In this document: piece after piece, positions 1 through 64,000 of the stretch
Layout of the letters: each line of letters begins with the position of its first letter
Position numbering within the stretch: the first letter of the stretch is position 1
Assembly: GCF_002234535.1 (NCBI RefSeq)
Contig: NZ_CP022521.1
Span: 4,588,001-4,652,000 of the forward strand
Reading direction: 5' to 3'
DNA from: Actinoalloteichus hoggarensis
GTDB lineage: Bacteria; Actinomycetota; Actinomycetes; Mycobacteriales; Pseudonocardiaceae
DNA length: 64,000 nt
Position numbers and translations under genes: made by a program
Notes under the pieces: model-generated
Seen by the model: the letters and a program-made list of their open reading frames with translations, nothing else
The model's database searches: none
Told to the model about the DNA's origin: nothing

Positions 1-491
1 GCGTCGTCGTCGAGTTCGGGGAAGATCTGGCGCAGTGTCGCGGTGAACTGGCCCGGGCGGGTGATCCGGTCGCTGCGGTCGGCCTGTCTGGCCGACACGT
101 AGCCGCCCCGACCGAGGACCACGCCCACGCGGTCCCGGTCGGGCAGTGCCTGCTCGCCGCCCGCGTCGGCGATCGCGTCGGCGGCGACGCTGAGCACGAT
201 CAGCTGGTCGGGCTCGGTGTCGGCCACCGACATCGGTGTGATCCCGAAGCGGGACACGTCCACCTCGGCGAGGTCGTCGACGAACCCGCCCCGACGGCAG
301 TACATCGCGTCGGGCCGGGCCTGCCCCACCGCGGAGGGGTCGTAGTAGTCCTCGCCCCATCGGTCCAGCCGAATCCGACTCGTCGCGTCGACGCCGTCGA
401 CGAGATTGCGCCAGTACGCGCCGAGATTCCGCGCCTGCGGGAAGAGCACGGCCATGCCGACGATCGCGATGCCGTCCGCGGAGAACGTCAC
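1..491 (-). CDS. PUFA-synthase-type ketosynthase subunit, N-terminal part (cut by window edge)
   Basis: Only the first about 163 residues lie in the window. They are the N-terminal half of a beta-ketoacyl synthase: the start reads GIAIVGMAVLFPQARNLGAYW, the usual entry strand and loop of a type I KS, followed by an RWGEDYYDP-like segment and a GVVLGRGG strand. The catalytic Cys would lie beyond position 1. The GTG start overlaps the stop of the upstream synthase as GTGA (488-491), so the two are probably translationally coupled. By analogy with PfaA/PfaC pairs, this would be a second KS-bearing subunit acting with the upstream protein. Its remaining domains cannot be seen. Confidence 0.85.
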   Translation of the reverse strand, partial: MTFSADGIAIVGMAVLFPQARNLGAYWRNLVDGVDATSRIRLDRWGEDYYDPSAVGQARPDAMYCRRGGFVDDLAEVDVSRFGITPMSVADTEPDQLIVLSVAADAIADAGGEQALPDRDRVGVVLGRGGYVSARQADRSDRITRPGQFTATLRQIFPELDDD

Positions 492-3400
492 GGGTTGACC
501 CACCCCTGCGGGGCGTACAGGACCGAGCGTGCGGTGGGGTCGCCCCACAGCAGCTCGCGGGTGAGCGCGTCGACTCCCGCCGCCGGGTCGATCATGTCCA
601 GTCCCTGGCGGGCGAACTCACGGCCCAGCTCGTCGGAGACCATCCCCCGATGCACGCCGTCGGGCGCCCATGGTCCCCAGTGGACGGTGATGGTCCTGGC
701 GCCCGTCCGCACCGCGTAGGCGTTGCCCAGGGCCTCCAGGGCGTCGTTGCCCGCCGCATAGGCCGCCTGTCCCCGGTTGCCCAGGACGGCGGAGATGCTG
801 CCGAACAGCACCACGAAACTCGGGGCCGTCGGCAGCGTCGCCAGCGCGGAGAGCAGCGCCGAGGCCCCCGACACCTTCGTGTCGTACACCCGACGGAACG
901 CCGCGCCGTCGGTCTGCGCCAGCAGCCGGTCCTCGATGGTGCCCGCGCCGAACACGACGCCGTCGATGCGGCCGTGCCTGGTGTACAGCTCCTTCACCAG
1001 TTGATGCACCGACTCCGGGTCGAGCACGTCGAGCTGGTGATACGCCACCTCGGCGGAGCAGCGCCGCAGTTCGGCGAGCGTCGCGTCGATCTCCCGACGA
1101 GCGAGGACCGCCCTGGCCGCCGCGTCGACCTCCGCGGGCGAGCCGAAGCCGCCCGCCGAGGCCAGCGCGGCCCGGAGCCCGGCGAGGTCGGCGACGCCCG
1201 CCGTCGCGAGGGGCTCCGGCGCCGTCGGCGGCGCGGTCCGGCCCGCCAGGTGCACCCGAGCGCCGCCCGCCGCCAGCGAGGTCGCCGACCGGGCGGTGAT
1301 GCCCCGGCCGCCGCCGACGACGAGCAGCACCGCGTCGTCGTCCAAGCCGAGCAGCCGGGCCTCCTGTCGCGCGTCCGCGCCGGGGCCCGCTCCCGTGGTC
1401 GCGACCAGACCGAGGTCGGCCCGGATGGGCAGCCTGGCCCGCCGGACCTCGCCGTCGAGCCGGACCACCGGCGGGTCCGTCCGGCGTTCGCCCAGCAGTT
1501 CGGTGACGACCGAGGCCGAGACACTGGCCGCGTCGGCGGCGGGCGCGAACTCGATCAGCCGGACGACCGTCTCGGGATACTCCCTGGCCACGGTACGCAT
1601 CAACCCGCGCAGGCCCGCCGCGTTGACGGTGGCGGCACGGTCGTCGACATCGGCGTGACTCAGCACCGCGAACCATTTCGGCGGCCGGATCAGCGCGGCC
1701 TTGACGGGGCCGAACAGGTCCGGCAGGACGGGGTCTCCGACGTCCACCGCGTCGAGTCGGATCACGCCGTCGGCGGGCGGCTCGTCGTCGGGCAGCCTGC
1801 CGCCCGCCGTGCCCAGGAACACGGAGCAGCCGTGTCGTTCCAGCAGGCCGTGCAGCTCCGTCCGAATCGGACTCGGGGCGCCGAACACCGCGAACCGAGT
1901 GCCTGCCAACGCCTGCGGGGCGATCTCGGCGAGGGAGGCCAACTCGACGGCGCCCCAGACGTGTCGCACCGGCTCCCGACCCGGTGAAGCCGCCGCCGGT
2001 CGACGGTCGGCATCGCGTTCCGACGCGAGGCCGGGGGCGTCGCCGGAATCCGGGGCCGTCCGGGCGGGCCGCTGTTCGAGGTGCGTCGGTGCGGGCGGGA
2101 GTCCGGCACCGACCGGCGGCACGACCGGAGCGGCGGCCGCGGTGGAGTCCGGGGCGGCCGCCGGGGTGACGTCGGACTCGGCGGCATTCGTGACCGTGCC
2201 CGGCGCCTGCCCTCGGCCGACGGGGCGGAGGTCGACGAGATCGGCCGGGACGAGGCCTGCACCGGGACCCGCGCCGGTCGCGGCGGAGTCGACCGCCGGG
2301 CGATCGGACCGGCCGGACTCGTGCCCGGCGGGTGAGCCCGCGCCGAGGCGGACCGCAGCGGGCACCGTGCGCTCCGGCGGCACCGTAGATCGGGACTCGG
2401 CATCGGGCCGCCCGTCCCTCGGCGCCGCGCCTGCGTCGCGACGCCGCGTCAGCCAGTCGGCGATCGCGACCGTCGTCCTGGCCTTGGTCAGTTCGTCGAC
2501 GTCCGCCGCGGGCATCGTGTCGACGTCGAGACCGACCCTGGCGATCAACTCGCCGGCTATCTCGGTCCGTTTGATCGAGTCGATGCTGAAGTCCGCCTCC
2601 AGGTCGAGATCGGGATCGATCAGGTCCACCGGATAGCCGGTCCGCTCGCTGATCACCGTGAGTACCAGTGCCGGGATGTCGATCGTCGACCGCGCCGAGT
2701 CGTCGTCGGCCACAGCGGCAGGCACGGCGTGGTCGGCGGACGCCGACGTCCGCGCGATTCCGGCCGTGTCGGCCGCGCCGTCCACGCGGGAGCGCGCGGC
2801 GGCGGCCTCGACGGCCCGGACGTCCGCCGGTTCGAGGCTCGGCGGGGAGGGCGCGGGGGCGGACGAATCCGCCCCGAAGTAGGCCATCAGGACGTCACGT
2901 TGTGCGGCGAGCATCTCCCTGCTCGACCGCAGGAAGTCGGTGACGAGCCGCTCGGCGTCGCCTCGGGGCGCTGGGTCGCGATGGATGGTGATGACGTCCT
3001 CCTGGATGCGTCGGGCCGGTCGAAGCCCGTCGGGAAGATGCGCGCCTTCGAAGGTGCGGACCGAACGTCCGTCCACGGCCCACCCGGGGCGCGGCGGCGG
3101 CACGTCACCGGTGGTCCTGGCACCCGGCCCGACGAGTGTTCGCAGGTGCGGGGCTACGGCCCGGCCCGCCGTCGGGATCTCGCGGAGCGCGGCGGTCGGG
3201 GTGATGACGCGGGCTCCCCGGCCCGCCGTCAACCCGGCCGCGCGCACCGGGACGCCCGCGACGGCGAGACGAGCCAGCAGATCGAGGAAGCCGCCGAGGC
3301 CGGGACCGGCGTCCTCACCCGATGCCGCCAGATGCGGTCGGTCGCCCAGCACCGCCGTCGTCAGGCGGGTGAGGACGGTGCCCGGACCCGCCTCGACGAA

Positions 3401-6400
3401 GACGCGGGCACCCGCCTCGTACATGGCCTCGATCTGATCGACGAAGCGCACCGGAGCCGTGAGGTGAGCGGCGAGTTCGGCGCCGACCTCGGTCGGGTCC
3501 TCGGGATAGCGGCCCGCGGTGCGGTTCGACCAGACGGGCAGCCCGGCCCGGCCGAATCGTCGGTCCGCCAGCGCGTCGGCGAAGTCACGGCTCGCCCGAG
3601 CCATCAGCGGGCTGTGGAACGCGCACGCGACCGGGAGACGACGGGCACCGAGCCCGGCGGCGCGCAAGGCGGTGACGGCCGTCTTGATCGCCTCGGCGGG
3701 ACCGGAGACGACGGTCTGGGCCGGGGCGTTGTGATTGGCCACGACGACCTGCCCGGCGAGATCGGCGGCGTCGAGCACCGCGGCGGTCTCCTCGGGCCCC
3801 GCCGAGACCGCCGCCATCGCCCCCGGGACGTCGCGGGCGGCGGCGGACACCGCGTCGGCGCGCAGTCCGGTCACCGTGACGAGGTCGTCCGGGCCGAGTA
3901 CTCCTGCGACACACAACGCCACCAGTTCGCCGTAGCTGTGGCCCGCGAGCATCGCCGGGACGACGCCGACCCGGTTCAGCAGTTCGGCGACGACCAGTCC
4001 GATGCCGCCGAGGGCCTGCTGTGCCACGGTCGTCTCGGTGACGGCGGCGCGCTGGGCCCGCTCGGCGTCCCCCGACCAGGGCGTGGGCGGGTAGACGACG
4101 TCGGCGCCGCCCGGCACTCCCGCCAGATGGCGGCGCAGTTCGGGAAAGGCGATGAGCAGCGCGGCCAGCATTCCCGGCCGCTGACTGCCCTGCCCGGGGA
4201 ACAGCAGGGCCACCTCCGGGGGCGGGCCGGTGCGCCCGAGTTCCTCGGCCCGGAACAGTCCCGCGGCCGGGTCGTCCTCGCCCGCCGCGGCGCGTGCCGT
4301 CAGCACGGCCAGCTCGTCGAGGTCCGAGGCCACCAGGGCCAGCCCCACCGGCAGGTCCCGCTCGTCCTGCCAGGCCGCGACGGTGGCCGCGAGGTCGCGC
4401 AGGCTCCACGGCCTGCCCGCCCGGTCGTTGACCTCCAGATGCCCGCGCAGTCGTGCCACTGCGCGGTGCAGCCCGGCGTCGTCCGCGGCGTGAAGGAGGA
4501 ACAGCTCGGCGGGCCAGTCGGCGCGGCCCGAGGCGGGCGGCGGACCGAGCGGGTCGGCCCGCAGGACGGCGTGGAAGTTGATCCCGCCGAAGCCCGAGGC
4601 GCTGACCGCGCCCACCCGTTCCGCGGCCGGGGTGAGCCAGGGCCGTGCCCGGCCGCTCAGGGTGAAGGGACTGGTCTCGGGGTCGTAGGCGACGTTGGGG
4701 CTTCGCACGTGCAGGGTCGGCGGCAGCACTCCGGTATGCAGGGCCATCGCCGTCTTGATCAGGCCCGCGAGCCCGGCCGCGCACTTGGTGTGGCCGATCT
4801 GCGACTTCACCGATCCGAGCGCGGTGCCGCCCACTCGTGCGCCCGCCGAGGTGAACACCGAGGTCAACGACGTCAGTTCCGCCGCGTCGCCCGCCACGGT
4901 GCCGGTGCCGTGGGCCTCGACCATGCCGACCTCGGCGGGGGACGTCCCGGCCCGGGTGTAAGCCCGACGCAGCGCCCGTTCCTGGCCGTCCGCCCGCGGC
5001 GCCGTCAGCCCGAGGGCGCGGCCGTCACTCGCGCTGCCGACGCCCTTGATCACGGCGTAGACCCGGTCGCCGTCGCGGCGGGCGTCGTCCAGGCGCTTGA
5101 GCACGACGCAGGCAGCGCCCTCCCCGAGCACGATGCCGTCCGCGGAGCTGTCGAAGGACCGGCATCGACCGGTCGGCGACAGCGCGCCCACCGAGGTGAA
5201 CAGCAGGTAGTCGGCGATGCCGTTGTGCACGTCGACCCCGCCGCACAGCACGACGTCGCTGGTGCCCTCGACGAGTTCCTTGCAGGCGACGTCGAGCGCG
5301 GCCAGCGAGGAGGCGCACGCGGCGTCGACGGTGTAGTTCATCCCGCCGAGGTCCAGGCGGTTGGCGATGCGACCGGAGACGATGTTGGCCAGCGCGCCGG
5401 GGAACGAGTCGCCGGTGAGGCGGGGCAGCGCGGCGTCGAGTTCGGCGGGCACGTCGGCGAGATAGGCGGGCAGCAGCGAACGCACGGCGAGCGCGCTGCC
5501 GAGATCACCGCCCGCCTGGACGCCGAAGACCACCGAGGTGTTCGCCCGATCGAAGTCCCGGTCGCCGAAGGCGTCGGCCAGCGCGGCCTCGGCGACCGTC
5601 AAGGCCAACAGCTGAGCGGGGTCGATACAGGCCAGGGCCGCGGGCGGGATGCCGTGGCGGATGGCGTCGAACGGGACCGGCGGGAGGAAGCCGCCCCATT
5701 TGGAGACCGAGCCGCCGTCACCCGCGACGGCGTCGGTCCGGTGGAACAACGCCGGGTCCCAGCGATCGTCGGGCACCTCGACGACGGAGTCCCGGCCCTC
5801 GAGCAGGTTGGCCCAGAACCGGTCGAGGTCGGGAGCGTCGGGGAAGACGCAGCCCATGCCGACGACGGCGACGTCCAGCGGCCGGGCGGCCTCGGTTCGG
5901 CCGGCTCGGGACTGGGCGGCCCGGGCGGCGAGCGCCGCGGCGCGTTCTCGGCGAAGCGCGGCGGCGCCGCCGGTCACCGCCTCGTGCAACGCGGCCATCG
6001 TCGTCGACTCGCGGCGCAGGACGGCGGCCTGACCCGCCATGAACAGGCCGTCGCGAAGCTGCTCCTCGGTGTCGACGGCGACCAGGCCCTCGGCCGTCCG
6101 GCGGACGCTCTTGGCGGCGATGCGCAGCCGACCGACGTTGAGCTCCTCCAGCTCCGCCCAGATCTGCCGGTCGGGCATGCCCTCGGCGCTGAGCCGTGCC
6201 CGCACCGCCGCGAACTCGGCGGCGAAGGGCGTGGCCAGCGCGCGGGTCACGTGGCCGGGGGCGGACTCCAGCAGTTCGGTGCGCTCGGCCGCGAGCACCT
6301 GCTCCTGGAAGAGCTCGGTGACGGCGCCGCTGGTCACCGCCTCCTCGGTGCACAGGTACGCCGTACCCATCACCACGCCGACCTCGACGCCGAGCTCGGT

Positions 6401-8128
6401 CAGCGGGGCCGCCAGCGCGGCCACCATGGCCGCGGACCGGGCGTCGTGCACCCCGCCCGCGAAGAGCACCGCGAGATCCGCGGCCCGGACCGCGCCCGCG
6501 CGGATTCGGTCGAGCAGCACGCCGACCTGGGCCTCCCACAGCGGGAGACTGTTGCGCGGCCCGATGTGTCCGCCGCACTCGGCGCCCTCGAAGACGAACC
6601 GGCGCAGGCCGCGCCCGAGATACTGTGTCAGCAGGGTCGGCGCGGGCACGTGCACGAAGGTGCGCACTCCCGCCGCCTCCAGCGCGGCGGCCTGCGAGGG
6701 CCTGCCGCCCGCGATGATCGCGTGAGTCGGGCCGATCTCCCGGATGACGTCGAACTGGGCGTCGCGGACCTCGTCGGGGACGAATCCCAGCACGCCGACG
6801 CCCCAGGGCCGGTCGCCGAGGGCCTTCCCGGTCCGCGTCAGCAGGTCTCGAGCCCGCTCGCGGTCGGCCAGTGCCAAGGCCACGAAAGGCAGGGCGCCGT
6901 GGTCCGCGACCGCGGCGGCGAAGCCCGCCTGATCGCTGACCCTGGTCATCGGCCCCTGCGCGATCGGCAGTCGAGTGCCGAAGACCCCGTCCGCCGAGGC
7001 GACTCGGGCGGGCGCGGGCTCGACGGCGGCCTCGGTCGCCGCGGCACGCATCGCGCGCACCGCGGTGCCGACGTCGCCATAGCGCTCGGCGAACACCGCG
7101 GCCAGGCCGCCGTCCTGCCCGATCGGCAGCGAGCCCGGCGGCGGCACGGCAGGCCGCGACGCGGGCACGGTGTCGGGTCGGGAGTCGGTCGCGAGGGAGC
7201 CGGGAGACGACGGGTCTCCCACCGGGCCGTTCGCCGCCGTGCCTGCCGCCTGCGGGGTCGCCGCCGACTCGGTCACCGCCGAGCCGCCTGCCGCCGGGTC
7301 GTCTGCCACCGGGCGGACCGCCGACGACGCGCCGTTCATCGCCGCGTACGCCATCGAGGCGTCGAAGCCGGGATCGGTCGCCGGCACATCGAGGGCGCGG
7401 CTCGCGGCGGCGTGGGCGGCGGCCACCGCGTCGGAGCGGTGGGGACCGGGGACGACGGCGTTTCGACCCGCCCCCGGCACGGTCGGAGCGGGCAGGAAGC
7501 GGTGGCCCGCGCGGTACACCGACTCGGAGCCGTCCAGCCGCCGCAGTCGCGCGGCGACGGCCGCCGACGTCTCGGCCTCGGCCAGCAGGGCCAACTGGAC
7601 GTCCAGCACCACACCGGCGGCGCCTGCGGTGATGACGGCGGCGGCGGTACGCGGGCCGATCCCACCGCAGACCCACAGCGGCAGGCGGAGATCCGCTTCG
7701 TCGAGCAGCCGTTGCAACAGGACGAAGGAGCTCAGCTCACCCGCTCGGCCGCCTGCCTCGTTGCCGCGCAGCACGAGCCCCTGCGCACCCGACCGGGCCG
7801 CCCGTCGGGCCTCGGCGGCGTCGGTGACCTCGACGAGCAGCCTCGGCGAGCGCCCACCGTCGGGGAGCCGGTCGAGTGCCGCGAGGTCGGCGAGCACCAG
7901 GTCGACGCCGACGAGCATCGCGGCGTCCACCGCCGTCTCCGAGGAGACCCGGACGCCCCACGGCCCGGCGGCCCAGTCGCGGGCCCTGGCCAGCGCCGCC
8001 CGTGCCGCCTCGCCTCCGACACCGAGGTCGAGCACTCCGACGCCCCCGGCCCGGCTCACCGCGCTCACCAGTCGCGGGCTGGGCGTGTCGAGTGAGGAGA
8101 TCCCGATGATCGATGCGTCGTCGAGCAC
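488..8128 (-). CDS. PUFA-synthase-like multidomain type I synthase (NPD-NPD-KS-AT-ACP-KR)
   Basis: About 2546 residues counted from GTG 8128. Order: an NPD/PfaD-like flavoprotein segment (about 1-225), a Pro/Ala-rich linker, a second, fuller NPD barrel with a GAECGGH motif near 515, KS (about 750-1180, DAACASS with catalytic Cys938), acyltransferase (about 1300-1600, GHSYGE with Ser1398), one ACP (DSIK, phosphopantetheine Ser1851), Ala/Pro linker, and a C-terminal KR (Rossmann VGGGRGI near 2270, active Tyr2457). This is the logic of PUFA synthases and related secondary-lipid synthases, but with the enoyl reductase fused at the N-terminus and a single ACP rather than a tandem set. No DH is visible; it could lie on the next subunit. 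The frame stays open to TTG 8272, but 8128-8272 has AT-rich codons including a TTA, and GTG 8128 is preceded by GGGGGT, so I prefer 8128. Product unknown. Confidence 0.88.
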   Translation of the reverse strand: MLDDASIIGISSLDTPSPRLVSAVSRAGGVGVLDLGVGGEAARAALARARDWAAGPWGVRVSSETAVDAAMLVGVDLVLADLAALDRLPDGGRSPRLLVEVTDAAEARRAARSGAQGLVLRGNEAGGRAGELSSFVLLQRLLDEADLRLPLWVCGGIGPRTAAAVITAGAAGVVLDVQLALLAEAETSAAVAARLRRLDGSESVYRAGHRFLPAPTVPGAGRNAVVPGPHRSDAVAAAHAAASRALDVPATDPGFDASMAYAAMNGASSAVRPVADDPAAGGSAVTESAATPQAAGTAANGPVGDPSSPGSLATDSRPDTVPASRPAVPPPGSLPIGQDGGLAAVFAERYGDVGTAVRAMRAAATEAAVEPAPARVASADGVFGTRLPIAQGPMTRVSDQAGFAAAVADHGALPFVALALADRERARDLLTRTGKALGDRPWGVGVLGFVPDEVRDAQFDVIREIGPTHAIIAGGRPSQAAALEAAGVRTFVHVPAPTLLTQYLGRGLRRFVFEGAECGGHIGPRNSLPLWEAQVGVLLDRIRAGAVRAADLAVLFAGGVHDARSAAMVAALAAPLTELGVEVGVVMGTAYLCTEEAVTSGAVTELFQEQVLAAERTELLESAPGHVTRALATPFAAEFAAVRARLSAEGMPDRQIWAELEELNVGRLRIAAKSVRRTAEGLVAVDTEEQLRDGLFMAGQAAVLRRESTTMAALHEAVTGGAAALRRERAAALAARAAQSRAGRTEAARPLDVAVVGMGCVFPDAPDLDRFWANLLEGRDSVVEVPDDRWDPALFHRTDAVAGDGGSVSKWGGFLPPVPFDAIRHGIPPAALACIDPAQLLALTVAEAALADAFGDRDFDRANTSVVFGVQAGGDLGSALAVRSLLPAYLADVPAELDAALPRLTGDSFPGALANIVSGRIANRLDLGGMNYTVDAACASSLAALDVACKELVEGTSDVVLCGGVDVHNGIADYLLFTSVGALSPTGRCRSFDSSADGIVLGEGAACVVLKRLDDARRDGDRVYAVIKGVGSASDGRALGLTAPRADGQERALRRAYTRAGTSPAEVGMVEAHGTGTVAGDAAELTSLTSVFTSAGARVGGTALGSVKSQIGHTKCAAGLAGLIKTAMALHTGVLPPTLHVRSPNVAYDPETSPFTLSGRARPWLTPAAERVGAVSASGFGGINFHAVLRADPLGPPPASGRADWPAELFLLHAADDAGLHRAVARLRGHLEVNDRAGRPWSLRDLAATVAAWQDERDLPVGLALVASDLDELAVLTARAAAGEDDPAAGLFRAEELGRTGPPPEVALLFPGQGSQRPGMLAALLIAFPELRRHLAGVPGGADVVYPPTPWSGDAERAQRAAVTETTVAQQALGGIGLVVAELLNRVGVVPAMLAGHSYGELVALCVAGVLGPDDLVTVTGLRADAVSAAARDVPGAMAAVSAGPEETAAVLDAADLAGQVVVANHNAPAQTVVSGPAEAIKTAVTALRAAGLGARRLPVACAFHSPLMARASRDFADALADRRFGRAGLPVWSNRTAGRYPEDPTEVGAELAAHLTAPVRFVDQIEAMYEAGARVFVEAGPGTVLTRLTTAVLGDRPHLAASGEDAGPGLGGFLDLLARLAVAGVPVRAAGLTAGRGARVITPTAALREIPTAGRAVAPHLRTLVGPGARTTGDVPPPRPGWAVDGRSVRTFEGAHLPDGLRPARRIQEDVITIHRDPAPRGDAERLVTDFLRSSREMLAAQRDVLMAYFGADSSAPAPSPPSLEPADVRAVEAAAARSRVDGAADTAGIARTSASADHAVPAAVADDDSARSTIDIPALVLTVISERTGYPVDLIDPDLDLEADFSIDSIKRTEIAGELIARVGLDVDTMPAADVDELTKARTTVAIADWLTRRRDAGAAPRDGRPDAESRSTVPPERTVPAAVRLGAGSPAGHESGRSDRPAVDSAATGAGPGAGLVPADLVDLRPVGRGQAPGTVTNAAESDVTPAAAPDSTAAAAPVVPPVGAGLPPAPTHLEQRPARTAPDSGDAPGLASERDADRRPAAASPGREPVRHVWGAVELASLAEIAPQALAGTRFAVFGAPSPIRTELHGLLERHGCSVFLGTAGGRLPDDEPPADGVIRLDAVDVGDPVLPDLFGPVKAALIRPPKWFAVLSHADVDDRAATVNAAGLRGLMRTVAREYPETVVRLIEFAPAADAASVSASVVTELLGERRTDPPVVRLDGEVRRARLPIRADLGLVATTGAGPGADARQEARLLGLDDDAVLLVVGGGRGITARSATSLAAGGARVHLAGRTAPPTAPEPLATAGVADLAGLRAALASAGGFGSPAEVDAAARAVLARREIDATLAELRRCSAEVAYHQLDVLDPESVHQLVKELYTRHGRIDGVVFGAGTIEDRLLAQTDGAAFRRVYDTKVSGASALLSALATLPTAPSFVVLFGSISAVLGNRGQAAYAAGNDALEALGNAYAVRTGARTITVHWGPWAPDGVHRGMVSDELGREFARQGLDMIDPAAGVDALTRELLWGDPTARSVLYAPQGWVNP

Positions 8129-9555
8129 TGTCTTACCCCCGCCGTCCGGCGATTTCGCACTTCCCGATGCGAGACGCAGGGCGAACAACGGCTTCGCGCC
8201 CGACGGCACCGGATTCCCGCCGGATAATCCCGGCGGTTCAGCAAAGTACTCGACGGCAGATTCGGAACACAAAATTCTCCGCCAGCCACCACTCCATCGA
8301 GTGATAGTTGGTGATTCTGAGTGATCTTACCCGCTCCTTCCTCGTCTTTTGACAACCCGATAGCGGGTCGCTGAGGGCCGGCAACGAGGCACGCAGGTCT
8401 TCGGCAGGAGAAGCAGACAAGATCGTCCACATCATGCCGCCGGGAAGCCTACCGCGCCCGTGCCACCGGTTCGATATGCCCGTTCTGAACAGATATCCCA
8501 GCCCGACGAAGCGAAGCACGGACATTCGTCGGAATCATTCCGCGACGACCTCGGGGAACCATTCCTCGGCCGGACTACGGGATCGCGACGACCGTCGGTT
8601 CCGGCCGGCTCGCGGCCTCTCGTCTCCGGACGCGGCTCGAATCAGGCGGCACCGCCCAGCGCCTCCGCTTCGGTTCGGTCGTTCGCCCGCTGCGGCCGTG
8701 CTCGGAGATCGGCCGTGCTCGGAGACCGACGGCCCCACACACCGGCGGCGTCCGTGGTGGCAAGCCCTCGTGGCTCGGCGAGTACCGCGATCTGCTTCTC
8801 CCCCCGCCGGCCGGTTCCGCCGTGTCGAACCGATCCCGTCGGGTGCCGGACGGCGGGACCGCCGAAGGACGTCATCGGACCTCGGGAGGCGACCGTGACC
8901 GCCGTCGTCGCCGCGGTGTTGTTCGGGCCCGCCCTGATCCGCGACATCGCCGGCGCCTCGCCGGGCCTGGTCGGCGCGACCTGCCGACCACCGCGGTCCT
9001 GCCATGCCTGGCCCTGCACCTGGGCGGCGTCGGCTCGAGCCGTCGAGTCCGTCGGCGGTGAGCCCCGCCGCGGCGGCAGGCACCGCGGTATCCGCCGCAT
9101 CGCGGGGTTCCGCGCCCAGGACCGATGTGGGCGTCCCGGGCGGACCGGTCGGCCGGGAGGGGCCCAGACCTGTCGCGAGCCTCGGTGAAGAAGCGCTCGA
9201 CACTCCACGACGCGTTCGGGAACATCCGGGCCGCGAGCGGGGTCCACGGGCACCTCCGAGTCCGCCGACGGGTGACCGGGCCGGGGCGGCGAGGCCTTCC
9301 GTCTCACACTCCGGGCGAGCGACAGGTGCGGGGCGGCGCCGGCCGCAACCGGCCGAGGACGACGCCGTCCTCCACACGGGCGTTGAGTACCGTCGAGCGG
9401 GCCGATACCGTCGGAGGAAAGCGTTTCCCGCAGGTCGGCCGGAGACGCCATGACTCGATCGACCCGCGTCGATCCCTGCCTGCGGCGACGCCCGCGGCAG
9501 CCGAGGTGAGGAGCGCGCCACGTATCGCCCGGGAACCACCCTCATCCGAGTCGCG
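8129..9555. other. Long non-coding stretch with the synthase promoter region
   Basis: No convincing gene on either strand; the open frames here have poor composition and no recognisable motif. About 8230-8345 is clearly AT-richer than its surroundings and lies just upstream of the synthase, so its promoter is probably there. A short hydrophobic reading at about 8895-8990 (VTAVVAAVLFGPALI) could be a trace of a decayed membrane protein, but is too weak to call. A purine-rich GAGGTGAGGAG at 9503-9513 is the likely ribosome binding site of the next gene. Confidence 0.5.
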
Positions 9556-10740
9556 GTGATCGGCACCGGCGACATCGCCGACGGCAGGCATCTGCCCGCG
9601 CTGGCGGCCTCGGCCGACGTCGAGGTCGTCGCCGCCGTGGACGTCGACCCGGATCGGGCTCGCGACCGCGCCGCCAGATGGAACATCCCGTCGTCCTATT
9701 CGGACGTCGAGACCATGCTGACACGGGAACAGCCTGATCTGGTCGTCATCTGCACGCCGCCCGCCGTACATCGGGAGCAGGCGGTCGCCGCCTTACGCGC
9801 GGGGGCCTGGGTGTGGTGTGAGAAGCCGCCGTGCCGGTCGCTGGCGGAGTACGACGAGATCACCGCCGCCGAAGGCGGCAGTCAGACAACCGCCGCCGAA
9901 GGCGGCAGTCAGACCCCGGCCGCCGAAGGCGGCGATCGGACCCAGGTCGGCCCGTACGCCGCCTTCGTCTTTCAACACCGCTTCGGTTCCGGCGCCGAAC
10001 ACGCCAGGCACCTGATCTCCGAGGGCAGGCTGGGCGCTCCGTACGTCGCGCTGTGTCAGACCACGTGGTACCGCGACGACGCCTACTACGCCGTTCCGTG
10101 GCGTGGCCGGTGGGACACCGAGGGCGGCGGACCCGCGATGGGGCACGGCATCCACCAGGTCGACCTGCTCCTGGAGTTGATGGGCGACTGGATCGAGGTG
10201 CGGGCGATGGCGGGTCGACTCGCCAGGGACGTCCAGACCGAGGACGTCTCCACCGCGCTGGTGCACTTCGCCTCGGGCGCCATGGGATCGGTCGTCAACA
10301 GCGTGCTCTCGCCGCAGGAGACGAGCCGCATCCGGGTGGATCTCGCGGATGCCACCGTGGAGCTGAACCACGTGTACGGCTACACGAACGACGACTGGAC
10401 CTACACGCCCGCCCGGCACGTCCCGGCCGAGCAGGTCGCGAGCTGGGGCACGCCGAGCACCGACGAGACCGGGTCCCACGCGGCGCAGCTCGCCGACGTG
10501 CTCGCCGCCATGCGCGCAGGCCGCAGGCCGAGGTGCAGCGGTGCGGACGGCAGGCGGAGCCTGGAGTTCACCACCGCGATGTACAAGGCCGCGGTGACGG
10601 GACGTCCGGTGCGCGCGGGCGAGATCGTCGAAGGCGACCCGTTCTACACCGATCCCAGCGGCGGCCGCACCGACTGGACGCTCGGCGCACCGTCGGGGGG
10701 CCACAGCGGCCCTGGGCGCACGACATCAGACGGCGACTGA
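9556..10740 (+). CDS. Gfo/Idh/MocA-family NAD(P)-dependent oxidoreductase
   Basis: About 394 residues. The Rossmann fold begins at VIGTGDIADGRHLPAL, the CEKPP motif typical of Gfo/Idh/MocA dehydrogenases follows strand 4, and the C-terminal half has the GHGIHQVDLL and family-typical substrate-domain strands. Members oxidise or reduce sugars, inositols and related polyols with NAD(P). GTG 9556 falls inside the first beta strand; the expected residues LIRVA are encoded just upstream in frame, with no ATG/GTG/TTG before the stop at 9451 but an ACG at 9520 positioned 6 nt after a strong Shine-Dalgarno. The real start may therefore be 9520. A three-copy 9-residue repeat interrupts the protein after CEKPP. 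It heads an operon with the PmoA-like and cupin genes. Confidence 0.9.
   Translation: MIGTGDIADGRHLPALAASADVEVVAAVDVDPDRARDRAARWNIPSSYSDVETMLTREQPDLVVICTPPAVHREQAVAALRAGAWVWCEKPPCRSLAEYDEITAAEGGSQTTAAEGGSQTPAAEGGDRTQVGPYAAFVFQHRFGSGAEHARHLISEGRLGAPYVALCQTTWYRDDAYYAVPWRGRWDTEGGGPAMGHGIHQVDLLLELMGDWIEVRAMAGRLARDVQTEDVSTALVHFASGAMGSVVNSVLSPQETSRIRVDLADATVELNHVYGYTNDDWTYTPARHVPAEQVASWGTPSTDETGSHAAQLADVLAAMRAGRRPRCSGADGRRSLEFTTAMYKAAVTGRPVRAGEIVEGDPFYTDPSGGRTDWTLGAPSGGHSGPGRTTSDGD
9862..9942 (+). repeat. In-frame 27-bp tandem repeat, three copies
   Basis: Three consecutive 27-bp units encode TAAEGGSQT, TAAEGGSQT and PAAEGGDRT. Each unit contains the palindromic core CCGCCGAAGGCGG. The repeat lies in a loop after the CEKPP motif, where relatives usually have a short helix-loop, so it looks like a recent coding expansion that the fold tolerates. 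Confidence 0.9.
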
Positions 10741-10755
10741 GAGGGGACGAGGATC

Positions 10756-11664
10756 GTGGGCATCCTGCACGTGCGGCACGAACTGGGCGCGGAGATCGTG
10801 GTGGAGGCGGCGGGCGTGGCGGTCCTGTCCTACGTCTATCGACCGGACCCGAGCGCGTTCGAGTCGCCCAAGCCCTACTGTCATCCGCTGCGCACCCTGG
10901 CGGGCGACGTGGTGACCGACTACCGACCCAACGACCACCGCTGGCACAAGGGGCTGCAGCTCACCGCGTCGCACGTGTCCGGCGACAACTTCTGGGGCGG
11001 GGTGAGCTATGTCCGCGACGAGGGGTACGTGGTCAAGGACAACATCGGTCGGATGCGGCACGACGGCTTCGACGCCGTCGACGCCACCGAGGACCGACTC
11101 GACGTCGTCGAGCGTCTCACCTGGCTGAACTCCGGTGAGGAGACGTGGGCGCGGGAGGTCCGTCGCCTCTCCGTGCACGACGTCGACGTCGAGGACGGTT
11201 CCTGGACGCTGACCTGGCACAGCACGATCACCAACGTGCGAGACACGGAGCTGCGCTTCGGCAGCCCCACCACCGAGGGCAGGCCGATGGCGGGATACAC
11301 CGGCCTGGCCTGGCGCGGGCCGCGGGCGTTCCGGGACGGCACCGTGCTCACGCCGAACGGCCTCGACGCCGCAGGCCTGATGGGGCAGCACGCGGACTGG
11401 GTGGCGTACTCGGGCGAGCACGACGGCGTCGACCGGCACTCGACGCTCGTCTTCCAGGAGGGCCCGCGCAACGCGGCGACCCCGGCGCACTGGTTCGTCC
11501 GGTCGGATCCGTTCGCCGTGGTCAATCCGAGCTGGGCGTTCTACGAGGAGCTCGTGCTGCCGCCCGGCGCGGCGCTCGACCGGGAGTACCGCGTGGTGGT
11601 GGCCGACGGCGCCTGGTCCGCGGACCGTGTCGCTCGCACGCTGGCGGAACGGACGTGGTCCTGA
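10756..11664 (+). CDS. PmoA-like (DUF6807) protein
   Basis: 302 residues, GTG start after GGGGACGAGG. The pattern HPLRTLAGDVVTDYRPNDHRWHKGL near residue 40-60 and the later FGSPTTEGRP and GYTGLAWRGPR blocks match the DUF6807 family, annotated as PmoA-like in actinobacteria. Despite that name the family has no shown role in methane oxidation; it is a beta-sandwich protein that recurs next to Gfo/Idh/MocA dehydrogenases in sugar-catabolism clusters, exactly as here (15-bp gap to the upstream gene). It is cytoplasmic, with no signal peptide. The biochemical function is unknown; a role in handling a sugar derivative is an inference from context. Confidence 0.82.
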   Translation: MGILHVRHELGAEIVVEAAGVAVLSYVYRPDPSAFESPKPYCHPLRTLAGDVVTDYRPNDHRWHKGLQLTASHVSGDNFWGGVSYVRDEGYVVKDNIGRMRHDGFDAVDATEDRLDVVERLTWLNSGEETWAREVRRLSVHDVDVEDGSWTLTWHSTITNVRDTELRFGSPTTEGRPMAGYTGLAWRGPRAFRDGTVLTPNGLDAAGLMGQHADWVAYSGEHDGVDRHSTLVFQEGPRNAATPAHWFVRSDPFAVVNPSWAFYEELVLPPGAALDREYRVVVADGAWSADRVARTLAERTWS

Positions 11665-11749
11665 CGGCGGACCGATCGCCGCGATGAGCACGCGGGACGG
11701 CCGGGCTCATACGAGCGGCCTGCCGGACATCCGAGCGAGAGGAGACGAC

Positions 11750-12532
11750 GTGACCACCGAATCGAGTCCGTATCGGGACGGGGACGCCCTACTGCTGCCC
11801 GGCGGCGTGGGGGTGTCCCAGCTGGAGGTCTACGACTGGCCGACCGCCGACGACAGCCATGGCGGTTCGCCGCACATGCACCTGACCTGTACGGAGGCCT
11901 ACGTCGTCGTCTCGGGCGAGGGCGCGGTGCAGACGCTGACGGCGACGGGATTCCAGGAGAGCGAGCTGCGGCCGGGGACGACGCTGTGGTTCACCCCGGG
12001 GACCATCCACCGCCTGATCAACACGGCGAGTCTGCGCATCGTGGTGGTGATGCAGAACAACGGGCTGCCCGAGGCGGGGGACGCCGTCTTCACCTTCCCG
12101 CCGGAGGTCCTGGCCGACCCGGCGGCGTACGCCCGAGCCGCGGTGCTGCCGGGCCCGGCGGTGGAGGGGCACGCGGCGGCCGAGGCGGCGGCTCGGGCAC
12201 GTCGGGACCTGGCGATCGAGGGCTTCGGCCTGCTGCGGGACGAGGTCGCGGCGGGACGCGACGAGGCGTTGCGTCGCTTCCACGAGCAGGCACTCGCTCT
12301 GGTGGGCGGGAAGCTCGCCGACTGGGAGCAGCGCTGGCGGGCGGGCGCGCTGGCCGAGGCGGAACGCACCGGCGCGCAGCTGGCCGCGCTGAGGTCGGGT
12401 GACGTCTCACGACTGGGAGCCGCCGAGATCCGGCAGATCGTGCCGAGGGACGACCGCGGGCTCGGGATGTGCGGCAGGCTCACCACCTATCCGGTGGAGC
12501 GGGCCCGGGAGGTCGGCGGCACCGCGGGCTGA
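11750..12532 (+). CDS. Cupin-domain protein
   Basis: 260 residues from GTG 11750, which follows GAGAGGAGACGAC. The N-terminal half is a cupin barrel: SPHMHLTCTEAYVVVSGEG is the first metal-binding motif (two His and a Glu) and PGTTLWFTPGTIHRLIN the second. The C-terminal half is Ala/Arg-rich and helical without a known domain. It is the last gene of the operon with the oxidoreductase and PmoA-like genes. It is probably a sugar-binding or isomerase-like cupin; the substrate is unknown. The frame extends upstream to 11627, but that part overlaps the end of the previous gene and has no ribosome binding site. Confidence 0.8.
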   Translation: MTTESSPYRDGDALLLPGGVGVSQLEVYDWPTADDSHGGSPHMHLTCTEAYVVVSGEGAVQTLTATGFQESELRPGTTLWFTPGTIHRLINTASLRIVVVMQNNGLPEAGDAVFTFPPEVLADPAAYARAAVLPGPAVEGHAAAEAAARARRDLAIEGFGLLRDEVAAGRDEALRRFHEQALALVGGKLADWEQRWRAGALAEAERTGAQLAALRSGDVSRLGAAEIRQIVPRDDRGLGMCGRLTTYPVERAREVGGTAG

Positions 12533-13503
12533 CGACGCGGGTACGGCGTGGCGCGGCGATCGATCGCGTCGGTCACCACGGGGTCCGGCCGGTCGCGTCG
12601 GGGGTGCTGTTCGGCGCGTCACGGCCTCCTCGCGCGCGTCGTGACGGTCGGCCGCAGGCACGGCCGTGATACCCGCCGACGCGGCCGCGGTAGTGGGCGA
12701 CGCGGCCGCGGTATCGATCCGGCGGATGCCCCGCCGGGCGGCGTCGCCCGGGCACGGCTGCTCGGCCGGACTGCGTCGACGGCTCGGCGGCGGCGTCGAG
12801 CGGCGTGCATCGGCCCGGTTCGCGGGCGTGCCCACCCGGATCGCAGACGGGCCTGCCGGGAGCCGCACCGGCGTGCCGTCGTCCGGACGTGACCCTCCTG
12901 CCGCGACAGCGGCGTGGTCGAGGGGTGCTCTGTCGGGGCCCCGACCATCCCGACGTCGAGACCGGTCGATCAGCGTCGGCGCAGGTCCCTGTCAGACCTC
13001 GCCGGCCCGGTACCGAGTGGACACCGTGGTCGTCGTCCCGGCGGCATGCCGTTCTCGACGAGTCTTCCGGCGGCCGGTCCGGCTCACCGGTCGACGGAGA
13101 GCGGCCAGCGCCCCGAGCCGGTGCCTCGGAACCTGTCGCCCGCCTTCGGCGTCGGCCGCCTCGTCGGCATCGGCGGCGGCCCGCTCGACGCGGCGTGGCC
13201 GAGGCCGCGTACGACCGGTCGGTCCCTCGGCCGCGGGGAAGCCGCAGGCAGCGGATCGGCGGGCACGGCGTGGCCGCACGACCGCGAGCGCGCCGCCCGA
13301 TGCCCGGTGTCCGATGCCCGAGGACCGAGGACCGGTGTCCGAGGACCGGTGTCCGACGGCCGAACTACTGTCGACGTCTCCGAAGCGTCGGCAGGCCGCC
13401 CGTGTCCGGGGACACTCGACTCGACCTCGCCTACCCGACGAACCGGCACGGGGCTCCTGCGGGCCGAGGCCGACGACCATCCCGGGCGCGAAAGGGAGTT
13501 CTC
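12533..13503. other. Non-coding stretch with short direct repeats
   Basis: About 970 bp with no supportable gene. Long frames run through it because stop codons are rare at this GC content, but none carries a motif. It holds short repeats: two adjacent copies of GCGGCCGCGGTA-like sequence near 12681-12715 and a run of GTCCGAGGACCG-like units at about 13305-13367. The ribosome binding site GAAAGGGAG at 13490-13498 serves the next gene. Confidence 0.45.
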
Positions 13504-14538
13504 ATGCGGGCCGCACGCCTGATCTCGCTGGTCCTGCTCCTCCAGGCCAGGACCCGCATGACGGCGGGCGAGCTGGCCGCCGAGCTGGAGGTGTCGGAGC
13601 GCACGGTCTACCGCGACGTCCTGGCGTTGAACGCGGCGGGCGTGCCGATCTACGCCGAGCGCGGCGCCGCGGGCGGTTACCAGCTGCTGGGCGGCTATCA
13701 CACCCGACTCACCGGGCTGAACTCCGCCGAGGCGCAGGCCCTCTTCCTCTCCGGGCTCGGCCGCACCCTGGAGGAGCTGGGGCTCGGCGCGCAGGCGGGC
13801 AGCGCACGCCGCAAGGTGTCCGCGGCGCTGCCGCCCGCCCTGCGCGCCGCCGCCGACGACGCCGCGAGCCGGTTCCTGCTCGACGCGCCCGGCTGGTTCG
13901 ACGAGGCGGTCGCTCCCCCGCTGCTCACCGAGCTGGCCCGTGCCGTGTGGGAGGACCGGCGGGTGGCGACGCGGTACCGCCGAGGCGATCGCGAGGTCGC
14001 CCGGGAGCTGGCGCCGACGGCGTTGGTGCTGAAGAACGGCCGCTGGTATCTGGTGGCCGAGGTCGACGACGACCACCGGGTGTACCGGGTGGACCGGTTC
14101 GTGACCGTCGATCCGCTGCCCACGACCTTCGTCCGCGACGAGTCCTTCGATCTGGCCACGTTCTGGCGGGAGCGCTCGGCACAGTTCCTCGCCCAGATGC
14201 TCACCAGCGCGGTGACGCTGCGGGTCTCCCCTGTCGGCCGACTCGCGCTCCCCCGGATCATGGACCCCGCGTCGGCGCGACGGGCGCTGGCCGAGGCGGG
14301 GGAACCCGACGAACAGGGCTGGGTCATCCTGACCCTGCCCGTCGAGTCCGCCGAGATCGGCGCCGACATGCTGCTCGGGATGGGTCCCGAGGCGGAGGTG
14401 CTCGCACCGCCGGAGGTGCGCGAACTGGTCGCCGACGCGGCCAGGCGGCTCAGCTCGCTGTATTCCCGAACATCTCCTCGGGCAGTGAGCGACCCTCGGC
14501 CAGGGCATCCCAGAACGGGCTGCTCGCCCGACCGTTGA
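13504..14538 (+). CDS. YafY/WYL-type transcriptional regulator
   Basis: 344 residues. The N-terminus is a winged HTH of the DeoR/HTH_11 kind (ARLISLVLLLQ, then MTAGELAAELEVSERTVYRD), followed by the RGAAGGYQL wing, a helical linker, a WYL-type ligand domain (VATRYRR, APTALVLKNGRWYLVAEVD, YRVDRF) and a C-terminal WCX extension. WYL regulators sense small ligands or nucleic acid and act as repressors or activators. ATG 13504 is chosen for its ribosome binding site GAAAGGGAG; the frame is open far upstream without homology. The last 89 bp overlap the convergent SDR gene. Confidence 0.88.
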   Translation: MRAARLISLVLLLQARTRMTAGELAAELEVSERTVYRDVLALNAAGVPIYAERGAAGGYQLLGGYHTRLTGLNSAEAQALFLSGLGRTLEELGLGAQAGSARRKVSAALPPALRAAADDAASRFLLDAPGWFDEAVAPPLLTELARAVWEDRRVATRYRRGDREVARELAPTALVLKNGRWYLVAEVDDDHRVYRVDRFVTVDPLPTTFVRDESFDLATFWRERSAQFLAQMLTSAVTLRVSPVGRLALPRIMDPASARRALAEAGEPDEQGWVILTLPVESAEIGADMLLGMGPEAEVLAPPEVRELVADAARRLSSLYSRTSPRAVSDPRPGHPRTGCSPDR

Positions 14539-15310
14539 CGTCGGTGAATCCGTAGTCGGCGGCCAGCTCCACCACGGTGCGCAGGGTGCCGGTGTGTCGG
14601 CCGCGATCGGGATCGGCGGCGAGCGCCGCCACGGCACGCCCGATGAACTCCGGCGACTCGGTGTAGGGCTGTACCTCGTCGGGCATGCCCTCGGTCTGCG
14701 TCCACCCCGGCGAGACCGCCACGGCGGTGCCACCGGAGGGACGGAGGTCCTCGGCGAGACCGAGCGGCATCCGGTTGACCGCCGTCTTGGCGACGTCGTA
14801 GTACAGCTGACCGTAGTACTCCGGGCCGACCGCCCAGGTGGTCACCGCGAGCAGGCCGCCGCCCGTCTCGGTCAACAGCGGAAGGCCGAACTGGGCGGTG
14901 AGCAGGTGGGCCCGCAGACCGGCGGTGAGCATCAGATCGAGCTGGCGCGGGTCGCCCTCCCACAGCGGCTGCGCGACGATCGCGCCGTCGCCGACCTCGT
15001 AGCCGCCCCAGGCGTTGGAGACGAGCACGTCGAGCCTGCCCGACTCCGACCGCACCCGGTCGAACAACGCCCGGATCTGATCGAGTTCGGTGTGATCGCA
15101 CCGCACCGGGATGCCGGTGCCGCCCCGGGCGGTGACCCGTTCGGCCGTCTCCTCGATGGTCTCGGGTCGCCCGGTGGGGCTGCCGGTGGCGCGGCTGGAC
15201 CGGCCCGTGACGTAGACGGTGGCGCCGTTCTCGCCGAGCACCTCGGCGATGCCCCGTCCCACGCCCCGGCTGGCGCCGGTGACGACCGCGATCGTGTCCC
15301 GCAGTTGCAC
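14450..15310 (-). CDS. Short-chain dehydrogenase/reductase
   Basis: 286 residues with a classical SDR fold: cofactor motif TGASRGVGRG at 11-20, a CDHTELDQI segment in the NAD(P)-specificity region, SNAWGG in place of NNAG, and the catalytic YYDVAK with Tyr171 and Lys175. It acts in the cytoplasm on an unknown carbonyl or alcohol. The closest general type is the DHRS1-like group, which often has SNAWGG. It is convergent with the WYL regulator and overlaps its 3' end by 89 bp, so both stop codons lie inside the partner's coding sequence. Confidence 0.88.
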   Translation of the reverse strand: MQLRDTIAVVTGASRGVGRGIAEVLGENGATVYVTGRSSRATGSPTGRPETIEETAERVTARGGTGIPVRCDHTELDQIRALFDRVRSESGRLDVLVSNAWGGYEVGDGAIVAQPLWEGDPRQLDLMLTAGLRAHLLTAQFGLPLLTETGGGLLAVTTWAVGPEYYGQLYYDVAKTAVNRMPLGLAEDLRPSGGTAVAVSPGWTQTEGMPDEVQPYTESPEFIGRAVAALAADPDRGRHTGTLRTVVELAADYGFTDVNGRASSPFWDALAEGRSLPEEMFGNTAS

Positions 15311-15782
15311 TGTCGTGTCTCCTCACGTCGTATTCGGACGCGATGGAGGGTGCCGGCGAAAGCTGACATCCGCTGTCTGGATTGACTCGGAGTCGGATGG
15401 ACGACCGTCGAGGACGAGGCGCGCGTGCCCGTCGTCCGCCGGAGGCCGGAGTCCGCCACGCGGGCGGGGATTCGCGGCAAAGCCGCTGCACGAGGAGCCC
15501 ACGCGGGGGACCGCCGTGCGTGGGGCGACTCCGCTCACGGGCTCGCCGTCGGGCCACCGAGGGGGTCGGGCGCGGTGGGCACGGCGAGCACCGAGACTCC
15601 GCGCCGGCCGACCACACCGCGGTCCGGAGCCTGGAGCCGGTCGCCTCGCGGCGCGGGCCCGCCGTCGTGCCGCCCGGGACGCCGTGCGACGACGGCGGCC
15701 CCGTGCGGTCGATCGCCTTCGGACGGGAGCAGCCGAGAGTCCTGCCCGGGCGGCGGGGCCCGGCGACCCGCCACCGGCGGAA
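15311..15782. other. Intergenic region, nothing recognised
   Basis: About 470 bp between the starts-and-ends of two minus-strand genes. It should hold the promoter of the SDR gene (its upstream side is 15311 onward). I see no RNA gene, strong palindrome or supportable open frame. Confidence 0.4.
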
Positions 15783-17414
15783 TCAGCCCGGCGCCAACAC
15801 CTGCCGTGTCATCGGCCGCAGCGCCGGTCGTCCCTCGGTCGTCACGGCCTGCTCGAAACGCACCTCGGCGTGTCGACCTCGGATGGTGATGGTGGCGACC
15901 TCGTTGCCGAAGTAGGGCCCGGCGACCCGATCCCAGCTCAGCGGCGGGTCGGCGACGCCCGCGCGGCGGGCGGCGAGCCTGGTCAGGCGCGCGAGCACGG
16001 GCCACCAGCCCATCCGGAAGGCCCAGCGCAGCTTCCTCGGGGCCGCGTTGTGCAGAGGTGAGCAGGTCAGCTGATAGACGGGCGCGTCGGGTGCGTCCGG
16101 ATACCGCGCCCTGGCGACATAGCTGTGGTGGACGTCGCCGGAGAGCACCGAGGCCGTCGCCGCGCCGCCGCGCACCGAGCGCGCCAGCAGAGCGGCGAGC
16201 CGGTCGAAGGACTCGCGGAACGCCGCCCAGTGCTCCAGGTCCAGGCCCTGTCTGATCCGCTCTCCTCGCGCGCCGCGTCGGCCGGGCCGGGCGGCGGCCA
16301 CCTCGTTGTGCGACTCGAGGTCGCTGATCGCGGGCGGCAGCAGCCAGGGCAGGGTGCTGGCGAGGAGCAGGTGCTCGATGCGGCCCGGCGCGTCGACGGC
16401 GTTGCGCTCGATCCAGTCGAACTCCTCGTCGCCGACCATCTTGCGCACCCCCGCGGCGACGACGCGGCCCGCTCGGTTGTCGATCACCATCAGGCGCACC
16501 GGCCCGTAGTCACGCCGGTAGCTCCAGCGGTAGGCGGTGCCGCCGTCGGCCTCGGAGTCCGCCCATTCGGCGAAGTCCTCCAGCAGTTCCAGGGCGTCGC
16601 CGTCCCGGCCGGAACGCAGGACTCGCGCGTAGACCTCGTCGTTCTCGAGGTCGACGGGCCGAAGATTGCCGAGGTGCTGGTAGATCCAGTAGGAGGCCAG
16701 CCCGCCGCGAATTCGGCGCCGCCACCACGACGTGGCGGCCATCTCCCGGCGCCAGGCCTGCGAGGTGTTCCAGTCGTCGCGGACGTCGTGGTCGTCGAAG
16801 ATCATCGCCGTCGGGACCGTGGAGAGCAGCCAGCGCAGCAGTTCCTCCGACCATGCCTCGTGGTACAGGTGCGTGTACTCCTCGAAGTCCGCCACCTCCG
16901 GTCCCGGCGCCACGCTCAGGTCGCGACGCGCCGCCAGCCACTCCCGCGTCGCCGGACTCGTCTCGTCGGCATAGACCTGATCACCCAACAGCAGCAGCGC
17001 GTCCGGCCAGTCCTCCTCGTCCCGCATCGCCATCCGACGTGCGTACGCGGCCAGGGCATGCGGTCCGAGCGTGTCGGGGCGACCCTCGGGGTCGACGCGA
17101 GGATGCTGGCAGGAGCCGAAGACGAGGGTGAAGTGCTCCGGGTGCCGAGCGAGGGTGCGGATGCGGCTCGGCGGCAGCGTGGAGTCCGGCGGTGGCCAGA
17201 CCTGCTTCCCGTCCAGGCGCACCTCGTACGGCGTCGACGTGTCCGATGGAAGGTCCCGCAGCACCACCAGGGCGTAGTGATGTCCGCCCACCGCGAAGGT
17301 CGGCGTCGTGGTCCCCAGCACCTCGACGTCGCACGCCGTGTCGGTCTCCACCCACACCGTCGCGGAGTCGGCGTCCGTGTAGCGCAGGATCGGTCCCAGC
17401 AGTAAGCCCGTCAC
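15783..17414 (-). CDS. PhoD-like metallophosphatase
   Basis: 543 residues, GTG start. Hallmarks of the PhoD/alkaline phosphatase D superfamily are in order: an N-terminal Ig-like domain (TVWVETD...YEVRLDG), VFGSCQHPR, LLLGDQVYAD, MIFDDHDVRDDWN, and the C-terminal VLSGDVHHSY. These supply the Asp, Asn and His metal ligands. Unlike secreted PhoD there is no Tat signal peptide (the protein begins VTGLLLGPILRY), so it is probably cytoplasmic, as in many actinobacterial homologues. It would hydrolyse phosphoesters; substrate unknown. It is divergent from the F420 oxidoreductase across 147 bp. Confidence 0.9.
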   Translation of the reverse strand: MTGLLLGPILRYTDADSATVWVETDTACDVEVLGTTTPTFAVGGHHYALVVLRDLPSDTSTPYEVRLDGKQVWPPPDSTLPPSRIRTLARHPEHFTLVFGSCQHPRVDPEGRPDTLGPHALAAYARRMAMRDEEDWPDALLLLGDQVYADETSPATREWLAARRDLSVAPGPEVADFEEYTHLYHEAWSEELLRWLLSTVPTAMIFDDHDVRDDWNTSQAWRREMAATSWWRRRIRGGLASYWIYQHLGNLRPVDLENDEVYARVLRSGRDGDALELLEDFAEWADSEADGGTAYRWSYRRDYGPVRLMVIDNRAGRVVAAGVRKMVGDEEFDWIERNAVDAPGRIEHLLLASTLPWLLPPAISDLESHNEVAAARPGRRGARGERIRQGLDLEHWAAFRESFDRLAALLARSVRGGAATASVLSGDVHHSYVARARYPDAPDAPVYQLTCSPLHNAAPRKLRWAFRMGWWPVLARLTRLAARRAGVADPPLSWDRVAGPYFGNEVATITIRGRHAEVRFEQAVTTEGRPALRPMTRQVLAPG

Positions 17415-17561
17415 CCGGACTGCCTAGCCGAGGATGCCGTCACCCACAAGGGTCATGCTCAGAGTGCGACGCTCCGCACCAGGCGTGCGGCCTCCGGCCA
17501 GTGTCCGGCGGCGGGGACCGCCCGAGGTGCGGCGGACACCGCACCGTGTGATCGTCGCAAG

Positions 17562-18542
17562 ATGATCTCCTTCGGTTACACTCTGTTCACCGAGCAGGCC
17601 CCGCCCCGCCAGCTGGTCTCCGATGCCGTCGCGGCCGAGGCCGCGGGATTCGACTTCGCGGTCTCCAGCGATCACTACTTTCCCTGGCTGGACTCCCAGG
17701 GTCATGCCTCGTACTGCTGGAGCGTGCTCGGCGCCGTAGCCCAGGCGACGAGCCGCCTGGAACTGATGACGTACGTGACCTGCCCGATCATCCGTTACCA
17801 CCCGGCGGTGGTCGCGCAGAAGGCCGCCACCGTCCAGCTGTTGTCCGAGGGCCGGTTCACCCTCGGCGTCGGCGCGGGCGAGAACCTCAACGAACACATC
17901 GTGGCGCGCGGCTGGCCGCCGGTGAACGTCCGGCACGACATGCTGGAGGAGGCACTGCACATCATCGGCAGGCTCTTCGACGGCGGGTACGTCACGCACC
18001 GTGGCGAACACTTCCACGTGGACTCGGCGAAGGTCTGGGATCTCCCGGAGCAGCGCGTGCCGATCGCCGTCGCGGTGTCCGGCCCACAGTCGATCCGGCG
18101 GTTCGCCACGCTCAGCGACCACCTCGTCGCCACCGAACCGAAGTCGGAGCTCGTGCGGAACTGGGACGAGGCCCGGTCCGGCACGATGGTGCACAGCCGC
18201 AAGATCGGCCAGCAGCCGATGTGCTTCGACGCCGACCGCGACGCGGCTGTCGCGCGGGCGCACGACCAGATGCGGTGGTTCGCGGGCGGCTGGAAGGTCA
18301 ACTCCGAACTTCCCTCCACCGCGGCGTTCGCCGCGGCCAGCCAGTTCGCCCGCCCGGCCGACGTGGCGGAGGCGATCCCCTGCGGCGACGACGTCGGCGC
18401 CTTCGTCGAGTCGGTCCGCCCGTTCGCCGAGGCCGGCTTCACCGACATCGCGCTCGTGCAGATCGGCGGAGGCCATCAGGAGCCGTTCTTCCCGTTCGCC
18501 AGGGATCGTCTGTTGCCCGCGCTACGCGCGGAGTTCGGATGA
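17562..18542 (+). CDS. LLM-class F420-dependent oxidoreductase (TIGR03557-like)
   Basis: 326 residues forming a luciferase-like TIM barrel: FGYTLFTEQ at the start, SSDHYFPW, YVTCPIIRYHPAVVAQKAAT, the GRFTLGVGAGENLNEH motif, and C-terminal FTDIALVQIGG. This pattern is that of the F420-dependent glucose-6-phosphate-dehydrogenase-like LLM group, which uses coenzyme F420 for hydride transfer. The physiological substrate cannot be read from sequence. A second F420-type protein follows 49 bp downstream on the same strand, which makes a shared transcript likely. Confidence 0.9.
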   Translation: MISFGYTLFTEQAPPRQLVSDAVAAEAAGFDFAVSSDHYFPWLDSQGHASYCWSVLGAVAQATSRLELMTYVTCPIIRYHPAVVAQKAATVQLLSEGRFTLGVGAGENLNEHIVARGWPPVNVRHDMLEEALHIIGRLFDGGYVTHRGEHFHVDSAKVWDLPEQRVPIAVAVSGPQSIRRFATLSDHLVATEPKSELVRNWDEARSGTMVHSRKIGQQPMCFDADRDAAVARAHDQMRWFAGGWKVNSELPSTAAFAAASQFARPADVAEAIPCGDDVGAFVESVRPFAEAGFTDIALVQIGGGHQEPFFPFARDRLLPALRAEFG

Positions 18543-18591
18543 GGGCGCCGTTCCCGCCGTCGCGTTGCGGAGCGGACCGACCAGGACGAGG

Positions 18592-19002
18592 ATGACGATC
18601 ATGGCTGCCGAACCTCTTCCCCCGCATGTCATCGCCCTGCTCCAGGGCGCGAATCCCGCCGTGATGGCCACGCTCCGCTCGGACGGCACGCCCGTCTCGG
18701 TCGCCACCTGGTATCTGTTCGAGAACGACCGCATCCTGGTCAACCTCGACGCGAAGCGCACGCGGCTGTCGCATCTGCGTCGGGACCCGCGTGTCTCGCT
18801 CACCGTGATCGAGGACGGGAACTGGTACAAGCACGTCAGCATCCAGGGGCGGGCGACCTCGATCGAGGACGATCCGGAGCTCACCGACATCGACAGACTG
18901 TCCACCCTGTACACGGGCCGTCCCTATCCGGAGCGCACCCGGCCGCGCGTCAGCGTCTGGATCGACATCGACCGCTGGCACGCATGGAACGTCGAATCCT
19001 GA
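18592..19002 (+). CDS. PPOX-class F420-dependent flavin/deazaflavin oxidoreductase
   Basis: 136 residues of split-barrel fold: AVMATLRSDGTPVSVATWYLFENDRILVNLDAKRTRLSHLRRDPRVSLTVI is the diagnostic region of the pyridoxamine-oxidase-like F420-binding family, and the C-terminus keeps RVSVWIDIDRWHAW. Members use F420H2 to reduce small molecules. ATG 18592 is preceded by AGGA at 6 nt; a second in-frame ATG at 18601 is an equally possible start. It sits directly downstream of the LLM F420 enzyme and ends just before a bidirectional terminator. Confidence 0.88.
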   Translation: MTIMAAEPLPPHVIALLQGANPAVMATLRSDGTPVSVATWYLFENDRILVNLDAKRTRLSHLRRDPRVSLTVIEDGNWYKHVSIQGRATSIEDDPELTDIDRLSTLYTGRPYPERTRPRVSVWIDIDRWHAWNVES

Positions 19003-19041
19003 TCCAGGACGCCTGATTCGAAGCGTCCGGCGGGCGGACGA

Positions 19042-19076
19042 CTGGGCGGATGGCGGCGAGACCGCGATCCGCCCAG
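19042..19076. terminator. Bidirectional hairpin terminator
   Basis: Perfect inverted repeat CTGGGCGGAT / ATCCGCCCAG with a 15-nt loop, placed between two convergent genes. No U-tract, as usual in high-GC actinomycetes. Confidence 0.7.
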
Positions 19077-19086
19077 GCCGGCCGTC

Positions 19087-19914
19087 TCAGGCGAGCAGCG
19101 GGCGGACGGCGGCGGCCAGCTCGGTCCCCGGCCCGCCGAGCAGGGCCCGCAGGTGCGGAGACACGGCGCCGAAGACGCCGTTCTCGCCGAATCTGATCAT
19201 GCCGAGCAGGGCGCCCGCCGCAGGCTCCGGCATCCCGGTGGAGACCAGGGTCCGCAGCAGCTCGGCGTCGGGCGCCACGGTGCGCCGGACGGGCCGATCG
19301 GCCGCCGTCGCCACCGCCGCCGCGAGTTCGGTGAGGTCGAACGCGCGATCGCCGGTGACGTCCAGCATCGGACCCGCGAACTCGCCGGTGAGCGCCGCGA
19401 CGGCCGCGGCGGCGACATCCGGACGGGACGCCGCGGCGAACCGGGCGGCACCCTCCGGAGCGGGCAGCTCCCCCGTCTCGGCGGCGTGTCGGATCAGCGG
19501 CCGGAAGACCTCCAGGGTCAGCCCCAGTCGGAGCACGGTGTGCTCGACGTCGAGGGAGCGAAGGTGTTCCTCCGTCCGGGCGTGGAAGACCATCGGCGAG
19601 AGGTGCGCCGCGGCGATGCTGAGGTAGACCACGCGTGACGCCCCCGCCGCGACGGCACGGTCGATCACCCCCGTCAGCAGGGCGGCTCCACCGTCCGGCG
19701 CCTCGGCGCCGTTCGGGTTCGGGGCGATGAGCAGGCCGTCGGCCCCGTCGAGCACCCCGTCCTCGACCAGTGTCTTCTCGAACTCGGCGACGGAGGGCGT
19801 CCCGCCCGCCGTCGGCACGCCGAGGGGCACGGCGCGGTGGGCGATCCCCGCCGCGCGCAGCCGGGCGACCACGGCGACACCGGACAGCTGGTCCGCACCG
19901 ACGACGACGATCAT
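19087..19914 (-). CDS. NmrA-like NAD(P)-binding protein
   Basis: 275 residues from ATG 19914, preceded by GGGGGAA. It has an atypical SDR Rossmann fold: IVVVGADQLSGVAVVARLRAAG at the N-terminus, YLSIAAAH, HARTEEHLRSLDVEHTVLRLGL in place of the catalytic Tyr-Lys region, and a C-terminal LDVTGDRAFDLTELAAAVA segment typical of NmrA/NAD-dependent-epimerase-like NAD(P)H azoreductases. The first glycine motif is GADQLSG, weaker than GxxGxxG. It may be a redox sensor or quinone/azo reductase. Upstream in-frame codons to 20016 have no homology. Confidence 0.8.
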   Translation of the reverse strand: MIVVVGADQLSGVAVVARLRAAGIAHRAVPLGVPTAGGTPSVAEFEKTLVEDGVLDGADGLLIAPNPNGAEAPDGGAALLTGVIDRAVAAGASRVVYLSIAAAHLSPMVFHARTEEHLRSLDVEHTVLRLGLTLEVFRPLIRHAAETGELPAPEGAARFAAASRPDVAAAAVAALTGEFAGPMLDVTGDRAFDLTELAAAVATAADRPVRRTVAPDAELLRTLVSTGMPEPAAGALLGMIRFGENGVFGAVSPHLRALLGGPGTELAAAVRPLLA

Positions 19915-20012
19915 GACGAGGTTCCCCCGATTCGATGGGCGGGCGGGCAGGACGAGGAGGCCCACCGTAGTCGGCACCCGGCCCCGCGAGGACCGATTCG
20001 ACGCGGACCGGG

Positions 20013-20537
20013 TCACGAACCCGTGCCGGGTCCGGTCTCCTCGCCGCCCGTTCCGCGGTCCAACCAGCGGATGAGCAGCGGCAGGACGGTCAACAGCACC
20101 ACCAGACGGATGAGGTGCATGCCCGCGACCACGGCGCTGTCCCCACCGAGACTCGCCGTCGCCGCCACGAGTTCGCCGACACCGCCGGGAACCATGCCGA
20201 ACACCGCGACGGTCTCGTCGACGTCGCCCCAGTGCGACAGCAGCACGCCCAGCCCGACGCCGACGCCGAGGATCGTCAGCACGGCCAGCAGCCCGGGCAC
20301 CAGCAGGCTGCGCAGGACCCGGACGAGCGAGGGCCCCAGCGCCGAGCCGACCACGGTGCCGACGACCACCTGAGCGCCGATCTCCAGGGCTCGCGGAAGG
20401 TTCTCCGGCATACCGGTGAGGGCGTGGAACGTGCCCGCGCCCGCGATCGCCCCGATCAGCGGCCAGAGGGGGACGCGCCCCAGCTTGGCGAGCAGCGCGC
20501 CGAGCAACGCGGCGGCCACGAGCCCGAGGACCGTCAT
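20013..20537 (-). CDS. AbrB-family (PF05145) membrane protein, second half
   Basis: 174 residues with about five hydrophobic segments, including LLGALLAKLGRVPLWPLIGA and the conserved VFGMVPGGVGELVAATASLGG re-entrant-like motif. It matches one repeat unit (AbrB duplication domain) of the PF05145 family, usually a single protein of about 350 residues carrying two such units. ATG 20537 overlaps the stop of the upstream half as ATGA, so the two halves are made together and probably assemble as a heterodimer in the membrane. Members have been linked to export of ammonia or aromatic monooxygenase regulation, but no substrate is established. Confidence 0.82.
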   Translation of the reverse strand: MTVLGLVAAALLGALLAKLGRVPLWPLIGAIAGAGTFHALTGMPENLPRALEIGAQVVVGTVVGSALGPSLVRVLRSLLVPGLLAVLTILGVGVGLGVLLSHWGDVDETVAVFGMVPGGVGELVAATASLGGDSAVVAGMHLIRLVVLLTVLPLLIRWLDRGTGGEETGPGTGS

Positions 20538-21073
20538 GCGGGGGACCCCGAGAACCAGATCAGCAGCGGCATCACGACCAGCACGACGGCCGCGATGCGG
20601 GCCAGGTGGACGGCGACGACCACCTCGGTACGGGCGCCGACCTCCGCTGCCACGGCCGCCATCTCGCTGAAGCCGCCCGGCGAGCAGGCCAGCAGACCGG
20701 TGCGCAGGTCGAAGCCGAAGCGTCGACGCAGCAGCAGCGCGAGTCCGACGTCGACCGCCAGCAGCACCAGCACACCGAAGAGCACCGGCAGCGCCAGCGT
20801 CGCCAGGGTGGCCAGACTGCCCCCGTCGAGCCGGGCGCCGGCCACACACCCGAGCAGGAGCAGGCCCACCCGACTGAGCCAGCGGGCCGGGCGATGCCCG
20901 GACCAGCGGATGTTCACCAGGGCACTGCCCGCGACGGCGCCGAAGATCCCGCCCGCGGGCACGTGGAGCAGCAGGGCGACGGCCGCACCGAGCGATCCGC
21001 CGAGCAGCAGCCGCAGCGTCGGCAGCAGGCGGCGCACCGCCCCGGCGCCCCGCGCCCCGTCGTCGGCAGTCAT
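20534..21073 (-). CDS. AbrB-family (PF05145) membrane protein, first half
   Basis: 179 residues, several membrane segments, with LLLHVPAGGIFGAVAGSALVNI and LLACSPGGFSEMAAVAAEVGA, the same motif as in the following gene (PGG-x-EM/ELxA). It is the first of two single-unit AbrB-duplication proteins that correspond together to one normal-length family member. The stop overlaps the next start by ATGA. The split is clean, with no frameshift sign and good codon use in both genes, so this is a two-gene arrangement rather than a broken gene. Confidence 0.82.
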   Translation of the reverse strand: MTADDGARGAGAVRRLLPTLRLLLGGSLGAAVALLLHVPAGGIFGAVAGSALVNIRWSGHRPARWLSRVGLLLLGCVAGARLDGGSLATLATLALPVLFGVLVLLAVDVGLALLLRRRFGFDLRTGLLACSPGGFSEMAAVAAEVGARTEVVVAVHLARIAAVVLVVMPLLIWFSGSPA

Positions 21074-21403
21074 CGAGCGCGGCTCCTCCGTCGGTGGCGG
21101 CCCGCCTGTTCCGGGGTTCGGCCAGGTCCGAGCAGGGTGAGACTTTCACGTGTCGTGGGTCGAGTGTGTGCGTTCGTGGCCGACGCGACAGCGGCGGATC
21201 GCCGGGCGCCCTCGGTGGCACCGCCTGCCCGTCGGCCACGACTCCCAGTGTGTGAGAGCAGCCGCGCGGGCGCGATCGCACCGGCGAGGCGCCGGCAGAC
21301 GCGCGGCGGGTTCGAGCGGCGGACGGGCGGTACCGACACTGCTACGTTGAGTACGGAGACGATCAACCGTGAGCAGCGGTCGATGTTCGGGAGGAGCCTG
21401 ACG
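21074..21403. other. Divergent promoter region
   Basis: 330 bp between the AbrB-like pair (minus) and the small amyloid-motif gene (plus). It should hold both promoters. GGGAGGAG at 21389-21396 is the ribosome binding site of the plus-strand gene. No other structure recognised. Confidence 0.4.
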
Positions 21404-21790
21404 ATGATGGACTCGGTTCTGGTGGCGATCGCCTCGGCGGTGGCGCGGCAGGCCGCGGGCCTCCTGGCCTCGGGAGCACGCAGCGCCGCGGCCGCGCTCG
21501 TGAAGACCGTCCGGGAGCGGTTCGCCGACGATCCGGCGGCGACCGCGGCGTTGACGGCGGCCGCCGAGGACCCGCAGGACGAGCAGCTCGTCGAGCGACT
21601 CGCCGAGGCGATCGATCGCGCCGCGAACGAGGACCCGGCCTTCGCGCATCGGGTGCGGACGCTGTGGGAGTCGGCCCGCACCGAGGGCACGGCGACCGAC
21701 GGCGGCGTCGTGAACCAGGTCTCCGGCCACGTGCACGGCAACGTCGTGCAGGCACGCGACATCCAGGGCGGCATCACCTTCGGCGGCTGA
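21404..21790 (+). CDS. Small helical protein with C-terminal RHIM/BASS-like amyloid signalling motif
   Basis: 128 residues. Residues 1-95 are Ala-rich and predicted helical (MMDSVLVAIASAVARQAAG...), resembling the small Bell-type domains described in bacterial amyloid-signalling proteins. The C-terminus (103-127) reads VNQVSGHVHGNVVQARDIQG and continues GITF: a GxVxGxVVQARDIxGGI pattern like the BASS motifs (RHIM-like) that pair bacterial NLR-type receptors with effectors by amyloid templating. No NLR gene lies in the window. ATG 21404 is chosen because GGGAGGAG sits 7 nt upstream; ATG 21383 lacks a site. The stop codon abuts a hairpin repeat array. The motif is clear; the function is inferred. 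Confidence 0.7.
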   Translation: MMDSVLVAIASAVARQAAGLLASGARSAAAALVKTVRERFADDPAATAALTAAAEDPQDEQLVERLAEAIDRAANEDPAFAHRVRTLWESARTEGTATDGGVVNQVSGHVHGNVVQARDIQGGITFGG

Positions 21791-21807
21791 GCCGCGAGAA
21801 GGCCACA

Positions 21808-21982
21808 GCGGTCGAACCGCGAGAAGGCCACAGCGGTCGAACCGCGAAAAGACCCCAGCGGTCGAACCGCGGAAAGGCCCCAGCGGTCGAACCGCGAAAA
21901 GACCCCAGCGGTCGAACCGCGGAAAGGCCCCAGCGGTCGAACCGCGAAAAGACCCCAGCGGTCGAACCGCGAGAAGACTTTC
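21808..21982 (+). repeat. 25-bp hairpin-forming tandem repeat, seven copies
   Basis: Seven adjacent 25-bp units, each starting with the inverted repeat GCGGT-CGA-ACCGC followed by an A/G-rich segment and CCCCA. Two variants alternate, with tails GAAAAGACCCCA and GGAAAGGCCCCA, giving a 50-bp higher-order period. A degenerate copy overlaps the stop codon of the preceding gene (21790-21807) and another follows at about 21983. Read as RNA it would form a row of seven short hairpins in the 3' untranslated region. Confidence 0.92.
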
Positions 21983-22331
21983 AGTGGTCGAACGGCGCGG
22001 GCTCGATCACCGGGCCACGCGAAGGGTCCAGCCGTCAGGGCGCGGCGGTCGAACGGCGCACCCCGTGCGGGCCTGCCCGGCGATCCCACCGCGCGATGAC
22101 GCCCGAGGTTCGACGCACAAGTCTCGACGCCCCGAGGTTCGACGTCCGAGGTTCGACGCCCATAGGGCTCCGGTCGGTCAGGGCCCCTCGCCGCATCGCG
22201 GCCGGGCCCCGGGTTCCTCGGACGGAGGTCGACCCCGGCGGCCGGACCGCCGGGACGCGGTGCGCGGCGGCGGAGCCGGGCGCGCGAGACTCGTACGGCC
22301 GCCGAACACCGTCGACGGCCATACTGTCGGG
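21983..22331. other. Intergenic region with further short repeats
   Basis: About 350 bp. It contains degenerate continuations of the hairpin array (GTCGAACGGCGC twice) and three copies of GAGGTTCGACG at about 22107-22160. No gene recognised; the promoter of the following gene should be near 22300. Confidence 0.5.
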
Positions 22332-23288
22332 ATGAGCGCCGTGCCGCCGCCGTCCGAGGAGTCGCTGCTGGGGCATGTCTTCCTGGTGCCGCACCGGGAC
22401 GACGAGCGCACCCAGCATGCCGCGACGCGGACGGTGCTGGCGGCCCTGGGCGTGGGCTCCCCCGCCCCCACCGTCGTGGCGGCCTACACGGCGTTGCTCC
22501 GGCCGTACTACCACTCGCTGTGGTGCCCCCGGGCGATCCTCACCGCGCTGGACCGGAACTCCGAGCAGCGGCCCTACCCCGTGGGGGTGGGCGCCGCCGC
22601 CGAGCGACTGGCCGAACAGCACCGTCGGGACCGCTATGGAGACGGCGGCACCGCGCGCGGCGGCAGACGGGACGCCGACGGCGGTCTCACCCCGATGGAA
22701 CGGGTCGTCCGCTCTCGATTGAGCGCCTGGAATCGGTCCCGGCCGCCGATGGAGGGTTTCCGTTCCCTCGAGGAGTTGAGCGAGGCGCTGCATCGACGGG
22801 CCCGCAGCGAGCATCAGTCGGTGGGGCCGGTCGCCGCCCCCGGCACGCGGGCCAGGGCGACCTCACGCTTCCGCCGACCGACGCGGGCCGACGCGGTGCG
22901 TCGGGTTCGCGAATCGCAGGACAAGATCCGGAAGGCCCTCGACAGTCTCGGTCCGGCCCGTCTTCCGTCGCCACCCGCCGTCTCGGCGCCGGAGGCACGC
23001 CGTCGGGCCTGGGAGGCGACTCAGGAGAGCCGCACCAGCTACTACCTTGATCAGGAGGTGACCGCCGCCGAACTGCCTGCCGTCCGTGCGCTGCGTGGTC
23101 ATCGCGCCAGGGCGGGCAGCGAGGAGCAGCTCGACGAGGCCGCCGCCGCCGAACTGCTCGAGGCCGCCCGCCGAGAGCTGCTCCGGCACCATCGACGACG
23201 ACGGCGGTCCTCCCGCTTCCGGGCCTCGATGGACGCGATAGACCACTACCTCGATTCGATCGGCGACGCGGGCCCGCCGGACCGCTGA
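22332..23288 (+). CDS. Hypothetical protein, Arg-rich
   Basis: 318 residues from ATG 22332. I do not recognise a family. It is soluble, without signal peptide or membrane segment. The first 85 residues are the best-conserved looking part (LGHVFLVPHRDDERTQHAATRTVLAALG ... YYHSLWCPRAILTALDRNS); the rest is rich in Arg, Ala and Glu with probable long helices near 160-300 and a HHRRRRRSSRF basic patch near the C-terminus. Strong G/C at third codon positions supports it as real. It follows the amyloid-motif gene and repeat array on the same strand, but the 540-bp gap argues against an operon. Confidence 0.65.
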   Translation: MSAVPPPSEESLLGHVFLVPHRDDERTQHAATRTVLAALGVGSPAPTVVAAYTALLRPYYHSLWCPRAILTALDRNSEQRPYPVGVGAAAERLAEQHRRDRYGDGGTARGGRRDADGGLTPMERVVRSRLSAWNRSRPPMEGFRSLEELSEALHRRARSEHQSVGPVAAPGTRARATSRFRRPTRADAVRRVRESQDKIRKALDSLGPARLPSPPAVSAPEARRRAWEATQESRTSYYLDQEVTAAELPAVRALRGHRARAGSEEQLDEAAAAELLEAARRELLRHHRRRRRSSRFRASMDAIDHYLDSIGDAGPPDR

Positions 23289-23688
23289 GCGGGCACGGTC
23301 TCGTCGGGAAAGGCTCCGGGTCGAAGCCGATCCGCGCCGCGGAGGTCACGGCCCCGCCGACGCACCTGCCGGAGGAGGCCCGGCGCCGACCCCGCGCGCC
23401 CGTCGCACATCGTCGCCCGTTCGCTCGACGTCGGCCTCGGCGCGGCACGGCGGCCTCCCGAGCGGCCCGAGTTCCCGTCCGGGAGACACCTGATCGGCCG
23501 GGTGCCGCGCTGGGGCGGTCGTCCGCCGACGTCGAACGGGGGCAGCGACTCGGTGCGTGTTCGGCACGTGCGGCGCCCCGCCCGCGCAGCGGCGACGGTC
23601 GCACCCGTCGCGAGATCCGACGACGCCCGCTCCCCGGTCGCCCGTCTCGACATCGACTCCGAGGAGGCACACACCGCCCAAGCCGCGA
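23289..23688. other. Intergenic region, nothing recognised
   Basis: 400 bp between two convergent genes. No clear terminator hairpin, RNA or supportable frame seen. Confidence 0.35.
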
Positions 23689-24291
23689 TCAGGACTCCCG
23701 ACCGACGACGGGCGGGACCCCCACGGCGGGCAGCACCGCCTCGTCGACGATGCGGGCCAGCAGCACCGCGTCCGGCGGACTGCCGCTGTCGGCGAAGTGC
23801 TTGAGCACGAGCGCCTCGCCGATGTCGGTGACCACGTCGGTGACCAACGCCGGATCGAGGTACCCGTGCTCGGCGTAGTGCATCAGCACGGTGCGGGTGA
23901 ACCGCCCGCCCTTCTGGTCGAACACCCGCTCGTACAGCGCCTGAGCCAGCTCCGGATGGCGGGCCCGCTCGGCGAGGATCGACTCCACCGCCCGCGCGGT
24001 CGGGGTGGCGGTCCAGTCGACCAGGAACTCGAGTGCTCGGATCAGATCACCGCGCAGGTCGTCGAGGCCGGGCGAGACCGTCTCCTGTGGATAGCTGTCC
24101 TCCACGGCTTCGAGCAGGATCTCGGTGGGGCTCGACCAGCGTCGATGCAGCGAGGTACGGGCCGTTCCCGATCGCTGTGCGATGCCCGCCATGCTCATGC
24201 GGCCGATCCCGACCTCGGTCAGCTCCGCCAGGGCGGCGGCGCGGATGTCGGCCAGCATCTCCTCCTGGCTGCGACGGGCCCTGGCATTCAT
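23689..24291 (-). CDS. TetR-family transcriptional regulator
   Basis: 200 residues from ATG 24291, chosen because GAGGAG lies 5 nt upstream; GTG 24297 is also in frame but too close to that site. Residues 10-60 form the HTH: ADIRAAALAELTEVGIGRMSMAGIAQRSGTARTSLHRRWSS. The rest is the helical ligand/dimer domain (TetR_C-like), with FVxWTATPTARAVESILAER. It lies 156 bp from the start of nothing but downstream of the convergent side of the glycosidase gene, so it may control that gene or itself; the palindromic operator at 25963-25998 is a candidate target. Confidence 0.88.
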   Translation of the reverse strand: MNARARRSQEEMLADIRAAALAELTEVGIGRMSMAGIAQRSGTARTSLHRRWSSPTEILLEAVEDSYPQETVSPGLDDLRGDLIRALEFLVDWTATPTARAVESILAERARHPELAQALYERVFDQKGGRFTRTVLMHYAEHGYLDPALVTDVVTDIGEALVLKHFADSGSPPDAVLLARIVDEAVLPAVGVPPVVGRES

Positions 24292-24447
24292 CGTCACTCC
24301 TCACCGGTCGGATACCGCTGCGCTCAACCTAGGAGGGCGTCCCGCCGCCGAGGCAGGCGGCATGACCGAGCCGCCGCCGGGACCACGCGTGACGCTCGGC
24401 CGCCGACGACCTGCCGCCCGTGGTCGGCCCGCCCGAGGTCCCGGCCG

Positions 24448-25911
24448 TCAGGCCAGGTCGACGACGGCCGTGGCGAACGGCCCGACGACCACCACGGTGT
24501 CGTTCGTCGCGGTGGTCACGGCCGGGCCGTCGCCCGTGCCGGTGTCCACGGCGGTGATCCGCTCGGGGCGTCCCGCGGCCTCGAGGTTCACCGTGACGGG
24601 CTCGGCCGAGCGGTTCACCAGCAGGAGGCGGCGGCCGTGCTCGGTCTGGAAGCCCTGCGCGTGCACGGGAGGCTCCGGGGCCAGCTCGCTGCCCGCGCTC
24701 GTGGTCACGAGCTTGTCGCCGGGGCCGAACTGGTCGAGCAGCAGCTGAAGGACCCGATAGCGGGCGTTGGGCTCGCCGGTCTTCCAGTCGACGAGGCTGG
24801 TGCCGGGGATCACCGTCGGGTAGCCCAGGAACTCGGCGACGCCCACCAGCTCGATGCCCATCTCGGCCATCCGCGACCACAGATAGGCGACCACGGCCCC
24901 GCCGAGCGCCCAGTACTCCTCGGGGATCTCGGGTTCGGGGGCCATCACGTCGGGCGCGAAGCTGCCGATCTCGTTGATGTGGGTCTCGGTGTGGGGACTC
25001 AACCGGCGCTTGATGGACTCCACGAGCTCGACCTTGTCCAGGAAGCCCTCGGCCTGGGCGAAGAAGGTCGCCGGCCAGGTCTCGAACGGCGCGTTGCCCT
25101 CGGTGCCGACGGCGTTGCCCAGAGCAGGCGAGGCGTAGAAGTGGTGGGAGACGGCGTCCACCGTGACGCCGGGGGCGTGGTTCGCCGGGTCGAGGAAGTG
25201 CCAGAAGTAGTCGGCGTCGCGCGTGATCGGGCTCAGTGACAGGCCGACGAAACGCATGTCGGGGTCGAGCCCGCGCAGGCGCTGCACGACGAGGTCGTAC
25301 AGGCGGGTGTAGTCGGCGGGCGTCCAGGAGCGGCCCACGTCCGGCTCGCACAACACCTCCCAGAAGGCGAACCGGTAGGCGTGCTCGGAGACGTGGCGAC
25401 GGCCGCGTTCGTCGGTGAAGCCGCCGTCGATGTACCACCGGGCGATGCGCTCGAAGTAGTCGGCGATCTCAGCGAGGGACTCGTCCCTCGGCGGCCCGCC
25501 CGTCTCGTAGTGCCAGATCGCGGCGTCCGGGTCGGTGCCCAGCTCCGGGGCGGAGTCCGTGAACATCCAGCTCGGGATCGCCGCCAGGTTCGCCACCACG
25601 GGCCGCCCCTCGGCGGCGTCCATGAAGTCGGCCAGTAACGGATCGAGATGGCTGAAGTCCCAGGACGTCTCGGTCTCGGTCGGCGCGTGCAGCGCGGGGA
25701 CGCTGAGGTGCGGATGAGTCCAGAACGACAGGAATCGGGCGTTGTCGGCCTGCAGCTCACGCAGGGATTCGTAGGCGCGCTTGCTGACCGGCGAGCTGCG
25801 GCGCAGCAGCGGCGCGGCCCAGAGATGGGTGGTCAGCGTGGTGCGGGAGACCCGGGTGACCGCGTCCCAGTCGACGTGCACCGGGATCGGGGGCAGGGAC
25901 TGCTCAGGCAT
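24448..25911 (-). CDS. GH39-like glycoside hydrolase (xylosidase-type)
   Basis: 487 residues, no signal peptide, so cytoplasmic. It has a TIM barrel like that of GH39: PSWMFTDSAPELG, FAFWEVLCEPDVGRSW with candidate acid/base Glu189, VSHHFYASP, and ETHINEIGSF with candidate nucleophile Glu314. A C-terminal beta-sandwich follows (RRLLLVNRSAEPVTVNLE...), as in beta-xylosidases. The usual Asn-Glu-Pro is here Cys-Glu-Pro, so the exact family is uncertain. An inverted-repeat operator just upstream of its start suggests it is repressed by a ligand-responsive regulator. Confidence 0.78.
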   Translation of the reverse strand: MPEQSLPPIPVHVDWDAVTRVSRTTLTTHLWAAPLLRRSSPVSKRAYESLRELQADNARFLSFWTHPHLSVPALHAPTETETSWDFSHLDPLLADFMDAAEGRPVVANLAAIPSWMFTDSAPELGTDPDAAIWHYETGGPPRDESLAEIADYFERIARWYIDGGFTDERGRRHVSEHAYRFAFWEVLCEPDVGRSWTPADYTRLYDLVVQRLRGLDPDMRFVGLSLSPITRDADYFWHFLDPANHAPGVTVDAVSHHFYASPALGNAVGTEGNAPFETWPATFFAQAEGFLDKVELVESIKRRLSPHTETHINEIGSFAPDVMAPEPEIPEEYWALGGAVVAYLWSRMAEMGIELVGVAEFLGYPTVIPGTSLVDWKTGEPNARYRVLQLLLDQFGPGDKLVTTSAGSELAPEPPVHAQGFQTEHGRRLLLVNRSAEPVTVNLEAAGRPERITAVDTGTGDGPAVTTATNDTVVVVGPFATAVVDLA

Positions 25912-25962
25912 GTGTCCGTCCTTGGGTTTCGTACAACTGTCCGATGTGGACGGACGCGACTA

Positions 25963-25998
25963 TAGCTACATTCCTGTAGCTACACAAGTGTAGCTACA
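25963..25998. promoter_or_regulatory. Palindromic operator upstream of the glycosidase gene
   Basis: Inverted repeat TAGCTACA-TTCC-TGTAGCTA (25963-25982), followed by a second complete TGTAGCTACA palindrome at 25989-25998, 14 bp from the first (25975-25984). The segment is far more AT-rich than its surroundings and begins 51 bp upstream of the glycosidase start. It looks like paired sites for a TetR-, GntR- or MarR-type repressor. Confidence 0.75.
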
Positions 25999-26749
25999 GA
26001 TTCCGTGTCCTCCGCCCCTCGACCGCACCGGACCGCGACACCCGACGTCCCCGACGAGCCTGGGCCGCCCGACGGACCCCGCTGACCGGCCGCCCGAGTC
26101 GGGACCCGCCCGATCAGACCCGACGCCCCGGCCGGACGGCCGGCCTCGGACCGGAGCCGGTCGACAGGCCCGCCCGCCTCCTCTCGCCGACGCTCTCGAC
26201 GCCTCGGGGCAGGGCACGGCGGGAAGCCGACCGACCTCGGCGAACCCGGCAGGCCTCGGTCGGTCGACGTCGACAGCACCTCGCCGGCCCCCACCAGCGT
26301 CCTGCGGCCGGAGAGCAGCTCCGATCAGGCCTCGGCATAGCCGGCAGGCCTCTCGCTGCCGGGCTCGAACCCGTCGTGCGCAGGGGCGGGTCGGACCGCG
26401 GGTCCGGCGGTCTCGAGCAGGAACGGCGTCCCCCACCGCCGACCAGGGGCTCGACGTGTTCCCGGGACGTGGCCTGATCGCCGACGCTCGCCGCGACGTG
26501 TCCGGCGGCGGGTCCGGAATCCACGCGGAACGTGTGGCGGTGACGGTCTCGGCGGCGTGGCCGGACACCCGGCGCTCGGCGATTCCGCCGTGGCGGGCGG
26601 CGGCGGGTTCGGCACCCGCGATTCCGGCGGCGGAGACGGGGTGCGAACGGGTTCCGAGTACGCGGCACGACGACGGCAGCCACCCGCCCGGCCGGAGCAC
26701 GCCCGTCCACGATCGTTTCGCAGGCCCGGGGCCCGGGTAGCCGCCCGGC
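25999..26749. other. Long intergenic region between divergent genes
   Basis: About 750 bp between the glycosidase (minus) and the P450 (plus). No supportable gene; overlapping frames have no motif. It should hold the P450 promoter near its right end. Confidence 0.4.
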
Positions 26750-28144
26750 ATGACACCCGACATCTCCCGAGCTCGCGGCGGACGCCGAGCCGACCGTCAC
26801 ACCCGAGACCGCCGGAACACCGGGCGGACGACCCTGGCGACCGGTGCGGACACCCTGCGGGTGCTGACCCGAGTGCTCGCACCGCTGGCGGCACGCGGCC
26901 TGATCGTCCGCAGACCGCGAGTGACGGCATGGCTGGAGCATCGCGACGCGGACCGCCGAGCGGTCGAGCTGCTACGCGGACTTCGGCGGCGGCACGGCCC
27001 GGGACCGCTGCGACTGCGCATCCCCGGTCGTTCGATCGTCGTCCTGCTGGATCGGAACGACGTCCGCCGCGTCCTCCACGCCACACCGGAGCCGTTCTCC
27101 CCCGCCACCAGGGAGAAGCGGGGCGCGCTCGCGCACTTCCAGCCCTACGGCGTCCTCATCTCGCGGGGACCGGCGCGGGCCGAACGGCGGCGCCTCGTCG
27201 AACAGGCCCTGGACACCGACGTGCCGATCCACCGGCACGGGTCGGCCGTGACGGCCAAGGCCCGCGAGGAGGCCGACCGGCTGGCCGACACCGTCCTCCG
27301 AACGGGCACGCTGACCTGGGGCGAGTTCGGTCCGGCCTGGTGGCGGCTGGTCCGCAGGGTGGTCCTGGGCGATCAGGCGAGCGAGGACCACGAGATCAGC
27401 GATCTCCTCACCACGCTCCGAGCCCGAGCGAACTGGTCCTACCTGAGTCCCCGGCAGCCGCGGGCACGGAGAAGATTCGCGCGGCTGCTGAGCGAGTATG
27501 TCGGCCGTGCCGAGCCGGGCAGCCTGGCCGCCGCCGTCGCGAACACCCCGAGCAGTCCCGACGCCATGCCGATCAGTCAGATCCCGCAATGGCTGTTCGC
27601 CTTCGAACCGGCGGGCCTGGTCACCCTGCGCGCTCTAGCCCTGCTCGCGTCCCATCCGCGGCACGCGGAGCGGGCCAGGGCCGAGGCCGAGGCCGTCGTC
27701 GACGACACGCCGCGAGAGCTGCCCTATCTCCGCGCCTGCCTGCTCGAGTCGGTCCGGCTCTGGCCGACCACTCCCGCGCTGCTGCGTGAGACGACCGAGG
27801 AGACCGACCTGCTCGGGGTCGCTCTTCCCCGCCGGACGACGGTGCTGATCGTCACCCCGTTGTTCCATCGGGACCCCGAGACGCTGCCCGGTGCCGACCG
27901 TTTCGACCCGGCGGTGTGGCTGGAGGGCCGCGCGGACGATCAGTGGTCTCTCCTGCCGTTCAGCGGCGGCCCCGGCCGCTGCCCCGGCCGTGATCTCGTC
28001 CTGCTGACCGCGAGCACCGCCCTGGCCGTCCTGTTGAACCGGACCCGCCCCCGGCTGCTCTCGACGCCGAGTCTGGACCCGCGTCGTCCGCTGCCGGGGA
28101 CGGTCGATCCCTACTCCGTCCGACTGGCGATCACCCCACGCTGA
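26750..28144 (+). CDS. Cytochrome P450
   Basis: 464 residues. The haem-binding loop PFSGGPGRCPGRD carries the thiolate Cys411, the K-helix ExxR is ESVR (Glu333, Arg336), and FDPAVW corresponds to the PERF region. The I-helix is unusual: the stretch WLFAFEPAGLVTLRALALLA lacks the common AGxDT acid/alcohol pair, having EPAG instead, so oxygen activation may differ. The N-terminal about 35 residues are Arg-rich and disordered. No ferredoxin or reductase gene is adjacent. Substrate unknown; it stands alone between intergenic regions. Confidence 0.9.
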   Translation: MTPDISRARGGRRADRHTRDRRNTGRTTLATGADTLRVLTRVLAPLAARGLIVRRPRVTAWLEHRDADRRAVELLRGLRRRHGPGPLRLRIPGRSIVVLLDRNDVRRVLHATPEPFSPATREKRGALAHFQPYGVLISRGPARAERRRLVEQALDTDVPIHRHGSAVTAKAREEADRLADTVLRTGTLTWGEFGPAWWRLVRRVVLGDQASEDHEISDLLTTLRARANWSYLSPRQPRARRRFARLLSEYVGRAEPGSLAAAVANTPSSPDAMPISQIPQWLFAFEPAGLVTLRALALLASHPRHAERARAEAEAVVDDTPRELPYLRACLLESVRLWPTTPALLRETTEETDLLGVALPRRTTVLIVTPLFHRDPETLPGADRFDPAVWLEGRADDQWSLLPFSGGPGRCPGRDLVLLTASTALAVLLNRTRPRLLSTPSLDPRRPLPGTVDPYSVRLAITPR

Positions 28145-28558
28145 CGGTGGTCCACCACGCTGAGGACCGCGGCCCACGCTGACGACCTCGGCCCAACCGT
28201 CGACGAGACGGGCGGCGCCCGGACCCCGTCGGCGGCGCGGTCGTCGAGGCCGTGACACCGGTGCTCGGGCGGACCTGACACCGCGTGTGGTGCGGACCTG
28301 CTCGGATGTCGCGGCCAGACCGACCCGCCATAGACGAGCCCAGGTGGGCGTGTAGGCGTCGAGACAGCCGTTGCCGGTGGTCGCGGAGTGGGCGTTGTCC
28401 TCGGCGTCGGCGAGGCCCGCTTCGAGTTCGACGCCGACCGCGTCCGGCGCCGCCGTGCGTCCACGGCGGCGCCTCGGTGGCGGGCCTCGAAGCCCGGCAC
28501 CCGGATCTCGACGTCACAGCGTCATCGCCGCGGGGGCGACGACGAGGTGTCGAGGTGG
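28145..28558. other. Intergenic region with a short triplicated motif
   Basis: About 410 bp between convergent genes. Three CCACGCTGA(C/G)G copies occur at about 28136, 28156 and 28174. No gene or clear hairpin terminator recognised. Confidence 0.35.
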
Positions 28559-28891
28559 TCAGCGACCGAGGGCCCGGCTCAGCTCGGCCTTGCTCATCGT
28601 GGAGCGGCCTCGGATGCCACGTCTCCTGGCGTCGTTGTACAGCTGCGCCTTGGTGGGGCCGCCGGGTCCGAGCCGCTTCCCGGATCGCTGTCCACCGCGC
28701 TTCTGCGGCGACATGTCCGCGACGGACGTCCTGCTTCGGGTACGGGACTCGCCGGACCGGGCGCGGTTCTTGTTGACGGTCCGTGCCGCGATCTCCTCGG
28801 CACGGCCCTCCCCGGTGCCGCGTGCTCGCTGCGAGTCCTTGATGTGTCGATACTGGCGTTCCCGCTTGTCGTTCCATGACTGCTGAGGCAC
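28559..28891 (-). CDS. Small basic DUF7218-like protein (SAP/Rho-N-like C-terminus)
   Basis: 110 residues from GTG 28891 after AAGGGA. The N-terminus SWNDKRERQYRHIKDSQ and the C-terminus GPTKAQLYNDARRRGIRGRSTMSKAEL match small actinobacterial proteins annotated as plasmid stabilisation or DUF7218. The C-terminal about 40 residues are a two-helix SAP/Rho-N-like module that may bind nucleic acid. The middle is Arg/Ser-rich and disordered. Function unknown. It is a chromosomal-looking single gene, so a plasmid-maintenance role should not be assumed. Confidence 0.75.
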   Translation of the reverse strand: MPQQSWNDKRERQYRHIKDSQRARGTGEGRAEEIAARTVNKNRARSGESRTRSRTSVADMSPQKRGGQRSGKRLGPGGPTKAQLYNDARRRGIRGRSTMSKAELSRALGR

Positions 28892-29397
28892 GGTCTCATC
28901 CCTTCGTTCGAGGACCACCCGTCCGGTGCGTGGTGCTGAGCCGTGGTTTGGACTGCTCGCCGCCCTGTCCACAGGGCCGACGACACATCGCCTCCGTGAC
29001 GTTCCCGGCGTCGGCCGCGCGTCCGAGGGCGGCACGTCTCGCCGACACGCCGCAGGGTCGATGACGGCCATGGCATCCGGCAGGGCGGCGGCCACGGGCA
29101 GCCCGATGGGCTCTCCTGCCGGGCCGCACGACGACATCGCCCACTCACCTCCGTGTCCTGTCCCTTCGCGTTCCCCACCGCTCCGGCGGCGAAACGTGAC
29201 GGCGAAGCCCGCGACGGTACGCCCGGGTCTGTGAACGGACACGGCATCGGGGCCGTCAGGGCGGAACGTCCTGGCGGACAAGGGGTCGGCGTCGTGCTCG
29301 GCGCCTCGCCGAGGGGTCCGCCGACAAGGCTCGCGGCGACGGCTCACGGAGCGGCGTGCTCCGGCGAGTCCTTCTCGACCGATCGCGCGGGGGGGAC
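28892..29397. other. Intergenic region, nothing recognised
   Basis: About 500 bp between two minus-strand genes; it must carry the promoter of the small basic protein. No RNA, strong hairpin or supportable frame seen. Confidence 0.35.
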
Positions 29398-30861
29398 TCA
29401 GGAGCGCGCGACCACGCGGACGGAGCCGAGATCGGAGTCGGCGGGATCAGGCAGTTCCATTCCCGCCGCGAGCCCGCTGCGCAGATACGCGAGTATCGGC
29501 TCCGTCAGCACCTCGCCGGGAAGGACGCCGGGTGCACCGGGCGGATACGGTGTGATCATCTCGGCGGCGATCCGGCCGGCCGCCTGCCCGACGGGAACCT
29601 GTTCGGCAGGCCCGAAGAAGGCGTCTCGGGGCAGCATCGCGACCTCCAGCTCCATGTCCTCGGCACGGGGGATCTCGACCGGCCTCGGCGGATCGAACGA
29701 CGTCGCCGCCTCGGCCAACGCGGTGAGGGCGTCGACCAGCCGAGTCGCCGTCTGCTCGTCGTCGGACTGGTTGAGCAACGCGACGACACGCCGGTGATCC
29801 GCCAGGCCCACGGAGACCCGCTGCTCGGCGCGAAGCCAGTCCGCGGCCTGATATCCGCTGATTCCCGATGCCGCGACGTCGACGACCACCTTGAACGGGT
29901 CCGTCGCGGCGGCCAGGCCCGGCCCGACGAACTCGTCCCGCATCACGACGAGGCCGTCGATCGACGCGATGCGGGCCCGCACCTCCGCCACCAGTCGCAG
30001 CGCGGCGGACAGCAGCTCGTGTCCCTGCTCGACCATCTGCCGCCGCCACCCGTCGAGCGCCGCGTAGACCAGCGAGGTCGGGCTGGTCGTCCCCAGCAGG
30101 TCCTCACGTGCCTTCAGCACGGCGGGGTCCACCAGATCGCCCCGCAGATGGAAGACCGAGCTCTGTTCGACGGCGGCCCCCATCTTGTGGACGCTCGTCA
30201 CGCAGAGGTCGGCCCCGGCGTCCATCGCCCACTGCGGCAGGTCCCGATGAAACGGCAGGTGCGCGCCCCAGGCCTCGTCGACGATCAGCGGAACCCCGAG
30301 ACGGTGGCAGGTGTCCGCGACCGCCTGGATGTCGCCGCACGCGCCGTAGTCGGTGGGCGTCACCAACAGCATCCCCCTGGCCTCGGGCTGCCGCTCGTAC
30401 GCCGCCGTGAACTCCGCGGGCCCCGGCGGATGCGTCAGGTGCAGCTCCTCGTCCCAGCGAGGCCGCACCCACACCGGCTCGACCCCGCTGATGATGAGTG
30501 CCGACACCACCGACTTGTGCGCGTGGCGCGGTATCAGCATGCTCTCGCCGGGCCCGGCGACCGCCAGGATCGCGCTCTTCACCGACAGCGAGCTGCCGCA
30601 GGTGGAGAAGAACGTGTGGTCCGCGTGCACCGCGTCGGCCATCAACGCCTGTGCCCTGGCCAGTACTCCGGCGCCCATGACGCGATCGTCCAGGCCGTTG
30701 AGCGCGATGACGTCGGAGGCGAACACGTCCGTGCCCAGGACGTCGAGAACCCGCTGGTCGACGCCGCGTCCCTGTTTGTGCCCCGGCGCGGTGAACGGCA
30801 CGAAGCCCCGATCACGGAACTCACGCAGTGCGGTCAGCACCGGCACCTCACTGTGGTCCAT
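29398..30861 (-). CDS. Orn/Lys/Arg decarboxylase-family PLP enzyme
   Basis: 487 residues from ATG 30861. The major domain of the fold-type I basic amino acid decarboxylases is complete: FTAPGHKQGRG, FFSTCGSSLSVKSAI, HKSVVSALI, TPTDYGACGD, LIVDEAWGAHLPFH, and SVHKMGAAVEQ with the PLP Lys226. The C-terminal domain has the ITPYPPGAPGVLPGE signature. It lacks the N-terminal wing domain of the inducible enterobacterial enzymes, like the short SpeA/YaaO type of Gram-positives. It would decarboxylate arginine, lysine or ornithine; which one is not clear. The GNAT gene lies 86 bp upstream on the same strand, so co-transcription is possible. Confidence 0.9.
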   Translation of the reverse strand: MDHSEVPVLTALREFRDRGFVPFTAPGHKQGRGVDQRVLDVLGTDVFASDVIALNGLDDRVMGAGVLARAQALMADAVHADHTFFSTCGSSLSVKSAILAVAGPGESMLIPRHAHKSVVSALIISGVEPVWVRPRWDEELHLTHPPGPAEFTAAYERQPEARGMLLVTPTDYGACGDIQAVADTCHRLGVPLIVDEAWGAHLPFHRDLPQWAMDAGADLCVTSVHKMGAAVEQSSVFHLRGDLVDPAVLKAREDLLGTTSPTSLVYAALDGWRRQMVEQGHELLSAALRLVAEVRARIASIDGLVVMRDEFVGPGLAAATDPFKVVVDVAASGISGYQAADWLRAEQRVSVGLADHRRVVALLNQSDDEQTATRLVDALTALAEAATSFDPPRPVEIPRAEDMELEVAMLPRDAFFGPAEQVPVGQAAGRIAAEMITPYPPGAPGVLPGEVLTEPILAYLRSGLAAGMELPDPADSDLGSVRVVARS

Positions 30862-30947
30862 GCGTCCGGTTAGCCCGCAGTGCCCGGCGGGAAACCGGGC
30901 ACGCGGACGATCCTCGCCGCCTCGGCGGGCGCGCCCACACCGAACGC

Positions 30948-31814
30948 TCAGGCGTCGCGGCACAGATCGGCCAGCTCGGGACGCGGCGTGAAGCCCGCCG
31001 ACCGGTACGTCGCCACCGCACCGGAATGGGAACTCGGGGTGGCGACGATCGCGCTGGAGGAGCCCAGCGAACGAAGCGCCGCGGCTGCCGCCACGGTGAT
31101 CGCCCTGCCGTAGCCGTGACCGCGATGGTCTCCGTGGACGCCCATGGGCTCGATCAGACCCGGTCTGCCCGGCCCGGCCGACCACACCGTCACCGCCGCC
31201 ACCGCCAGGCCGCGGTCGTCGTGAGCGACCAGGCAGCGAGCGGCGTCGTACAACGGCCCGGCCGCCATCGTGTGCCATCGTTCGTCGGTGAACGTGGAGC
31301 CGTCGAACGCCGCCCGCTGCACGGCGCTCCGGACGTGCGCCTGCTCCGGCCCGACCACCTCGATGCGCGCTCCGGGAGGCGGCACCGGATCGGTGAGGTC
31401 GCGGTGCAGCGCCGTCCACGGCTCCCCGGCCCGCCAACCGTCGGCGGACAACAGCTCCCGAATCAGCGAGCCCGCCGGGGCCTCGACGGACACGCCGCCG
31501 CCGGGAAGCACCCCGCGTGCCGGATCGCCCGCGTCGGCCGCCAGGCGCCGCGCCAGCTCCTCGTCTCGCCGGGCCTCCGGCGCGGTCGCGAGCCGCAACA
31601 GTCGACGGCCGTCAAGCAGGCCGACGGCCAGGATTCGCCCGTCCCTGCTCCAGGTGCGAACGGCCTCGACCGTCGCCCGGGCGCCGAAACGCCAGAACCA
31701 GCCCAGGTCGCCCGGATGGAGCTGCAGCGGCGCCCCGTCGGCCTGCCAGCCGCCCAGCACGGCGGCGACGCCGCGCAGTCCGTCGACGCCCGTGGTACCC
31801 AACTCGATCGCCAT
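30948..31814 (-). CDS. GNAT-family N-acetyltransferase
   Basis: 288 residues from ATG 31814. The C-terminal half is a GNAT domain: VAAVTVWSAGPGRPGLIEPMGVHGDHRGHGYGRAI contains the acetyl-CoA pyrophosphate loop (R/Q-x-x-G-x-G/A as HRGHGYG), followed by VATPSSHSGAVATYRSAGF. The N-terminal half is a degenerate second GNAT-like region without the loop, giving the common two-lobed form. It acts in the cytoplasm; the acceptor amine is unknown. Confidence 0.88.
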   Translation of the reverse strand: MAIELGTTGVDGLRGVAAVLGGWQADGAPLQLHPGDLGWFWRFGARATVEAVRTWSRDGRILAVGLLDGRRLLRLATAPEARRDEELARRLAADAGDPARGVLPGGGVSVEAPAGSLIRELLSADGWRAGEPWTALHRDLTDPVPPPGARIEVVGPEQAHVRSAVQRAAFDGSTFTDERWHTMAAGPLYDAARCLVAHDDRGLAVAAVTVWSAGPGRPGLIEPMGVHGDHRGHGYGRAITVAAAAALRSLGSSSAIVATPSSHSGAVATYRSAGFTPRPELADLCRDA

Positions 31815-32187
31815 ACCCCCGATTCCACCCCCGGGCCGGTGGGAGCGCACCCCATTTTCGGGAGCGGGCAGGCGGTGAGGCATGGACACGGGGCGCGACC
31901 GCGACCGAGTCGATGACCGCAGCGGATTCGGCGTGTGGGAGGTCCGCCGAGCCGGATCGTCGATTTTTCCGCGACCGGCCAGGGGAAAACCTTCTGGAAA
32001 GCATGCGGCGACCCGAGGCAGAATCGCTCTCACGGAACGGGAATCCACCTTTCTCGAGACCGGGCCCGCCAAGAAGAGACGGACATCGGACCCGCAAGAA
32101 TGACGGAATCAGGAGAACGGTCGGCGCCTGTCTTCGAACTCGCCGAACGGACCGGTTTCCGTCGACGACGACCGGGGGAGCAACACC
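31815..32187. other. Divergent promoter region of the WXG operon
   Basis: About 370 bp between the GNAT gene (minus) and the YbaB/WXG operon (plus). Its middle (about 31960-32110) is less GC-rich than the flanks and likely contains the operon promoter. GGGGGAG at 32174-32180 is the ribosome binding site for the first gene. Confidence 0.45.
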
Positions 32188-32511
32188 GTGAACACCGCAG
32201 CTGACAGTGGACAGATCGCCGAGCAGTTGAGACGGCGGCAGGATCGGATTCGCGAACTCGAGCTGATCGCGCGCGATCAGCGTCACGACTCGGCCACACC
32301 CGACCGTCAGGTCGGCGCCACCGTGGACGGCACCGGACGCCTTGTCGACCTGACCATCTCCGATGCCGCATTGCGCACTCCGCATCCGGGGCGACTCGGC
32401 GACCACCTGGTCCATGTCATCCGCGAGGCCCGTCGTGCGGCCGCGGAGACGACCCGAACGCAGTTGGCGACGATCCTGCCGGGGTTCCACGCCGCCGAGG
32501 GGGGTCGGTGA
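32188..32511 (+). CDS. YbaB/EbfC-family protein, ESX-associated type
   Basis: 107 residues, GTG start 7 nt after GGGGGAG. An N-terminal helix (IAEQLRRRQDRIRELELIARDQ) is followed by a beta strand pair GATVDGTGRLVDLTISDAALR and a C-terminal helix, the layout of YbaB-like proteins. In actinobacteria these are common first genes of small operons with WXG100 proteins, as here. It probably dimerises and may act as chaperone or DNA-binding factor for the secreted partners. The stop overlaps the next start. Confidence 0.78.
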   Translation: MNTAADSGQIAEQLRRRQDRIRELELIARDQRHDSATPDRQVGATVDGTGRLVDLTISDAALRTPHPGRLGDHLVHVIREARRAAAETTRTQLATILPGFHAAEGGR

Positions 32512-32816
32512 TGGCCTCCCGTGAGGAACTCGAGGAACGGCTGGCCCGGTCTCGACAGCGGTACAGGCGCGCTAGGGAGAAGGCGAGCCTGCTCACCGAG
32601 ACCACGATCGTCGAAGACGTCGACGGCGGCCTGGGCACCGTGGCGGTGCGCGGTCACGGGCAGCTGCTCCGGGTCTCTCTCGATCCGAGCGCTCTGCGCT
32701 ACGCCACCGGTCGAAGCGTGTCCACCGCCGTACTTCGCTCCATTCAGCGGGCGGAGGCCAGGGCACGGGCGCTTCGGGAGTCACGCGACGGCACCGAGGA
32801 AGGACATTCCCGATGA
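32511..32816 (+). CDS. Second YbaB-like protein
   Basis: 101 residues. Same layout as the preceding protein: helix (SREELEERLARSRQRYRRAREKASLL), strands with VRGHGQLLRVSLDPSALR, and C-terminal helix (VSTAVLRSIQRAEARARAL). ATG 32511 is preferred over GTG 32508 because it is 6 nt from the GAGGGGGG tract. It overlaps the upstream stop and its own stop overlaps the next gene by ATGA, so all four genes of the operon are tightly coupled. The two YbaB-like proteins could form a heterodimer. Confidence 0.72.
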   Translation: MASREELEERLARSRQRYRRAREKASLLTETTIVEDVDGGLGTVAVRGHGQLLRVSLDPSALRYATGRSVSTAVLRSIQRAEARARALRESRDGTEEGHSR

Positions 32817-33133
32817 GGGGTTACGAAGTCGTCCCCGACGCCCTGCGCGACAGCGTGCGGTATCTCCGCAAGGCCGCCGACAAATGGGATGCGGCCCGTT
32901 CGTTCCTGACAGATCAGGACCTCTCCGAATCGGACCTCGGCCTGCTCGGCGAGATGACCAACGCGACACAGTGGTACAACGACGCTCTTCAGGAGGCGCT
33001 GGAACGGATCGGTAACGGATCCGCCGCGTTGGAGGACTCCGCCGTCGCCATGACCGCGGTGGCCGAGGACTACGCGAACCGCGACGCCGAATTCTATGCG
33101 CAGTTCAACTATCTGTCCGACCAGCTGCCCTGA
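32813..33133 (+). CDS. WXG100-like ESX protein
   Basis: 106 residues of two predicted helices around a turn, length and composition typical of WXG100-type secreted proteins (ESX-like). A Trp occurs in the first helix (DKWDAARSF) and another after the turn (TQWYNDALQEAL); the strict Trp-x-Gly is not present. The ATG overlaps the stop of the YbaB-like gene. Such proteins form antiparallel pairs and are exported by type VII secretion; the EccC-type machinery is not in this window. Confidence 0.72.
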   Translation: MRGYEVVPDALRDSVRYLRKAADKWDAARSFLTDQDLSESDLGLLGEMTNATQWYNDALQEALERIGNGSAALEDSAVAMTAVAEDYANRDAEFYAQFNYLSDQLP

Positions 33134-33165
33134 CCGACACCGCGATGAGGATCCTGGAGGCGACC

Positions 33166-33858
33166 ATGACCACCACCGCACCGTTGACCGCCATATCCGA
33201 CCACGCACTGGAGTTCCCGCAAGGCGAGGCGGATTACATCCTCGAACAGACGGCCGGTATCGGCGACAACGCGGTCCACGAGGCCATCGAATCGATCAGA
33301 GGAATCCTCGGGAATCGGGCGGCCATCCTTCAAGCAGAAGAAGCCTGGGGAGTCAATGCCAAGAGGGAGATCGCGGCGGCGGCAAGCCTGGTCTCCGCCT
33401 GTCGGTCCGACCTCGCCGCATTCTGGCAAGGCGGCGCCGCCGACAGCTTCAACATCTACATCGATCACGTCGAGGCGACGTGTTCGGCGGCCGAAGCGGC
33501 ATTCGGCGAGATCGCCTCCCTCCTCCAGGAGATGGAGAGCAAGATGGTCGAGGTGTATGTGCAGGCACTGGACTTCATGGCAGCCTGCGCCGCCAATCTC
33601 GCCGAGGCGGCAGGTGGGGTGCTCGCGGCGGCGGAAGACCTACTCTTCGGCGTCTCACAGGCCGTCCTGGGAGCCGCCGCACGCTTCATCGAGGACGTGA
33701 ATCAACTGCTCACCGGGCTGTTGAGCGCGGCGGCGGCGTTCGACCAACAAGGTCGGAGCGCACGCAGCGCCGTCATCGACATCGACGTTCCCCAGACGGT
33801 TCCCCGTTCCGCGACCGACACCGCGGGCTGGAATGTCCGGGAACGCCCCGCGCAGTGA
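33166..33858 (+). CDS. WXG100-superfamily secretion substrate with extended C-terminus
   Basis: 230 residues from ATG 33166, which follows GGAGG at 5 nt; ATG 33145 is in frame but lacks a site. Residues 40-130 form the helical hairpin with Trp87-Gln-Gly89 in the turn (FWQGGAADSF). A long Ala-rich third helix (135-190) follows, then a short tail. No toxin domain is present. With the preceding gene it forms a likely heterodimeric ESX substrate pair. A strong hairpin terminator follows 12 bp after the stop. Confidence 0.74.
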   Translation: MTTTAPLTAISDHALEFPQGEADYILEQTAGIGDNAVHEAIESIRGILGNRAAILQAEEAWGVNAKREIAAAASLVSACRSDLAAFWQGGAADSFNIYIDHVEATCSAAEAAFGEIASLLQEMESKMVEVYVQALDFMAACAANLAEAAGGVLAAAEDLLFGVSQAVLGAAARFIEDVNQLLTGLLSAAAAFDQQGRSARSAVIDIDVPQTVPRSATDTAGWNVRERPAQ

Positions 33859-33870
33859 CCCCCAGATCGC

Positions 33871-33900
33871 GGCAGGGCGGTCGCCGACGGCCGCCCTGCC
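33871..33900 (+). terminator. Hairpin terminator of the WXG operon
   Basis: Perfect 10-bp inverted repeat GGCAGGGCGG / CCGCCCTGCC with a 10-nt loop, 12 bp downstream of the last gene. No U-tract. Confidence 0.78.
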
Positions 33901-34038
33901 CCGGGCATCGACTCGAACCGCTCCGAGTCCGCACGACACACCTGTCCGCCGATACCACGACGCGGAAAGCGCGGCCAGGTCGTGCCGGGTCGGCGGAGGA
34001 GGACATCGAAGCCGAGGAGAGGCAGGCAGGGCCGCCGT

Positions 34039-34818
34039 CTACTCCGTCGAGGAGATTCCCCAGCGGCGCAGGAGTTGCCTGCGGCTGGTGTGGGACTCGC
34101 CGTCGAAGTCGACGACACCGAGGATGAACGTGAGCACGGAGTCGGCGAACAGGCTGAGCTTGTCGTAGCTGCTGGTCCGGGCGAAGTCGTAGTCCTCGGG
34201 CTGCACACGTTGGTGAATGATGAATCCGGTGATCAAGGCCTGCAGGGTGAGCGAGAGTCTGGCCGGCGTCCAACCCGCCCGTAAGCGAGACCCGGTCGCC
34301 GTGAGCAGCGCCGCATAGGTCACGGTCCACTGGTCCTGCTCGGCGCGCAGGCTCGCGACGACGGCATCCGCGCTCTCGGCATGCAGCAACGGGATCAGGT
34401 GGGCGATGAGGTACGAACGCGGATCGTCGACCAACGTCCGTAGGAGGGTGTCGGCGGTCCGGATCGTCGCCTCGACCACGTCGCCCGGTCGGTCGTCATC
34501 CGCGAGGTCCCCCGCCATCCGCACCGGGGCCGGAGGTTCCGTCCGGTCGCACTTGGACAGTGCCCAGACAGCGGCGTCGTCACGGAAGGCCTCGACGGAA
34601 CCCCACCGCGTGGTGATGGTCCGCCGGTCGGAGGAATAGCCTGCTCTCGCTAGAATGACGGTCGGGTCCAGATGGCTCAGCACCCGTGGACACGGGGCCG
34701 ATCCGTCCGGCATCCGGCCGACGAGGAACTCGTCGATCTGCTCGGCGGCGATCGTCAACAGTCGGGTGGCCACCCGGTCTCTCCGGTCGACCGAGGGGCG
34801 TCCTGGTCTCTTCGTCAC
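34039..34818 (-). CDS. TetR-like regulator
   Basis: 259 residues. The N-terminus KRPGRPSVDRRDRVATRLLTIAAEQIDEFLVG is the usual TetR lead-in, and ARAGYSSDRRTITTRWGSVEAFRDDA corresponds to the recognition helix region (TITTRWGS). The HTH is longer than standard, with an insert of about 20 residues between helices 1 and 2. The remaining 180 residues are helical. It lies next to, and divergent from, the FUSC-type exporter across about 575 bp, which suggests that exporter as a target. Confidence 0.72.
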   Translation of the reverse strand: MTKRPGRPSVDRRDRVATRLLTIAAEQIDEFLVGRMPDGSAPCPRVLSHLDPTVILARAGYSSDRRTITTRWGSVEAFRDDAAVWALSKCDRTEPPAPVRMAGDLADDDRPGDVVEATIRTADTLLRTLVDDPRSYLIAHLIPLLHAESADAVVASLRAEQDQWTVTYAALLTATGSRLRAGWTPARLSLTLQALITGFIIHQRVQPEDYDFARTSSYDKLSLFADSVLTFILGVVDFDGESHTSRRQLLRRWGISSTE

Positions 34819-35393
34819 GACTCACTCTCATCGTGGAACGTGTGGTGAAGTCTTTCTCGGATGCGCTGTCTTAGCGCGGTCCGACCCACGGCGGGTTGAT
34901 GACATCAGTGGTTCGGCGACAATGCGAACAGACGAACGCGGCGCCGATGGAATCCTCTCTCCGGCGGCGGACACCGCGATTTCAATGGCAGCGAGGCCTG
35001 TTCTCTCCCCTCACCGCCGCCCACCGGACCGAATCCGCTGACAGCGCCTCTCATCGTAATGATCCGGCGATCGACGTCAGCAGGTTTGCGCCAGAATGCA
35101 AACGCATGCCGATCCGGGAGGAATGCCGCCGTCCCGATTCCGCTCGCCGTCGAACGACAGCCTGTCGCGGCCACGACGTCGCCGAACCGCGAGGCGCTCA
35201 CCGACGGGGCGCGTTCGCCCATCACATGACCATCCCGCAGACGTGTCACGCTGCAGGGTGGTGCCCCGTCGCGGCCGGGTCCGCCGAGACGGCCCGCCCG
35301 CGGCGCACCGGCGTGCGGGCCCGCGCGGAGTCGCGACGGACACCGTGCGGGCAGCACTCGTGAGAAGCGGCGATGCGGCGACGGGAGGTCGGG
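34819..35393. other. Divergent promoter region, otherwise empty
   Basis: About 575 bp between the TetR-like gene and the exporter-like gene. It should carry both promoters. I see no clear palindromic operator. GGGAGG at 35383-35388 is the exporter's ribosome binding site. Confidence 0.4.
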
Positions 35394-36494
35394 GTGAACC
35401 GGCTGTGGGACGGCGCACGGGCGGCCGGGCGGTGGTCGTCACGGGCGATCCACGAGCGTGGTGCGGAGCGCTCGGCGCTGACTCAGGCGGCCAAGGCGGC
35501 ACTCGCCGCCGTGCTGGCCTGGTTGATCGCGGCGGAGATCCTGGAACTGCCTCAGCCGTTCCTCGCGCCCTACACGGCCGTCTTCCTGGTGGAGACCACG
35601 GTGTACCGGTCGGTCTGGTCGGCCGCGCAGCAGACGGGTGCCGTGCTCGGCGGAATCCTGCTCGCGATGGCCGTGGACACGGTGATACCGGTGCAGGCCG
35701 CCGCGATCGGGGTGGCGGTGCTGGTCGGCCTGATACTCGGCCGATGGCGTGGCTTCGGCACCAGCGGCGTCTGGGTCGCCGTCACGGCGTTGCTGCTACT
35801 CGGCTACGGCAGCGCGGACGACATGCTGCTCCTCGCGGACCGGCTCCTGGAGGTGCTGATCGGCGCCGTCCTCGGGGTGACGATCAACGCCCTGATCGTG
35901 CCGCCGGTGTACATGAAGGACCCGGCGGCGGCCGTGGGCCGGGTCGTCGAGGAGTTGACCGGCCTGCTCCGTGACATCGCGACGACCCTGCGTGCCGAGG
36001 GCCTGCCCGACCATGCACAGGAGTGGCTCGAGCGGATTCGCAGTCTGGAGACGACGATCCGCCGCGCCGAGGAGGCGACCGGCTGGGCACGGGAGAGCAT
36101 CCGATTCAACCCGCGCCGCCGCCGACACGCCGTCGCCGCGGATCGGTGGCGGCTGCTCCTGGTCCGGCTGCGATCGGCGTGGCCGCATGTCGGTCAGCTC
36201 GCCGAGTCGGTGCACACCACCAGCTACGAGCGGCAGCCGTTCCGCTACCCGGACATGACGGCCAGGACGATGCTCGCCGACCTGGTCGACGCCACCGCGG
36301 ACCTCGTCGACGCCCGGTCGGAGTCCGTCGACCGGCCGGTGGAGCTGCGGAGGATCACCGAACGCGGACAGGCCGCGGCGGATCGACTGCGCGGCCTCTG
36401 CGAGCCCGACGGGCCGGACGGGCCGTCGCCGCGCATCGGGCTGGCATCGCTGCTCCTGCCCGCGATGAAGGCCTTCGACCAGGTCGCCGACTGA
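35394..36494 (+). CDS. Aromatic acid exporter family (FUSC/ArAE-like) membrane protein
   Basis: 366 residues from GTG 35394 (GGGAGG at 5 nt); ATG 35373 is an in-frame alternative. The first about 150 residues hold five or six membrane helices, beginning ALTQAAKAALAAVLAWLIA and including FLAPYTAVFLVETTVYRSVWSAAQQTGAVLGG, the conserved core of the FUSC/ArAE superfamily, then VLIGAVLGVTINALIVPP. The C-terminal 200 residues are a cytoplasmic helical domain. Members such as AaeB export aromatic acids; this single-unit form is common in actinobacteria. The substrate is not known. Confidence 0.85.
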   Translation: MNRLWDGARAAGRWSSRAIHERGAERSALTQAAKAALAAVLAWLIAAEILELPQPFLAPYTAVFLVETTVYRSVWSAAQQTGAVLGGILLAMAVDTVIPVQAAAIGVAVLVGLILGRWRGFGTSGVWVAVTALLLLGYGSADDMLLLADRLLEVLIGAVLGVTINALIVPPVYMKDPAAAVGRVVEELTGLLRDIATTLRAEGLPDHAQEWLERIRSLETTIRRAEEATGWARESIRFNPRRRRHAVAADRWRLLLVRLRSAWPHVGQLAESVHTTSYERQPFRYPDMTARTMLADLVDATADLVDARSESVDRPVELRRITERGQAAADRLRGLCEPDGPDGPSPRIGLASLLLPAMKAFDQVAD

Positions 36495-36909
36495 TCTTCG
36501 TCTCCGGGTGTCCGACGACCCTTTTCGGCGGCCGTCGCCGGTGGAGCGCCCGCCACGAGCGTCGGGCGGCCGCGTCGACGCCGCGCGTCGTGGCACGCTG
36601 CCCGCGCCGGTGCGGCGGAGTCCCCGAACCGGCGCACCGGTCGATCGCCGAGACCACTCCCGAGTCCCGCACGAGGCGGCGCCCGCCGCGCGGTTCGGGC
36701 GCTCCATCGTGCCGCCCGACCCGGCGTCGGACCCGGCCGCTGATCCACGGCGCACCGTCCGTCGCCTGCCGCGCCAGAACACCGTGCCGTGATGACGAAC
36801 CGGTGATTCGCGGATGCCGCGGATGCGACCATGCCAGGGCCGCGCCGTACTCGGCAGGTCGGGCGATCCGCGCAGCCGACGCGACACAGCAGATCGACGG
36901 GTCGGAGGA
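36495..36909. other. Intergenic region, nothing recognised
   Basis: About 415 bp between two plus-strand genes. It should contain the methyltransferase promoter. No terminator hairpin or RNA seen. Confidence 0.35.
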
Positions 36910-37692
36910 ATGGCGAAGGACAGGGCCGCGGACGCCGATTCCGTGCTCCGGCGCCTGTACGAGGCGGGCGACGAGGACGCCCGCATGGCGGCCGCCCAGA
37001 ACGAGGTGGAATGGCGACGCACCGGTGAAGTGCCGCGGCGATGGCTGCCCGACCCGCCCGCCCGGCTTCTCGACGTCGGCGGCGCCTCCGGACGATACAC
37101 CGAATGGCTGATCCGGCTCGGTTACGAGGTCTCGATCGTCGATCTCGTCGCCAGGCACGTCGACCAGGCCCGGGCCCGCGGGATCTCGGCGAAGATCGGC
37201 GATGCCCGTGACCTGACGCACGCGGCCGACTCGGTGGACGTCGTGCTCCTCATGGGCCCGCTCTACCATCTGCCGTCCGCAGCCGATCGTGCTCGCGCCC
37301 TGTCCGAGGCCGTGCGCGTGTGCCGAGGCGGCGGTCAGATCATCGTGGCGGCGATGTCCCGCTGGGCGAAGCCCGCCGTCCGCGCCGCCAGGGGCGGACT
37401 CCACGACGTGGAGATCCGACGACACCTGGCGGCGATCCTGCGCACCGGGCGGGACGTGGCAGGCAGCGACTTCGATCGGGTGTCCTACAACCACGATCCC
37501 GGCGAGCTGGTCACGGAACTGGAGACCGCCGGCCTCCGCGACGTCGAGATCCTCGGGGTGGAGGGGCCGCTGGGAGCCGCGGCCCGAGTGGACACCCGTC
37601 TCAACGACTATGCGTTGCGGACCGCCCGCATCGCGGAGTCACTCGCCCCGCATCTCTCCATTCACCTGCTCGGCCGGGGCCGCGCCGACTGA
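36910..37692 (+). CDS. Class I SAM-dependent methyltransferase
   Basis: 260 residues. SAM-binding motif I is RLLDVGGASGRYTEWLIRLGYEV (near 50-70), motif II VSIVDLVARHVDQAR, and the post-II strand DVVLLMGPLYHLPSAADRARALSEAVRVCRGGGQII matches a UbiE/Methyltransf_11-type fold. The conserved GPLYHL is typical of a clade of actinobacterial and firmicute methyltransferases of unknown substrate. ATG 36910 sits almost touching GGAGGA, which is too close for ideal initiation; a start slightly downstream (GTG 36942) is possible but would cut the N-terminal helix. Confidence 0.85.
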   Translation: MAKDRAADADSVLRRLYEAGDEDARMAAAQNEVEWRRTGEVPRRWLPDPPARLLDVGGASGRYTEWLIRLGYEVSIVDLVARHVDQARARGISAKIGDARDLTHAADSVDVVLLMGPLYHLPSAADRARALSEAVRVCRGGGQIIVAAMSRWAKPAVRAARGGLHDVEIRRHLAAILRTGRDVAGSDFDRVSYNHDPGELVTELETAGLRDVEILGVEGPLGAAARVDTRLNDYALRTARIAESLAPHLSIHLLGRGRAD

Positions 37693-37987
37693 CGTATCGA
37701 CGGCGGCGGGCGGAGCCGAGGGCCGCCGACGGAGCCACCTCGGCGAACACTCGACGAGGCAGGCGACCGGTTCCGTGCCGAGACGGGGAGCATCGCGACG
37801 GGCGAGGGTCGGATCGGGCGGGGTGCCACCGCCGCCGTGACTCTCCCCCCAACCCGAACCCGAACTCCAACCCGAATCGATCGCGGTCCCGGAGACCGGC
37901 CCCGGACGTGATCCCGCGCCGCGACGGCGACGCCGCGACACGGCGGGCCCGGCACCTGGTCGACCGCGGCAGTCCCTGCCGCCGAGA

Positions 37988-38638
37988 TCAGCTCGATGCC
38001 GCGCTCCGGCGATATCGGCGCTGACGACACGCCTGCGAACAGTACTTCCGCGGTCTGCCGCGTGCCGTCGTCGCGAGGGCGTCTCCGCACACCGCGCAGC
38101 GCGCCTGGCCCGCACCGTCTTCGTCACGCCGCCTCGTCTTTTCGTCACGAACGGCGTCGCTGCCGCGCGGACGGAGAGACCTGGCCGCCGCGACCAGACC
38201 GTCGCCCACCGCGACGTCGCCCACCGGCGTGTGCTCCGCGAGTTCGCCTGCGAGGTGCGTGCACTCGGCGACGACGTCGTCATCGGGACACCGCAGCAGG
38301 TGAAGCAGGTAGTCGCGCGCATTCCGCAGCCTGCGCAGCTCGCCGTCGAGACGCGCCACCTGACTGCTCACGTTCTCCTGCCAGTCCTTGCCCGCCTGAC
38401 CTGTGGTGACGGAGGCGGCCTGCGACAGCGGCATGGCACCGGTGAGGCAGCACAGGTAGGCGACGCCGACCCGGCGCAGCGCCTGCTCGTCGTAGACGCG
38501 CCGTCCGTTCACCCTCGGCGGGGCGGGGAGCAGCCCCGTCTTCTCCCACCAGCGCAGCGTGGACGGTGCGATGTCGAACAGCGCCGCAGCCTGGCCGATC
38601 GAGGCACCGACGTGAACGCCCATGTCGTCATTTGACAT
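37988..38638 (-). CDS. MerR-family regulator with C-terminal zinc-finger-like module
   Basis: 216 residues from ATG 38638 (GAAGGCGACTTG upstream). The N-terminus is a MerR HTH: SIGQAAALFDIAPSTLRWWEKTGLLPAP..NGRRVYDEQALRRVG. A coiled dimerisation helix follows (LDGELRRLRNARDYLLHLL). The C-terminus adds CAVCGDALATTARGRPRKYCSQACRQRRYR, a four-Cys motif that resembles a small zinc ribbon found in other actinobacterial DNA-associated proteins; it may bind a metal or DNA. It is divergent from the ABC exporter operon with 126 bp between starts, and most likely controls it. Confidence 0.85.
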   Translation of the reverse strand: MSNDDMGVHVGASIGQAAALFDIAPSTLRWWEKTGLLPAPPRVNGRRVYDEQALRRVGVAYLCCLTGAMPLSQAASVTTGQAGKDWQENVSSQVARLDGELRRLRNARDYLLHLLRCPDDDVVAECTHLAGELAEHTPVGDVAVGDGLVAAARSLRPRGSDAVRDEKTRRRDEDGAGQARCAVCGDALATTARGRPRKYCSQACRQRRYRRSAASS

Positions 38639-38662
38639 CAAGTCGCCTTCACATCGCAAGAT

Positions 38663-38681
38663 CAGGTTAGGCAGGCCTTAC
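38663..38681. promoter_or_regulatory. Iron-box-like (DtxR/IdeR) site
   Basis: TCAGGTTAGGCAGGCCTTA matches 14 of 19 positions of the DtxR/IdeR/DmdR consensus TTAGGTTAGSCTAACCTAA. It lies between the divergent MerR and ABC exporter genes, 84 bp upstream of the exporter start and 25 bp upstream of the MerR start, a place where binding could block both promoters. The match is good on the left arm and weaker in the centre. Confidence 0.55.
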
Positions 38682-38764
38682 CACGTGGGTGGGCGAGCCG
38701 ATGACGGAGACGAGAGCACCCGGCCACCGGATCGGGTGAGTACCGGACCAGGAGGTTCCACGGC

Positions 38765-40579
38765 GTGAACGCGACCGCTACCAGACAGGCGGCCCCGCCG
38801 TCTCCTGAGGAGATCGATCCCGCGACGACAGACGGCGCCGCCTCCTTGCCGAGGGCAGGCGCGCTGGCCCGCCTGCTGGGGCCGGTCCGAGGACATCTCG
38901 TGGGGTGCGGAGTCCTCTCGGCGCTCGCCGCGGGCGCCGGCTCCGTCCCGTACATCGCGGCCGCCGAGGTCGCCAGGCTCCTCGCGACCGACGGGACCTC
39001 CGCCGACCCGGCCACGATCTGGCGGTGGGTGATCCTCGGTGCGGCCGGGGCCGTCGGTCGCCTGCTCCTCGTGTTCTCCTCGTCCCGCCTCGGCCATTTC
39101 GCCGACGCCCGAATCCTCCACGAGCTGCGACGACGGATGGTCCGCAGCCTGGGCTCGGTGCCGCTCGGATGGTTCCGCGACCGAGGGTCCGGGCAGATCA
39201 AACGTCGTCTCACCAACGATCTCGAGGAGATGCACCAGCTCATCGCGCACTCCCTCGGCGAGATCGTCGGAGCCGCCACGGCCGTCACGGTGGGGCTCGC
39301 CTACCTGTTCTTCGTCGACTGGCGGATGGCGCTCGTGACGGCGGGCGCCCTCGCCGCGCTGGGCATCAGCTACCGAACGGCCATGCGCTCGATGACGAGC
39401 CATATGAACAGGCTGCTGGCGGCCGAGGGACGCATCGGCACCGCCAGCGTCGAGTACGCGGACGGCGTCAGCGTCGTCAAGGCCTTCGGAACGGACGGGC
39501 AGGCCCTGCGTCGCTTCACCGCCGCGGTCGACGAGCACACCGCCGCGCTGGCGGCCTGGGCCGCCGAGACCCGGTACAGCACGGCCGCCGCACGACTCCT
39601 CGCCTCCGAGATGACCCTGCTCGCCATCCTGGCGGCGGTAGGCCTCGCCCTCGTCGACGCCGGCTCGCTGTCGTTCGCCTCGCTGCTGCCGTTCCTCATC
39701 GTCGGCATCGGGCTCCCGACGTCGATCAACCCCGCCATCCACGGTTCACACGGTCTGCGCAAGGGACGTGCCGCGGCACAGAACATCGAGTCCCTGCTGA
39801 CCTGGCCCCCGCTGCCCGAGCCCCGTGAACCGCGGTCACCGCACGGCCACGAAGTCGAGTTCGACGGAGTCTCCTTCTCCTACGACGGGGACGTCATGGC
39901 GGTCGACGATCTCAGCGCGGTCTGCGAACCCGGCACCGTCACGGCGATCGTGGGCCCGTCGGGCGCGGGCAAGTCGACCCTCGCCGGTCTCATCCCGCGG
40001 TTCTACGACGTCACCCGCGGTGCGATCCGCCTCGGCGGGGTCGACGTCCGCGCGATGGACGAGCGCACCCTGCTCTCGTCGATCACGCTGGTGTTCCAGG
40101 ACGTGATGCTCGTGCGGGACACCATCGCCGAGAACATCCGCATCGCCGCTCCCGGTGCCAGCGACGAGAACGTCCGGGCCGCGGCCCGCGCGGCGCGGAT
40201 CGACGACGTCATCGAGCGGCTCCCCCACGGCTACGACACCGTGCTCGGCGACGACACCGGACTCTCCGGCGGAGAACGTCAACGGCTCACGATCGCCCGC
40301 GCGATCCTCTCCGACGCGCCCGTCATCGTGCTGGACGAGGCCACCGCCTCCCTGGACCCGGACAACGAGACCGCCGTGCAACGGGCACTGTCGCACCTGG
40401 TCCGAGGAAAGACCGTCATCGTCATCGCCCATCGGCTGCGCACCATCGCCGACGCCGATCAGATCCTCGTCCTCGATCGGGGGCGCCTCGTCGAGAAGGG
40501 ACGGCATTCGACGCTGCTCGCCGAACGCGGTCTCTACGCCCGACTCTGGCAGGCCCAGACCGCGGGTGGCACGCCATGA
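38765..40579 (+). CDS. ABC transporter, fused permease-ATPase (first of a pair)
   Basis: 604 residues, GTG start. Six membrane helices in residues 35-330 (type I exporter fold), with the coupling-helix region RMVRSLGSVPLGWFRDRGSGQIKRRLTNDLEEM. The ATPase domain has Walker A GPSGAGKST near 398, signature LSGGERQR near 500, Walker B VIVLDEATASLD near 520 and the H-loop IVIAHRL. With the second exporter gene it would form a heterodimer. Pairs of this type next to iron boxes include IrtAB- and YbtPQ-like siderophore transporters, so a siderophore role is a reasonable inference. It overlaps the small next gene by ATGA. Confidence 0.88.
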   Translation: MNATATRQAAPPSPEEIDPATTDGAASLPRAGALARLLGPVRGHLVGCGVLSALAAGAGSVPYIAAAEVARLLATDGTSADPATIWRWVILGAAGAVGRLLLVFSSSRLGHFADARILHELRRRMVRSLGSVPLGWFRDRGSGQIKRRLTNDLEEMHQLIAHSLGEIVGAATAVTVGLAYLFFVDWRMALVTAGALAALGISYRTAMRSMTSHMNRLLAAEGRIGTASVEYADGVSVVKAFGTDGQALRRFTAAVDEHTAALAAWAAETRYSTAAARLLASEMTLLAILAAVGLALVDAGSLSFASLLPFLIVGIGLPTSINPAIHGSHGLRKGRAAAQNIESLLTWPPLPEPREPRSPHGHEVEFDGVSFSYDGDVMAVDDLSAVCEPGTVTAIVGPSGAGKSTLAGLIPRFYDVTRGAIRLGGVDVRAMDERTLLSSITLVFQDVMLVRDTIAENIRIAAPGASDENVRAAARAARIDDVIERLPHGYDTVLGDDTGLSGGERQRLTIARAILSDAPVIVLDEATASLDPDNETAVQRALSHLVRGKTVIVIAHRLRTIADADQILVLDRGRLVEKGRHSTLLAERGLYARLWQAQTAGGTP

Positions 40580-40866
40580 CCTGTCGTCGCCCGTTCGCCG
40601 TCCTCCCGCGATTCCGCGACACGTCGCTGCTCGTCCTGCCCGGCAGATCGGCCGCGCTCCCGCTCCGGGAGGCGCTCCGCACCGTCGACCGCGGCATCAC
40701 GGTCGCGACCTTCGGCGGGAACGCCGGGCCGGCCACCTTCCAGAACCCGGTCGCCGTCTACGACGACGGCCTGCTCATCGAGGCAGGAGCCGTCGCCCGA
40801 CTCGTGCACGGCGACGGCCCCTACGCCACGCTCCACCGGGAATGGCTCCGAGGAGAGACCCCGTGA
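40576..40866 (+). CDS. Small protein between the two ABC exporter genes
   Basis: 96 residues, coupled to both neighbours by overlaps (ATGA at its start, GTGA at its end), so it is very likely translated. The C-terminal half, VAVYDDGLLIEAGAVARLVHGDGPYATLHREWLRG, resembles the tail of an ABC ATPase after the H-loop (the V-x-DxGx-I-EAG ... DGPYxxLH pattern). The N-terminal half has no recognised domain. It may be the remnant of a third exporter gene kept for coupling, or an accessory peptide. No membrane segment or signal is evident. Confidence 0.6.
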   Translation: MTCRRPFAVLPRFRDTSLLVLPGRSAALPLREALRTVDRGITVATFGGNAGPATFQNPVAVYDDGLLIEAGAVARLVHGDGPYATLHREWLRGETP

Positions 40867-42614
40867 TCCGTCATCTTCACGCGCTCGTCCCCCACCCGCG
40901 TCTGACCCTGCGTCTCGGCGCGCTCACCGCCGTCCAGGCGATCCTCCAAGGCCTTCTGCTGGGCACGCTCGCGCCCATCCTGACCGCGCTCATGCGACCG
41001 GAGCCGGACTTCGATTCGGCGCTGCCGTGGCTGCTCGCCGCCGGTCTGGGAACCGTCGCCTACGGTGTGCTCACCGTCATCGCGACGCCCATCGGGTTCA
41101 CCGCCGCCTCGGAGGTCGCCGGACAGCTGCGGAACCGGGTCATGCAGCACGCGATCGCCCTCCCGAGCGGATGGTTCACCCCGGAGAACAAGGCGCGGCT
41201 GGCGCGCACGCTCACCGCCGACGCGGGCAACATCGGTCAGCTGGCCGTGAGCACCGGCGGTCCCGCGCTCACCGCCGTGCTCACGCCCGCGACCATCGTG
41301 CTGGTCACCGCGACGGTCGACTGGCGCGTCGCACTCCTGCTGGCGGCGACGATGCCCGTGGCCTTCCTGGCGTTGCGGCGCGCGGGCCGCGTCTCGTCCG
41401 ACGTGGAACGAGAACTCGAGAACGCGGCGATGCACATCGCGGGCCGTGCGATCGAGGTCGGCCAGGCACAACCCGTGCTGCGGGCGGCCGGCCTCGGCAG
41501 ATCCGGCACGCCGTCCCTGCGCGCGGCGCTGGCGGGGCATCGGGACGTCTACGAGCGGGGCCTGCGCCGGGCCATGGTCCCCGACCTGACGTACACCGCC
41601 GTCGTCCTGGCGGGATTCGTCGCCACCGTCGTCCTGTGCGTCTGGCTGTTCGTCACCGGCCGGGTCGGCGCCCCCGAGACCATCGCCCTGCTCATCCTGA
41701 CGGTGCGGTTCCTCGAACCGCTGAGCAGCCTGATCGAGCTGATCGGCGCGCTGCACGCCATGGACAACGCCGTCACACGGGTTCAGGAGATCCTGTCCGC
41801 GAAGCCCCTCCCCTCCCCCGCCCATCCCGTCGGCGACCACACCGCCGACGACGTGACGTTCACCGGCGTCTCGTTCGCCTACCCGGGAAGCAGAAGCCGG
41901 GCGATCACCGAGGCGTCGTTCTCCTGTCCCGCGGGCAGCACCACGGCGTTGATCGGTCCCTCGGGTTCGGGGAAGACCACCGTGACGCGGCTGCTCGCCC
42001 GATTCTTCGACGTCGACGAGGGTTCGATCACGATCGGCGGCGTCGACGTCCGGGAGTTCGATCCCGGCTGTCTCCGGGAGCGGATCGCCCTGGTCTTCCA
42101 GGACGTCTACCTGTTCGACGACACCATCGAGGCGAATCTCCGGCTCGCACGTCCCGACGCCACGGCACGCGAACTGGCGGACGCGGCGGCGGCGGCGCGG
42201 CTCGACGAGGTGATCGAGCGGCTGCCCGCGGGCTGGCACACCCGGGTCGGCGAGGGCGGCTCGAAACTCTCGGGTGGTGAACGCCAGCGGGTGTCCATCG
42301 CGAGGGCCTTCCTCAAGGGGTCGCCGATCGTCGTCATCGACGAGGCGGCGTCGGCGCTCGATCCGGAGAACGAGCGTGCCGTCGGCGACGCGATCCGACG
42401 CATCGCCGAGGACCCGGCGCGCACGGTGATCGTCATCGCGCACCGACCCGCCACCCTCGAGTCGGCCGACCAGGTCATCGCACTCGACCAAGGCCGCGTG
42501 GTGGAGGACGACAGCCCCGAACGGCTCCGCGACACCGGCGGCCTGTACTCACGACTGCACGACCAGTACACCGCGGCGAGCTCCTGGCGGATCGCGGGCG
42601 CCGGCCGACGGTGA
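40863..42614 (+). CDS. ABC transporter, fused permease-ATPase (second of a pair)
   Basis: 583 residues from GTG 40863, overlapping the previous stop as GTGA; the frame is open further upstream but that part duplicates the coding space of the neighbours. Membrane domain at 10-300 with GWFTPENKARLARTLTADAGNIG as the coupling region. ATPase domain: Walker A GPSGSGKTT near 367, LSGGERQR near 470, Walker B VVIDEAASALD near 490, H-loop VIVIAHRP. The substitution of AxSALD for ATSALD after Walker B leaves the catalytic Glu intact. It forms the likely heterodimer partner of the first exporter gene. A hairpin terminator follows. Confidence 0.88.
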   Translation: MIRHLHALVPHPRLTLRLGALTAVQAILQGLLLGTLAPILTALMRPEPDFDSALPWLLAAGLGTVAYGVLTVIATPIGFTAASEVAGQLRNRVMQHAIALPSGWFTPENKARLARTLTADAGNIGQLAVSTGGPALTAVLTPATIVLVTATVDWRVALLLAATMPVAFLALRRAGRVSSDVERELENAAMHIAGRAIEVGQAQPVLRAAGLGRSGTPSLRAALAGHRDVYERGLRRAMVPDLTYTAVVLAGFVATVVLCVWLFVTGRVGAPETIALLILTVRFLEPLSSLIELIGALHAMDNAVTRVQEILSAKPLPSPAHPVGDHTADDVTFTGVSFAYPGSRSRAITEASFSCPAGSTTALIGPSGSGKTTVTRLLARFFDVDEGSITIGGVDVREFDPGCLRERIALVFQDVYLFDDTIEANLRLARPDATARELADAAAAARLDEVIERLPAGWHTRVGEGGSKLSGGERQRVSIARAFLKGSPIVVIDEAASALDPENERAVGDAIRRIAEDPARTVIVIAHRPATLESADQVIALDQGRVVEDDSPERLRDTGGLYSRLHDQYTAASSWRIAGAGRR

Positions 42615-42623
42615 CCACGTCGA

Positions 42624-42648
42624 GGCGGGCGGTTCCGCGCCGCCCGCC
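42624..42648 (+). terminator. Hairpin terminator of the ABC exporter operon
   Basis: Perfect inverted repeat GGCGGGCGG / CCGCCCGCC with a 7-nt loop, 9 bp after the last stop codon. Confidence 0.75.
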
Positions 42649-43117
42649 ATGGGGCGGGCCTCCGTTCTGCCGAGATCATCGGATCTCGAACGTGCTGGGG
42701 CTGCCCGCCGCGGAGAGGGTGCGGACAGGATGAGACCGCCCGGTGGCCGGGTGCCGCGGCCGAACGGCGAAGCCCTCTCCCAAAGGCGACCAGGACCGCT
42801 CGGCGTTCGGTGTCGATCCGGTCGCCGGTCCGGTGGGCTCCGGTGGTGCCGGTATCCGACGGACTTCGCCACGTGGGGCTTGCGAAGAGCCGTGCCGGTG
42901 CCACGAGATCCGCGACACCGGCACGAGCCTTCCTTGATCTTCCGCACGCGCACACCGGCTGACCGGAGCACAGCAGCGGCTCGGATCCACAGAGCACGGC
43001 CCAGGTTCGGTCGGCCGAGGGGCGAGCTCTGTCTCTCAGCCGTCATCCGAGATGAGGGCCGTCCTGCGCTGCCGCCGGTTCGAGACCGGGTCGGACGGAA
43101 TCAGCGGACGGATCGCC
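42649..43117. other. Intergenic region between convergent operons
   Basis: About 470 bp with no supportable gene on either strand. Apart from the exporter terminator at its left edge, nothing was recognised. Confidence 0.35.
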
Positions 43118-44116
43118 TCAGTGGTCGTCGACGACCACCGTTGCCGGGGCGGACTCGGCGACGATCGCGTCACCGTCGTACAACCGGACGATGATGTCGT
43201 CGCCGTGCACGTCCGGTCCCGCGGTGAAGCTGTAGACGGGTCCGGTCGCGCCTGGGATCAGACTCCATTCCTGGTCGGGGGCGGCCCTGGTGAACCACCG
43301 GTAGTCGGTGAGGTCCGTCTCCTGGCTGTAGGTCGCGGTCAGCGTCGCGACATCACCGGTGTGGTAGTGGTGCGCCATGCCGTCGATGACCAGAGCGGGG
43401 CCGGGAACGTCCGGATCCTCCGGTGTCTCGGGAGCCTCCCCTCCGACGGAGAAGCCGTAGGCCTCGATGCCGGACTCCACCTCGGTGCCGTCGGCCAGGA
43501 CGGCGTGGGCGTTGACCTCGATCGTGTAGTCACCGGGTTCGGAGAAACCCCAGTTCGCGTGCTCGTGGGTGTACGCGGCGGCCGCCTGGAAGGTGTCGGG
43601 CAGCCCGTCGCCGGAGTTGGCTTTGACGACGAGGCCGCCGAATCCCGACTGCCACAGCGCGAACTCACCCGGGCCCTCGACGGACCGGATCTCGAAACTC
43701 ACGCGGCTGCCCTCCGCGAGCAGACCGGCGGGCAGGCGTTCGGTCGCCCAGCCCTGGTACAGCTGTCCTGCCACCGGATTCTGCGGCAGCACCCAGACGT
43801 CCTGGCCCGCTTCGGCGAACCCGGGCAGTTCGACCGCGAGGTTCGCCGGTGCGGTGGCCGCGCTCGCGTCGGTGACCGCGAAGAGCACGTCCGCAGGCTC
43901 GCGGTCGACGGCGGGTGAGCCCGCGTTGGTTCCATCATGGACGAGCAGTCGCAGTGCGTCGTCCACGTACTGCACCTCGAACGCGTCCACGTGACCTTCG
44001 CTGAGGACGACTCGTTCCTGAGCCGCGGCTGAACCTGTGAGCAGCAGGCCGCCCGCCAGGGGCAGTCCGATGGCCGACACGAGCAGGCCGGCCCAGTATC
44101 GCTTATGCCTTCGCAT
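43118..44116 (-). CDS. Secreted choice-of-anchor M (TIGR03769-type) repeat protein
   Basis: 332 residues from ATG 44116 (GAGAGGA upstream). Signal peptide RRHKRYWAGLLVSAIGLPLAGGLLLTGSAAAQ, cleavage near 33. The anchored-repeat domain follows: VVLSEGHVDAFEVQYVDDALRLLVHDGT, VWVLPQNPVAGQLYQGWATE, and the hallmark HEHANWGFSEPGDYTIEV with its His residues. An Ig-like domain ends the protein (about 240-332). There is no LAxTG or C-terminal membrane helix, so it is released or bound non-covalently. It lies downstream of the zinc ABC genes, 418 bp away, and is probably a zinc-binding accessory. Confidence 0.82.
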   Translation of the reverse strand: MRRHKRYWAGLLVSAIGLPLAGGLLLTGSAAAQERVVLSEGHVDAFEVQYVDDALRLLVHDGTNAGSPAVDREPADVLFAVTDASAATAPANLAVELPGFAEAGQDVWVLPQNPVAGQLYQGWATERLPAGLLAEGSRVSFEIRSVEGPGEFALWQSGFGGLVVKANSGDGLPDTFQAAAAYTHEHANWGFSEPGDYTIEVNAHAVLADGTEVESGIEAYGFSVGGEAPETPEDPDVPGPALVIDGMAHHYHTGDVATLTATYSQETDLTDYRWFTRAAPDQEWSLIPGATGPVYSFTAGPDVHGDDIIVRLYDGDAIVAESAPATVVVDDH

Positions 44117-44534
44117 AGGATCCTCTCCTGATTCTTCGTCAGCTGATCCTCTGTATGGAACCCGTCTGACAACAGCTGCGGACGAGTCGAGCGGGAAGCC
44201 CTCCATTTCGACGCCAGATCGAGAATCGACGCGAACAGAGCGTGGTTCCACGAGAAACGGAATCTTCTCCGCCAGGCTAATGAATCGGAGGAAAACCGAC
44301 AACAGCCCACCAGGAGATTCCATGATGAATCAGATCACAGCCATGTATCCGTTCAGTCATATATCGATATCGCGATTTCGCCATGAATTGCACGGTCGCG
44401 ATCCGCGGCCACCTGTGGCTCGTCATGCGGACCGGTTCGTCCCGGTCTTCGGCGGTGTGGACACGCGTACGGCGTGATGGTCGTGTCGGATCGGCTCGTC
44501 GGAGTCGACTCGCGGCGGCGTTCCGCGAACCCGG
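44117..44534. other. Intergenic region, AT-rich centre
   Basis: About 420 bp between two minus-strand genes. The part 44300-44400 is unusually AT-rich, with TCATATATCGATATCGCGAT near 44359, and is a good place for the promoter of the repeat protein. I looked for a second Zur box here and found none of good quality. Confidence 0.4.
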
Positions 44535-45437
44535 TCACGTCGCCTCCACGACGCCTCCCTCCTCGGCTTGCGCCCGTCGGACCTCGTCCGACCGATGCCG
44601 TGCGCGGCGGAGCAGCCCGTGGCGGGGGGCGAAGAGCCAGCTGAGCAGGAAGAACGCCGTCGCGACCAGGACGATGAGTCCGCCTGCCGCCAGGTTGAAC
44701 GCGAACGACAGATACAACCCGAGGAACGAAGCGGCCGCCCCGATCACCGGGGCGAGGACCATCATCACGCCGAGTCGATCCGTCAGCAGACGTGCACACG
44801 CGGCGGGGGTGATGAGCAGCGCCAGAACCAGGATGTTGCCGACTGCCTGCAACGAGATGACGATGGCGACGGTCACCATCGCGTACAGCGCCAAGTCCAG
44901 CCAGAACACCGGCAGGCCCGCCGCTCGGGCCGTCTCCCGGTCCAGGCTCACCGCGACCAGCCGGCCCGACATCGCGAGCGTGACGGCCAGCAGCACGCAG
45001 CCCACCACGAGCACGTTGGCCACATCGCCGTCACTGATGCCGAGGATCTGGCCGAACAGGAACGACTCCAAGGAGCCGCTGTAGCCTGCGGTGCTGGAGA
45101 GGATGACGATTCCCAGCCCGAACGCCGCCGCGAACAGCACGCCGATGACGGTGTCCTCCTTGAGTCTCCGGTTCTGGCTGAACACCGCTACCAGAACGGC
45201 CGTGAGCAGACCGGCGACGGCCCCGCCGAGAACCAGGTTGAACTGGAACACGAAGGCGATCGACACTCCGGGGAACACCGCGTGCGCGACCGTGTCACCG
45301 ATGAACGCCATGCCGCGTAACACGACATAGCAGCCGATCACACCGCAGACCACGCCGGACATCGCCGCGACCAGAAAGGCACGCCGCATGAAGACGTGAT
45401 TCCAGGGATCGGTCACGAATTCGAGGATTCCGATCAT
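44535..45437 (-). CDS. Anchored-repeat-type metal ABC transporter permease
   Basis: 300 residues with about eight or nine membrane helices of the ABC-3 (ZnuB/MntB) family: MRRAFLVAAMSGVVCGVIGCYVVLRGMAFIGDTVAHAVFPGVSIAF is the conserved N-terminal block, and LQAVGNILVLALLITPAACARLL the EAA-like coupling region. The ATG overlaps the ATPase stop by ATGA. It forms the inner-membrane channel for zinc (or manganese) import. The whole cluster matches the anchored-repeat ABC system of actinobacteria (TIGR03770-TIGR03773). Confidence 0.92.
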   Translation of the reverse strand: MIGILEFVTDPWNHVFMRRAFLVAAMSGVVCGVIGCYVVLRGMAFIGDTVAHAVFPGVSIAFVFQFNLVLGGAVAGLLTAVLVAVFSQNRRLKEDTVIGVLFAAAFGLGIVILSSTAGYSGSLESFLFGQILGISDGDVANVLVVGCVLLAVTLAMSGRLVAVSLDRETARAAGLPVFWLDLALYAMVTVAIVISLQAVGNILVLALLITPAACARLLTDRLGVMMVLAPVIGAAASFLGLYLSFAFNLAAGGLIVLVATAFFLLSWLFAPRHGLLRRARHRSDEVRRAQAEEGGVVEAT

Positions 45438-46201
45438 GAGTCGACTCCCAACGTGTGCAGAAGCTGCTCTGACGCGACGACGCCGAACGCCCGTAGCCAG
45501 ACCGAGGGCTCGCGAAGCTGTTCGGGTGGGCCTGCGATCACCACCGTCTTGTTCAACAGCACCAGTCGATCTGCCATCGCAGCGGCCGACGGCAGATCAT
45601 GAGTGGTCATGAGCACGGCTCGCCCCTCGCCTCGCAGCTCGCCGAACAGGCGGGTCAACAGTTCTTGAGTCGGCACGTCGAGCCCGGTGAACGGCTCGTC
45701 GAGCAGCAGCAGTCTCGGTCGAGACACCAACGCTCTCGCCACGAGGACCCGCTGTCGTTGGCCGCCCGAGAGCTCTCCGATCGGTCGGTCGCCGAGCGCC
45801 GTCAGGTCGACCCGACGCAGGGCCTCGGTGACCACCTCGTGAACGGCGGCTCGACGACGCGACCGCGGGGACCCCTGCGTCACACGATTCGTCAACGCCG
45901 ATCTGACGGCGTTTCGAACCGAGATCGGGAAGTCCCAGGCGAATTCGTGCCGCTGCGGCACGTAGCCGATGGTTCCGCGTGCCTTGGCAGGGGTCCGCCC
46001 CTCGATGGTGATCTGTCCGGCGACCGTCGGGACCAGGGTGAGGACCGCACGAAGCAGGGTCGTCTTGCCCGCGCCGTTAGGGCCGATGAGACCCACGATC
46101 TCGCCGTCGTCCACTCGCAGATCGACGTCGTGAAGAGCCTTGCGGCCGCCGAGTTCGACGCCGAGGCCGTTGACGACCAGTGGCGGTGACGTCTCACTCA
46201 T
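45434..46201 (-). CDS. Anchored-repeat-type metal ABC transporter ATPase
   Basis: 255 residues. Walker A GPNGAGKTT near 38, Q-loop YVPQRHEF, signature LSGGQRQRV near 145, Walker B RLLLLDEPFTGLD, H-loop MTTHDL. ABC ATPase of the ZnuC/MntB class, cytoplasmic, driving the adjacent permease. Overlaps both neighbours by ATGA. The frame runs upstream to 46330, but ATG 46201 is set by the coupling. Confidence 0.92.
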   Translation of the reverse strand: MSETSPPLVVNGLGVELGGRKALHDVDLRVDDGEIVGLIGPNGAGKTTLLRAVLTLVPTVAGQITIEGRTPAKARGTIGYVPQRHEFAWDFPISVRNAVRSALTNRVTQGSPRSRRRAAVHEVVTEALRRVDLTALGDRPIGELSGGQRQRVLVARALVSRPRLLLLDEPFTGLDVPTQELLTRLFGELRGEGRAVLMTTHDLPSAAAMADRLVLLNKTVVIAGPPEQLREPSVWLRAFGVVASEQLLHTLGVDS

Positions 46202-47151
46202 CGGGCGTCTCCGGAGGTCGAGCCGCCCGATTCGTCGGAGCCGCCGGCGGCCGCACCGCGAGTTCTCCGTACCGCCAGGACGCCGACGGCCAGGACCATG
46301 AGGAGTGCCGCCACGCCGATCACAGGCCACGGCACCGAACTCGCCCCCTGCTCGGCTGACTCCTCGGCGGCGGAGCCCGCAGGCGAGTCGACGGCGGCCG
46401 TCGGCTCCCGTGAGGCATCGGCGTCGAGGCCGACCGAGAAGGCGGCCTGCGGGTCCTCGTTCCCGACGTGCATCCGCAGTACGCCGCGGTCGGTGACCTC
46501 CTCGCCGTCGTCGGTGCGAGCGCTCATCGCGATGTCCAGCAGATACGTTCCGGACTCCGAGAAGGCCCAGTTGCCGTGTACGTGGGTGTCGACCTCGATG
46601 CCGGTCTCCTGCGGGTAGGGGTCTCGGCTGTCGAACACCACCGCCGGCTCACCGAAGCTGCCGTTGAGGAACAGCACCATCGCGCCGGGCCCCTCCACCC
46701 CCTCCAGGGTCCAGGTGACCTCCCGGTCGATGCTGGTGACCACCGAGGGGTCCTGAGTGTTCCACCCTGGCCAGAGGACGCCGTCCTGCTGCACCTGAGG
46801 CAGGACGTGCACCTCGGCACCGGGTTCGCCGAGAAAGGCGAAGTCGGGGGTGTCGGGAACCTCGATCACCGCCGAGTCGGCGACCTGCAACACCACATCG
46901 GACAGCGCTCGCCAGGTCGACGGCTCGACGGTGTCGTCACGGATCTGCACGGTCCACTCGCCGTCGACGAACCGAGGTCCCATGTCGATATGGCCGTCGG
47001 CGATCACCACCCGCTCCGAGGACGGTTCGGCGGACACCGTCTCGGGTTCCGCGGCCGCGGCGACAGACGGGGCGAGCACGAGGCTGAACGCGGCGATCGG
47101 CATGAGAACGAGAGCCGGTCGCACGGGCACGCCCGTCGAGTATTCGGTCAT
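46198..47151 (-). CDS. Membrane-anchored zinc-system repeat protein
   Basis: 317 residues. Signal peptide (VRPALVLMPIAAFSLVLAPSVAAAA), then one anchored-repeat domain: VVIADGHIDMGPRFVDGEWTVQIRDDT, FAFLGEPGAEVHVLPQVQQDGVLWPGWNTQ, and HVHGNWAFSESGTYLLDIAM. A low-complexity linker leads to a C-terminal membrane helix (WPVIGVAALLMVLAVGVLAV) with a basic tail, but no LAxTG, so it stays in the membrane. Its His residues probably help to pass zinc to the transporter. Coupled by ATGA to the binding protein gene and to the ATPase gene. Confidence 0.85.
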   Translation of the reverse strand: MTEYSTGVPVRPALVLMPIAAFSLVLAPSVAAAAEPETVSAEPSSERVVIADGHIDMGPRFVDGEWTVQIRDDTVEPSTWRALSDVVLQVADSAVIEVPDTPDFAFLGEPGAEVHVLPQVQQDGVLWPGWNTQDPSVVTSIDREVTWTLEGVEGPGAMVLFLNGSFGEPAVVFDSRDPYPQETGIEVDTHVHGNWAFSESGTYLLDIAMSARTDDGEEVTDRGVLRMHVGNEDPQAAFSVGLDADASREPTAAVDSPAGSAAEESAEQGASSVPWPVIGVAALLMVLAVGVLAVRRTRGAAAGGSDESGGSTSGDAR

Positions 47152-48695
47152 CGGCCGTCTCCCAGACAGCGCACCAGCTCGTCGGCGTTGTGCCGCATCA
47201 TCGACACGTAGTCGGTCGTGTTCTCGTCGAAGGCGTCGCCGTAGATCGTGCACACCTCGACGCCCTGGTCATGGGCCACCTGTGTCAGCACGTCGGCACG
47301 CTGGACCAGGTTGGGCTCCATGAACACGGCGGGAACCTCCAGGTTCCGGATGGTCTCGGTGAGTCGTGACACCTGCTCCACGCTGGGCTCCTGCGCCGGG
47401 TTGGGCACCACGAACCCGGCCACGGTCATGTCGTAGGCCTCGGCCAGGTAGCCGAACGCGTCGTGGGTGGTGATGAGCTGCCTGCGCTCGGGAGGGATGG
47501 TCGCGAGTCGGTCGCCGACGTAGGCGTGCAGCTCGTCGAGTTCGGCGAGGTAGGCACCGGCCGCCGTCTCGTACCGCTGGGCGCCTTCGGGATCGGCCTC
47601 GATCAGGGTGTCGAGCATGAGCTGCACATAGGCCTTGGCATTACGCACGTCCTGCCACAGATGCGGATCGATCTCGCCGTGGACGTGCTTGCCGAGCACC
47701 GCCTGCGGAAGCTGGAAGACCTGCTTCCCTGCCTCACCGAGGAAGGTGAACCGCGCATCATCCGGAATCTCCTCCAACGCACGGTTGGGCACGTCGATCA
47801 CCACATCGACAGCGGGGACGACCTCCTGATCCGTACCGACCTCGGCGTCCACGAAGGCGTACAGCTCGCCGGTGTCCAGGTCGACGGTCACATCGGTGTG
47901 TCCGGCGTCGAGGATCCGCTGTCCGTCTCGCGCGATCGTGTGGGGGTCGACGCCGACGGCGAAGCGGAACGTGCCCTCACCCAGTGGTCGGGGGTCGCCG
48001 TCCCCGTTGTCCAGATCCGCTGCCAGAGTCAGCTCGTACTCACCGGGCTCGGTGAACGCCCAGTTCACGTGAGTGTGCGCGGCCGGAGGAAGCGTTGTGC
48101 GGTCGGCGTCGTCGAAACCGTCGGCCGAGCCGAAGTAGACGTCCGGCGACCCGAGAGCCTGCGTCAGGTAGACGAAGAGATCGCCCGGTCCGGTCATGTC
48201 GACGGCGGTCATCCCGATCTCGGAGGTGCGGGTGGCTCCGTGCTCCTCGCCGGTCCCGCGGACCCGAAGGCCGAGCCAGAGCACATCGAGGGCGATGTTC
48301 TCGACCAGCGGTATGACATGCGCTCCGTAGGTCTCCGACACCTCCGCCAGCGAGACGTTCAGTGCACCCGAAGGCAGGTTCACGTCCACCGTCTTGATCA
48401 GAGCCTGCTCCTCGAGGAGCAGATGATTGGTGAAGGCGACGTCGGCTTCGGCCACTCGTGCGGCGTCGGCCGGGCTGGGCTCGTAGGAGTGCGGATCACC
48501 GCCTGCGGGCACGAGCGAGCTGACCTCGACTCGGTCACCCCCGATGCTCGCGACCAGGTCGGCGAGTATCTCCGTGGTGGTGATCACGGTGATCTCCCCG
48601 GTGCCTCTCGTCTCGCCGGCAGCACAGGCCGTGGTCAGGACCGACAGCGTCGCCAGTCCTGCCACGATCCGGCACGCCCTTGAGCGGATTCTCAT
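47148..48695 (-). CDS. Zinc/manganese-binding lipoprotein with inserted anchored-repeat domain
   Basis: 515 residues. Lipoprotein signal with lipobox LTTAC, Cys24. The cluster A-I (ZnuA-type) fold is split: the first lobe has GGDPHSYEPSP (His69), then an anchored-repeat domain of about 200 residues (about 125-335; THVNWAFTEPGEYELTL), then the ZnuA fold resumes with HVHGEIDPHLWQDVRNA, ITTHDAFGYLAEAY and IYGDAFDENTTDY. These give the usual metal ligands His, His, His and Asp. The family (TIGR03772) is about this length, so the insertion is normal for it. It captures zinc outside the membrane for the ABC permease. Confidence 0.9.
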   Translation of the reverse strand: MRIRSRACRIVAGLATLSVLTTACAAGETRGTGEITVITTTEILADLVASIGGDRVEVSSLVPAGGDPHSYEPSPADAARVAEADVAFTNHLLLEEQALIKTVDVNLPSGALNVSLAEVSETYGAHVIPLVENIALDVLWLGLRVRGTGEEHGATRTSEIGMTAVDMTGPGDLFVYLTQALGSPDVYFGSADGFDDADRTTLPPAAHTHVNWAFTEPGEYELTLAADLDNGDGDPRPLGEGTFRFAVGVDPHTIARDGQRILDAGHTDVTVDLDTGELYAFVDAEVGTDQEVVPAVDVVIDVPNRALEEIPDDARFTFLGEAGKQVFQLPQAVLGKHVHGEIDPHLWQDVRNAKAYVQLMLDTLIEADPEGAQRYETAAGAYLAELDELHAYVGDRLATIPPERRQLITTHDAFGYLAEAYDMTVAGFVVPNPAQEPSVEQVSRLTETIRNLEVPAVFMEPNLVQRADVLTQVAHDQGVEVCTIYGDAFDENTTDYVSMMRHNADELVRCLGDGR

Positions 48696-48771
48696 CACGT
48701 CTTCCTTCCCCTGGGAAAGCCGCTGGTGGTCGGTGTCGCTCTCACCACGAACAGGGACGAGCACGACCTCG

Positions 48772-50529
48772 TCACCGGGGTTCGTCCGTCGTGGCCGTCG
48801 CGGGTGTGCGGTGTCGCCCCCTGCCGAACCACCACAGGACGCCACCCAGCAGCAGGAGCACGGAGCCGAGCAGGGTCAGCGGCAGCGCTGTCCGCATGCC
48901 CGTCCAGGCGAGCGGCCCCTGGTCGCCGTCCGGACGCGGACCGCCACCTGGAGCGTGGTGCGGGTCGGTCGGGCTCGGCGGGTCGGTCGGACCGGTGGGA
49001 CTCGGCGGGTCGGTCGGGCCGGTCGGACTCGGCGGGCCGGTCGGACCGGTCGGGCTCGGCGGACTGGTCGGGCTCGGCGGACTGGTCGAGCTCGGCGGGT
49101 CGGTCGGGTCCGGCTCGCAGGTCGCCGTAGTGGTGTCGACGGCACCGACGGCGACCGGCAGAACCTCCTTCGCTTCGACCTCGGAACCTGCGGGCAGCGT
49201 GGCGCTCATCCGATATCCCAGGCAGTAGACGCCCTCCGCCGAGAACGCCCAGTTCGCGTGCGCGTGCGTCCCCAATGGGATGTCGAAGGCGTCGGGAAGC
49301 CCGTCCCGGGTGCTGAACGCCGGCTCGGACGGGCCGAACGAGCCGTCCTGGTACAACACGAATTCGCCGGGTCCGTCCACGGAGTCCAAGGTCCAGCGCA
49401 CCGGCCCCGCAAGGGCGTCGCCTGCGATCTCCTCGGTGTTCCAGCCCGGCCAGAGCAGTTCCGGGTCCTGAGTCTGTGGAAGCAGCCACACCGGGCTGCC
49501 CGGTTCGCCGAGGAACTCGTATGCCGGATCAGCGGGCACCTCGCGAGCGCCCTCAGGCTTCAGGTGGAAGAGCACCTCCGACACCGAGCGCCACACCGGG
49601 TCCCCGCTCCGCGTCCCATCCTTGATCTCTGAGACGAGGCTTCCGTCTCGCAGTCGTGCCGCGACGTCGACATGGCCCGTGTCCAACACGAGCCGCTCCG
49701 GCGCGGGCGTGGTGGTGTCGGGAGTCGACGGGGTGGTCGAGTCGGGCGGTGGAGTGGTGGTGTCGGCCGGCGGGGTGGTGGTGGCCGGCGGGGTGGTGGT
49801 GGGAGGTTCCGTGTCCTGCTTCCCGCAAGGAGTCACAGAGTCGGCGTCGACGGCGCCGACGGCGATCGTCAGTCGCCGCCGATCCGTCAGCATTCCGCCC
49901 CCGACGGCCGTCGCGCTGAACTCGAGGTCCAGGCAGTAGACGCCTTCGGCGGAGAACACCCAGTTCGCGTGCGTGTGCGTGCGCTCGGCCATCTCGAAGG
50001 CATCCGGCAGGCCGTCGCGAGTGTTGACGACCGGAGGGTCGGGCGCGAACGGCCCCTCGGTGAACAGCACGAACTCGCCAGGCCCGTCGACGTCATGCGT
50101 CGTCCAGGTGACGCGACCGTCGATGTCGTCTCGGCTGATCTCCTCGGTGTTCCAGCCAGGCCACAGCACTCCCGGCTGTTGCGTCATCGGCAGGAGCCAC
50201 ATCTGGTCGCCGGGCTCACCGAGGAAGTCGTATGCGGGCAGCGACGGAACCGTGGCCTCGCTCGCGGGTACGGCGTGCAGGACGACGTCCTCGAGGTCAC
50301 GCCAGGTCGTCTGCCCGGCGACGGTCCCGTCCTTGATCCGCGCCAGCAGCTCACCGTCCTCGATGACGGCGGCCAGATCGATGTGCCCGTCATCGAGGAC
50401 GACCGGCGTCTCCGGACCGCTGGCGGGATCGGAGCTGGACGCCGCGACCGGTACCACGCTCGCGAGCATGGCCGTGAGCATCACGGCGACCGCGAGCCCG
50501 ACACCACGATACGATCTTCGTACTGTCAT
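48772..50529 (-). CDS. Sortase-anchored surface protein with two anchored-repeat domains
   Basis: 585 residues. Signal peptide (SYRGVGLAVAVMLTAMLASVVPVAAS), two copies of the anchored-repeat domain (about 40-235 and 280-470), each with GHIDLAA/GHVDVAA, WLLPxTQ, LWPGWNTEEI and HTHANWVFSAEGVY/HAHANWAFSAEGVY. A Thr/Pro spacer (PPTTTPPATTTPP) separates them and a long Pro/Ser/Thr wall-spanning segment follows. The C-terminus has LAWTG, a membrane helix and a basic tail: a class E sortase signal. It is probably a wall-bound zinc collector. Its start is 76 bp upstream of the binding-protein gene's neighbour spacing, consistent with one transcript. Confidence 0.88.
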   Translation of the reverse strand: MTVRRSYRGVGLAVAVMLTAMLASVVPVAASSSDPASGPETPVVLDDGHIDLAAVIEDGELLARIKDGTVAGQTTWRDLEDVVLHAVPASEATVPSLPAYDFLGEPGDQMWLLPMTQQPGVLWPGWNTEEISRDDIDGRVTWTTHDVDGPGEFVLFTEGPFAPDPPVVNTRDGLPDAFEMAERTHTHANWVFSAEGVYCLDLEFSATAVGGGMLTDRRRLTIAVGAVDADSVTPCGKQDTEPPTTTPPATTTPPADTTTPPPDSTTPSTPDTTTPAPERLVLDTGHVDVAARLRDGSLVSEIKDGTRSGDPVWRSVSEVLFHLKPEGAREVPADPAYEFLGEPGSPVWLLPQTQDPELLWPGWNTEEIAGDALAGPVRWTLDSVDGPGEFVLYQDGSFGPSEPAFSTRDGLPDAFDIPLGTHAHANWAFSAEGVYCLGYRMSATLPAGSEVEAKEVLPVAVGAVDTTTATCEPDPTDPPSSTSPPSPTSPPSPTGPTGPPSPTGPTDPPSPTGPTDPPSPTDPHHAPGGGPRPDGDQGPLAWTGMRTALPLTLLGSVLLLLGGVLWWFGRGRHRTPATATTDEPR

Positions 50530-50716
50530 CTGGTGCTTCTCTCTCAGGCGAGGGTGTCAGCTGCATCAGGCCGGCGGACCGGCGAGCACCGAGGTGGTCG
50601 AGCGCTCAAGGGCCTGGATCTCTCGCGGAGCCGCGGAGCGCTCAGGCACGAATGTCGTCGCATGAGCCAGGGCGGTCGTGGTTCGGCAGGAACGACGGGC
50701 TCCTCCGACACTTCGG

Positions 50717-52495
50717 TCAGGAGTCCTCGAATCCGGACGATCGCCTCCGGCCGACCAGGCCGTAGAGCAGCGCACCGATCACCAGAAGAGCGACTCCGCT
50801 CACGACCAGGGGGAACGGAGTCGCCCCCGTCGAAGCGAGCGGCTTCCGGCCGCCGTGATCCTCGCCGCCGCCCGGGCTGCCGCCTGCGTCGGGGGAAGGT
50901 GGTGGGTTCGTCAGGTCCGTGGCCGGCGGCTCGTTCCCGCTGGACGGTGGGGTGACGTTCCCCGGCTCGACGTCACCGACCGCGACCGCGAGGACGCCTC
51001 GGTCGGAGACCTGCTCCCCGGACGGCAGCCGCCCGGCGTACTCCAGGGTCAGCTCGTAGACGCCTTCCTCGGAGAACGCCCAGTTGCCATGGGCGTGGGT
51101 CCCCAGCGGCACCGTGAACGAGTCGGGTGTTCCGTCGCCACTGTCGAACAGCACATCGGGGGTGCCGAAGGATCCGTTGACGAAGAGCGCGAACCGGCCC
51201 GGGCCCTTCGCGTCGATCAGGCTGAAGTCGAGCGGCCCGGCCAGCGCGCCGTCGGCGATCTCCTCCGTGTTCCAGCCCGGCCAGAGTATGCCGGACTGTT
51301 GAGCCTGCGGCAGCACCCAGGCGGGATCACCCGGTGCCCCCAGGAAGCCGAAGTCCGCGCTGTCGGGAACCACGATCTGAGCTTCCGGGCGGACATGGAG
51401 GACGACGTCGGTGAACGATCGCCACTCGGTGACCCCGGTGACCGTTCCGTCCTTGACGGAGATGTCCAAGGCGTCGTCGATCAGTCGGGCGGCGATGTCG
51501 ACGTGTCCGTCGGCGAGAACCGAGGAGGAGAGAGTCGTCATCGAGGGCTCGACGTCCTCGTCGTCGCTCGGCTCATGGGACGCCGTGGGAGCAGGCAGCC
51601 GAGATCTCTGTCCGTCGACATCGGCCGGCTCGGCCACCTCGCGGGAAGGCGGCGGAGTGAGGGACGTGTCGGGTTCCGCGCCGGGAGCCGAATCGAGCGA
51701 GTCGATGTCGATTCTGTACGAGGTCTCGTCGACGGCCCTGGCACCGGAGGACAACGTCACCTCGACCTCGAAGTCCAGCCGGTAGCGGCCGGGGGCGGTG
51801 AAGCCCCAGTTCACACCGCCTCGCGAGCCCGGAGTCAGGACGTCCCCGGCGGGCAGGTCCGGCAGGGTGCCGAATAACGGCCGCTGGTCGCCTTCGTCGC
51901 TCTCCGCGAAGGCGATGAACTCACCAGGCCCGTCCGCCTCGGTCAACCGCCAGTGAACCCCGCCGTCGACATCGACGACGTCCACCCCGGTGGTGTCCCA
52001 GCCCAGACGCGGGGCATGCGGAACGAGATCCGCGATCTCCCGCACCGCGGGATCGCTCCCTCCTTCCCTGCTCGGCGTAGTGGGCGCGGGGGCGGACCGT
52101 TCAGGGGCCTCGGCGGGCGACGAGGACGTCGTCGCGGAGACGGAAGGCATGGCGGCGGACTCGGGCGTCGCGGCGGGCATCAGCCAGACATCGGAGCCGA
52201 CCTCGCCGAGGAAGGCCAGATCGGACGGAATCCGAGCATGAGCCCGGTCGGCCTCCAGCGTGATCGGCTCGGGCATCGAGGTCGCCACCGCGCCGTCGAT
52301 GCGCATTCCCACCGCGAGTTCACCTGCGACCAGGTCCACCACGGCGACATCGAGAGCCCGGACTGGCGAGGAGACGGGGCGCGTGTCCTGAGCCTGCGCG
52401 GTCTCCCCGTGCGGCATCAGCGCGACGATGAGTGCCGTCACCGCTGCCCCGCTGATCCCCGCCCGCACCCGCCATCGCTGAGCCGAAACGCTCAC
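50717..52495 (-). CDS. Sortase-anchored surface protein, two anchored-repeat domains (one degenerate)
   Basis: 592 residues from GTG 52495, chosen because GGAAGG lies 9 nt upstream and a clear signal peptide follows (RAGISGAAVTALIVALMPHGETAQAQ). The first repeat domain (about 40-265) is degenerate: a Ser/Ala-rich insert breaks it and it keeps only VNWGFTAPGRYRLDFEVE. The second (about 325-520) is standard: GHVDIAARLIDD, WVLPQAQQSGILWPGWNTEEI, HAHGNWAFSEEGVYELTL. The C-terminus has LASTG, membrane helix and RRR, a class E sortase signal. It is the first gene of the zinc cluster, 158 bp downstream of the Zur box. Confidence 0.86.
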   Translation of the reverse strand: MSVSAQRWRVRAGISGAAVTALIVALMPHGETAQAQDTRPVSSPVRALDVAVVDLVAGELAVGMRIDGAVATSMPEPITLEADRAHARIPSDLAFLGEVGSDVWLMPAATPESAAMPSVSATTSSSPAEAPERSAPAPTTPSREGGSDPAVREIADLVPHAPRLGWDTTGVDVVDVDGGVHWRLTEADGPGEFIAFAESDEGDQRPLFGTLPDLPAGDVLTPGSRGGVNWGFTAPGRYRLDFEVEVTLSSGARAVDETSYRIDIDSLDSAPGAEPDTSLTPPPSREVAEPADVDGQRSRLPAPTASHEPSDDEDVEPSMTTLSSSVLADGHVDIAARLIDDALDISVKDGTVTGVTEWRSFTDVVLHVRPEAQIVVPDSADFGFLGAPGDPAWVLPQAQQSGILWPGWNTEEIADGALAGPLDFSLIDAKGPGRFALFVNGSFGTPDVLFDSGDGTPDSFTVPLGTHAHGNWAFSEEGVYELTLEYAGRLPSGEQVSDRGVLAVAVGDVEPGNVTPPSSGNEPPATDLTNPPPSPDAGGSPGGGEDHGGRKPLASTGATPFPLVVSGVALLVIGALLYGLVGRRRSSGFEDS

Positions 52496-52652
52496 CGCTC
52501 CACGCCTTCCTGTCGACCACATCCGGCACCACATCCGGCACCACAGCGGTGCGCTGCGCCGGTCTGCTGTGGACGGACGATCTCTCGACGGCTCATGACG
52601 GAGGTCCGCCCACCCAGGCCTCGCGCGTCACACCGCAGCGAAGGTAGCAATA

Positions 52653-52669
52653 GTGAAAACGATTGTCAC
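52653..52669. promoter_or_regulatory. Zur box
   Basis: GTGAAAACGATTGTCAC is an almost perfect palindrome and closely matches the actinobacterial Zur consensus (TGAAAATGATTTTCA class). It lies about 160 bp upstream of the first gene of the zinc-uptake cluster in an AT-rich window. Established knowledge: Zur represses zinc-uptake genes when zinc is plentiful, including anchored-repeat systems in corynebacteria. Confidence 0.85.
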
Positions 52670-52916
52670 TTCAATTAGTGCGTTCGGGCTAGAGCGTCAG
52701 GAGGCGCGACCGAGACGGCAGGGAGATCACGGGTGGACCAGATCCAGGCGCCTGCGGCGCGGTCTCTCGTCCGCGTGGGTCCGCCGGGCGGGGTGGAGCC
52801 GCTCGGGGCGAACCGACGGCAGGCACGGTGGACCGACACGGAGGAGGTGAGGGCGTGGCCTCGTTCGACGGTCATCGTGATGCCGTGCTCCATGTCGCTC
52901 GGCACGCGGGGAAGGG

Positions 52917-53132
52917 ATGGCCTGCCACGACCTCCGGCGCTCGGACGCGACGGGCCTCGTAGGCGACGGCGTGCCGATCGACATGGTCCGGCGGGCGGAT
53001 CCGGGGCATGAGCGGTCGTCGACGACGCGCGACGCCTACACCCGGGGAGCGGACCACAGCCCTCGACTTCTCGACCCGCTCGGTGATCCCGACGACGAGG
53101 GAACAGCGGGCCTGCTCGCGCCGCTCCGCTGA
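52917..53132 (+). pseudogene. Tyrosine recombinase/integrase, C-terminal remnant
   Basis: The frame 52917-53132 contains HDLRRSDATGLVGDGVPIDMVRR...GHERSSTTRDAYTRG, which matches the C-terminal catalytic block of tyrosine integrases: HxLR, then GHxxxxTT and the active Tyr in AYT. It differs from living copies by one extra residue before GHER (ADPGH for ALGH) and by Arg/Asp replacing usual residues. Nothing upstream encodes the N-terminal or core-binding domains and the frame closes at 52878, so this is a fossil. It lies 88 bp from the tRNA-Val fragment, as an integrase gene would lie next to its attachment site. Confidence 0.6.
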
Positions 53133-53163
53133 CTTCTCGCCGACTGACAGGCATCCGATACGA

Positions 53164-53215
53164 CGAAAGGCCCCGGTGCACGGCTCGCTTCCGAGCCTGT
53201 GACCTGGGCCTTTCG
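53164..53215. terminator. Hairpin terminator downstream of the tRNA fragment
   Basis: Inverted repeat CGAAAGGCCC / GGGCCTTTCG with an inner stem GGCTCG / CGAGCC. It sits 5 bp beyond the 3' end of the tRNA-Val fragment, as the native terminator of a tRNA gene on the minus strand would. In that direction the stem ends in TTTCG. Confidence 0.72.
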
Positions 53216-53219
53216 ACTG

Positions 53220-53261
53220 TGGGCGATACTGGGATCGAACCAGTGACCTCTTCGGTGTGAA
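53220..53261 (-). other. 3' fragment of tRNA-Val(CAC), likely attachment site
   Basis: On the minus strand the 42 nt read TTCACACCGAAGAGGTCACT, then the T-arm GGTTCGATCCC and the acceptor strand to CCCA. This is the 3' half of a tRNA-Val with anticodon CAC, identical to what an intact gene would have from the anticodon loop on. Upstream of the loop the match stops abruptly: the 5' half is absent. Such a loop-to-3'-end duplicate is the classic footprint of site-specific integration into a tRNA gene. The intact tRNA is not in the window. Confidence 0.8.
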
Positions 53262-53771
53262 TGATGCTGCGCAATGGCCGCTGCCTGCGTGAATACGATC
53301 GCGGCAGGCAGAGCGGTCTCGTGAGGAGCCGTCTGGGCGTGATTCAGCGTCGTCGAACGCGCCCGGCAGCTCCCATTCCGCTCCCAGCGGCTGTGCCCGG
53401 CAGCTCGTCGAAGCCAGCCGAACCGACGGACGCCCAGTAGCCACGACGAGGTCCGGCGGTCGCCGGCGGATGCCGCCCCGGCCCGATGGGGCGACGGCCG
53501 ACCTCCTACGGGCTCGGATGACCGAGCGAGTCGACAGGTGTGGCCGGTGCATCACGAGTTGGCTTCGATCGGCATCCGCCTAGCAGCCATCGAGCCGCGC
53601 GGCCGGGATCGGAACCGCGGTGGCAGCCCGCCGTGCCGTCGATCCAGGGCAGCGTCGGCGCGCCGCGAGCGGCGGCCTCCCGCGTCGTGTCCCCGACTCG
53701 TTCGGCGGCGGATCGTCGAGTTCCACGGCTCAACGTAGCGAGCCGTCTTCTCGGATCGTCAACGAGCGTCG
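53262..53771. other. Region between the tRNA fragment and CRISPR array 1
   Basis: About 510 bp without a supportable gene. This would be the first DNA inside the putative inserted element. No repeats or RNA genes recognised. Confidence 0.4.
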
Positions 53772-54335
53772 GCGACAGACTTGTGTGGGAGCGATGACGA
53801 CGCAGCGCCCCTCCTGTGCCCGCCGCCTCGAGGTTCAGGCATGACTCCTCGTAGGAGCGATGAAGACTCGCCAGCCACTGCGCCGCGAAGTTCGCCGTGT
53901 TCCGGTTGGAACTCCTCGTAGGAGCGATGAAGACTGGTGTCCAGTTAATGGGCGGGATGCGGCGGTTCGTGTTGGAACTCCTCGTAGGAGCGATGAAGAC
54001 CGTCATGCCGCCTCATCGGCACCGCCGGGCCGGACGTGTTGGAACTCCTCGTAGGAGCGATGAAGACCGTCCCCCGCCGGCCGACCGGCGGACGGGTTCG
54101 AATGTTGGAACTCCTCGTAGGAGCGATGAAGACACGGGGCCGATTCGCATACAGCACCTCGCCCGGATCGGGTTGGAACTCCTCGTAGGAGCGATGAAGA
54201 CGGGAGCAGCGTCCCCCCGCCGCGTCGGGGCGGGTCGTGTTGGAACTCCTCGTAGGAGCGATGAAGACTTCGTCCCCCCGCCGAATTCCGCGATAACCCC
54301 CGTGCGTTGGAACTCCTCGTAGGAGCGATGAAGAC
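53772..54335 (-). CRISPR. CRISPR array 1: about 9 repeats, 8 spacers
   Basis: 30-nt repeats start at 53905, 53971, 54038, 54104, 54172, 54239 and 54306, identical to each other. A copy with a changed end lies at 53838 and a badly decayed one at about 53772. Spacers are 36-38 nt. Decay at the left and a conserved flank at the right show that the leader is on the right and the array is transcribed on the minus strand. In that sense the repeat begins GTCTTCATCG, has the stem CTCCT-ACG-AGGAG and ends GTTCCAAC, the likely crRNA 5' handle. Repeat form suits type III. Confidence 0.96.
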
Positions 54336-54460
54336 CCGAGAGTAAAGTCGCAGGTCACAGCACCTTCGGGGAGGCGCCGGAGCAGCAGTTCTGCAGCGTA
54401 CCGGAGGTGTGACATCAACCCCCGGGGGTCTGCTGAAATCGGCGGCTCCCGGGACGCCGG
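54336..54460 (-). promoter_or_regulatory. Leader of CRISPR array 1
   Basis: The sequence next to the last perfect repeat shares several blocks with the same side of array 2: CCGAGAGTAAAG(T/C)CGCAGGT directly at the repeat, then TGACAT and CCGGGGGTCTGCTGAAA about 75-100 nt further. Shared blocks at a fixed distance from the repeats identify this as the leader, with transcription leftward. Confidence 0.8.
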
Positions 54461-54605
54461 GTGGCTCGCAATCGCGAGGGCCGCCGGGTGGGTTGGATTC
54501 GGTGTGGGAAGCCGACGGCGGCGGGCACGAGGAGAGGCCGACGAGCCCGATGGAGACGAACCGGCCGGGGGTCGCCGTCTGCTCATCGAGGTCGCGTGGT
54601 GGTGG

Positions 54606-55694
54606 TCAAGGACGACTGAGGGCGGGGAAGGGCTCGTAGGCGCTGCCGCCCTGGGTGCGGGTGAAGGCGGTCCAGCGGTCGTGTTCCGGCGCGGCCAGGC
54701 GCGCACCGAGTGCCACGGCGATGGCGACGGGGCCGTTGAGGAAGATCGCATGCCGTCCGTTCCTGGCTCCTTCAGGCAGCGGCGCCGCGCGCCAGGCACG
54801 ACAGGTCTGCTCCACCACCCCGCTGAAGGTCTCGGTGTCCTCGTTCAAGCGGTCCGTCGACGACCTGCGGAGGCGGAGGACGTAGCCGATGCCGTACTGG
54901 CGACATGCCGCCTGTACCTGATCGAAGAACTGATCGCCGAATCCCTGCACGTCCACGGCGAGCGCGACCATGGTGGGGTCGCCGTCGTCCACCGCCGTCA
55001 ACCGGTCGACGATCAGCGGCTCGGCACCGAGGGCGCCGACGCGAAGGGAGACCGCCGGGAAGTACGCCGGTGACCCATTGCCCTGTCGCATCGCATGCAC
55101 CATGACCTCGCGGGCGTGGGTATGCCCTAATCGCGCGCCGAACCAGAACCCGACGTGCAACCGCATCGTCGGGATCAGGTTCACTCGGGCGGCGTCCGGC
55201 GCGAGGCGGCCTGCCATCGTCAACCCCGACCTCGTCTCCTCCGCCAGCGCGTCGACCAGCCGCGGATCCAAGACATCGTCTTGGGACAGCTCGATACCGG
55301 CCCTCAACGTCACCGCGCAGGTGCTTTGACTGAACGCCGTCGCCTGCTCCTCCAACTGCCGGGCTTGTGACAGCTCACGACGAGAGTCGGCCGCCGTCAC
55401 CACGATGCCGACTCGTACCCGACGGCGTCCTCGACCCCGCAGGCCGAGTCCCAGCGCGACGAGTCCGAGCCCCACGACGAAGGCCAGGACGAACCACCAT
55501 CGCCCGGCGGGCTCGTCCGCCACGAACGACTTCGCCGCCTCCACTCCGAACCCGCCCGCCACCGTCGCGCCCACGGCCACCGCCGCCGTGCCGTCGGTGA
55601 CGAGCGCCCACCCGGCGGATGAGCGCGCCGTGGTGCCACCGGAGCCGACCACGTCCAGCCGGGGCGGACCCGACACTGTTGAACCTGTCACCAC
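54606..55694 (-). CDS. Two-transmembrane SAVED-domain protein (putative cyclic-nucleotide-gated CRISPR effector)
   Basis: 362 residues, GTG start. Two hydrophobic segments, about 28-51 and 67-86 (WWFVLAFVVGLGLVALGLGL), are followed by a basic stop (RGRGRRR) and a cytoplasmic SAVED domain (about 95-362). SAVED marks: MRLHVGFWFGARLGHTHAREV, VALAVDVQGFGDQFFDQVQAAC, and near the end RHAIFLNGPVAIAVALGARL and YEPFPAL. SAVED binds cyclic oligonucleotides; 2TM-SAVED proteins are known CBASS effectors (Cap14). Here there is no CD-NTase; the gene lies between two CRISPR arrays and opposite a cas operon whose Cas10 has an intact GGDD. It is therefore a likely type III effector that damages the membrane when cyclic oligoadenylate is made. 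Domain call firm, role inferred. Confidence 0.82.
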   Translation of the reverse strand: MVTGSTVSGPPRLDVVGSGGTTARSSAGWALVTDGTAAVAVGATVAGGFGVEAAKSFVADEPAGRWWFVLAFVVGLGLVALGLGLRGRGRRRVRVGIVVTAADSRRELSQARQLEEQATAFSQSTCAVTLRAGIELSQDDVLDPRLVDALAEETRSGLTMAGRLAPDAARVNLIPTMRLHVGFWFGARLGHTHAREVMVHAMRQGNGSPAYFPAVSLRVGALGAEPLIVDRLTAVDDGDPTMVALAVDVQGFGDQFFDQVQAACRQYGIGYVLRLRRSSTDRLNEDTETFSGVVEQTCRAWRAAPLPEGARNGRHAIFLNGPVAIAVALGARLAAPEHDRWTAFTRTQGGSAYEPFPALSRP

Positions 55695-55944
55695 AACCGT
55701 CCGTTCAGGAGATGCACGCCCGATGCGGCGTGATCGAATCGGCAGAACTCCGCCACTCTAATTCCGGCAACCCGCGCCCGTGGCATCCGTTCTCGATCCT
55801 GTGCGCCTTCGTGACATGACCACGCTGGGCGGTCAAGGGTTCCGCGGGCCGCAGCTCTCGTGGACGCCCTGGTTCCGGCGAATCAGGCTCCCGCGTCAAG
55901 CGATAAGGACACGATGAATCAGCGAAGTAGAGGCTGCTTGCCGC

Positions 55945-56454
55945 GGTGGATCTTTTCACAGAGTCGATGAAGACCGAGCATCGAGTTGATCGACGCGCTC
56001 CCTCCGGTGCCGACGGCCCTGCGGTGTTGGAACCCTTCACAGGGCGACGAAGACGTCGGCAGCGTCGGGCACGTCATCGCCTGGCTGCCGCTGTTGGAAC
56101 CCCTCGTAGGAACGATGAGGACGACCGACATCGTCGCAACGATCGACACCGTGCTCGCGTTGGCACCCCTCCTAGGGGCGATGAGGACACCTGAGGTTCG
56201 CCCGAGCGTCTCGTCCCAGTGCAGTTGGAACCCCTCCTAGGGGCGATGAGGACGGGCCGCGATGGGCCGGACCTCCGCCGAGCAGGCGTGTTGGAACCCC
56301 TCCTAGGGGCGATGAGGACCGGAGGCGGAGATGACCACAGCGTCCGCGCTGAACACGTTGGAACCCCTCCTAGGGGCGATGAGGACCAGGCTTGCGGATC
56401 GTGATCCCGGTCGGCACCCAACGCGTTGGAACCCCTCCTAGGGGCGATGAGGAC
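55945..56454 (-). CRISPR. CRISPR array 2: 8 repeats, 7 spacers
   Basis: Repeats at 55945, 56026, 56093, 56159, 56224, 56290, 56357 and 56425. The last four are identical; 56159 has one change, 56093 several, 56026 is 29 nt and 55945 is degenerate. Spacers are 35-38 nt except 51 nt between the two oldest. Decay at the left again puts the leader at the right. Read on the minus strand the repeat starts GTCCTCATCG, has stem CCCCT-AGG-AGGGG and ends GTTCCAAC. It differs from array 1 mainly by paired changes in the stem. Confidence 0.96.
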
Positions 56455-56580
56455 CCGAGAGTAAAGCCGCAGGTAGACGGGCCTGCGAGTGGGTGTTTTC
56501 GTAGCTGTTGTGCAGAGACCCCGCAGTCTGACATGGCGCGCCGGGGGTCTGCTGAAACTGCGGAGTGGCGAACGGGAGCG
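56455..56580 (-). promoter_or_regulatory. Leader of CRISPR array 2
   Basis: Begins CCGAGAGTAAAGCCGCAGGT next to the newest repeat and contains TGACAT and CCGGGGGTCTGCTGAAA at the same spacing as the leader of array 1. Transcription is leftward, through array 2 toward the SAVED gene. Confidence 0.8.
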
Positions 56581-57433
56581 GCACCACCGACCACCTCCAG
56601 TCTGCGTGCCTCGCCGAGCCCGCATCGTGCACGCGCCCTGCCGGGGCTCGGCTGCCGTGGCTCATCGTAGGCAGGCGCCCTGCTCGGAGATCCGCGAGCC
56701 CTGTCGACGCTCTGTATCACCCGGCACGGTGTCTTCGTCACCGGGTTCGATCGAGGTGGCTGGGAAATCCGCTGTGTCGAGCGGGTCGGCACGGTCGGGC
56801 GCGCTTCTCCCCGATGCGGAAGCAGAGCCTTCACTGCCTGGGTGCCGTTGACGGCTGCCTCGTCAGTGGCGAATCGCTCGGCCGTCTTCCGTGGAGATTC
56901 GAACAGCGGACCGCGCGCGACCATGTCCGACCCGCGAACCCCATTGTTGCGTCGGCAATGATATCTGAGAATCCCGGCATTCGATGCGTAGCCGATTTTC
57001 GGTAGAGTCCCCCGGTCGCGTCAAAGGCAGGGGGATGTCGATGCGATTTCATGGAGGGTTCGCTCGCGGGGGCGGCGCGCCGGCGCCGGTGTCGAGCGAG
57101 ATGCCGGGTCCGATCCGGCCGGTAGCCGAGGGCAGGAGCGATCCCGTGGCCTGTCGTGTGACTGGTCGTCTCGGCATGCGGTCGTTCGCTCGCGTTCGGG
57201 TGGCTTCATACCGGCCGCGAAGGCCGCTCGCGAATGCCGATCGCACCGTCATCGGTGATCGCCCCGATGGGGCCTGCGGATGTCGTGCGGTCCGTCGGGA
57301 TCACGGGCGAGGAAGCCTGTCACGGCGGCCCGGCGTGTGCCGCGCTGTGGGGCGCCCGCGTGATCCGGCGTCCGCCTTGTCGGCCTGACCTGTCCGTCCG
57401 CACCTGTCGTTGTCTCGAGGGGGAGCCGGCACG
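56581..57433. other. Divergent region upstream of the cas operon
   Basis: About 850 bp between leader 2 and the first cas gene, with no recognised gene. A relatively AT-rich segment at 56940-57010 contains a plausible promoter, TTCGAT (56977-56982)-17 nt-TAGAGT. A frame from ATG 57035 to 57388 follows an AGGCAGGGGG tract, but its codon composition is weaker than that of the cas genes and no motif is visible. GGGGGAG at 57419-57425 is the ribosome binding site for the next gene. Confidence 0.45.
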
Positions 57434-59566
57434 ATGCCCGCTGTCATCAATCCGTACACCTTCGTCCCGTTTCCGGAGGTCGATCCGCACGCCTTCCGTC
57501 GTCCCCCGGCCGGACATACCCGGCTCGGACCCGCCGAGGACGGCCGCGAGAGGTACTCGGGGCGGGTCGAGGTGGTGTGGACGAATCGCAGTCCGCTGCA
57601 TCTGGCGACCGGTGAGACCGACGACGCCGGTGTCGCCGTCTTCCCGCGTCGGCGCTCTTCGGCGGACGGGGATCTCCGGCCGTTCCTGCCTGGTTCGACG
57701 GTGGCCGGGGTGGTGCGCAACCTGCATGAGAACCTCGTCGGCGGCTGTCTGCGGATCTTCGACGCCGACTTCACGCCGGACTATCGCGACGAGGTCGTCG
57801 ACGCCCGCTCGACCGATGCCGGTCGACAACGGGGGTGGACGTTGGCGCGGGTTCTCCAGGTGCGTGACGGGCGGCCGAGTGTGCTGACCATCTGCCGCCA
57901 GGTCGTCTGGATCGAGTCGGGGGCGTTGGCCGAGGCGCTGGGTGATCCGGAGCTGATCGTCACGGGCGAACAGATCGTCGTGGACGGGGTGTCGACGAAC
58001 GCGCGGAAGCAGACCGTCAAGAATCCCGACCAGGTCAAGCCCGGTCGGGGCTGGGTGCTGCTGGTCAGCGATGCCGCCGCCCGTCCGGAGACGGGGAAGT
58101 ACTACGTCGCGGCCGGGCGTCTCGGCGACCAGGAGTACACGCACGCGGAAGAGGACGATCCTGCTGCCTGGCAGCGGTTCACGCGGCTGGTGGACAGCGG
58201 TGAGGACAGGCGCCTCGCCCGTCGTGCGGCGCGGGAGTCCGATGCGGCGGAGGGCACGGGGGACGACGGCGCGGCCGAGCGGGTCGCGGTGCGGTTCGGG
58301 CCGGCGGGCCGGGAGCGGTTGATCGGGTATCGACACCGCGCGCGACGGACCGCTTATCCGGGTCAGGTGCTGTGGGTGCGGTGCGAGGACGGTGAGATCG
58401 TCGAGTTCGCCCAGTCCGCCGTCTGGCGACATGTCGGCTCCGGGGCGGCGGGCGAGCGGGTTCCTCCGGAGCTGCTGGCCTGCTCCGACGCGCGGCAGCT
58501 GTGCCCCACCTGTCGTGTCTTCGGGTCCGTCGACGCAGAGGGATCGCCCACCGGAGAGGGGGACGGGGAGGATCTTCGTGCTCGGCAGCGGGCGTATCGG
58601 GGACATCTCCGGTTCGCCGACGGGATTCTCGTCAACGAGGTCACGGAGACGATTCGACGGTTTCCGATGTTGAGCACGCCGCGCCCCGGCGCCGGACAGT
58701 CCTATCTGGAACCGCAGGGCAGGGGCAGGTCCGCCCCGCTGGGCCGGCCTGCGCTGCGGGAGTGGGGTTCCGGCCTGGACGGCACGGGCCGCGGTCCTCG
58801 GCGGTTACGCGGCAGGAAGCACTACTGGTTGACCAGGGACTACGCTCGGCGCCCGTTCTTCCGGCTGTCCACCGAGACCATGCCGCCGCGCGCCACGGGA
58901 GCGTTCGGGCCGGAGTCGAGTCTGGGGCGTTGTCTGGAGCCGGGCGGGCGGTTTCGCGTCGCCGTCTCCTACGAGAACCTCGATCTGGTCGAGCTCGGCG
59001 GCCTGCTCGCCGCGCTCGATCCCGCTCTCGTGCTGCGAGCCGCGGACGAGACCGGGTTGATCGGCTTCGCGGTGGGCCACGCGCGTCCGCTGGGACTGGG
59101 CAGCTGTACCAGTGAGATCACCGCGCTCACCGTGGACACCGCGCGCAGCAGGTACGGCGGTGCGTCGCAGCCGACGGTGACGATCGCGGACGCGGTGTCG
59201 GCGTTCACCGCCGCCGTCGACCCCGGTGTGCACCGCGTGTGGGCGATGCTCACCTCCGCGCTGACGTTGGACCACGTCGATCCGAGCCACGTCTACTACC
59301 CCACCCCGAACGGCGTGCCCGCCGGACCGCTGGAGCCTGCGGACCTGGAGCCCGACTTCACGTTCTGGCAGGAGTCGCGGGGTGTGACGACGTCGACCGA
59401 GGAGTTGCCGTTGATCGTGCTGCCGGAGATCACCGACCCGCCCGAGGCCCAGTTCCTTCCCCGCCCACAGCGCAGAGAGCTGCCGAAGCCTAAGAAGAAC
59501 CAGGGCAGGTCCGCGGGCGGCGGGCAGCGTCGGGGCAAGGGCAAGTCGGGAAGGAATCGTCGCTGA
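57434..59566 (+). CDS. TIGR03986-like RAMP protein of a type III effector complex
   Basis: 710 residues from ATG 57434 (GGGGGAG at 8 nt). It has two RAMP-type ferredoxin folds. The first has the glycine-rich loop FLPGSTVAGVVRNLHENL near 85. The second, after a long insertion, has a CPTCRVFGS motif (Cys357, Cys360), as in Csm3/Cmr4-like Cas7 proteins, and GRKHYWL, a mark of the TIGR03986 family. The C-terminal 30 residues are a basic tail (PKPKKNQGRS...), likely RNA-binding. It should form part of the crRNA-bound backbone. First gene of the cas operon; its stop overlaps the cas10 start (TGATG). Confidence 0.85.
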   Translation: MPAVINPYTFVPFPEVDPHAFRRPPAGHTRLGPAEDGRERYSGRVEVVWTNRSPLHLATGETDDAGVAVFPRRRSSADGDLRPFLPGSTVAGVVRNLHENLVGGCLRIFDADFTPDYRDEVVDARSTDAGRQRGWTLARVLQVRDGRPSVLTICRQVVWIESGALAEALGDPELIVTGEQIVVDGVSTNARKQTVKNPDQVKPGRGWVLLVSDAAARPETGKYYVAAGRLGDQEYTHAEEDDPAAWQRFTRLVDSGEDRRLARRAARESDAAEGTGDDGAAERVAVRFGPAGRERLIGYRHRARRTAYPGQVLWVRCEDGEIVEFAQSAVWRHVGSGAAGERVPPELLACSDARQLCPTCRVFGSVDAEGSPTGEGDGEDLRARQRAYRGHLRFADGILVNEVTETIRRFPMLSTPRPGAGQSYLEPQGRGRSAPLGRPALREWGSGLDGTGRGPRRLRGRKHYWLTRDYARRPFFRLSTETMPPRATGAFGPESSLGRCLEPGGRFRVAVSYENLDLVELGGLLAALDPALVLRAADETGLIGFAVGHARPLGLGSCTSEITALTVDTARSRYGGASQPTVTIADAVSAFTAAVDPGVHRVWAMLTSALTLDHVDPSHVYYPTPNGVPAGPLEPADLEPDFTFWQESRGVTTSTEELPLIVLPEITDPPEAQFLPRPQRRELPKPKKNQGRSAGGGQRRGKGKSGRNRR

Positions 59567-60969
59567 TGCCGACCTACCTGGACATCGCCGCCGTGCGCAT
59601 CCAACGCTATCTGGCCCGCACCCCCACGCTACGGGGACGGCGTGCCGCCAGCGCCGCGCTGGTGGAGATGCGTTCGGTGGCCGCTGACGCGCTCGTGGAC
59701 AGCGCCAGCGCGCGGCGCAACGAGGAGGCCGGGGAGATCGACGGCGTCATCAGCCTCACCGTCGACCCGCCCGGAAAGGTCGACGAGGTGGCCTCCGTCG
59801 TGCTGCGCGCGCTGCGTTCACGCCTGCCGGGGGCCGAGTTCCACGCGATCTCGGGCACCGGAGAGGACTACGTCACCGCCTACGCGCGGGAGATGCGCCC
59901 CGGCATCGTCGCCGGCCGCGGCCGGGCCGACCTGCCGACGGCGGCGGAGTTCCCCCTGGCCGCGCCGTGCCGGGTCTGCGGTGTCGACCCTGCCGTCGAC
60001 TCGGTCGACCTCGGTGACGACGGCGTCCGCGAGGTCTGTGCCGACTGCGCGGAACGGCACACCCGCCAGGCGTTGGCGGAGAGTCGCACCGCCGAACGCC
60101 GCCTGGCCCGGCGGCTGAACCTCGACGCGGCGCCACGCGGTTTCGAGGACCTCGCGGCGATGGGCGCCCGGCAGACCCGTATCGCCGTGATCCACGCCGA
60201 CGGCAACCGGGTCGGCAGGTTCTTCCTCGATCTCGCGGCGCTGCCCGCGGATCGGCTGCCCGAGCGGCAGACGGTGGTCCGCAGGCTGTCGGAGGCCACC
60301 TTCGACGCGCTGGCCGCGGCGACGATGGCGATACGAGACGCCGGGGCCCGGACCCTGCCGGTGATTCCGCATGTGCTCGGCGGTGACGACGTCCTGGCCA
60401 GTGTCCCCGCCGACCGTGCGTGGCGCTTCGTTCGGGTGCTGCTCCGCGAGTTCGGCGAGCGCATGAACCGGCTGGTGAAGAGCCTCGGGCTCGCCGGAGA
60501 GATCACCGCGCCGACCATGACGGCCGCGGTGCTCTTCGCACGGCACGACGAGTCGTTCGCGACGATCGTCGCGTCGGCCGAGGACGCGCTCACGCGCGGC
60601 AAACGAGCCGGTGCCGGCCGCGCGGCCTGGGTCTGCTTCCACGACCTCACCACCGAGGGCCGCCGCGACGAGGGCCGAGTCGTGTCGCTGGCCGCCCTCC
60701 AGACCGGACAGACCCACCTGGACGCCCTCGCGCGAGCCCCTCGCTCACTTCGGGAGAACCTCGCCGCCGCGCTGGCCGACGGCGGAGCAGGCGCCGCCCG
60801 CGCCCACAGCCACCGGCTCGGCGTCACCGCGAGCCTGCCGTTCCTCCCGCCGGCGCCGCCCGACCCCGCACCCGACGGCGAGCCGCCCGCCGACGCCGAG
60901 CCGACCGGTCCCGACGACCGGCGGGTAGACCTCGACACCGCGCTGCGCATCGCGAGGTGGTGGCGATGA
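59566..60969 (+). CDS. cas10: Cas10, short form without HD domain, GGDD intact
   Basis: 467 residues, about half the usual Cas10 length. It begins directly with the first palm-like domain (YLDIAAVRIQRYLARTPTLRGRRAASAAL); no HD nuclease motif precedes it. A four-Cys zinc site follows (C135-x2-C138, C158-x2-C161). The catalytic palm has HADGNRVG with Asp212 and the GGDD motif at 272-275 (VLGGDDVLAS), both intact. This predicts loss of the single-strand DNase activity but retention of cyclic oligoadenylate synthesis on target RNA binding. The C-terminal domain is helical, with a Pro-rich insertion near 430. Coupled to both neighbours by overlaps. Confidence 0.9.
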   Translation: MPTYLDIAAVRIQRYLARTPTLRGRRAASAALVEMRSVAADALVDSASARRNEEAGEIDGVISLTVDPPGKVDEVASVVLRALRSRLPGAEFHAISGTGEDYVTAYAREMRPGIVAGRGRADLPTAAEFPLAAPCRVCGVDPAVDSVDLGDDGVREVCADCAERHTRQALAESRTAERRLARRLNLDAAPRGFEDLAAMGARQTRIAVIHADGNRVGRFFLDLAALPADRLPERQTVVRRLSEATFDALAAATMAIRDAGARTLPVIPHVLGGDDVLASVPADRAWRFVRVLLREFGERMNRLVKSLGLAGEITAPTMTAAVLFARHDESFATIVASAEDALTRGKRAGAGRAAWVCFHDLTTEGRRDEGRVVSLAALQTGQTHLDALARAPRSLRENLAAALADGGAGAARAHSHRLGVTASLPFLPPAPPDPAPDGEPPADAEPTGPDDRRVDLDTALRIARWWR

Positions 60970-61535
60970 ACATCGAGATCACCTTCCACGGCCCCTTCCG
61001 GGTCGGCACCGGCACCCCACACCAGGGAGTGGCCGAGACCGTCGATCGCGACAGACTCCTGCCCGAGACCTCGCTCAAGGGCGTCATGCGCGCCGCGGCC
61101 GCCCTGCTGCTGCCGGGCCGCCCGGATCTTCTCGACGAGGTCTTCGGCGCCGCGGGCGGGGGTCGCAAGGGCTGCCCGTGGCACTGGGGCCCCGTCGACT
61201 TCGCCGATGATCCCGTGGTCGTCCAGCGCGCCCGCATCGCCGTGGATCCCGTCACCGGGACGGCCCGCGACGGCGTGTTCTTCCTGGCCGACGAGGTCTG
61301 GTCCGCCTCGGCCTCCTTCACCCTGCGCCCGCTACGACACCTGACGGCCGACACCGCCCGACGTCACCGCGTCGTGCTCGCCTGCGCCGCCGCCGGGGTG
61401 CACAACCTGGGCGGGGATCGGAGGCGGGGCCTGGGCTGGGTCACCCTCCGACCGAGCGCCCCAGCCGTCGACGACGCCCTGCTCACGGAGTTCGAGGCGC
61501 TGCGTGCCGCACGAGTTGAAGGACGCCATGCTTGA
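60966..61535 (+). CDS. Small RAMP-superfamily protein (Cas7-like)
   Basis: 189 residues; ATG overlaps the cas10 stop (ATGA). Single RAMP fold: MNIEITFHGPFRVGTGTPHQG as first strand and loop, LLPETSLKGVMRAAAALLLPG as helix 1 with the S-L-K-G motif, RARIAVDPVTGTARDGVFFLADEVW as the central strand typical of Csm3/Cmr6-like proteins, and a terminal Gly/Arg-rich loop GGDRRRGLGWV. It would be one backbone subunit on the crRNA. It does not show the catalytic Asp context of Csm3, so it may be non-cleaving. Confidence 0.82.
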   Translation: MNIEITFHGPFRVGTGTPHQGVAETVDRDRLLPETSLKGVMRAAAALLLPGRPDLLDEVFGAAGGGRKGCPWHWGPVDFADDPVVVQRARIAVDPVTGTARDGVFFLADEVWSASASFTLRPLRHLTADTARRHRVVLACAAAGVHNLGGDRRRGLGWVTLRPSAPAVDDALLTEFEALRAARVEGRHA

Positions 61536-62808
61536 GATCACCCTCACCGCACGACAACCGCTGGCCCTCGGGGTCGGCGAGAGCGCCGGGAACCTGATCC
61601 GCACGCACCGGCACGTTCCGGGGTCGGTCCTGCGGGGAGCCCTGGCCTCGGCGTGGATCACCGAACACGGCGAACCCGCGACGGATCGGGGCCTACGCCG
61701 TCGATTCCTGGACACCTTCGAACGCCGAGTGCGGTTCTCCCCGCTGTTCGCCGCCGGGTCCTCGGTGGTCCCGCTGTCCGTCCTGCGGTGCGCCTACCGG
61801 GGCGAGCCCGCCTGCACACAGGTGTTCGTCGACGCCGCCTCCGGCGACGAACGCACCGACTGCCCGCACTGCGCGGGACCGCTGCAACGCGGGAGGGGGC
61901 AGGTCGAGTTCCCCGAGGACGCCGAACCGATCCAGCACACCACCCGGGTGGCACTGACCGAACAGGGCACCGCCCGCGACGGCGCGCTGTTCACCCGCGA
62001 GGCACTCCACCACCGCGACGCCTCCGGCGCGCCACGCCGCTTCCACGGCCTCGTGCTCGGCGACGACCCGTGGCTGGCCGAGTCCCGCCCGCTGCTGCTC
62101 GGCGGGGGACGCAGCACCTCGGGGCTGGTCGACTACCAGGCCGTCCCGGGGGTCGCGGTCCCGCCCGCCGCGACCGGCAGGCGGCTGATCCTGCGGCTGG
62201 TCTCCCCCGGAGTCCTCGTCGACGCCGCCGGCCGCCCCGACGACCAGCCCGACCTGGCCCTGCTGCGCGAGCTGCTGCGCGTCGACGTCCGAATCGAACA
62301 GCACTGGGTCCGACGTGAACGGCTGACCGGCTGGCACTCGGCCGTCGACCTGCCCAAGTCCGAGGAGCACGCCGTGACCGCGGGCTCCACCTACGTCCTC
62401 GACCTCGCCGACGACCCCGACCCGGCGGACCTGTCGCGGCTGACCGAACACGGAATCGGGCTGCGACGAGCCGAAGGACTCGGCTGGATCGAACTCGGCG
62501 CCTGGCGCCCGCCCGAGGCACCCGCGAACACCGACGACACCTCCACCAGCGGCATGGCCCCCGAATTCGCCGCGCGACTCGAGAAGAGCGGCCACGGACG
62601 GCCCGTCCTCGCGATGCTGCGCGAATACCACTCCGCGCTCCGACGCGGGGCCGCCCCGCCCGCACGGCAGATCCTCGACCGCCCCGTCTTCGCCCCGCTG
62701 AAGAACGACCTGCGCACGATGTTGATCGGTCTGCTCGCCACGAGACCATCGTGGATCCCGCAGCTCGCCGAGGCGCTGGAGATCCGGCTGAAGGGAGGAC
62801 ATCGATGA
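61528..62808 (+). CDS. csx10: Csx10-like RAMP protein (type III-D)
   Basis: 426 residues from ATG 61528 (AAGGA at 4 nt, overlapping the previous stop by 8 nt); ATG 61504 is in frame but lies deep in the previous gene. LALGVGESAGNLIRTHRHVPGSVLRGALA carries the RAMP glycine loop (Val30-Pro-Gly-Ser33), then LFAAGSSVVPLS, a CPHC-containing insertion, RVALTEQGTARDGALFTREAL, and GGGRSTSGLVDY as the terminal glycine-rich loop. This order is that of Csx10, the Cas5-like subunit that binds the crRNA handle in III-D complexes. The Csx10 call rests on overall pattern, not an alignment. Confidence 0.78.
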   Translation: MLEITLTARQPLALGVGESAGNLIRTHRHVPGSVLRGALASAWITEHGEPATDRGLRRRFLDTFERRVRFSPLFAAGSSVVPLSVLRCAYRGEPACTQVFVDAASGDERTDCPHCAGPLQRGRGQVEFPEDAEPIQHTTRVALTEQGTARDGALFTREALHHRDASGAPRRFHGLVLGDDPWLAESRPLLLGGGRSTSGLVDYQAVPGVAVPPAATGRRLILRLVSPGVLVDAAGRPDDQPDLALLRELLRVDVRIEQHWVRRERLTGWHSAVDLPKSEEHAVTAGSTYVLDLADDPDPADLSRLTEHGIGLRRAEGLGWIELGAWRPPEAPANTDDTSTSGMAPEFAARLEKSGHGRPVLAMLREYHSALRRGAAPPARQILDRPVFAPLKNDLRTMLIGLLATRPSWIPQLAEALEIRLKGGHR

Positions 62809-64000
62809 CCGTCCGCCTGCTCGTCTCGGTCACCCTGCGCCTGACCGCCCCCGGCGGAGTCGCCGCGCCCGAACTCCTCGCGCAGGACGACGACGGCCTG
62901 CTGTTCGGCACCGCCCTGCCGCTGGCCCGCACCCCCAGGGGAATGCCGTGGATTCCCGCCACCTCGGTGGCAGGCTCCCTGCGCGCCCACCTCGCCGACC
63001 GGGCCGAGGCGTTCCTCGGCGGCGAGCCCGGCGACGAGGTGTTCCCCTCGACCCTCTGGCTGCTGGGCACCCGCGTCGACCACCAGGGCATCACCGAACG
63101 GACCCGCACCGCGATCGATCGATGGCGCGGCGCCGCCGCGGCAGGCCCGCTGCGGCGCTCCGAGCACCTGCCCGCCGGAACCCGGATCACGGTGTACCTC
63201 CGCCTGGACGACGTCACCCTCGCCGACGAACTCCTCGGCGCGCTACGCACCTGGCGGCCGAGGATCGGCGGCGGCCGCACCATCGGTCACGGAACCTGCG
63301 TCCTGGAGCAGATCCGCGGCGGCCGCCTCGACCTCGACACGCCCGAGGGCCGCCGGATCTGGCTCACCCGAGGCGGCCCCGGCCTGTTCGACGACGACCT
63401 CACCGACCACGTCGAGACACCACCCGTGCCGAACACCCACCCACCCGTGCTGCACCTCTCCTGGTCCATCGTGGACGGACTTCACATCGGCAACGGCGAG
63501 ATCGACCACCGGGGCAACGGCCAGAACGACGTCGCCCTGATCCTGCGCACCCACGACGGGACGCCGGAGATCCCCGGCAGCGCCTGGAAGGGCCTGCTGC
63601 GCTCACGCTGCGAGTTCATCCTCCGCTCGCTGGGCGTGGTCTGCTGCTCCCCCGCCGTCGACCTCGACGCCACGACACCCGGCTGCGGTGACTGTCTGAT
63701 CTGCCGGGCCTTCGGCACCGCCTCCTCCGCGGGCCCGAGCCGACGGGGACGACTCGACTTCCGCAGCTCCCCCGTCGCCGACGCCGAGATCGTCGAGCAA
63801 CGTCACGTCGCCCTCGACCGCGTCTTCGGCGGCGCCCGCGCCGGCGCGCTCTACAGCAGGCAGGTCGTCCGCTCCGGCACCCTCGACCTCGTCGTCGACG
63901 CCCTCGACACCCTGCCGCCCGGTGCCACCGCCCTGGTCACCCTGGCCTGCCTCGACATCCACGACGGCCTGCTCGGCGTCGGAGCCGCCACGACCCGGGG
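62805..64000 (+). CDS. Double-RAMP Csm3-like protein, 3' end beyond window
   Basis: At least 398 residues; ATG overlaps the csx10 stop (ATGA). The N-terminal RAMP (about 1-215) has WIPATSVAGSLRAHLADR and GGGRTIGHGTCVLE. A second RAMP begins near 220: LHIGNGEIDHRGNGQND with Asp234 in the position of the Csm3 target-cleaving Asp, EIPGSAWKGLLRSRCEFIL (IPGS at 256-259), CGDCLICRAFG as zinc-type Cys motif, and RHVALDRVFGGARAGALYSRQVV. This is a fusion of two Cas7-like units, one apparently able to cut target RNA. The end of the second unit is beyond the window. Confidence 0.84.
   Translation, partial: MTVRLLVSVTLRLTAPGGVAAPELLAQDDDGLLFGTALPLARTPRGMPWIPATSVAGSLRAHLADRAEAFLGGEPGDEVFPSTLWLLGTRVDHQGITERTRTAIDRWRGAAAAGPLRRSEHLPAGTRITVYLRLDDVTLADELLGALRTWRPRIGGGRTIGHGTCVLEQIRGGRLDLDTPEGRRIWLTRGGPGLFDDDLTDHVETPPVPNTHPPVLHLSWSIVDGLHIGNGEIDHRGNGQNDVALILRTHDGTPEIPGSAWKGLLRSRCEFILRSLGVVCCSPAVDLDATTPGCGDCLICRAFGTASSAGPSRRGRLDFRSSPVADAEIVEQRHVALDRVFGGARAGALYSRQVVRSGTLDLVVDALDTLPPGATALVTLACLDIHDGLLGVGAATTR

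Follow-up and report, generated by a model that had tools for sequence, protein, structure and literature searches.

Beside the CRISPR locus of Actinoalloteichus hoggarensis, on the side that faces a zinc operon, the 3' half of a tRNA-Val(CAC) gene lies next to the end of a dead integrase, and the question that this locus raises is what entered the chromosome here, how many times, and whether the type III CRISPR genes arrived with it. The first-pass annotation of the window (the whole stretch of DNA analysed, 64,000 nucleotides, genome bases 4588001-4652000) took the arrangement for an integration scar left by one integrative element that had brought in the DNA to the right together with the CRISPR locus, and placed an intact tRNA-Val(CAC) at the other end, past position 64000 on the same strand. 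Our analysis resolves the scar into a map of successive insertions in which the integrases are assigned to units, and it yields predictions, open to test, of the way in which a type III CRISPR locus reached its place beside a valine tRNA. Features are collected in Table 1, and positions beyond 64000 are given as window-equivalents.

Three identical copies of a tRNA-Val(CAC) core

Window positions 53220-53261 on the minus strand match tRNA-Val(CAC) exactly from the first base of the anticodon loop (7 nt, TTCACAC) to the 3' end, so that the match does stop in the anticodon loop as had been claimed. A search of the whole single-contig genome (6,606,717 bases) placed this 42-mer at three sites on one strand with 0 mismatches each, and it returned no match with up to 3 mismatches elsewhere in the genome and 0 for a reversed-sequence control. 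The match exceeds the 42-mer by 3 bases in all copies, leaving 45 bp common to the three, and copy 2 and the intact gene have 47 bp in common. ARAGORN and Rfam scans made no call at 53220, as expected for only half a gene. The sole intact copy containing the core that was found in the genome lies at genome 4667169-4667240 (minus strand, 66.0 bits; window-equivalent 79169-79240), where the CAC anticodon was read directly from the sequence, and ARAGORN names tRNA-Val(CAC) at the homologous site of Actinoalloteichus spitiensis. This is the intact gene that the first-pass annotation had anticipated, 25.9 kb rightward of the scar and on the same minus strand, and the CRISPR locus is therefore bracketed by tRNA-Val repeats. 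However, the reading of the bracketed stretch as a single element is rejected by the second identical truncated copy, which splits it into two units, A and B, and makes the locus a stack. Taken as a whole, the arrangement has the features by which Islander-type islands are recognised, namely an intact tRNA and displaced 3' fragments in one orientation with island DNA in between (genome 4641220, 4657062 and 4667169).

Table 1. Features of the tRNA-Val(CAC) locus; positions are those of the window or its rightward equivalents unless marked as genome positions.
Feature	Position	Strand	Remarks
Unit C integrase fossil	52753..53132	+	final ~120 codons remain; 5' part missing, reading frame broken, stop codon at 53132
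Hairpin between integrase stop and tRNA core	53164..53215		strong; -40.8 kcal/mol, z = -4.68 vs 200 shuffles
tRNA-Val(CAC) truncated copy 1 (att core)	53220..53261; genome 4641220	-	exact 42-mer; here unit A (to the right) adjoins unit C (to the left)
Unit A	53262-69061 (in window: 53262..64000)		15.8 kb; bounded by identical cores, copies 1 and 2
CRISPR array 1	53838..54335		8 repeats, first degenerate
SAVED-domain protein	54606..55694	-	PADLOC CorA-like 8.8e-110, SAVED_TM 2.4e-56; NCBIfam SAVED 2.1e-20
CRISPR array 2	55945..56454		8 repeats, left ones degenerate
TIGR03986 RAMP	57410-59566	+	type III cas gene
Cas10	59566-60969	+	Cas10 palm PF22335 37.6 bits, cut-off 27
Cas7/RAMP	60966-61535	+	type III cas gene
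Csx10/Cas5-like	61504-62808	+	TIGR02674 3.8e-19, under cut-off; PADLOC Cas5_IIId 2.2e-21
Cas7/RAMP (second)	62751-64127, past window end	+	type III cas gene
Cas11	64124-64543, outside window		type III cas gene; follows the cas genes
Cas6	64540-65277, outside window		type III cas gene; follows Cas11
CRISPR array 3	65540-65891, outside window		
Scrambled type-II integrase remnant of unit A	68688-69061	-	42% to int2, E = 8e-10
tRNA-Val(CAC) truncated copy 2	69062-69103; genome 4657062-4657103; outside window	same as copy 1	exact 42-mer
Unit B	69104-79168		10.1 kb; between copy 2 and intact tRNA; both cores present

The integrase fossil and the stump of a third unit

By its profile score alone the integrase beside copy 1 is faint, since the open reading frame at 52917-53132 (match span 52917-53129) reaches E = 0.0005 and 20.3 bits against PF00589, under the cut-off of 27.1 bits, and this is what could be said for a chance tRNA match next to an unrelated integrase fragment. 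The odds of such a coincidence are negligible in view of the exact 42-mers with their control of 0 and of a continuous 86.5% DNA identity over integrase, hairpin and core: window 52753-53261 aligns over 517 columns with genome 4666699-4667210, which comprises the end of an intact 411-aa integrase gene in unit B (genome 4665846-4667081), its hairpin and the tRNA 3' half, and in a global alignment of a slightly longer stretch 467 of 562 positions are identical. In both places the integrase and tRNA genes are convergent and 87 bp separate the integrase stop from the tRNA 3' end, in keeping with the claim of a C-terminal remnant within 90 bp, and this equal spacing combined with the alignment makes the fossil and the unit B integrase relatives. 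About the first 288 residues are missing from the fossil, tblastn pieces covering residues 289-403 of the unit B integrase (integrase B) with frame breaks. The truncated tRNA piece and the dead integrase are thus confirmed as a real scar of mobile DNA integration.

The fossil does not belong to the CRISPR unit: the scar separates it from the CRISPR DNA, and its type is that of unit B, from whose integrase it has diverged. We read it as the probable integrase end of a third, mostly lost unit C whose body would have extended leftward on the zinc-operon side. It serves as a warning that the integrase nearest to a truncated tRNA can be a neighbour's, from the other side. A left core of unit C was sought in 20000-53150, where the best local matches scored 11 (plus) and 12 (minus) and ten block shuffles gave maxima of 10-13; as no further truncated copy was found left of the fossil, unit C has a single end, an integrase remnant without a tRNA fragment of its own. 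While the stump itself stands in the sequence, the body and left core would have been lost. Left of the stump comes the DNA upstream of the zinc ABC operon, in which we take one stretch to be Zur-box-like. The operon (window 43118-52534) includes choice-of-anchor M (anchored repeat) surface proteins and has a patchy distribution; at E <= 1e-30 its substrate-binding protein is found in 4 of 60 relatives (own genome counted), and the surface protein in neither of two same-genus genomes. There is no step in base composition at the scar, with G+C of 0.69 against 0.68 in the adjoining 2-kb bins, and composition does not set the CRISPR unit apart.

It could be argued that unit C entered a secondary site upstream of the zinc operon rather than a spare tRNA copy, the DNA to the right including CRISPR being older chromosome, which would account for the missing left core and for the lack of any continuation of the tRNA to the right of copy 1. 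We regard this as improbable, because two identical cores delimit the CRISPR unit exactly and an integrase remnant marks its far end, and because another genome (G018) shows a like layout, in which two truncated copies, each accompanied by a type-II integrase or what is left of one, share a strand with the intact tRNA.

Unit B resembles an AICE

Unit B codes for a GntR/UTRA regulator, an FtsK-like protein (weak match), a RepSA initiator, an HTH_17 protein and the integrase. RepSA scores far above its cut-off (PF20199, 2.3e-147, 492 bits, cut-off 34), and none of 14 control genomes has a match. The FtsK-like protein reaches 21.5 bits with PF01580 (cut-off 24) and 1.3e-4 with NCBIfam TraB, far below the cut-off of that model, and a protein 51% identical to it lies near the integrase relative in G019. 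A suspected broken nucleotide-binding motif in this protein was dismissed, the same K-N-S being present in two relatives (G019 and G004). With a site-specific integrase, att repeats at both ends and an AICE-type replication initiator, unit B has several marks of an AICE, and by gene content it would be a complete-looking AICE-like element of the pSAM2 type. It shares with pSAM2-type AICEs the RepSA family (PF20199), an integrase ending beside a tRNA, HTH_17 and a GntR-family regulator, but its target is tRNA-Val, whereas that of pSAM2 is tRNA-Pro. A plasmid search with integrase B gave 50 records, all at less than 60% identity.

Unit A holds the CRISPR locus

The CRISPR locus is inside the stack by position, and its genes suggest a type III-D-like system. 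Among ten unit A proteins given a general, untargeted profile scan, none was named as Cas1 or Cas2 (optional in type III-D) and none was a recognised AICE backbone gene. Three arrays adjoin the cas genes; their repeats are related but different, and a sequence after the last repeat, CCGAGAGTAAAGYCGCAGGT, is common to all three. Owing to this shared sequence on the right and to the degenerate repeats at the left ends, the right ends look like leaders. Besides the spacers themselves, spacer matches within the 120-kb neighbourhood were short and chance-like. A counterpart of the SAVED-domain protein, 56% identical, occupies the same place beside a type III locus in G025. At the far end, beside copy 2, a short plus-strand piece that we read by eye overlaps the scrambled type-II remnant.

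A probable tandem stack and its place in the genus

Combining these observations, we consider it very probable that a tandem stack of integrative elements has accreted at the 3' end of one tRNA-Val(CAC) gene. The three identical cores follow one strand order, one of them inside the intact tRNA, and each is flanked on the same side by integrase sequence, intact in unit B, scrambled in unit A and a remnant in unit C.

The same-genus comparison, which consists of two genomes (G001 and G002), gives additional support. Each has one tRNA core, and in each the tRNA is directly followed by the flank of copy 2, the identity, counting the core, being 94.8% over 116 bp for G001 and 75% over 272 bp for G002; G001 retains a longer type-II integrase fossil at this flank, and integrase B finds no match at E <= 1e-40 in either genome. 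Unit B is therefore absent from both genomes, which present the empty site that had been asked of related strains, and the type-II remnant is old and shared. Moreover, copy 2 resembles a former neighbour of the tRNA from which the insertion of unit B has separated it. This is difficult to reconcile with a single composite island that runs from 53220 to the tRNA, entered once and already carried copy 2 as an internal repeat; such an island would fit the bracketing of the whole stretch by identical cores, but also has to accommodate two integrase types, and we give it very little credence.

Collinearity with G002 ends at window position 28918 and is regained at 68850. In between, G002 has 4.9 kb of different DNA where our genome has 40 kb, so that the interval of 28.9-68.9 kb, with both the zinc operon and the CRISPR locus, is missing from this site in G002. 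The Cas7-like protein was matched in 7 of 60 genomes (own counted), G001 and G002 not being among them. Accordingly, neither of the two findings that would have spoken against an insertion was made: the intact tRNA is not a distant gene with unbroken synteny here, and the CRISPR locus is not present throughout the genus. That the CRISPR DNA came in on an integrative element is a proposal of which a part stands, in that the locus is bracketed by tRNA-Val repeats, and a part does not, in that the fossil is not the integrase of that unit. We infer that the CRISPR genes are cargo of unit A's type-II element, and leave it at this strength because the type-II integrase remnant is present in three same-genus genomes, our own included, and the CRISPR locus is not. 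For the same reason, with the remnant in G001 and G002 and the Cas7 protein in neither, the CRISPR genes may have come later than the type-II element.

A general association of this CRISPR locus with tRNA-Val elements was considered and is not supported. In the five other genomes with long Cas7 matches (a sixth, G019, has a partial match) the 40-75 kb that we inspected contained no truncated tRNA-Val copy. In G025 the locus is conserved in gene order, with seven proteins at 56-75% identity; it lies 16-28 kb from a tRNA-Val pair, and a type-II integrase remnant is found in the interval, but the locus is not bordered by a truncated tRNA. Around the loci of G031, G014, G007 and G006, the 40 kb inspected include no tRNA-Val core. 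In G025 a 92-base tRNA-Val(CAC) named by ARAGORN at C1:2640676-2640767 falls within a long open frame and is probably spurious.

The hairpin follows the integrase type

The first-pass annotation had taken the terminator beside the tRNA piece for the tRNA's own. At each of the three sites in the genome a strong hairpin separates the integrase from the core (z = -4.68, -6.52 and -5.28), and its kind differs: copy 2, G001 and G002 carry a type-II hairpin, and hairpins like that of the scar are found with type-B integrases at other sites. We compared the 85 bases beside the core at 18 sites picked for an assignable integrase type, from which one site of uncertain type (the truncated copy in G021) and four near-duplicates were removed, leaving 13 (7 type B, 6 type II). 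The mean flank alignment score was 29.9 within integrase types and 13.2 between them, a difference reached by the true labelling alone of 1716, with the flank being partly coding since the integrase frame comes within about 20 bp of the tRNA at some type-II sites (17 bp at genome 4670030). At the sites compared the flank, hairpin included, thus goes with the integrase type and not with the host or the tRNA, and because of this the hairpin is probably not the native terminator of the tRNA, a reading that we judge unlikely. It appears instead to belong to the integrase module, and may end tRNA transcription. Shared descent of the integrases explains the flank pattern as well as function does. 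If the relation holds at more sites, the hairpin could help to type dead units elsewhere.

Targets and recurrence

Among the genomes searched integrase B has seven matches besides its own. Near-full-length relatives at 54-60% identity are found at tRNA-Val 3' ends in four genomes, at tRNA-Val(CAC) in G004 and at tRNA-Val(GAC) in G012, G019 and G041; a broken relative in G004 sits beside tRNA-Pro(CGG), and so the family is not tied to tRNA-Val. These five have an assigned tRNA, and the two remaining matches, in G044 and G015, are at 38% identity. In A. spitiensis, whose genome comes from another collection, an integrase 83% identical to integrase B lies at a tRNA-Val(CAC) 3' end. Type-II integrases were observed at tRNA-Val(GAC) in our genome, Actinokineospora pegani and G015, and at tRNA-Val(CAC) in G021.

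The tRNA-Val core is present in 49 of the 60 genomes searched, and truncated copies, ten in all, in at least seven of these 49 (own counted). This is a lower bound, as the count was drawn from nine genomes with two or more CAC-type matches, outside which fall G050 and G054 (whose second match is on the opposite strand with 3 mismatches) and most single-match genomes. G008 and G017 have two whole tRNA genes rather than truncated copies. With a profile built from 13 integrases, the expected side gave a match within 1.5 kb for 5 of the 10 truncated copies and the opposite side for 1 of 10, hits that are partly by construction because the profile includes integrases of some of the loci tested; 5 of the 10 have no integrase match beside them.

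Order of insertion and possible mobility

By analogy with known tRNA islands, each element would be laid out as core, cargo, integrase, hairpin and core, and its tyrosine integrase would recombine the tRNA 3' half of the element (attP) with the chromosomal one (attB) at the anticodon loop, restoring the tRNA 3' half and displacing a spare copy as attR. Leftward from the intact tRNA one would then meet unit B, unit A, the stump of unit C and the zinc operon. In the simplest order the type-II element would have come first, followed by C into the spare copy left by A, and then B into the tRNA gene. A perfect copy 1 fits this later insertion of C, as its integrase-side core would come fresh from the attP of C.

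The same final map would presumably result if unit C had come first and the type-II element later beside the tRNA, pushing C to the left. We hold this reversed order to be possible and rather less favoured, since the type-II remnant is common to three species and far decayed, and the C fossil still has 86.5% DNA identity to an intact integrase. The type-II-first order is preferred for the same two reasons, presence of the remnant in all three same-genus genomes and nearness of the C fossil to an intact integrase, and this dating is rough.

More speculatively, the stack may still be mobile. The left side of copy 1 has the same integrase-type hairpin module as unit B, and integrase B might act on its own ends and on copy 1, with A and B leaving as one 26-kb circle that includes the type III CRISPR (cis-mobilisation), and with the hairpin both marking the integrase type like a barcode and providing the regenerated tRNA with a terminator from the element. 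We think this whole scheme unlikely as it stands; were cis-mobilisation true, an AICE would move a type III CRISPR system along.

Relation to known tandem elements

Tandem accretion at tRNA genes is a known process, AICEs included, and this locus is a further, unusually legible and well-preserved example; among the titles listed by a narrow literature search none was about this very locus, and we do not claim that no account of it is in print. AICE accretion at one tRNA with decayed members and with members of differing integrases is described in PMC9513070 and PMC3218068. At a Streptomyces tRNA-Arg, one to three AICEs with identical direct repeats are reported, with a conserved remnant of an old element in all strains, and AICE03 lies in a tRNA-Val gene with 46-nt repeats (PMC9513070). 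Our locus is similar in its identical direct repeats and old remnant but differs in host genus and site, and the word CRISPR is absent from the main text of that paper. Similar to our units, Fean5518 and Fean5534 of Frankia are described as tandem AICEs at one tRNA, there tRNA-Lys, with an att-tra-rep-int-att layout (PMC3218068); that pair excises singly and together as a circle of about 31.8 kb, whereas here two of three integrases are broken. The Islander account (PMC4383910) gives a regenerated tRNA and a displaced 3' fragment, with anticodon-centred att sites common among 2083 islands, and calls tandems by an integrase and a fragment for each member (125 of two or more, 4 of three or more). 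The regenerated tRNA and displaced fragment are the same here, but the fragment that belonged to the third member is gone. Integrative elements with CRISPR parts are on record, namely a Campylobacter ICE with Cas9 (PMC8743540) and Frankia Fcci3350 (PMC3218068); our case is alike in having CRISPR-Cas parts in an element, but with a type III system and a SAVED protein in a decayed unit.

Elsewhere in this genome, an intact 494-aa type-II integrase frame (genome 4670030-4671514, window-equivalent 82030-83514) ends 17 bp from tRNA-Val(GAC), for which reason the DNA to its right is probably a second integrative element; the two genes of this 2.8-kb tRNA-Val pair are thus both occupied. Two more RepSA genes, at genome 312675-314138 and 1424617-1426080, are each about 2 kb or less from a tRNA gene (310914-310987 and 1427636-1427708, respectively) and likely mark two further AICEs at other tRNAs.
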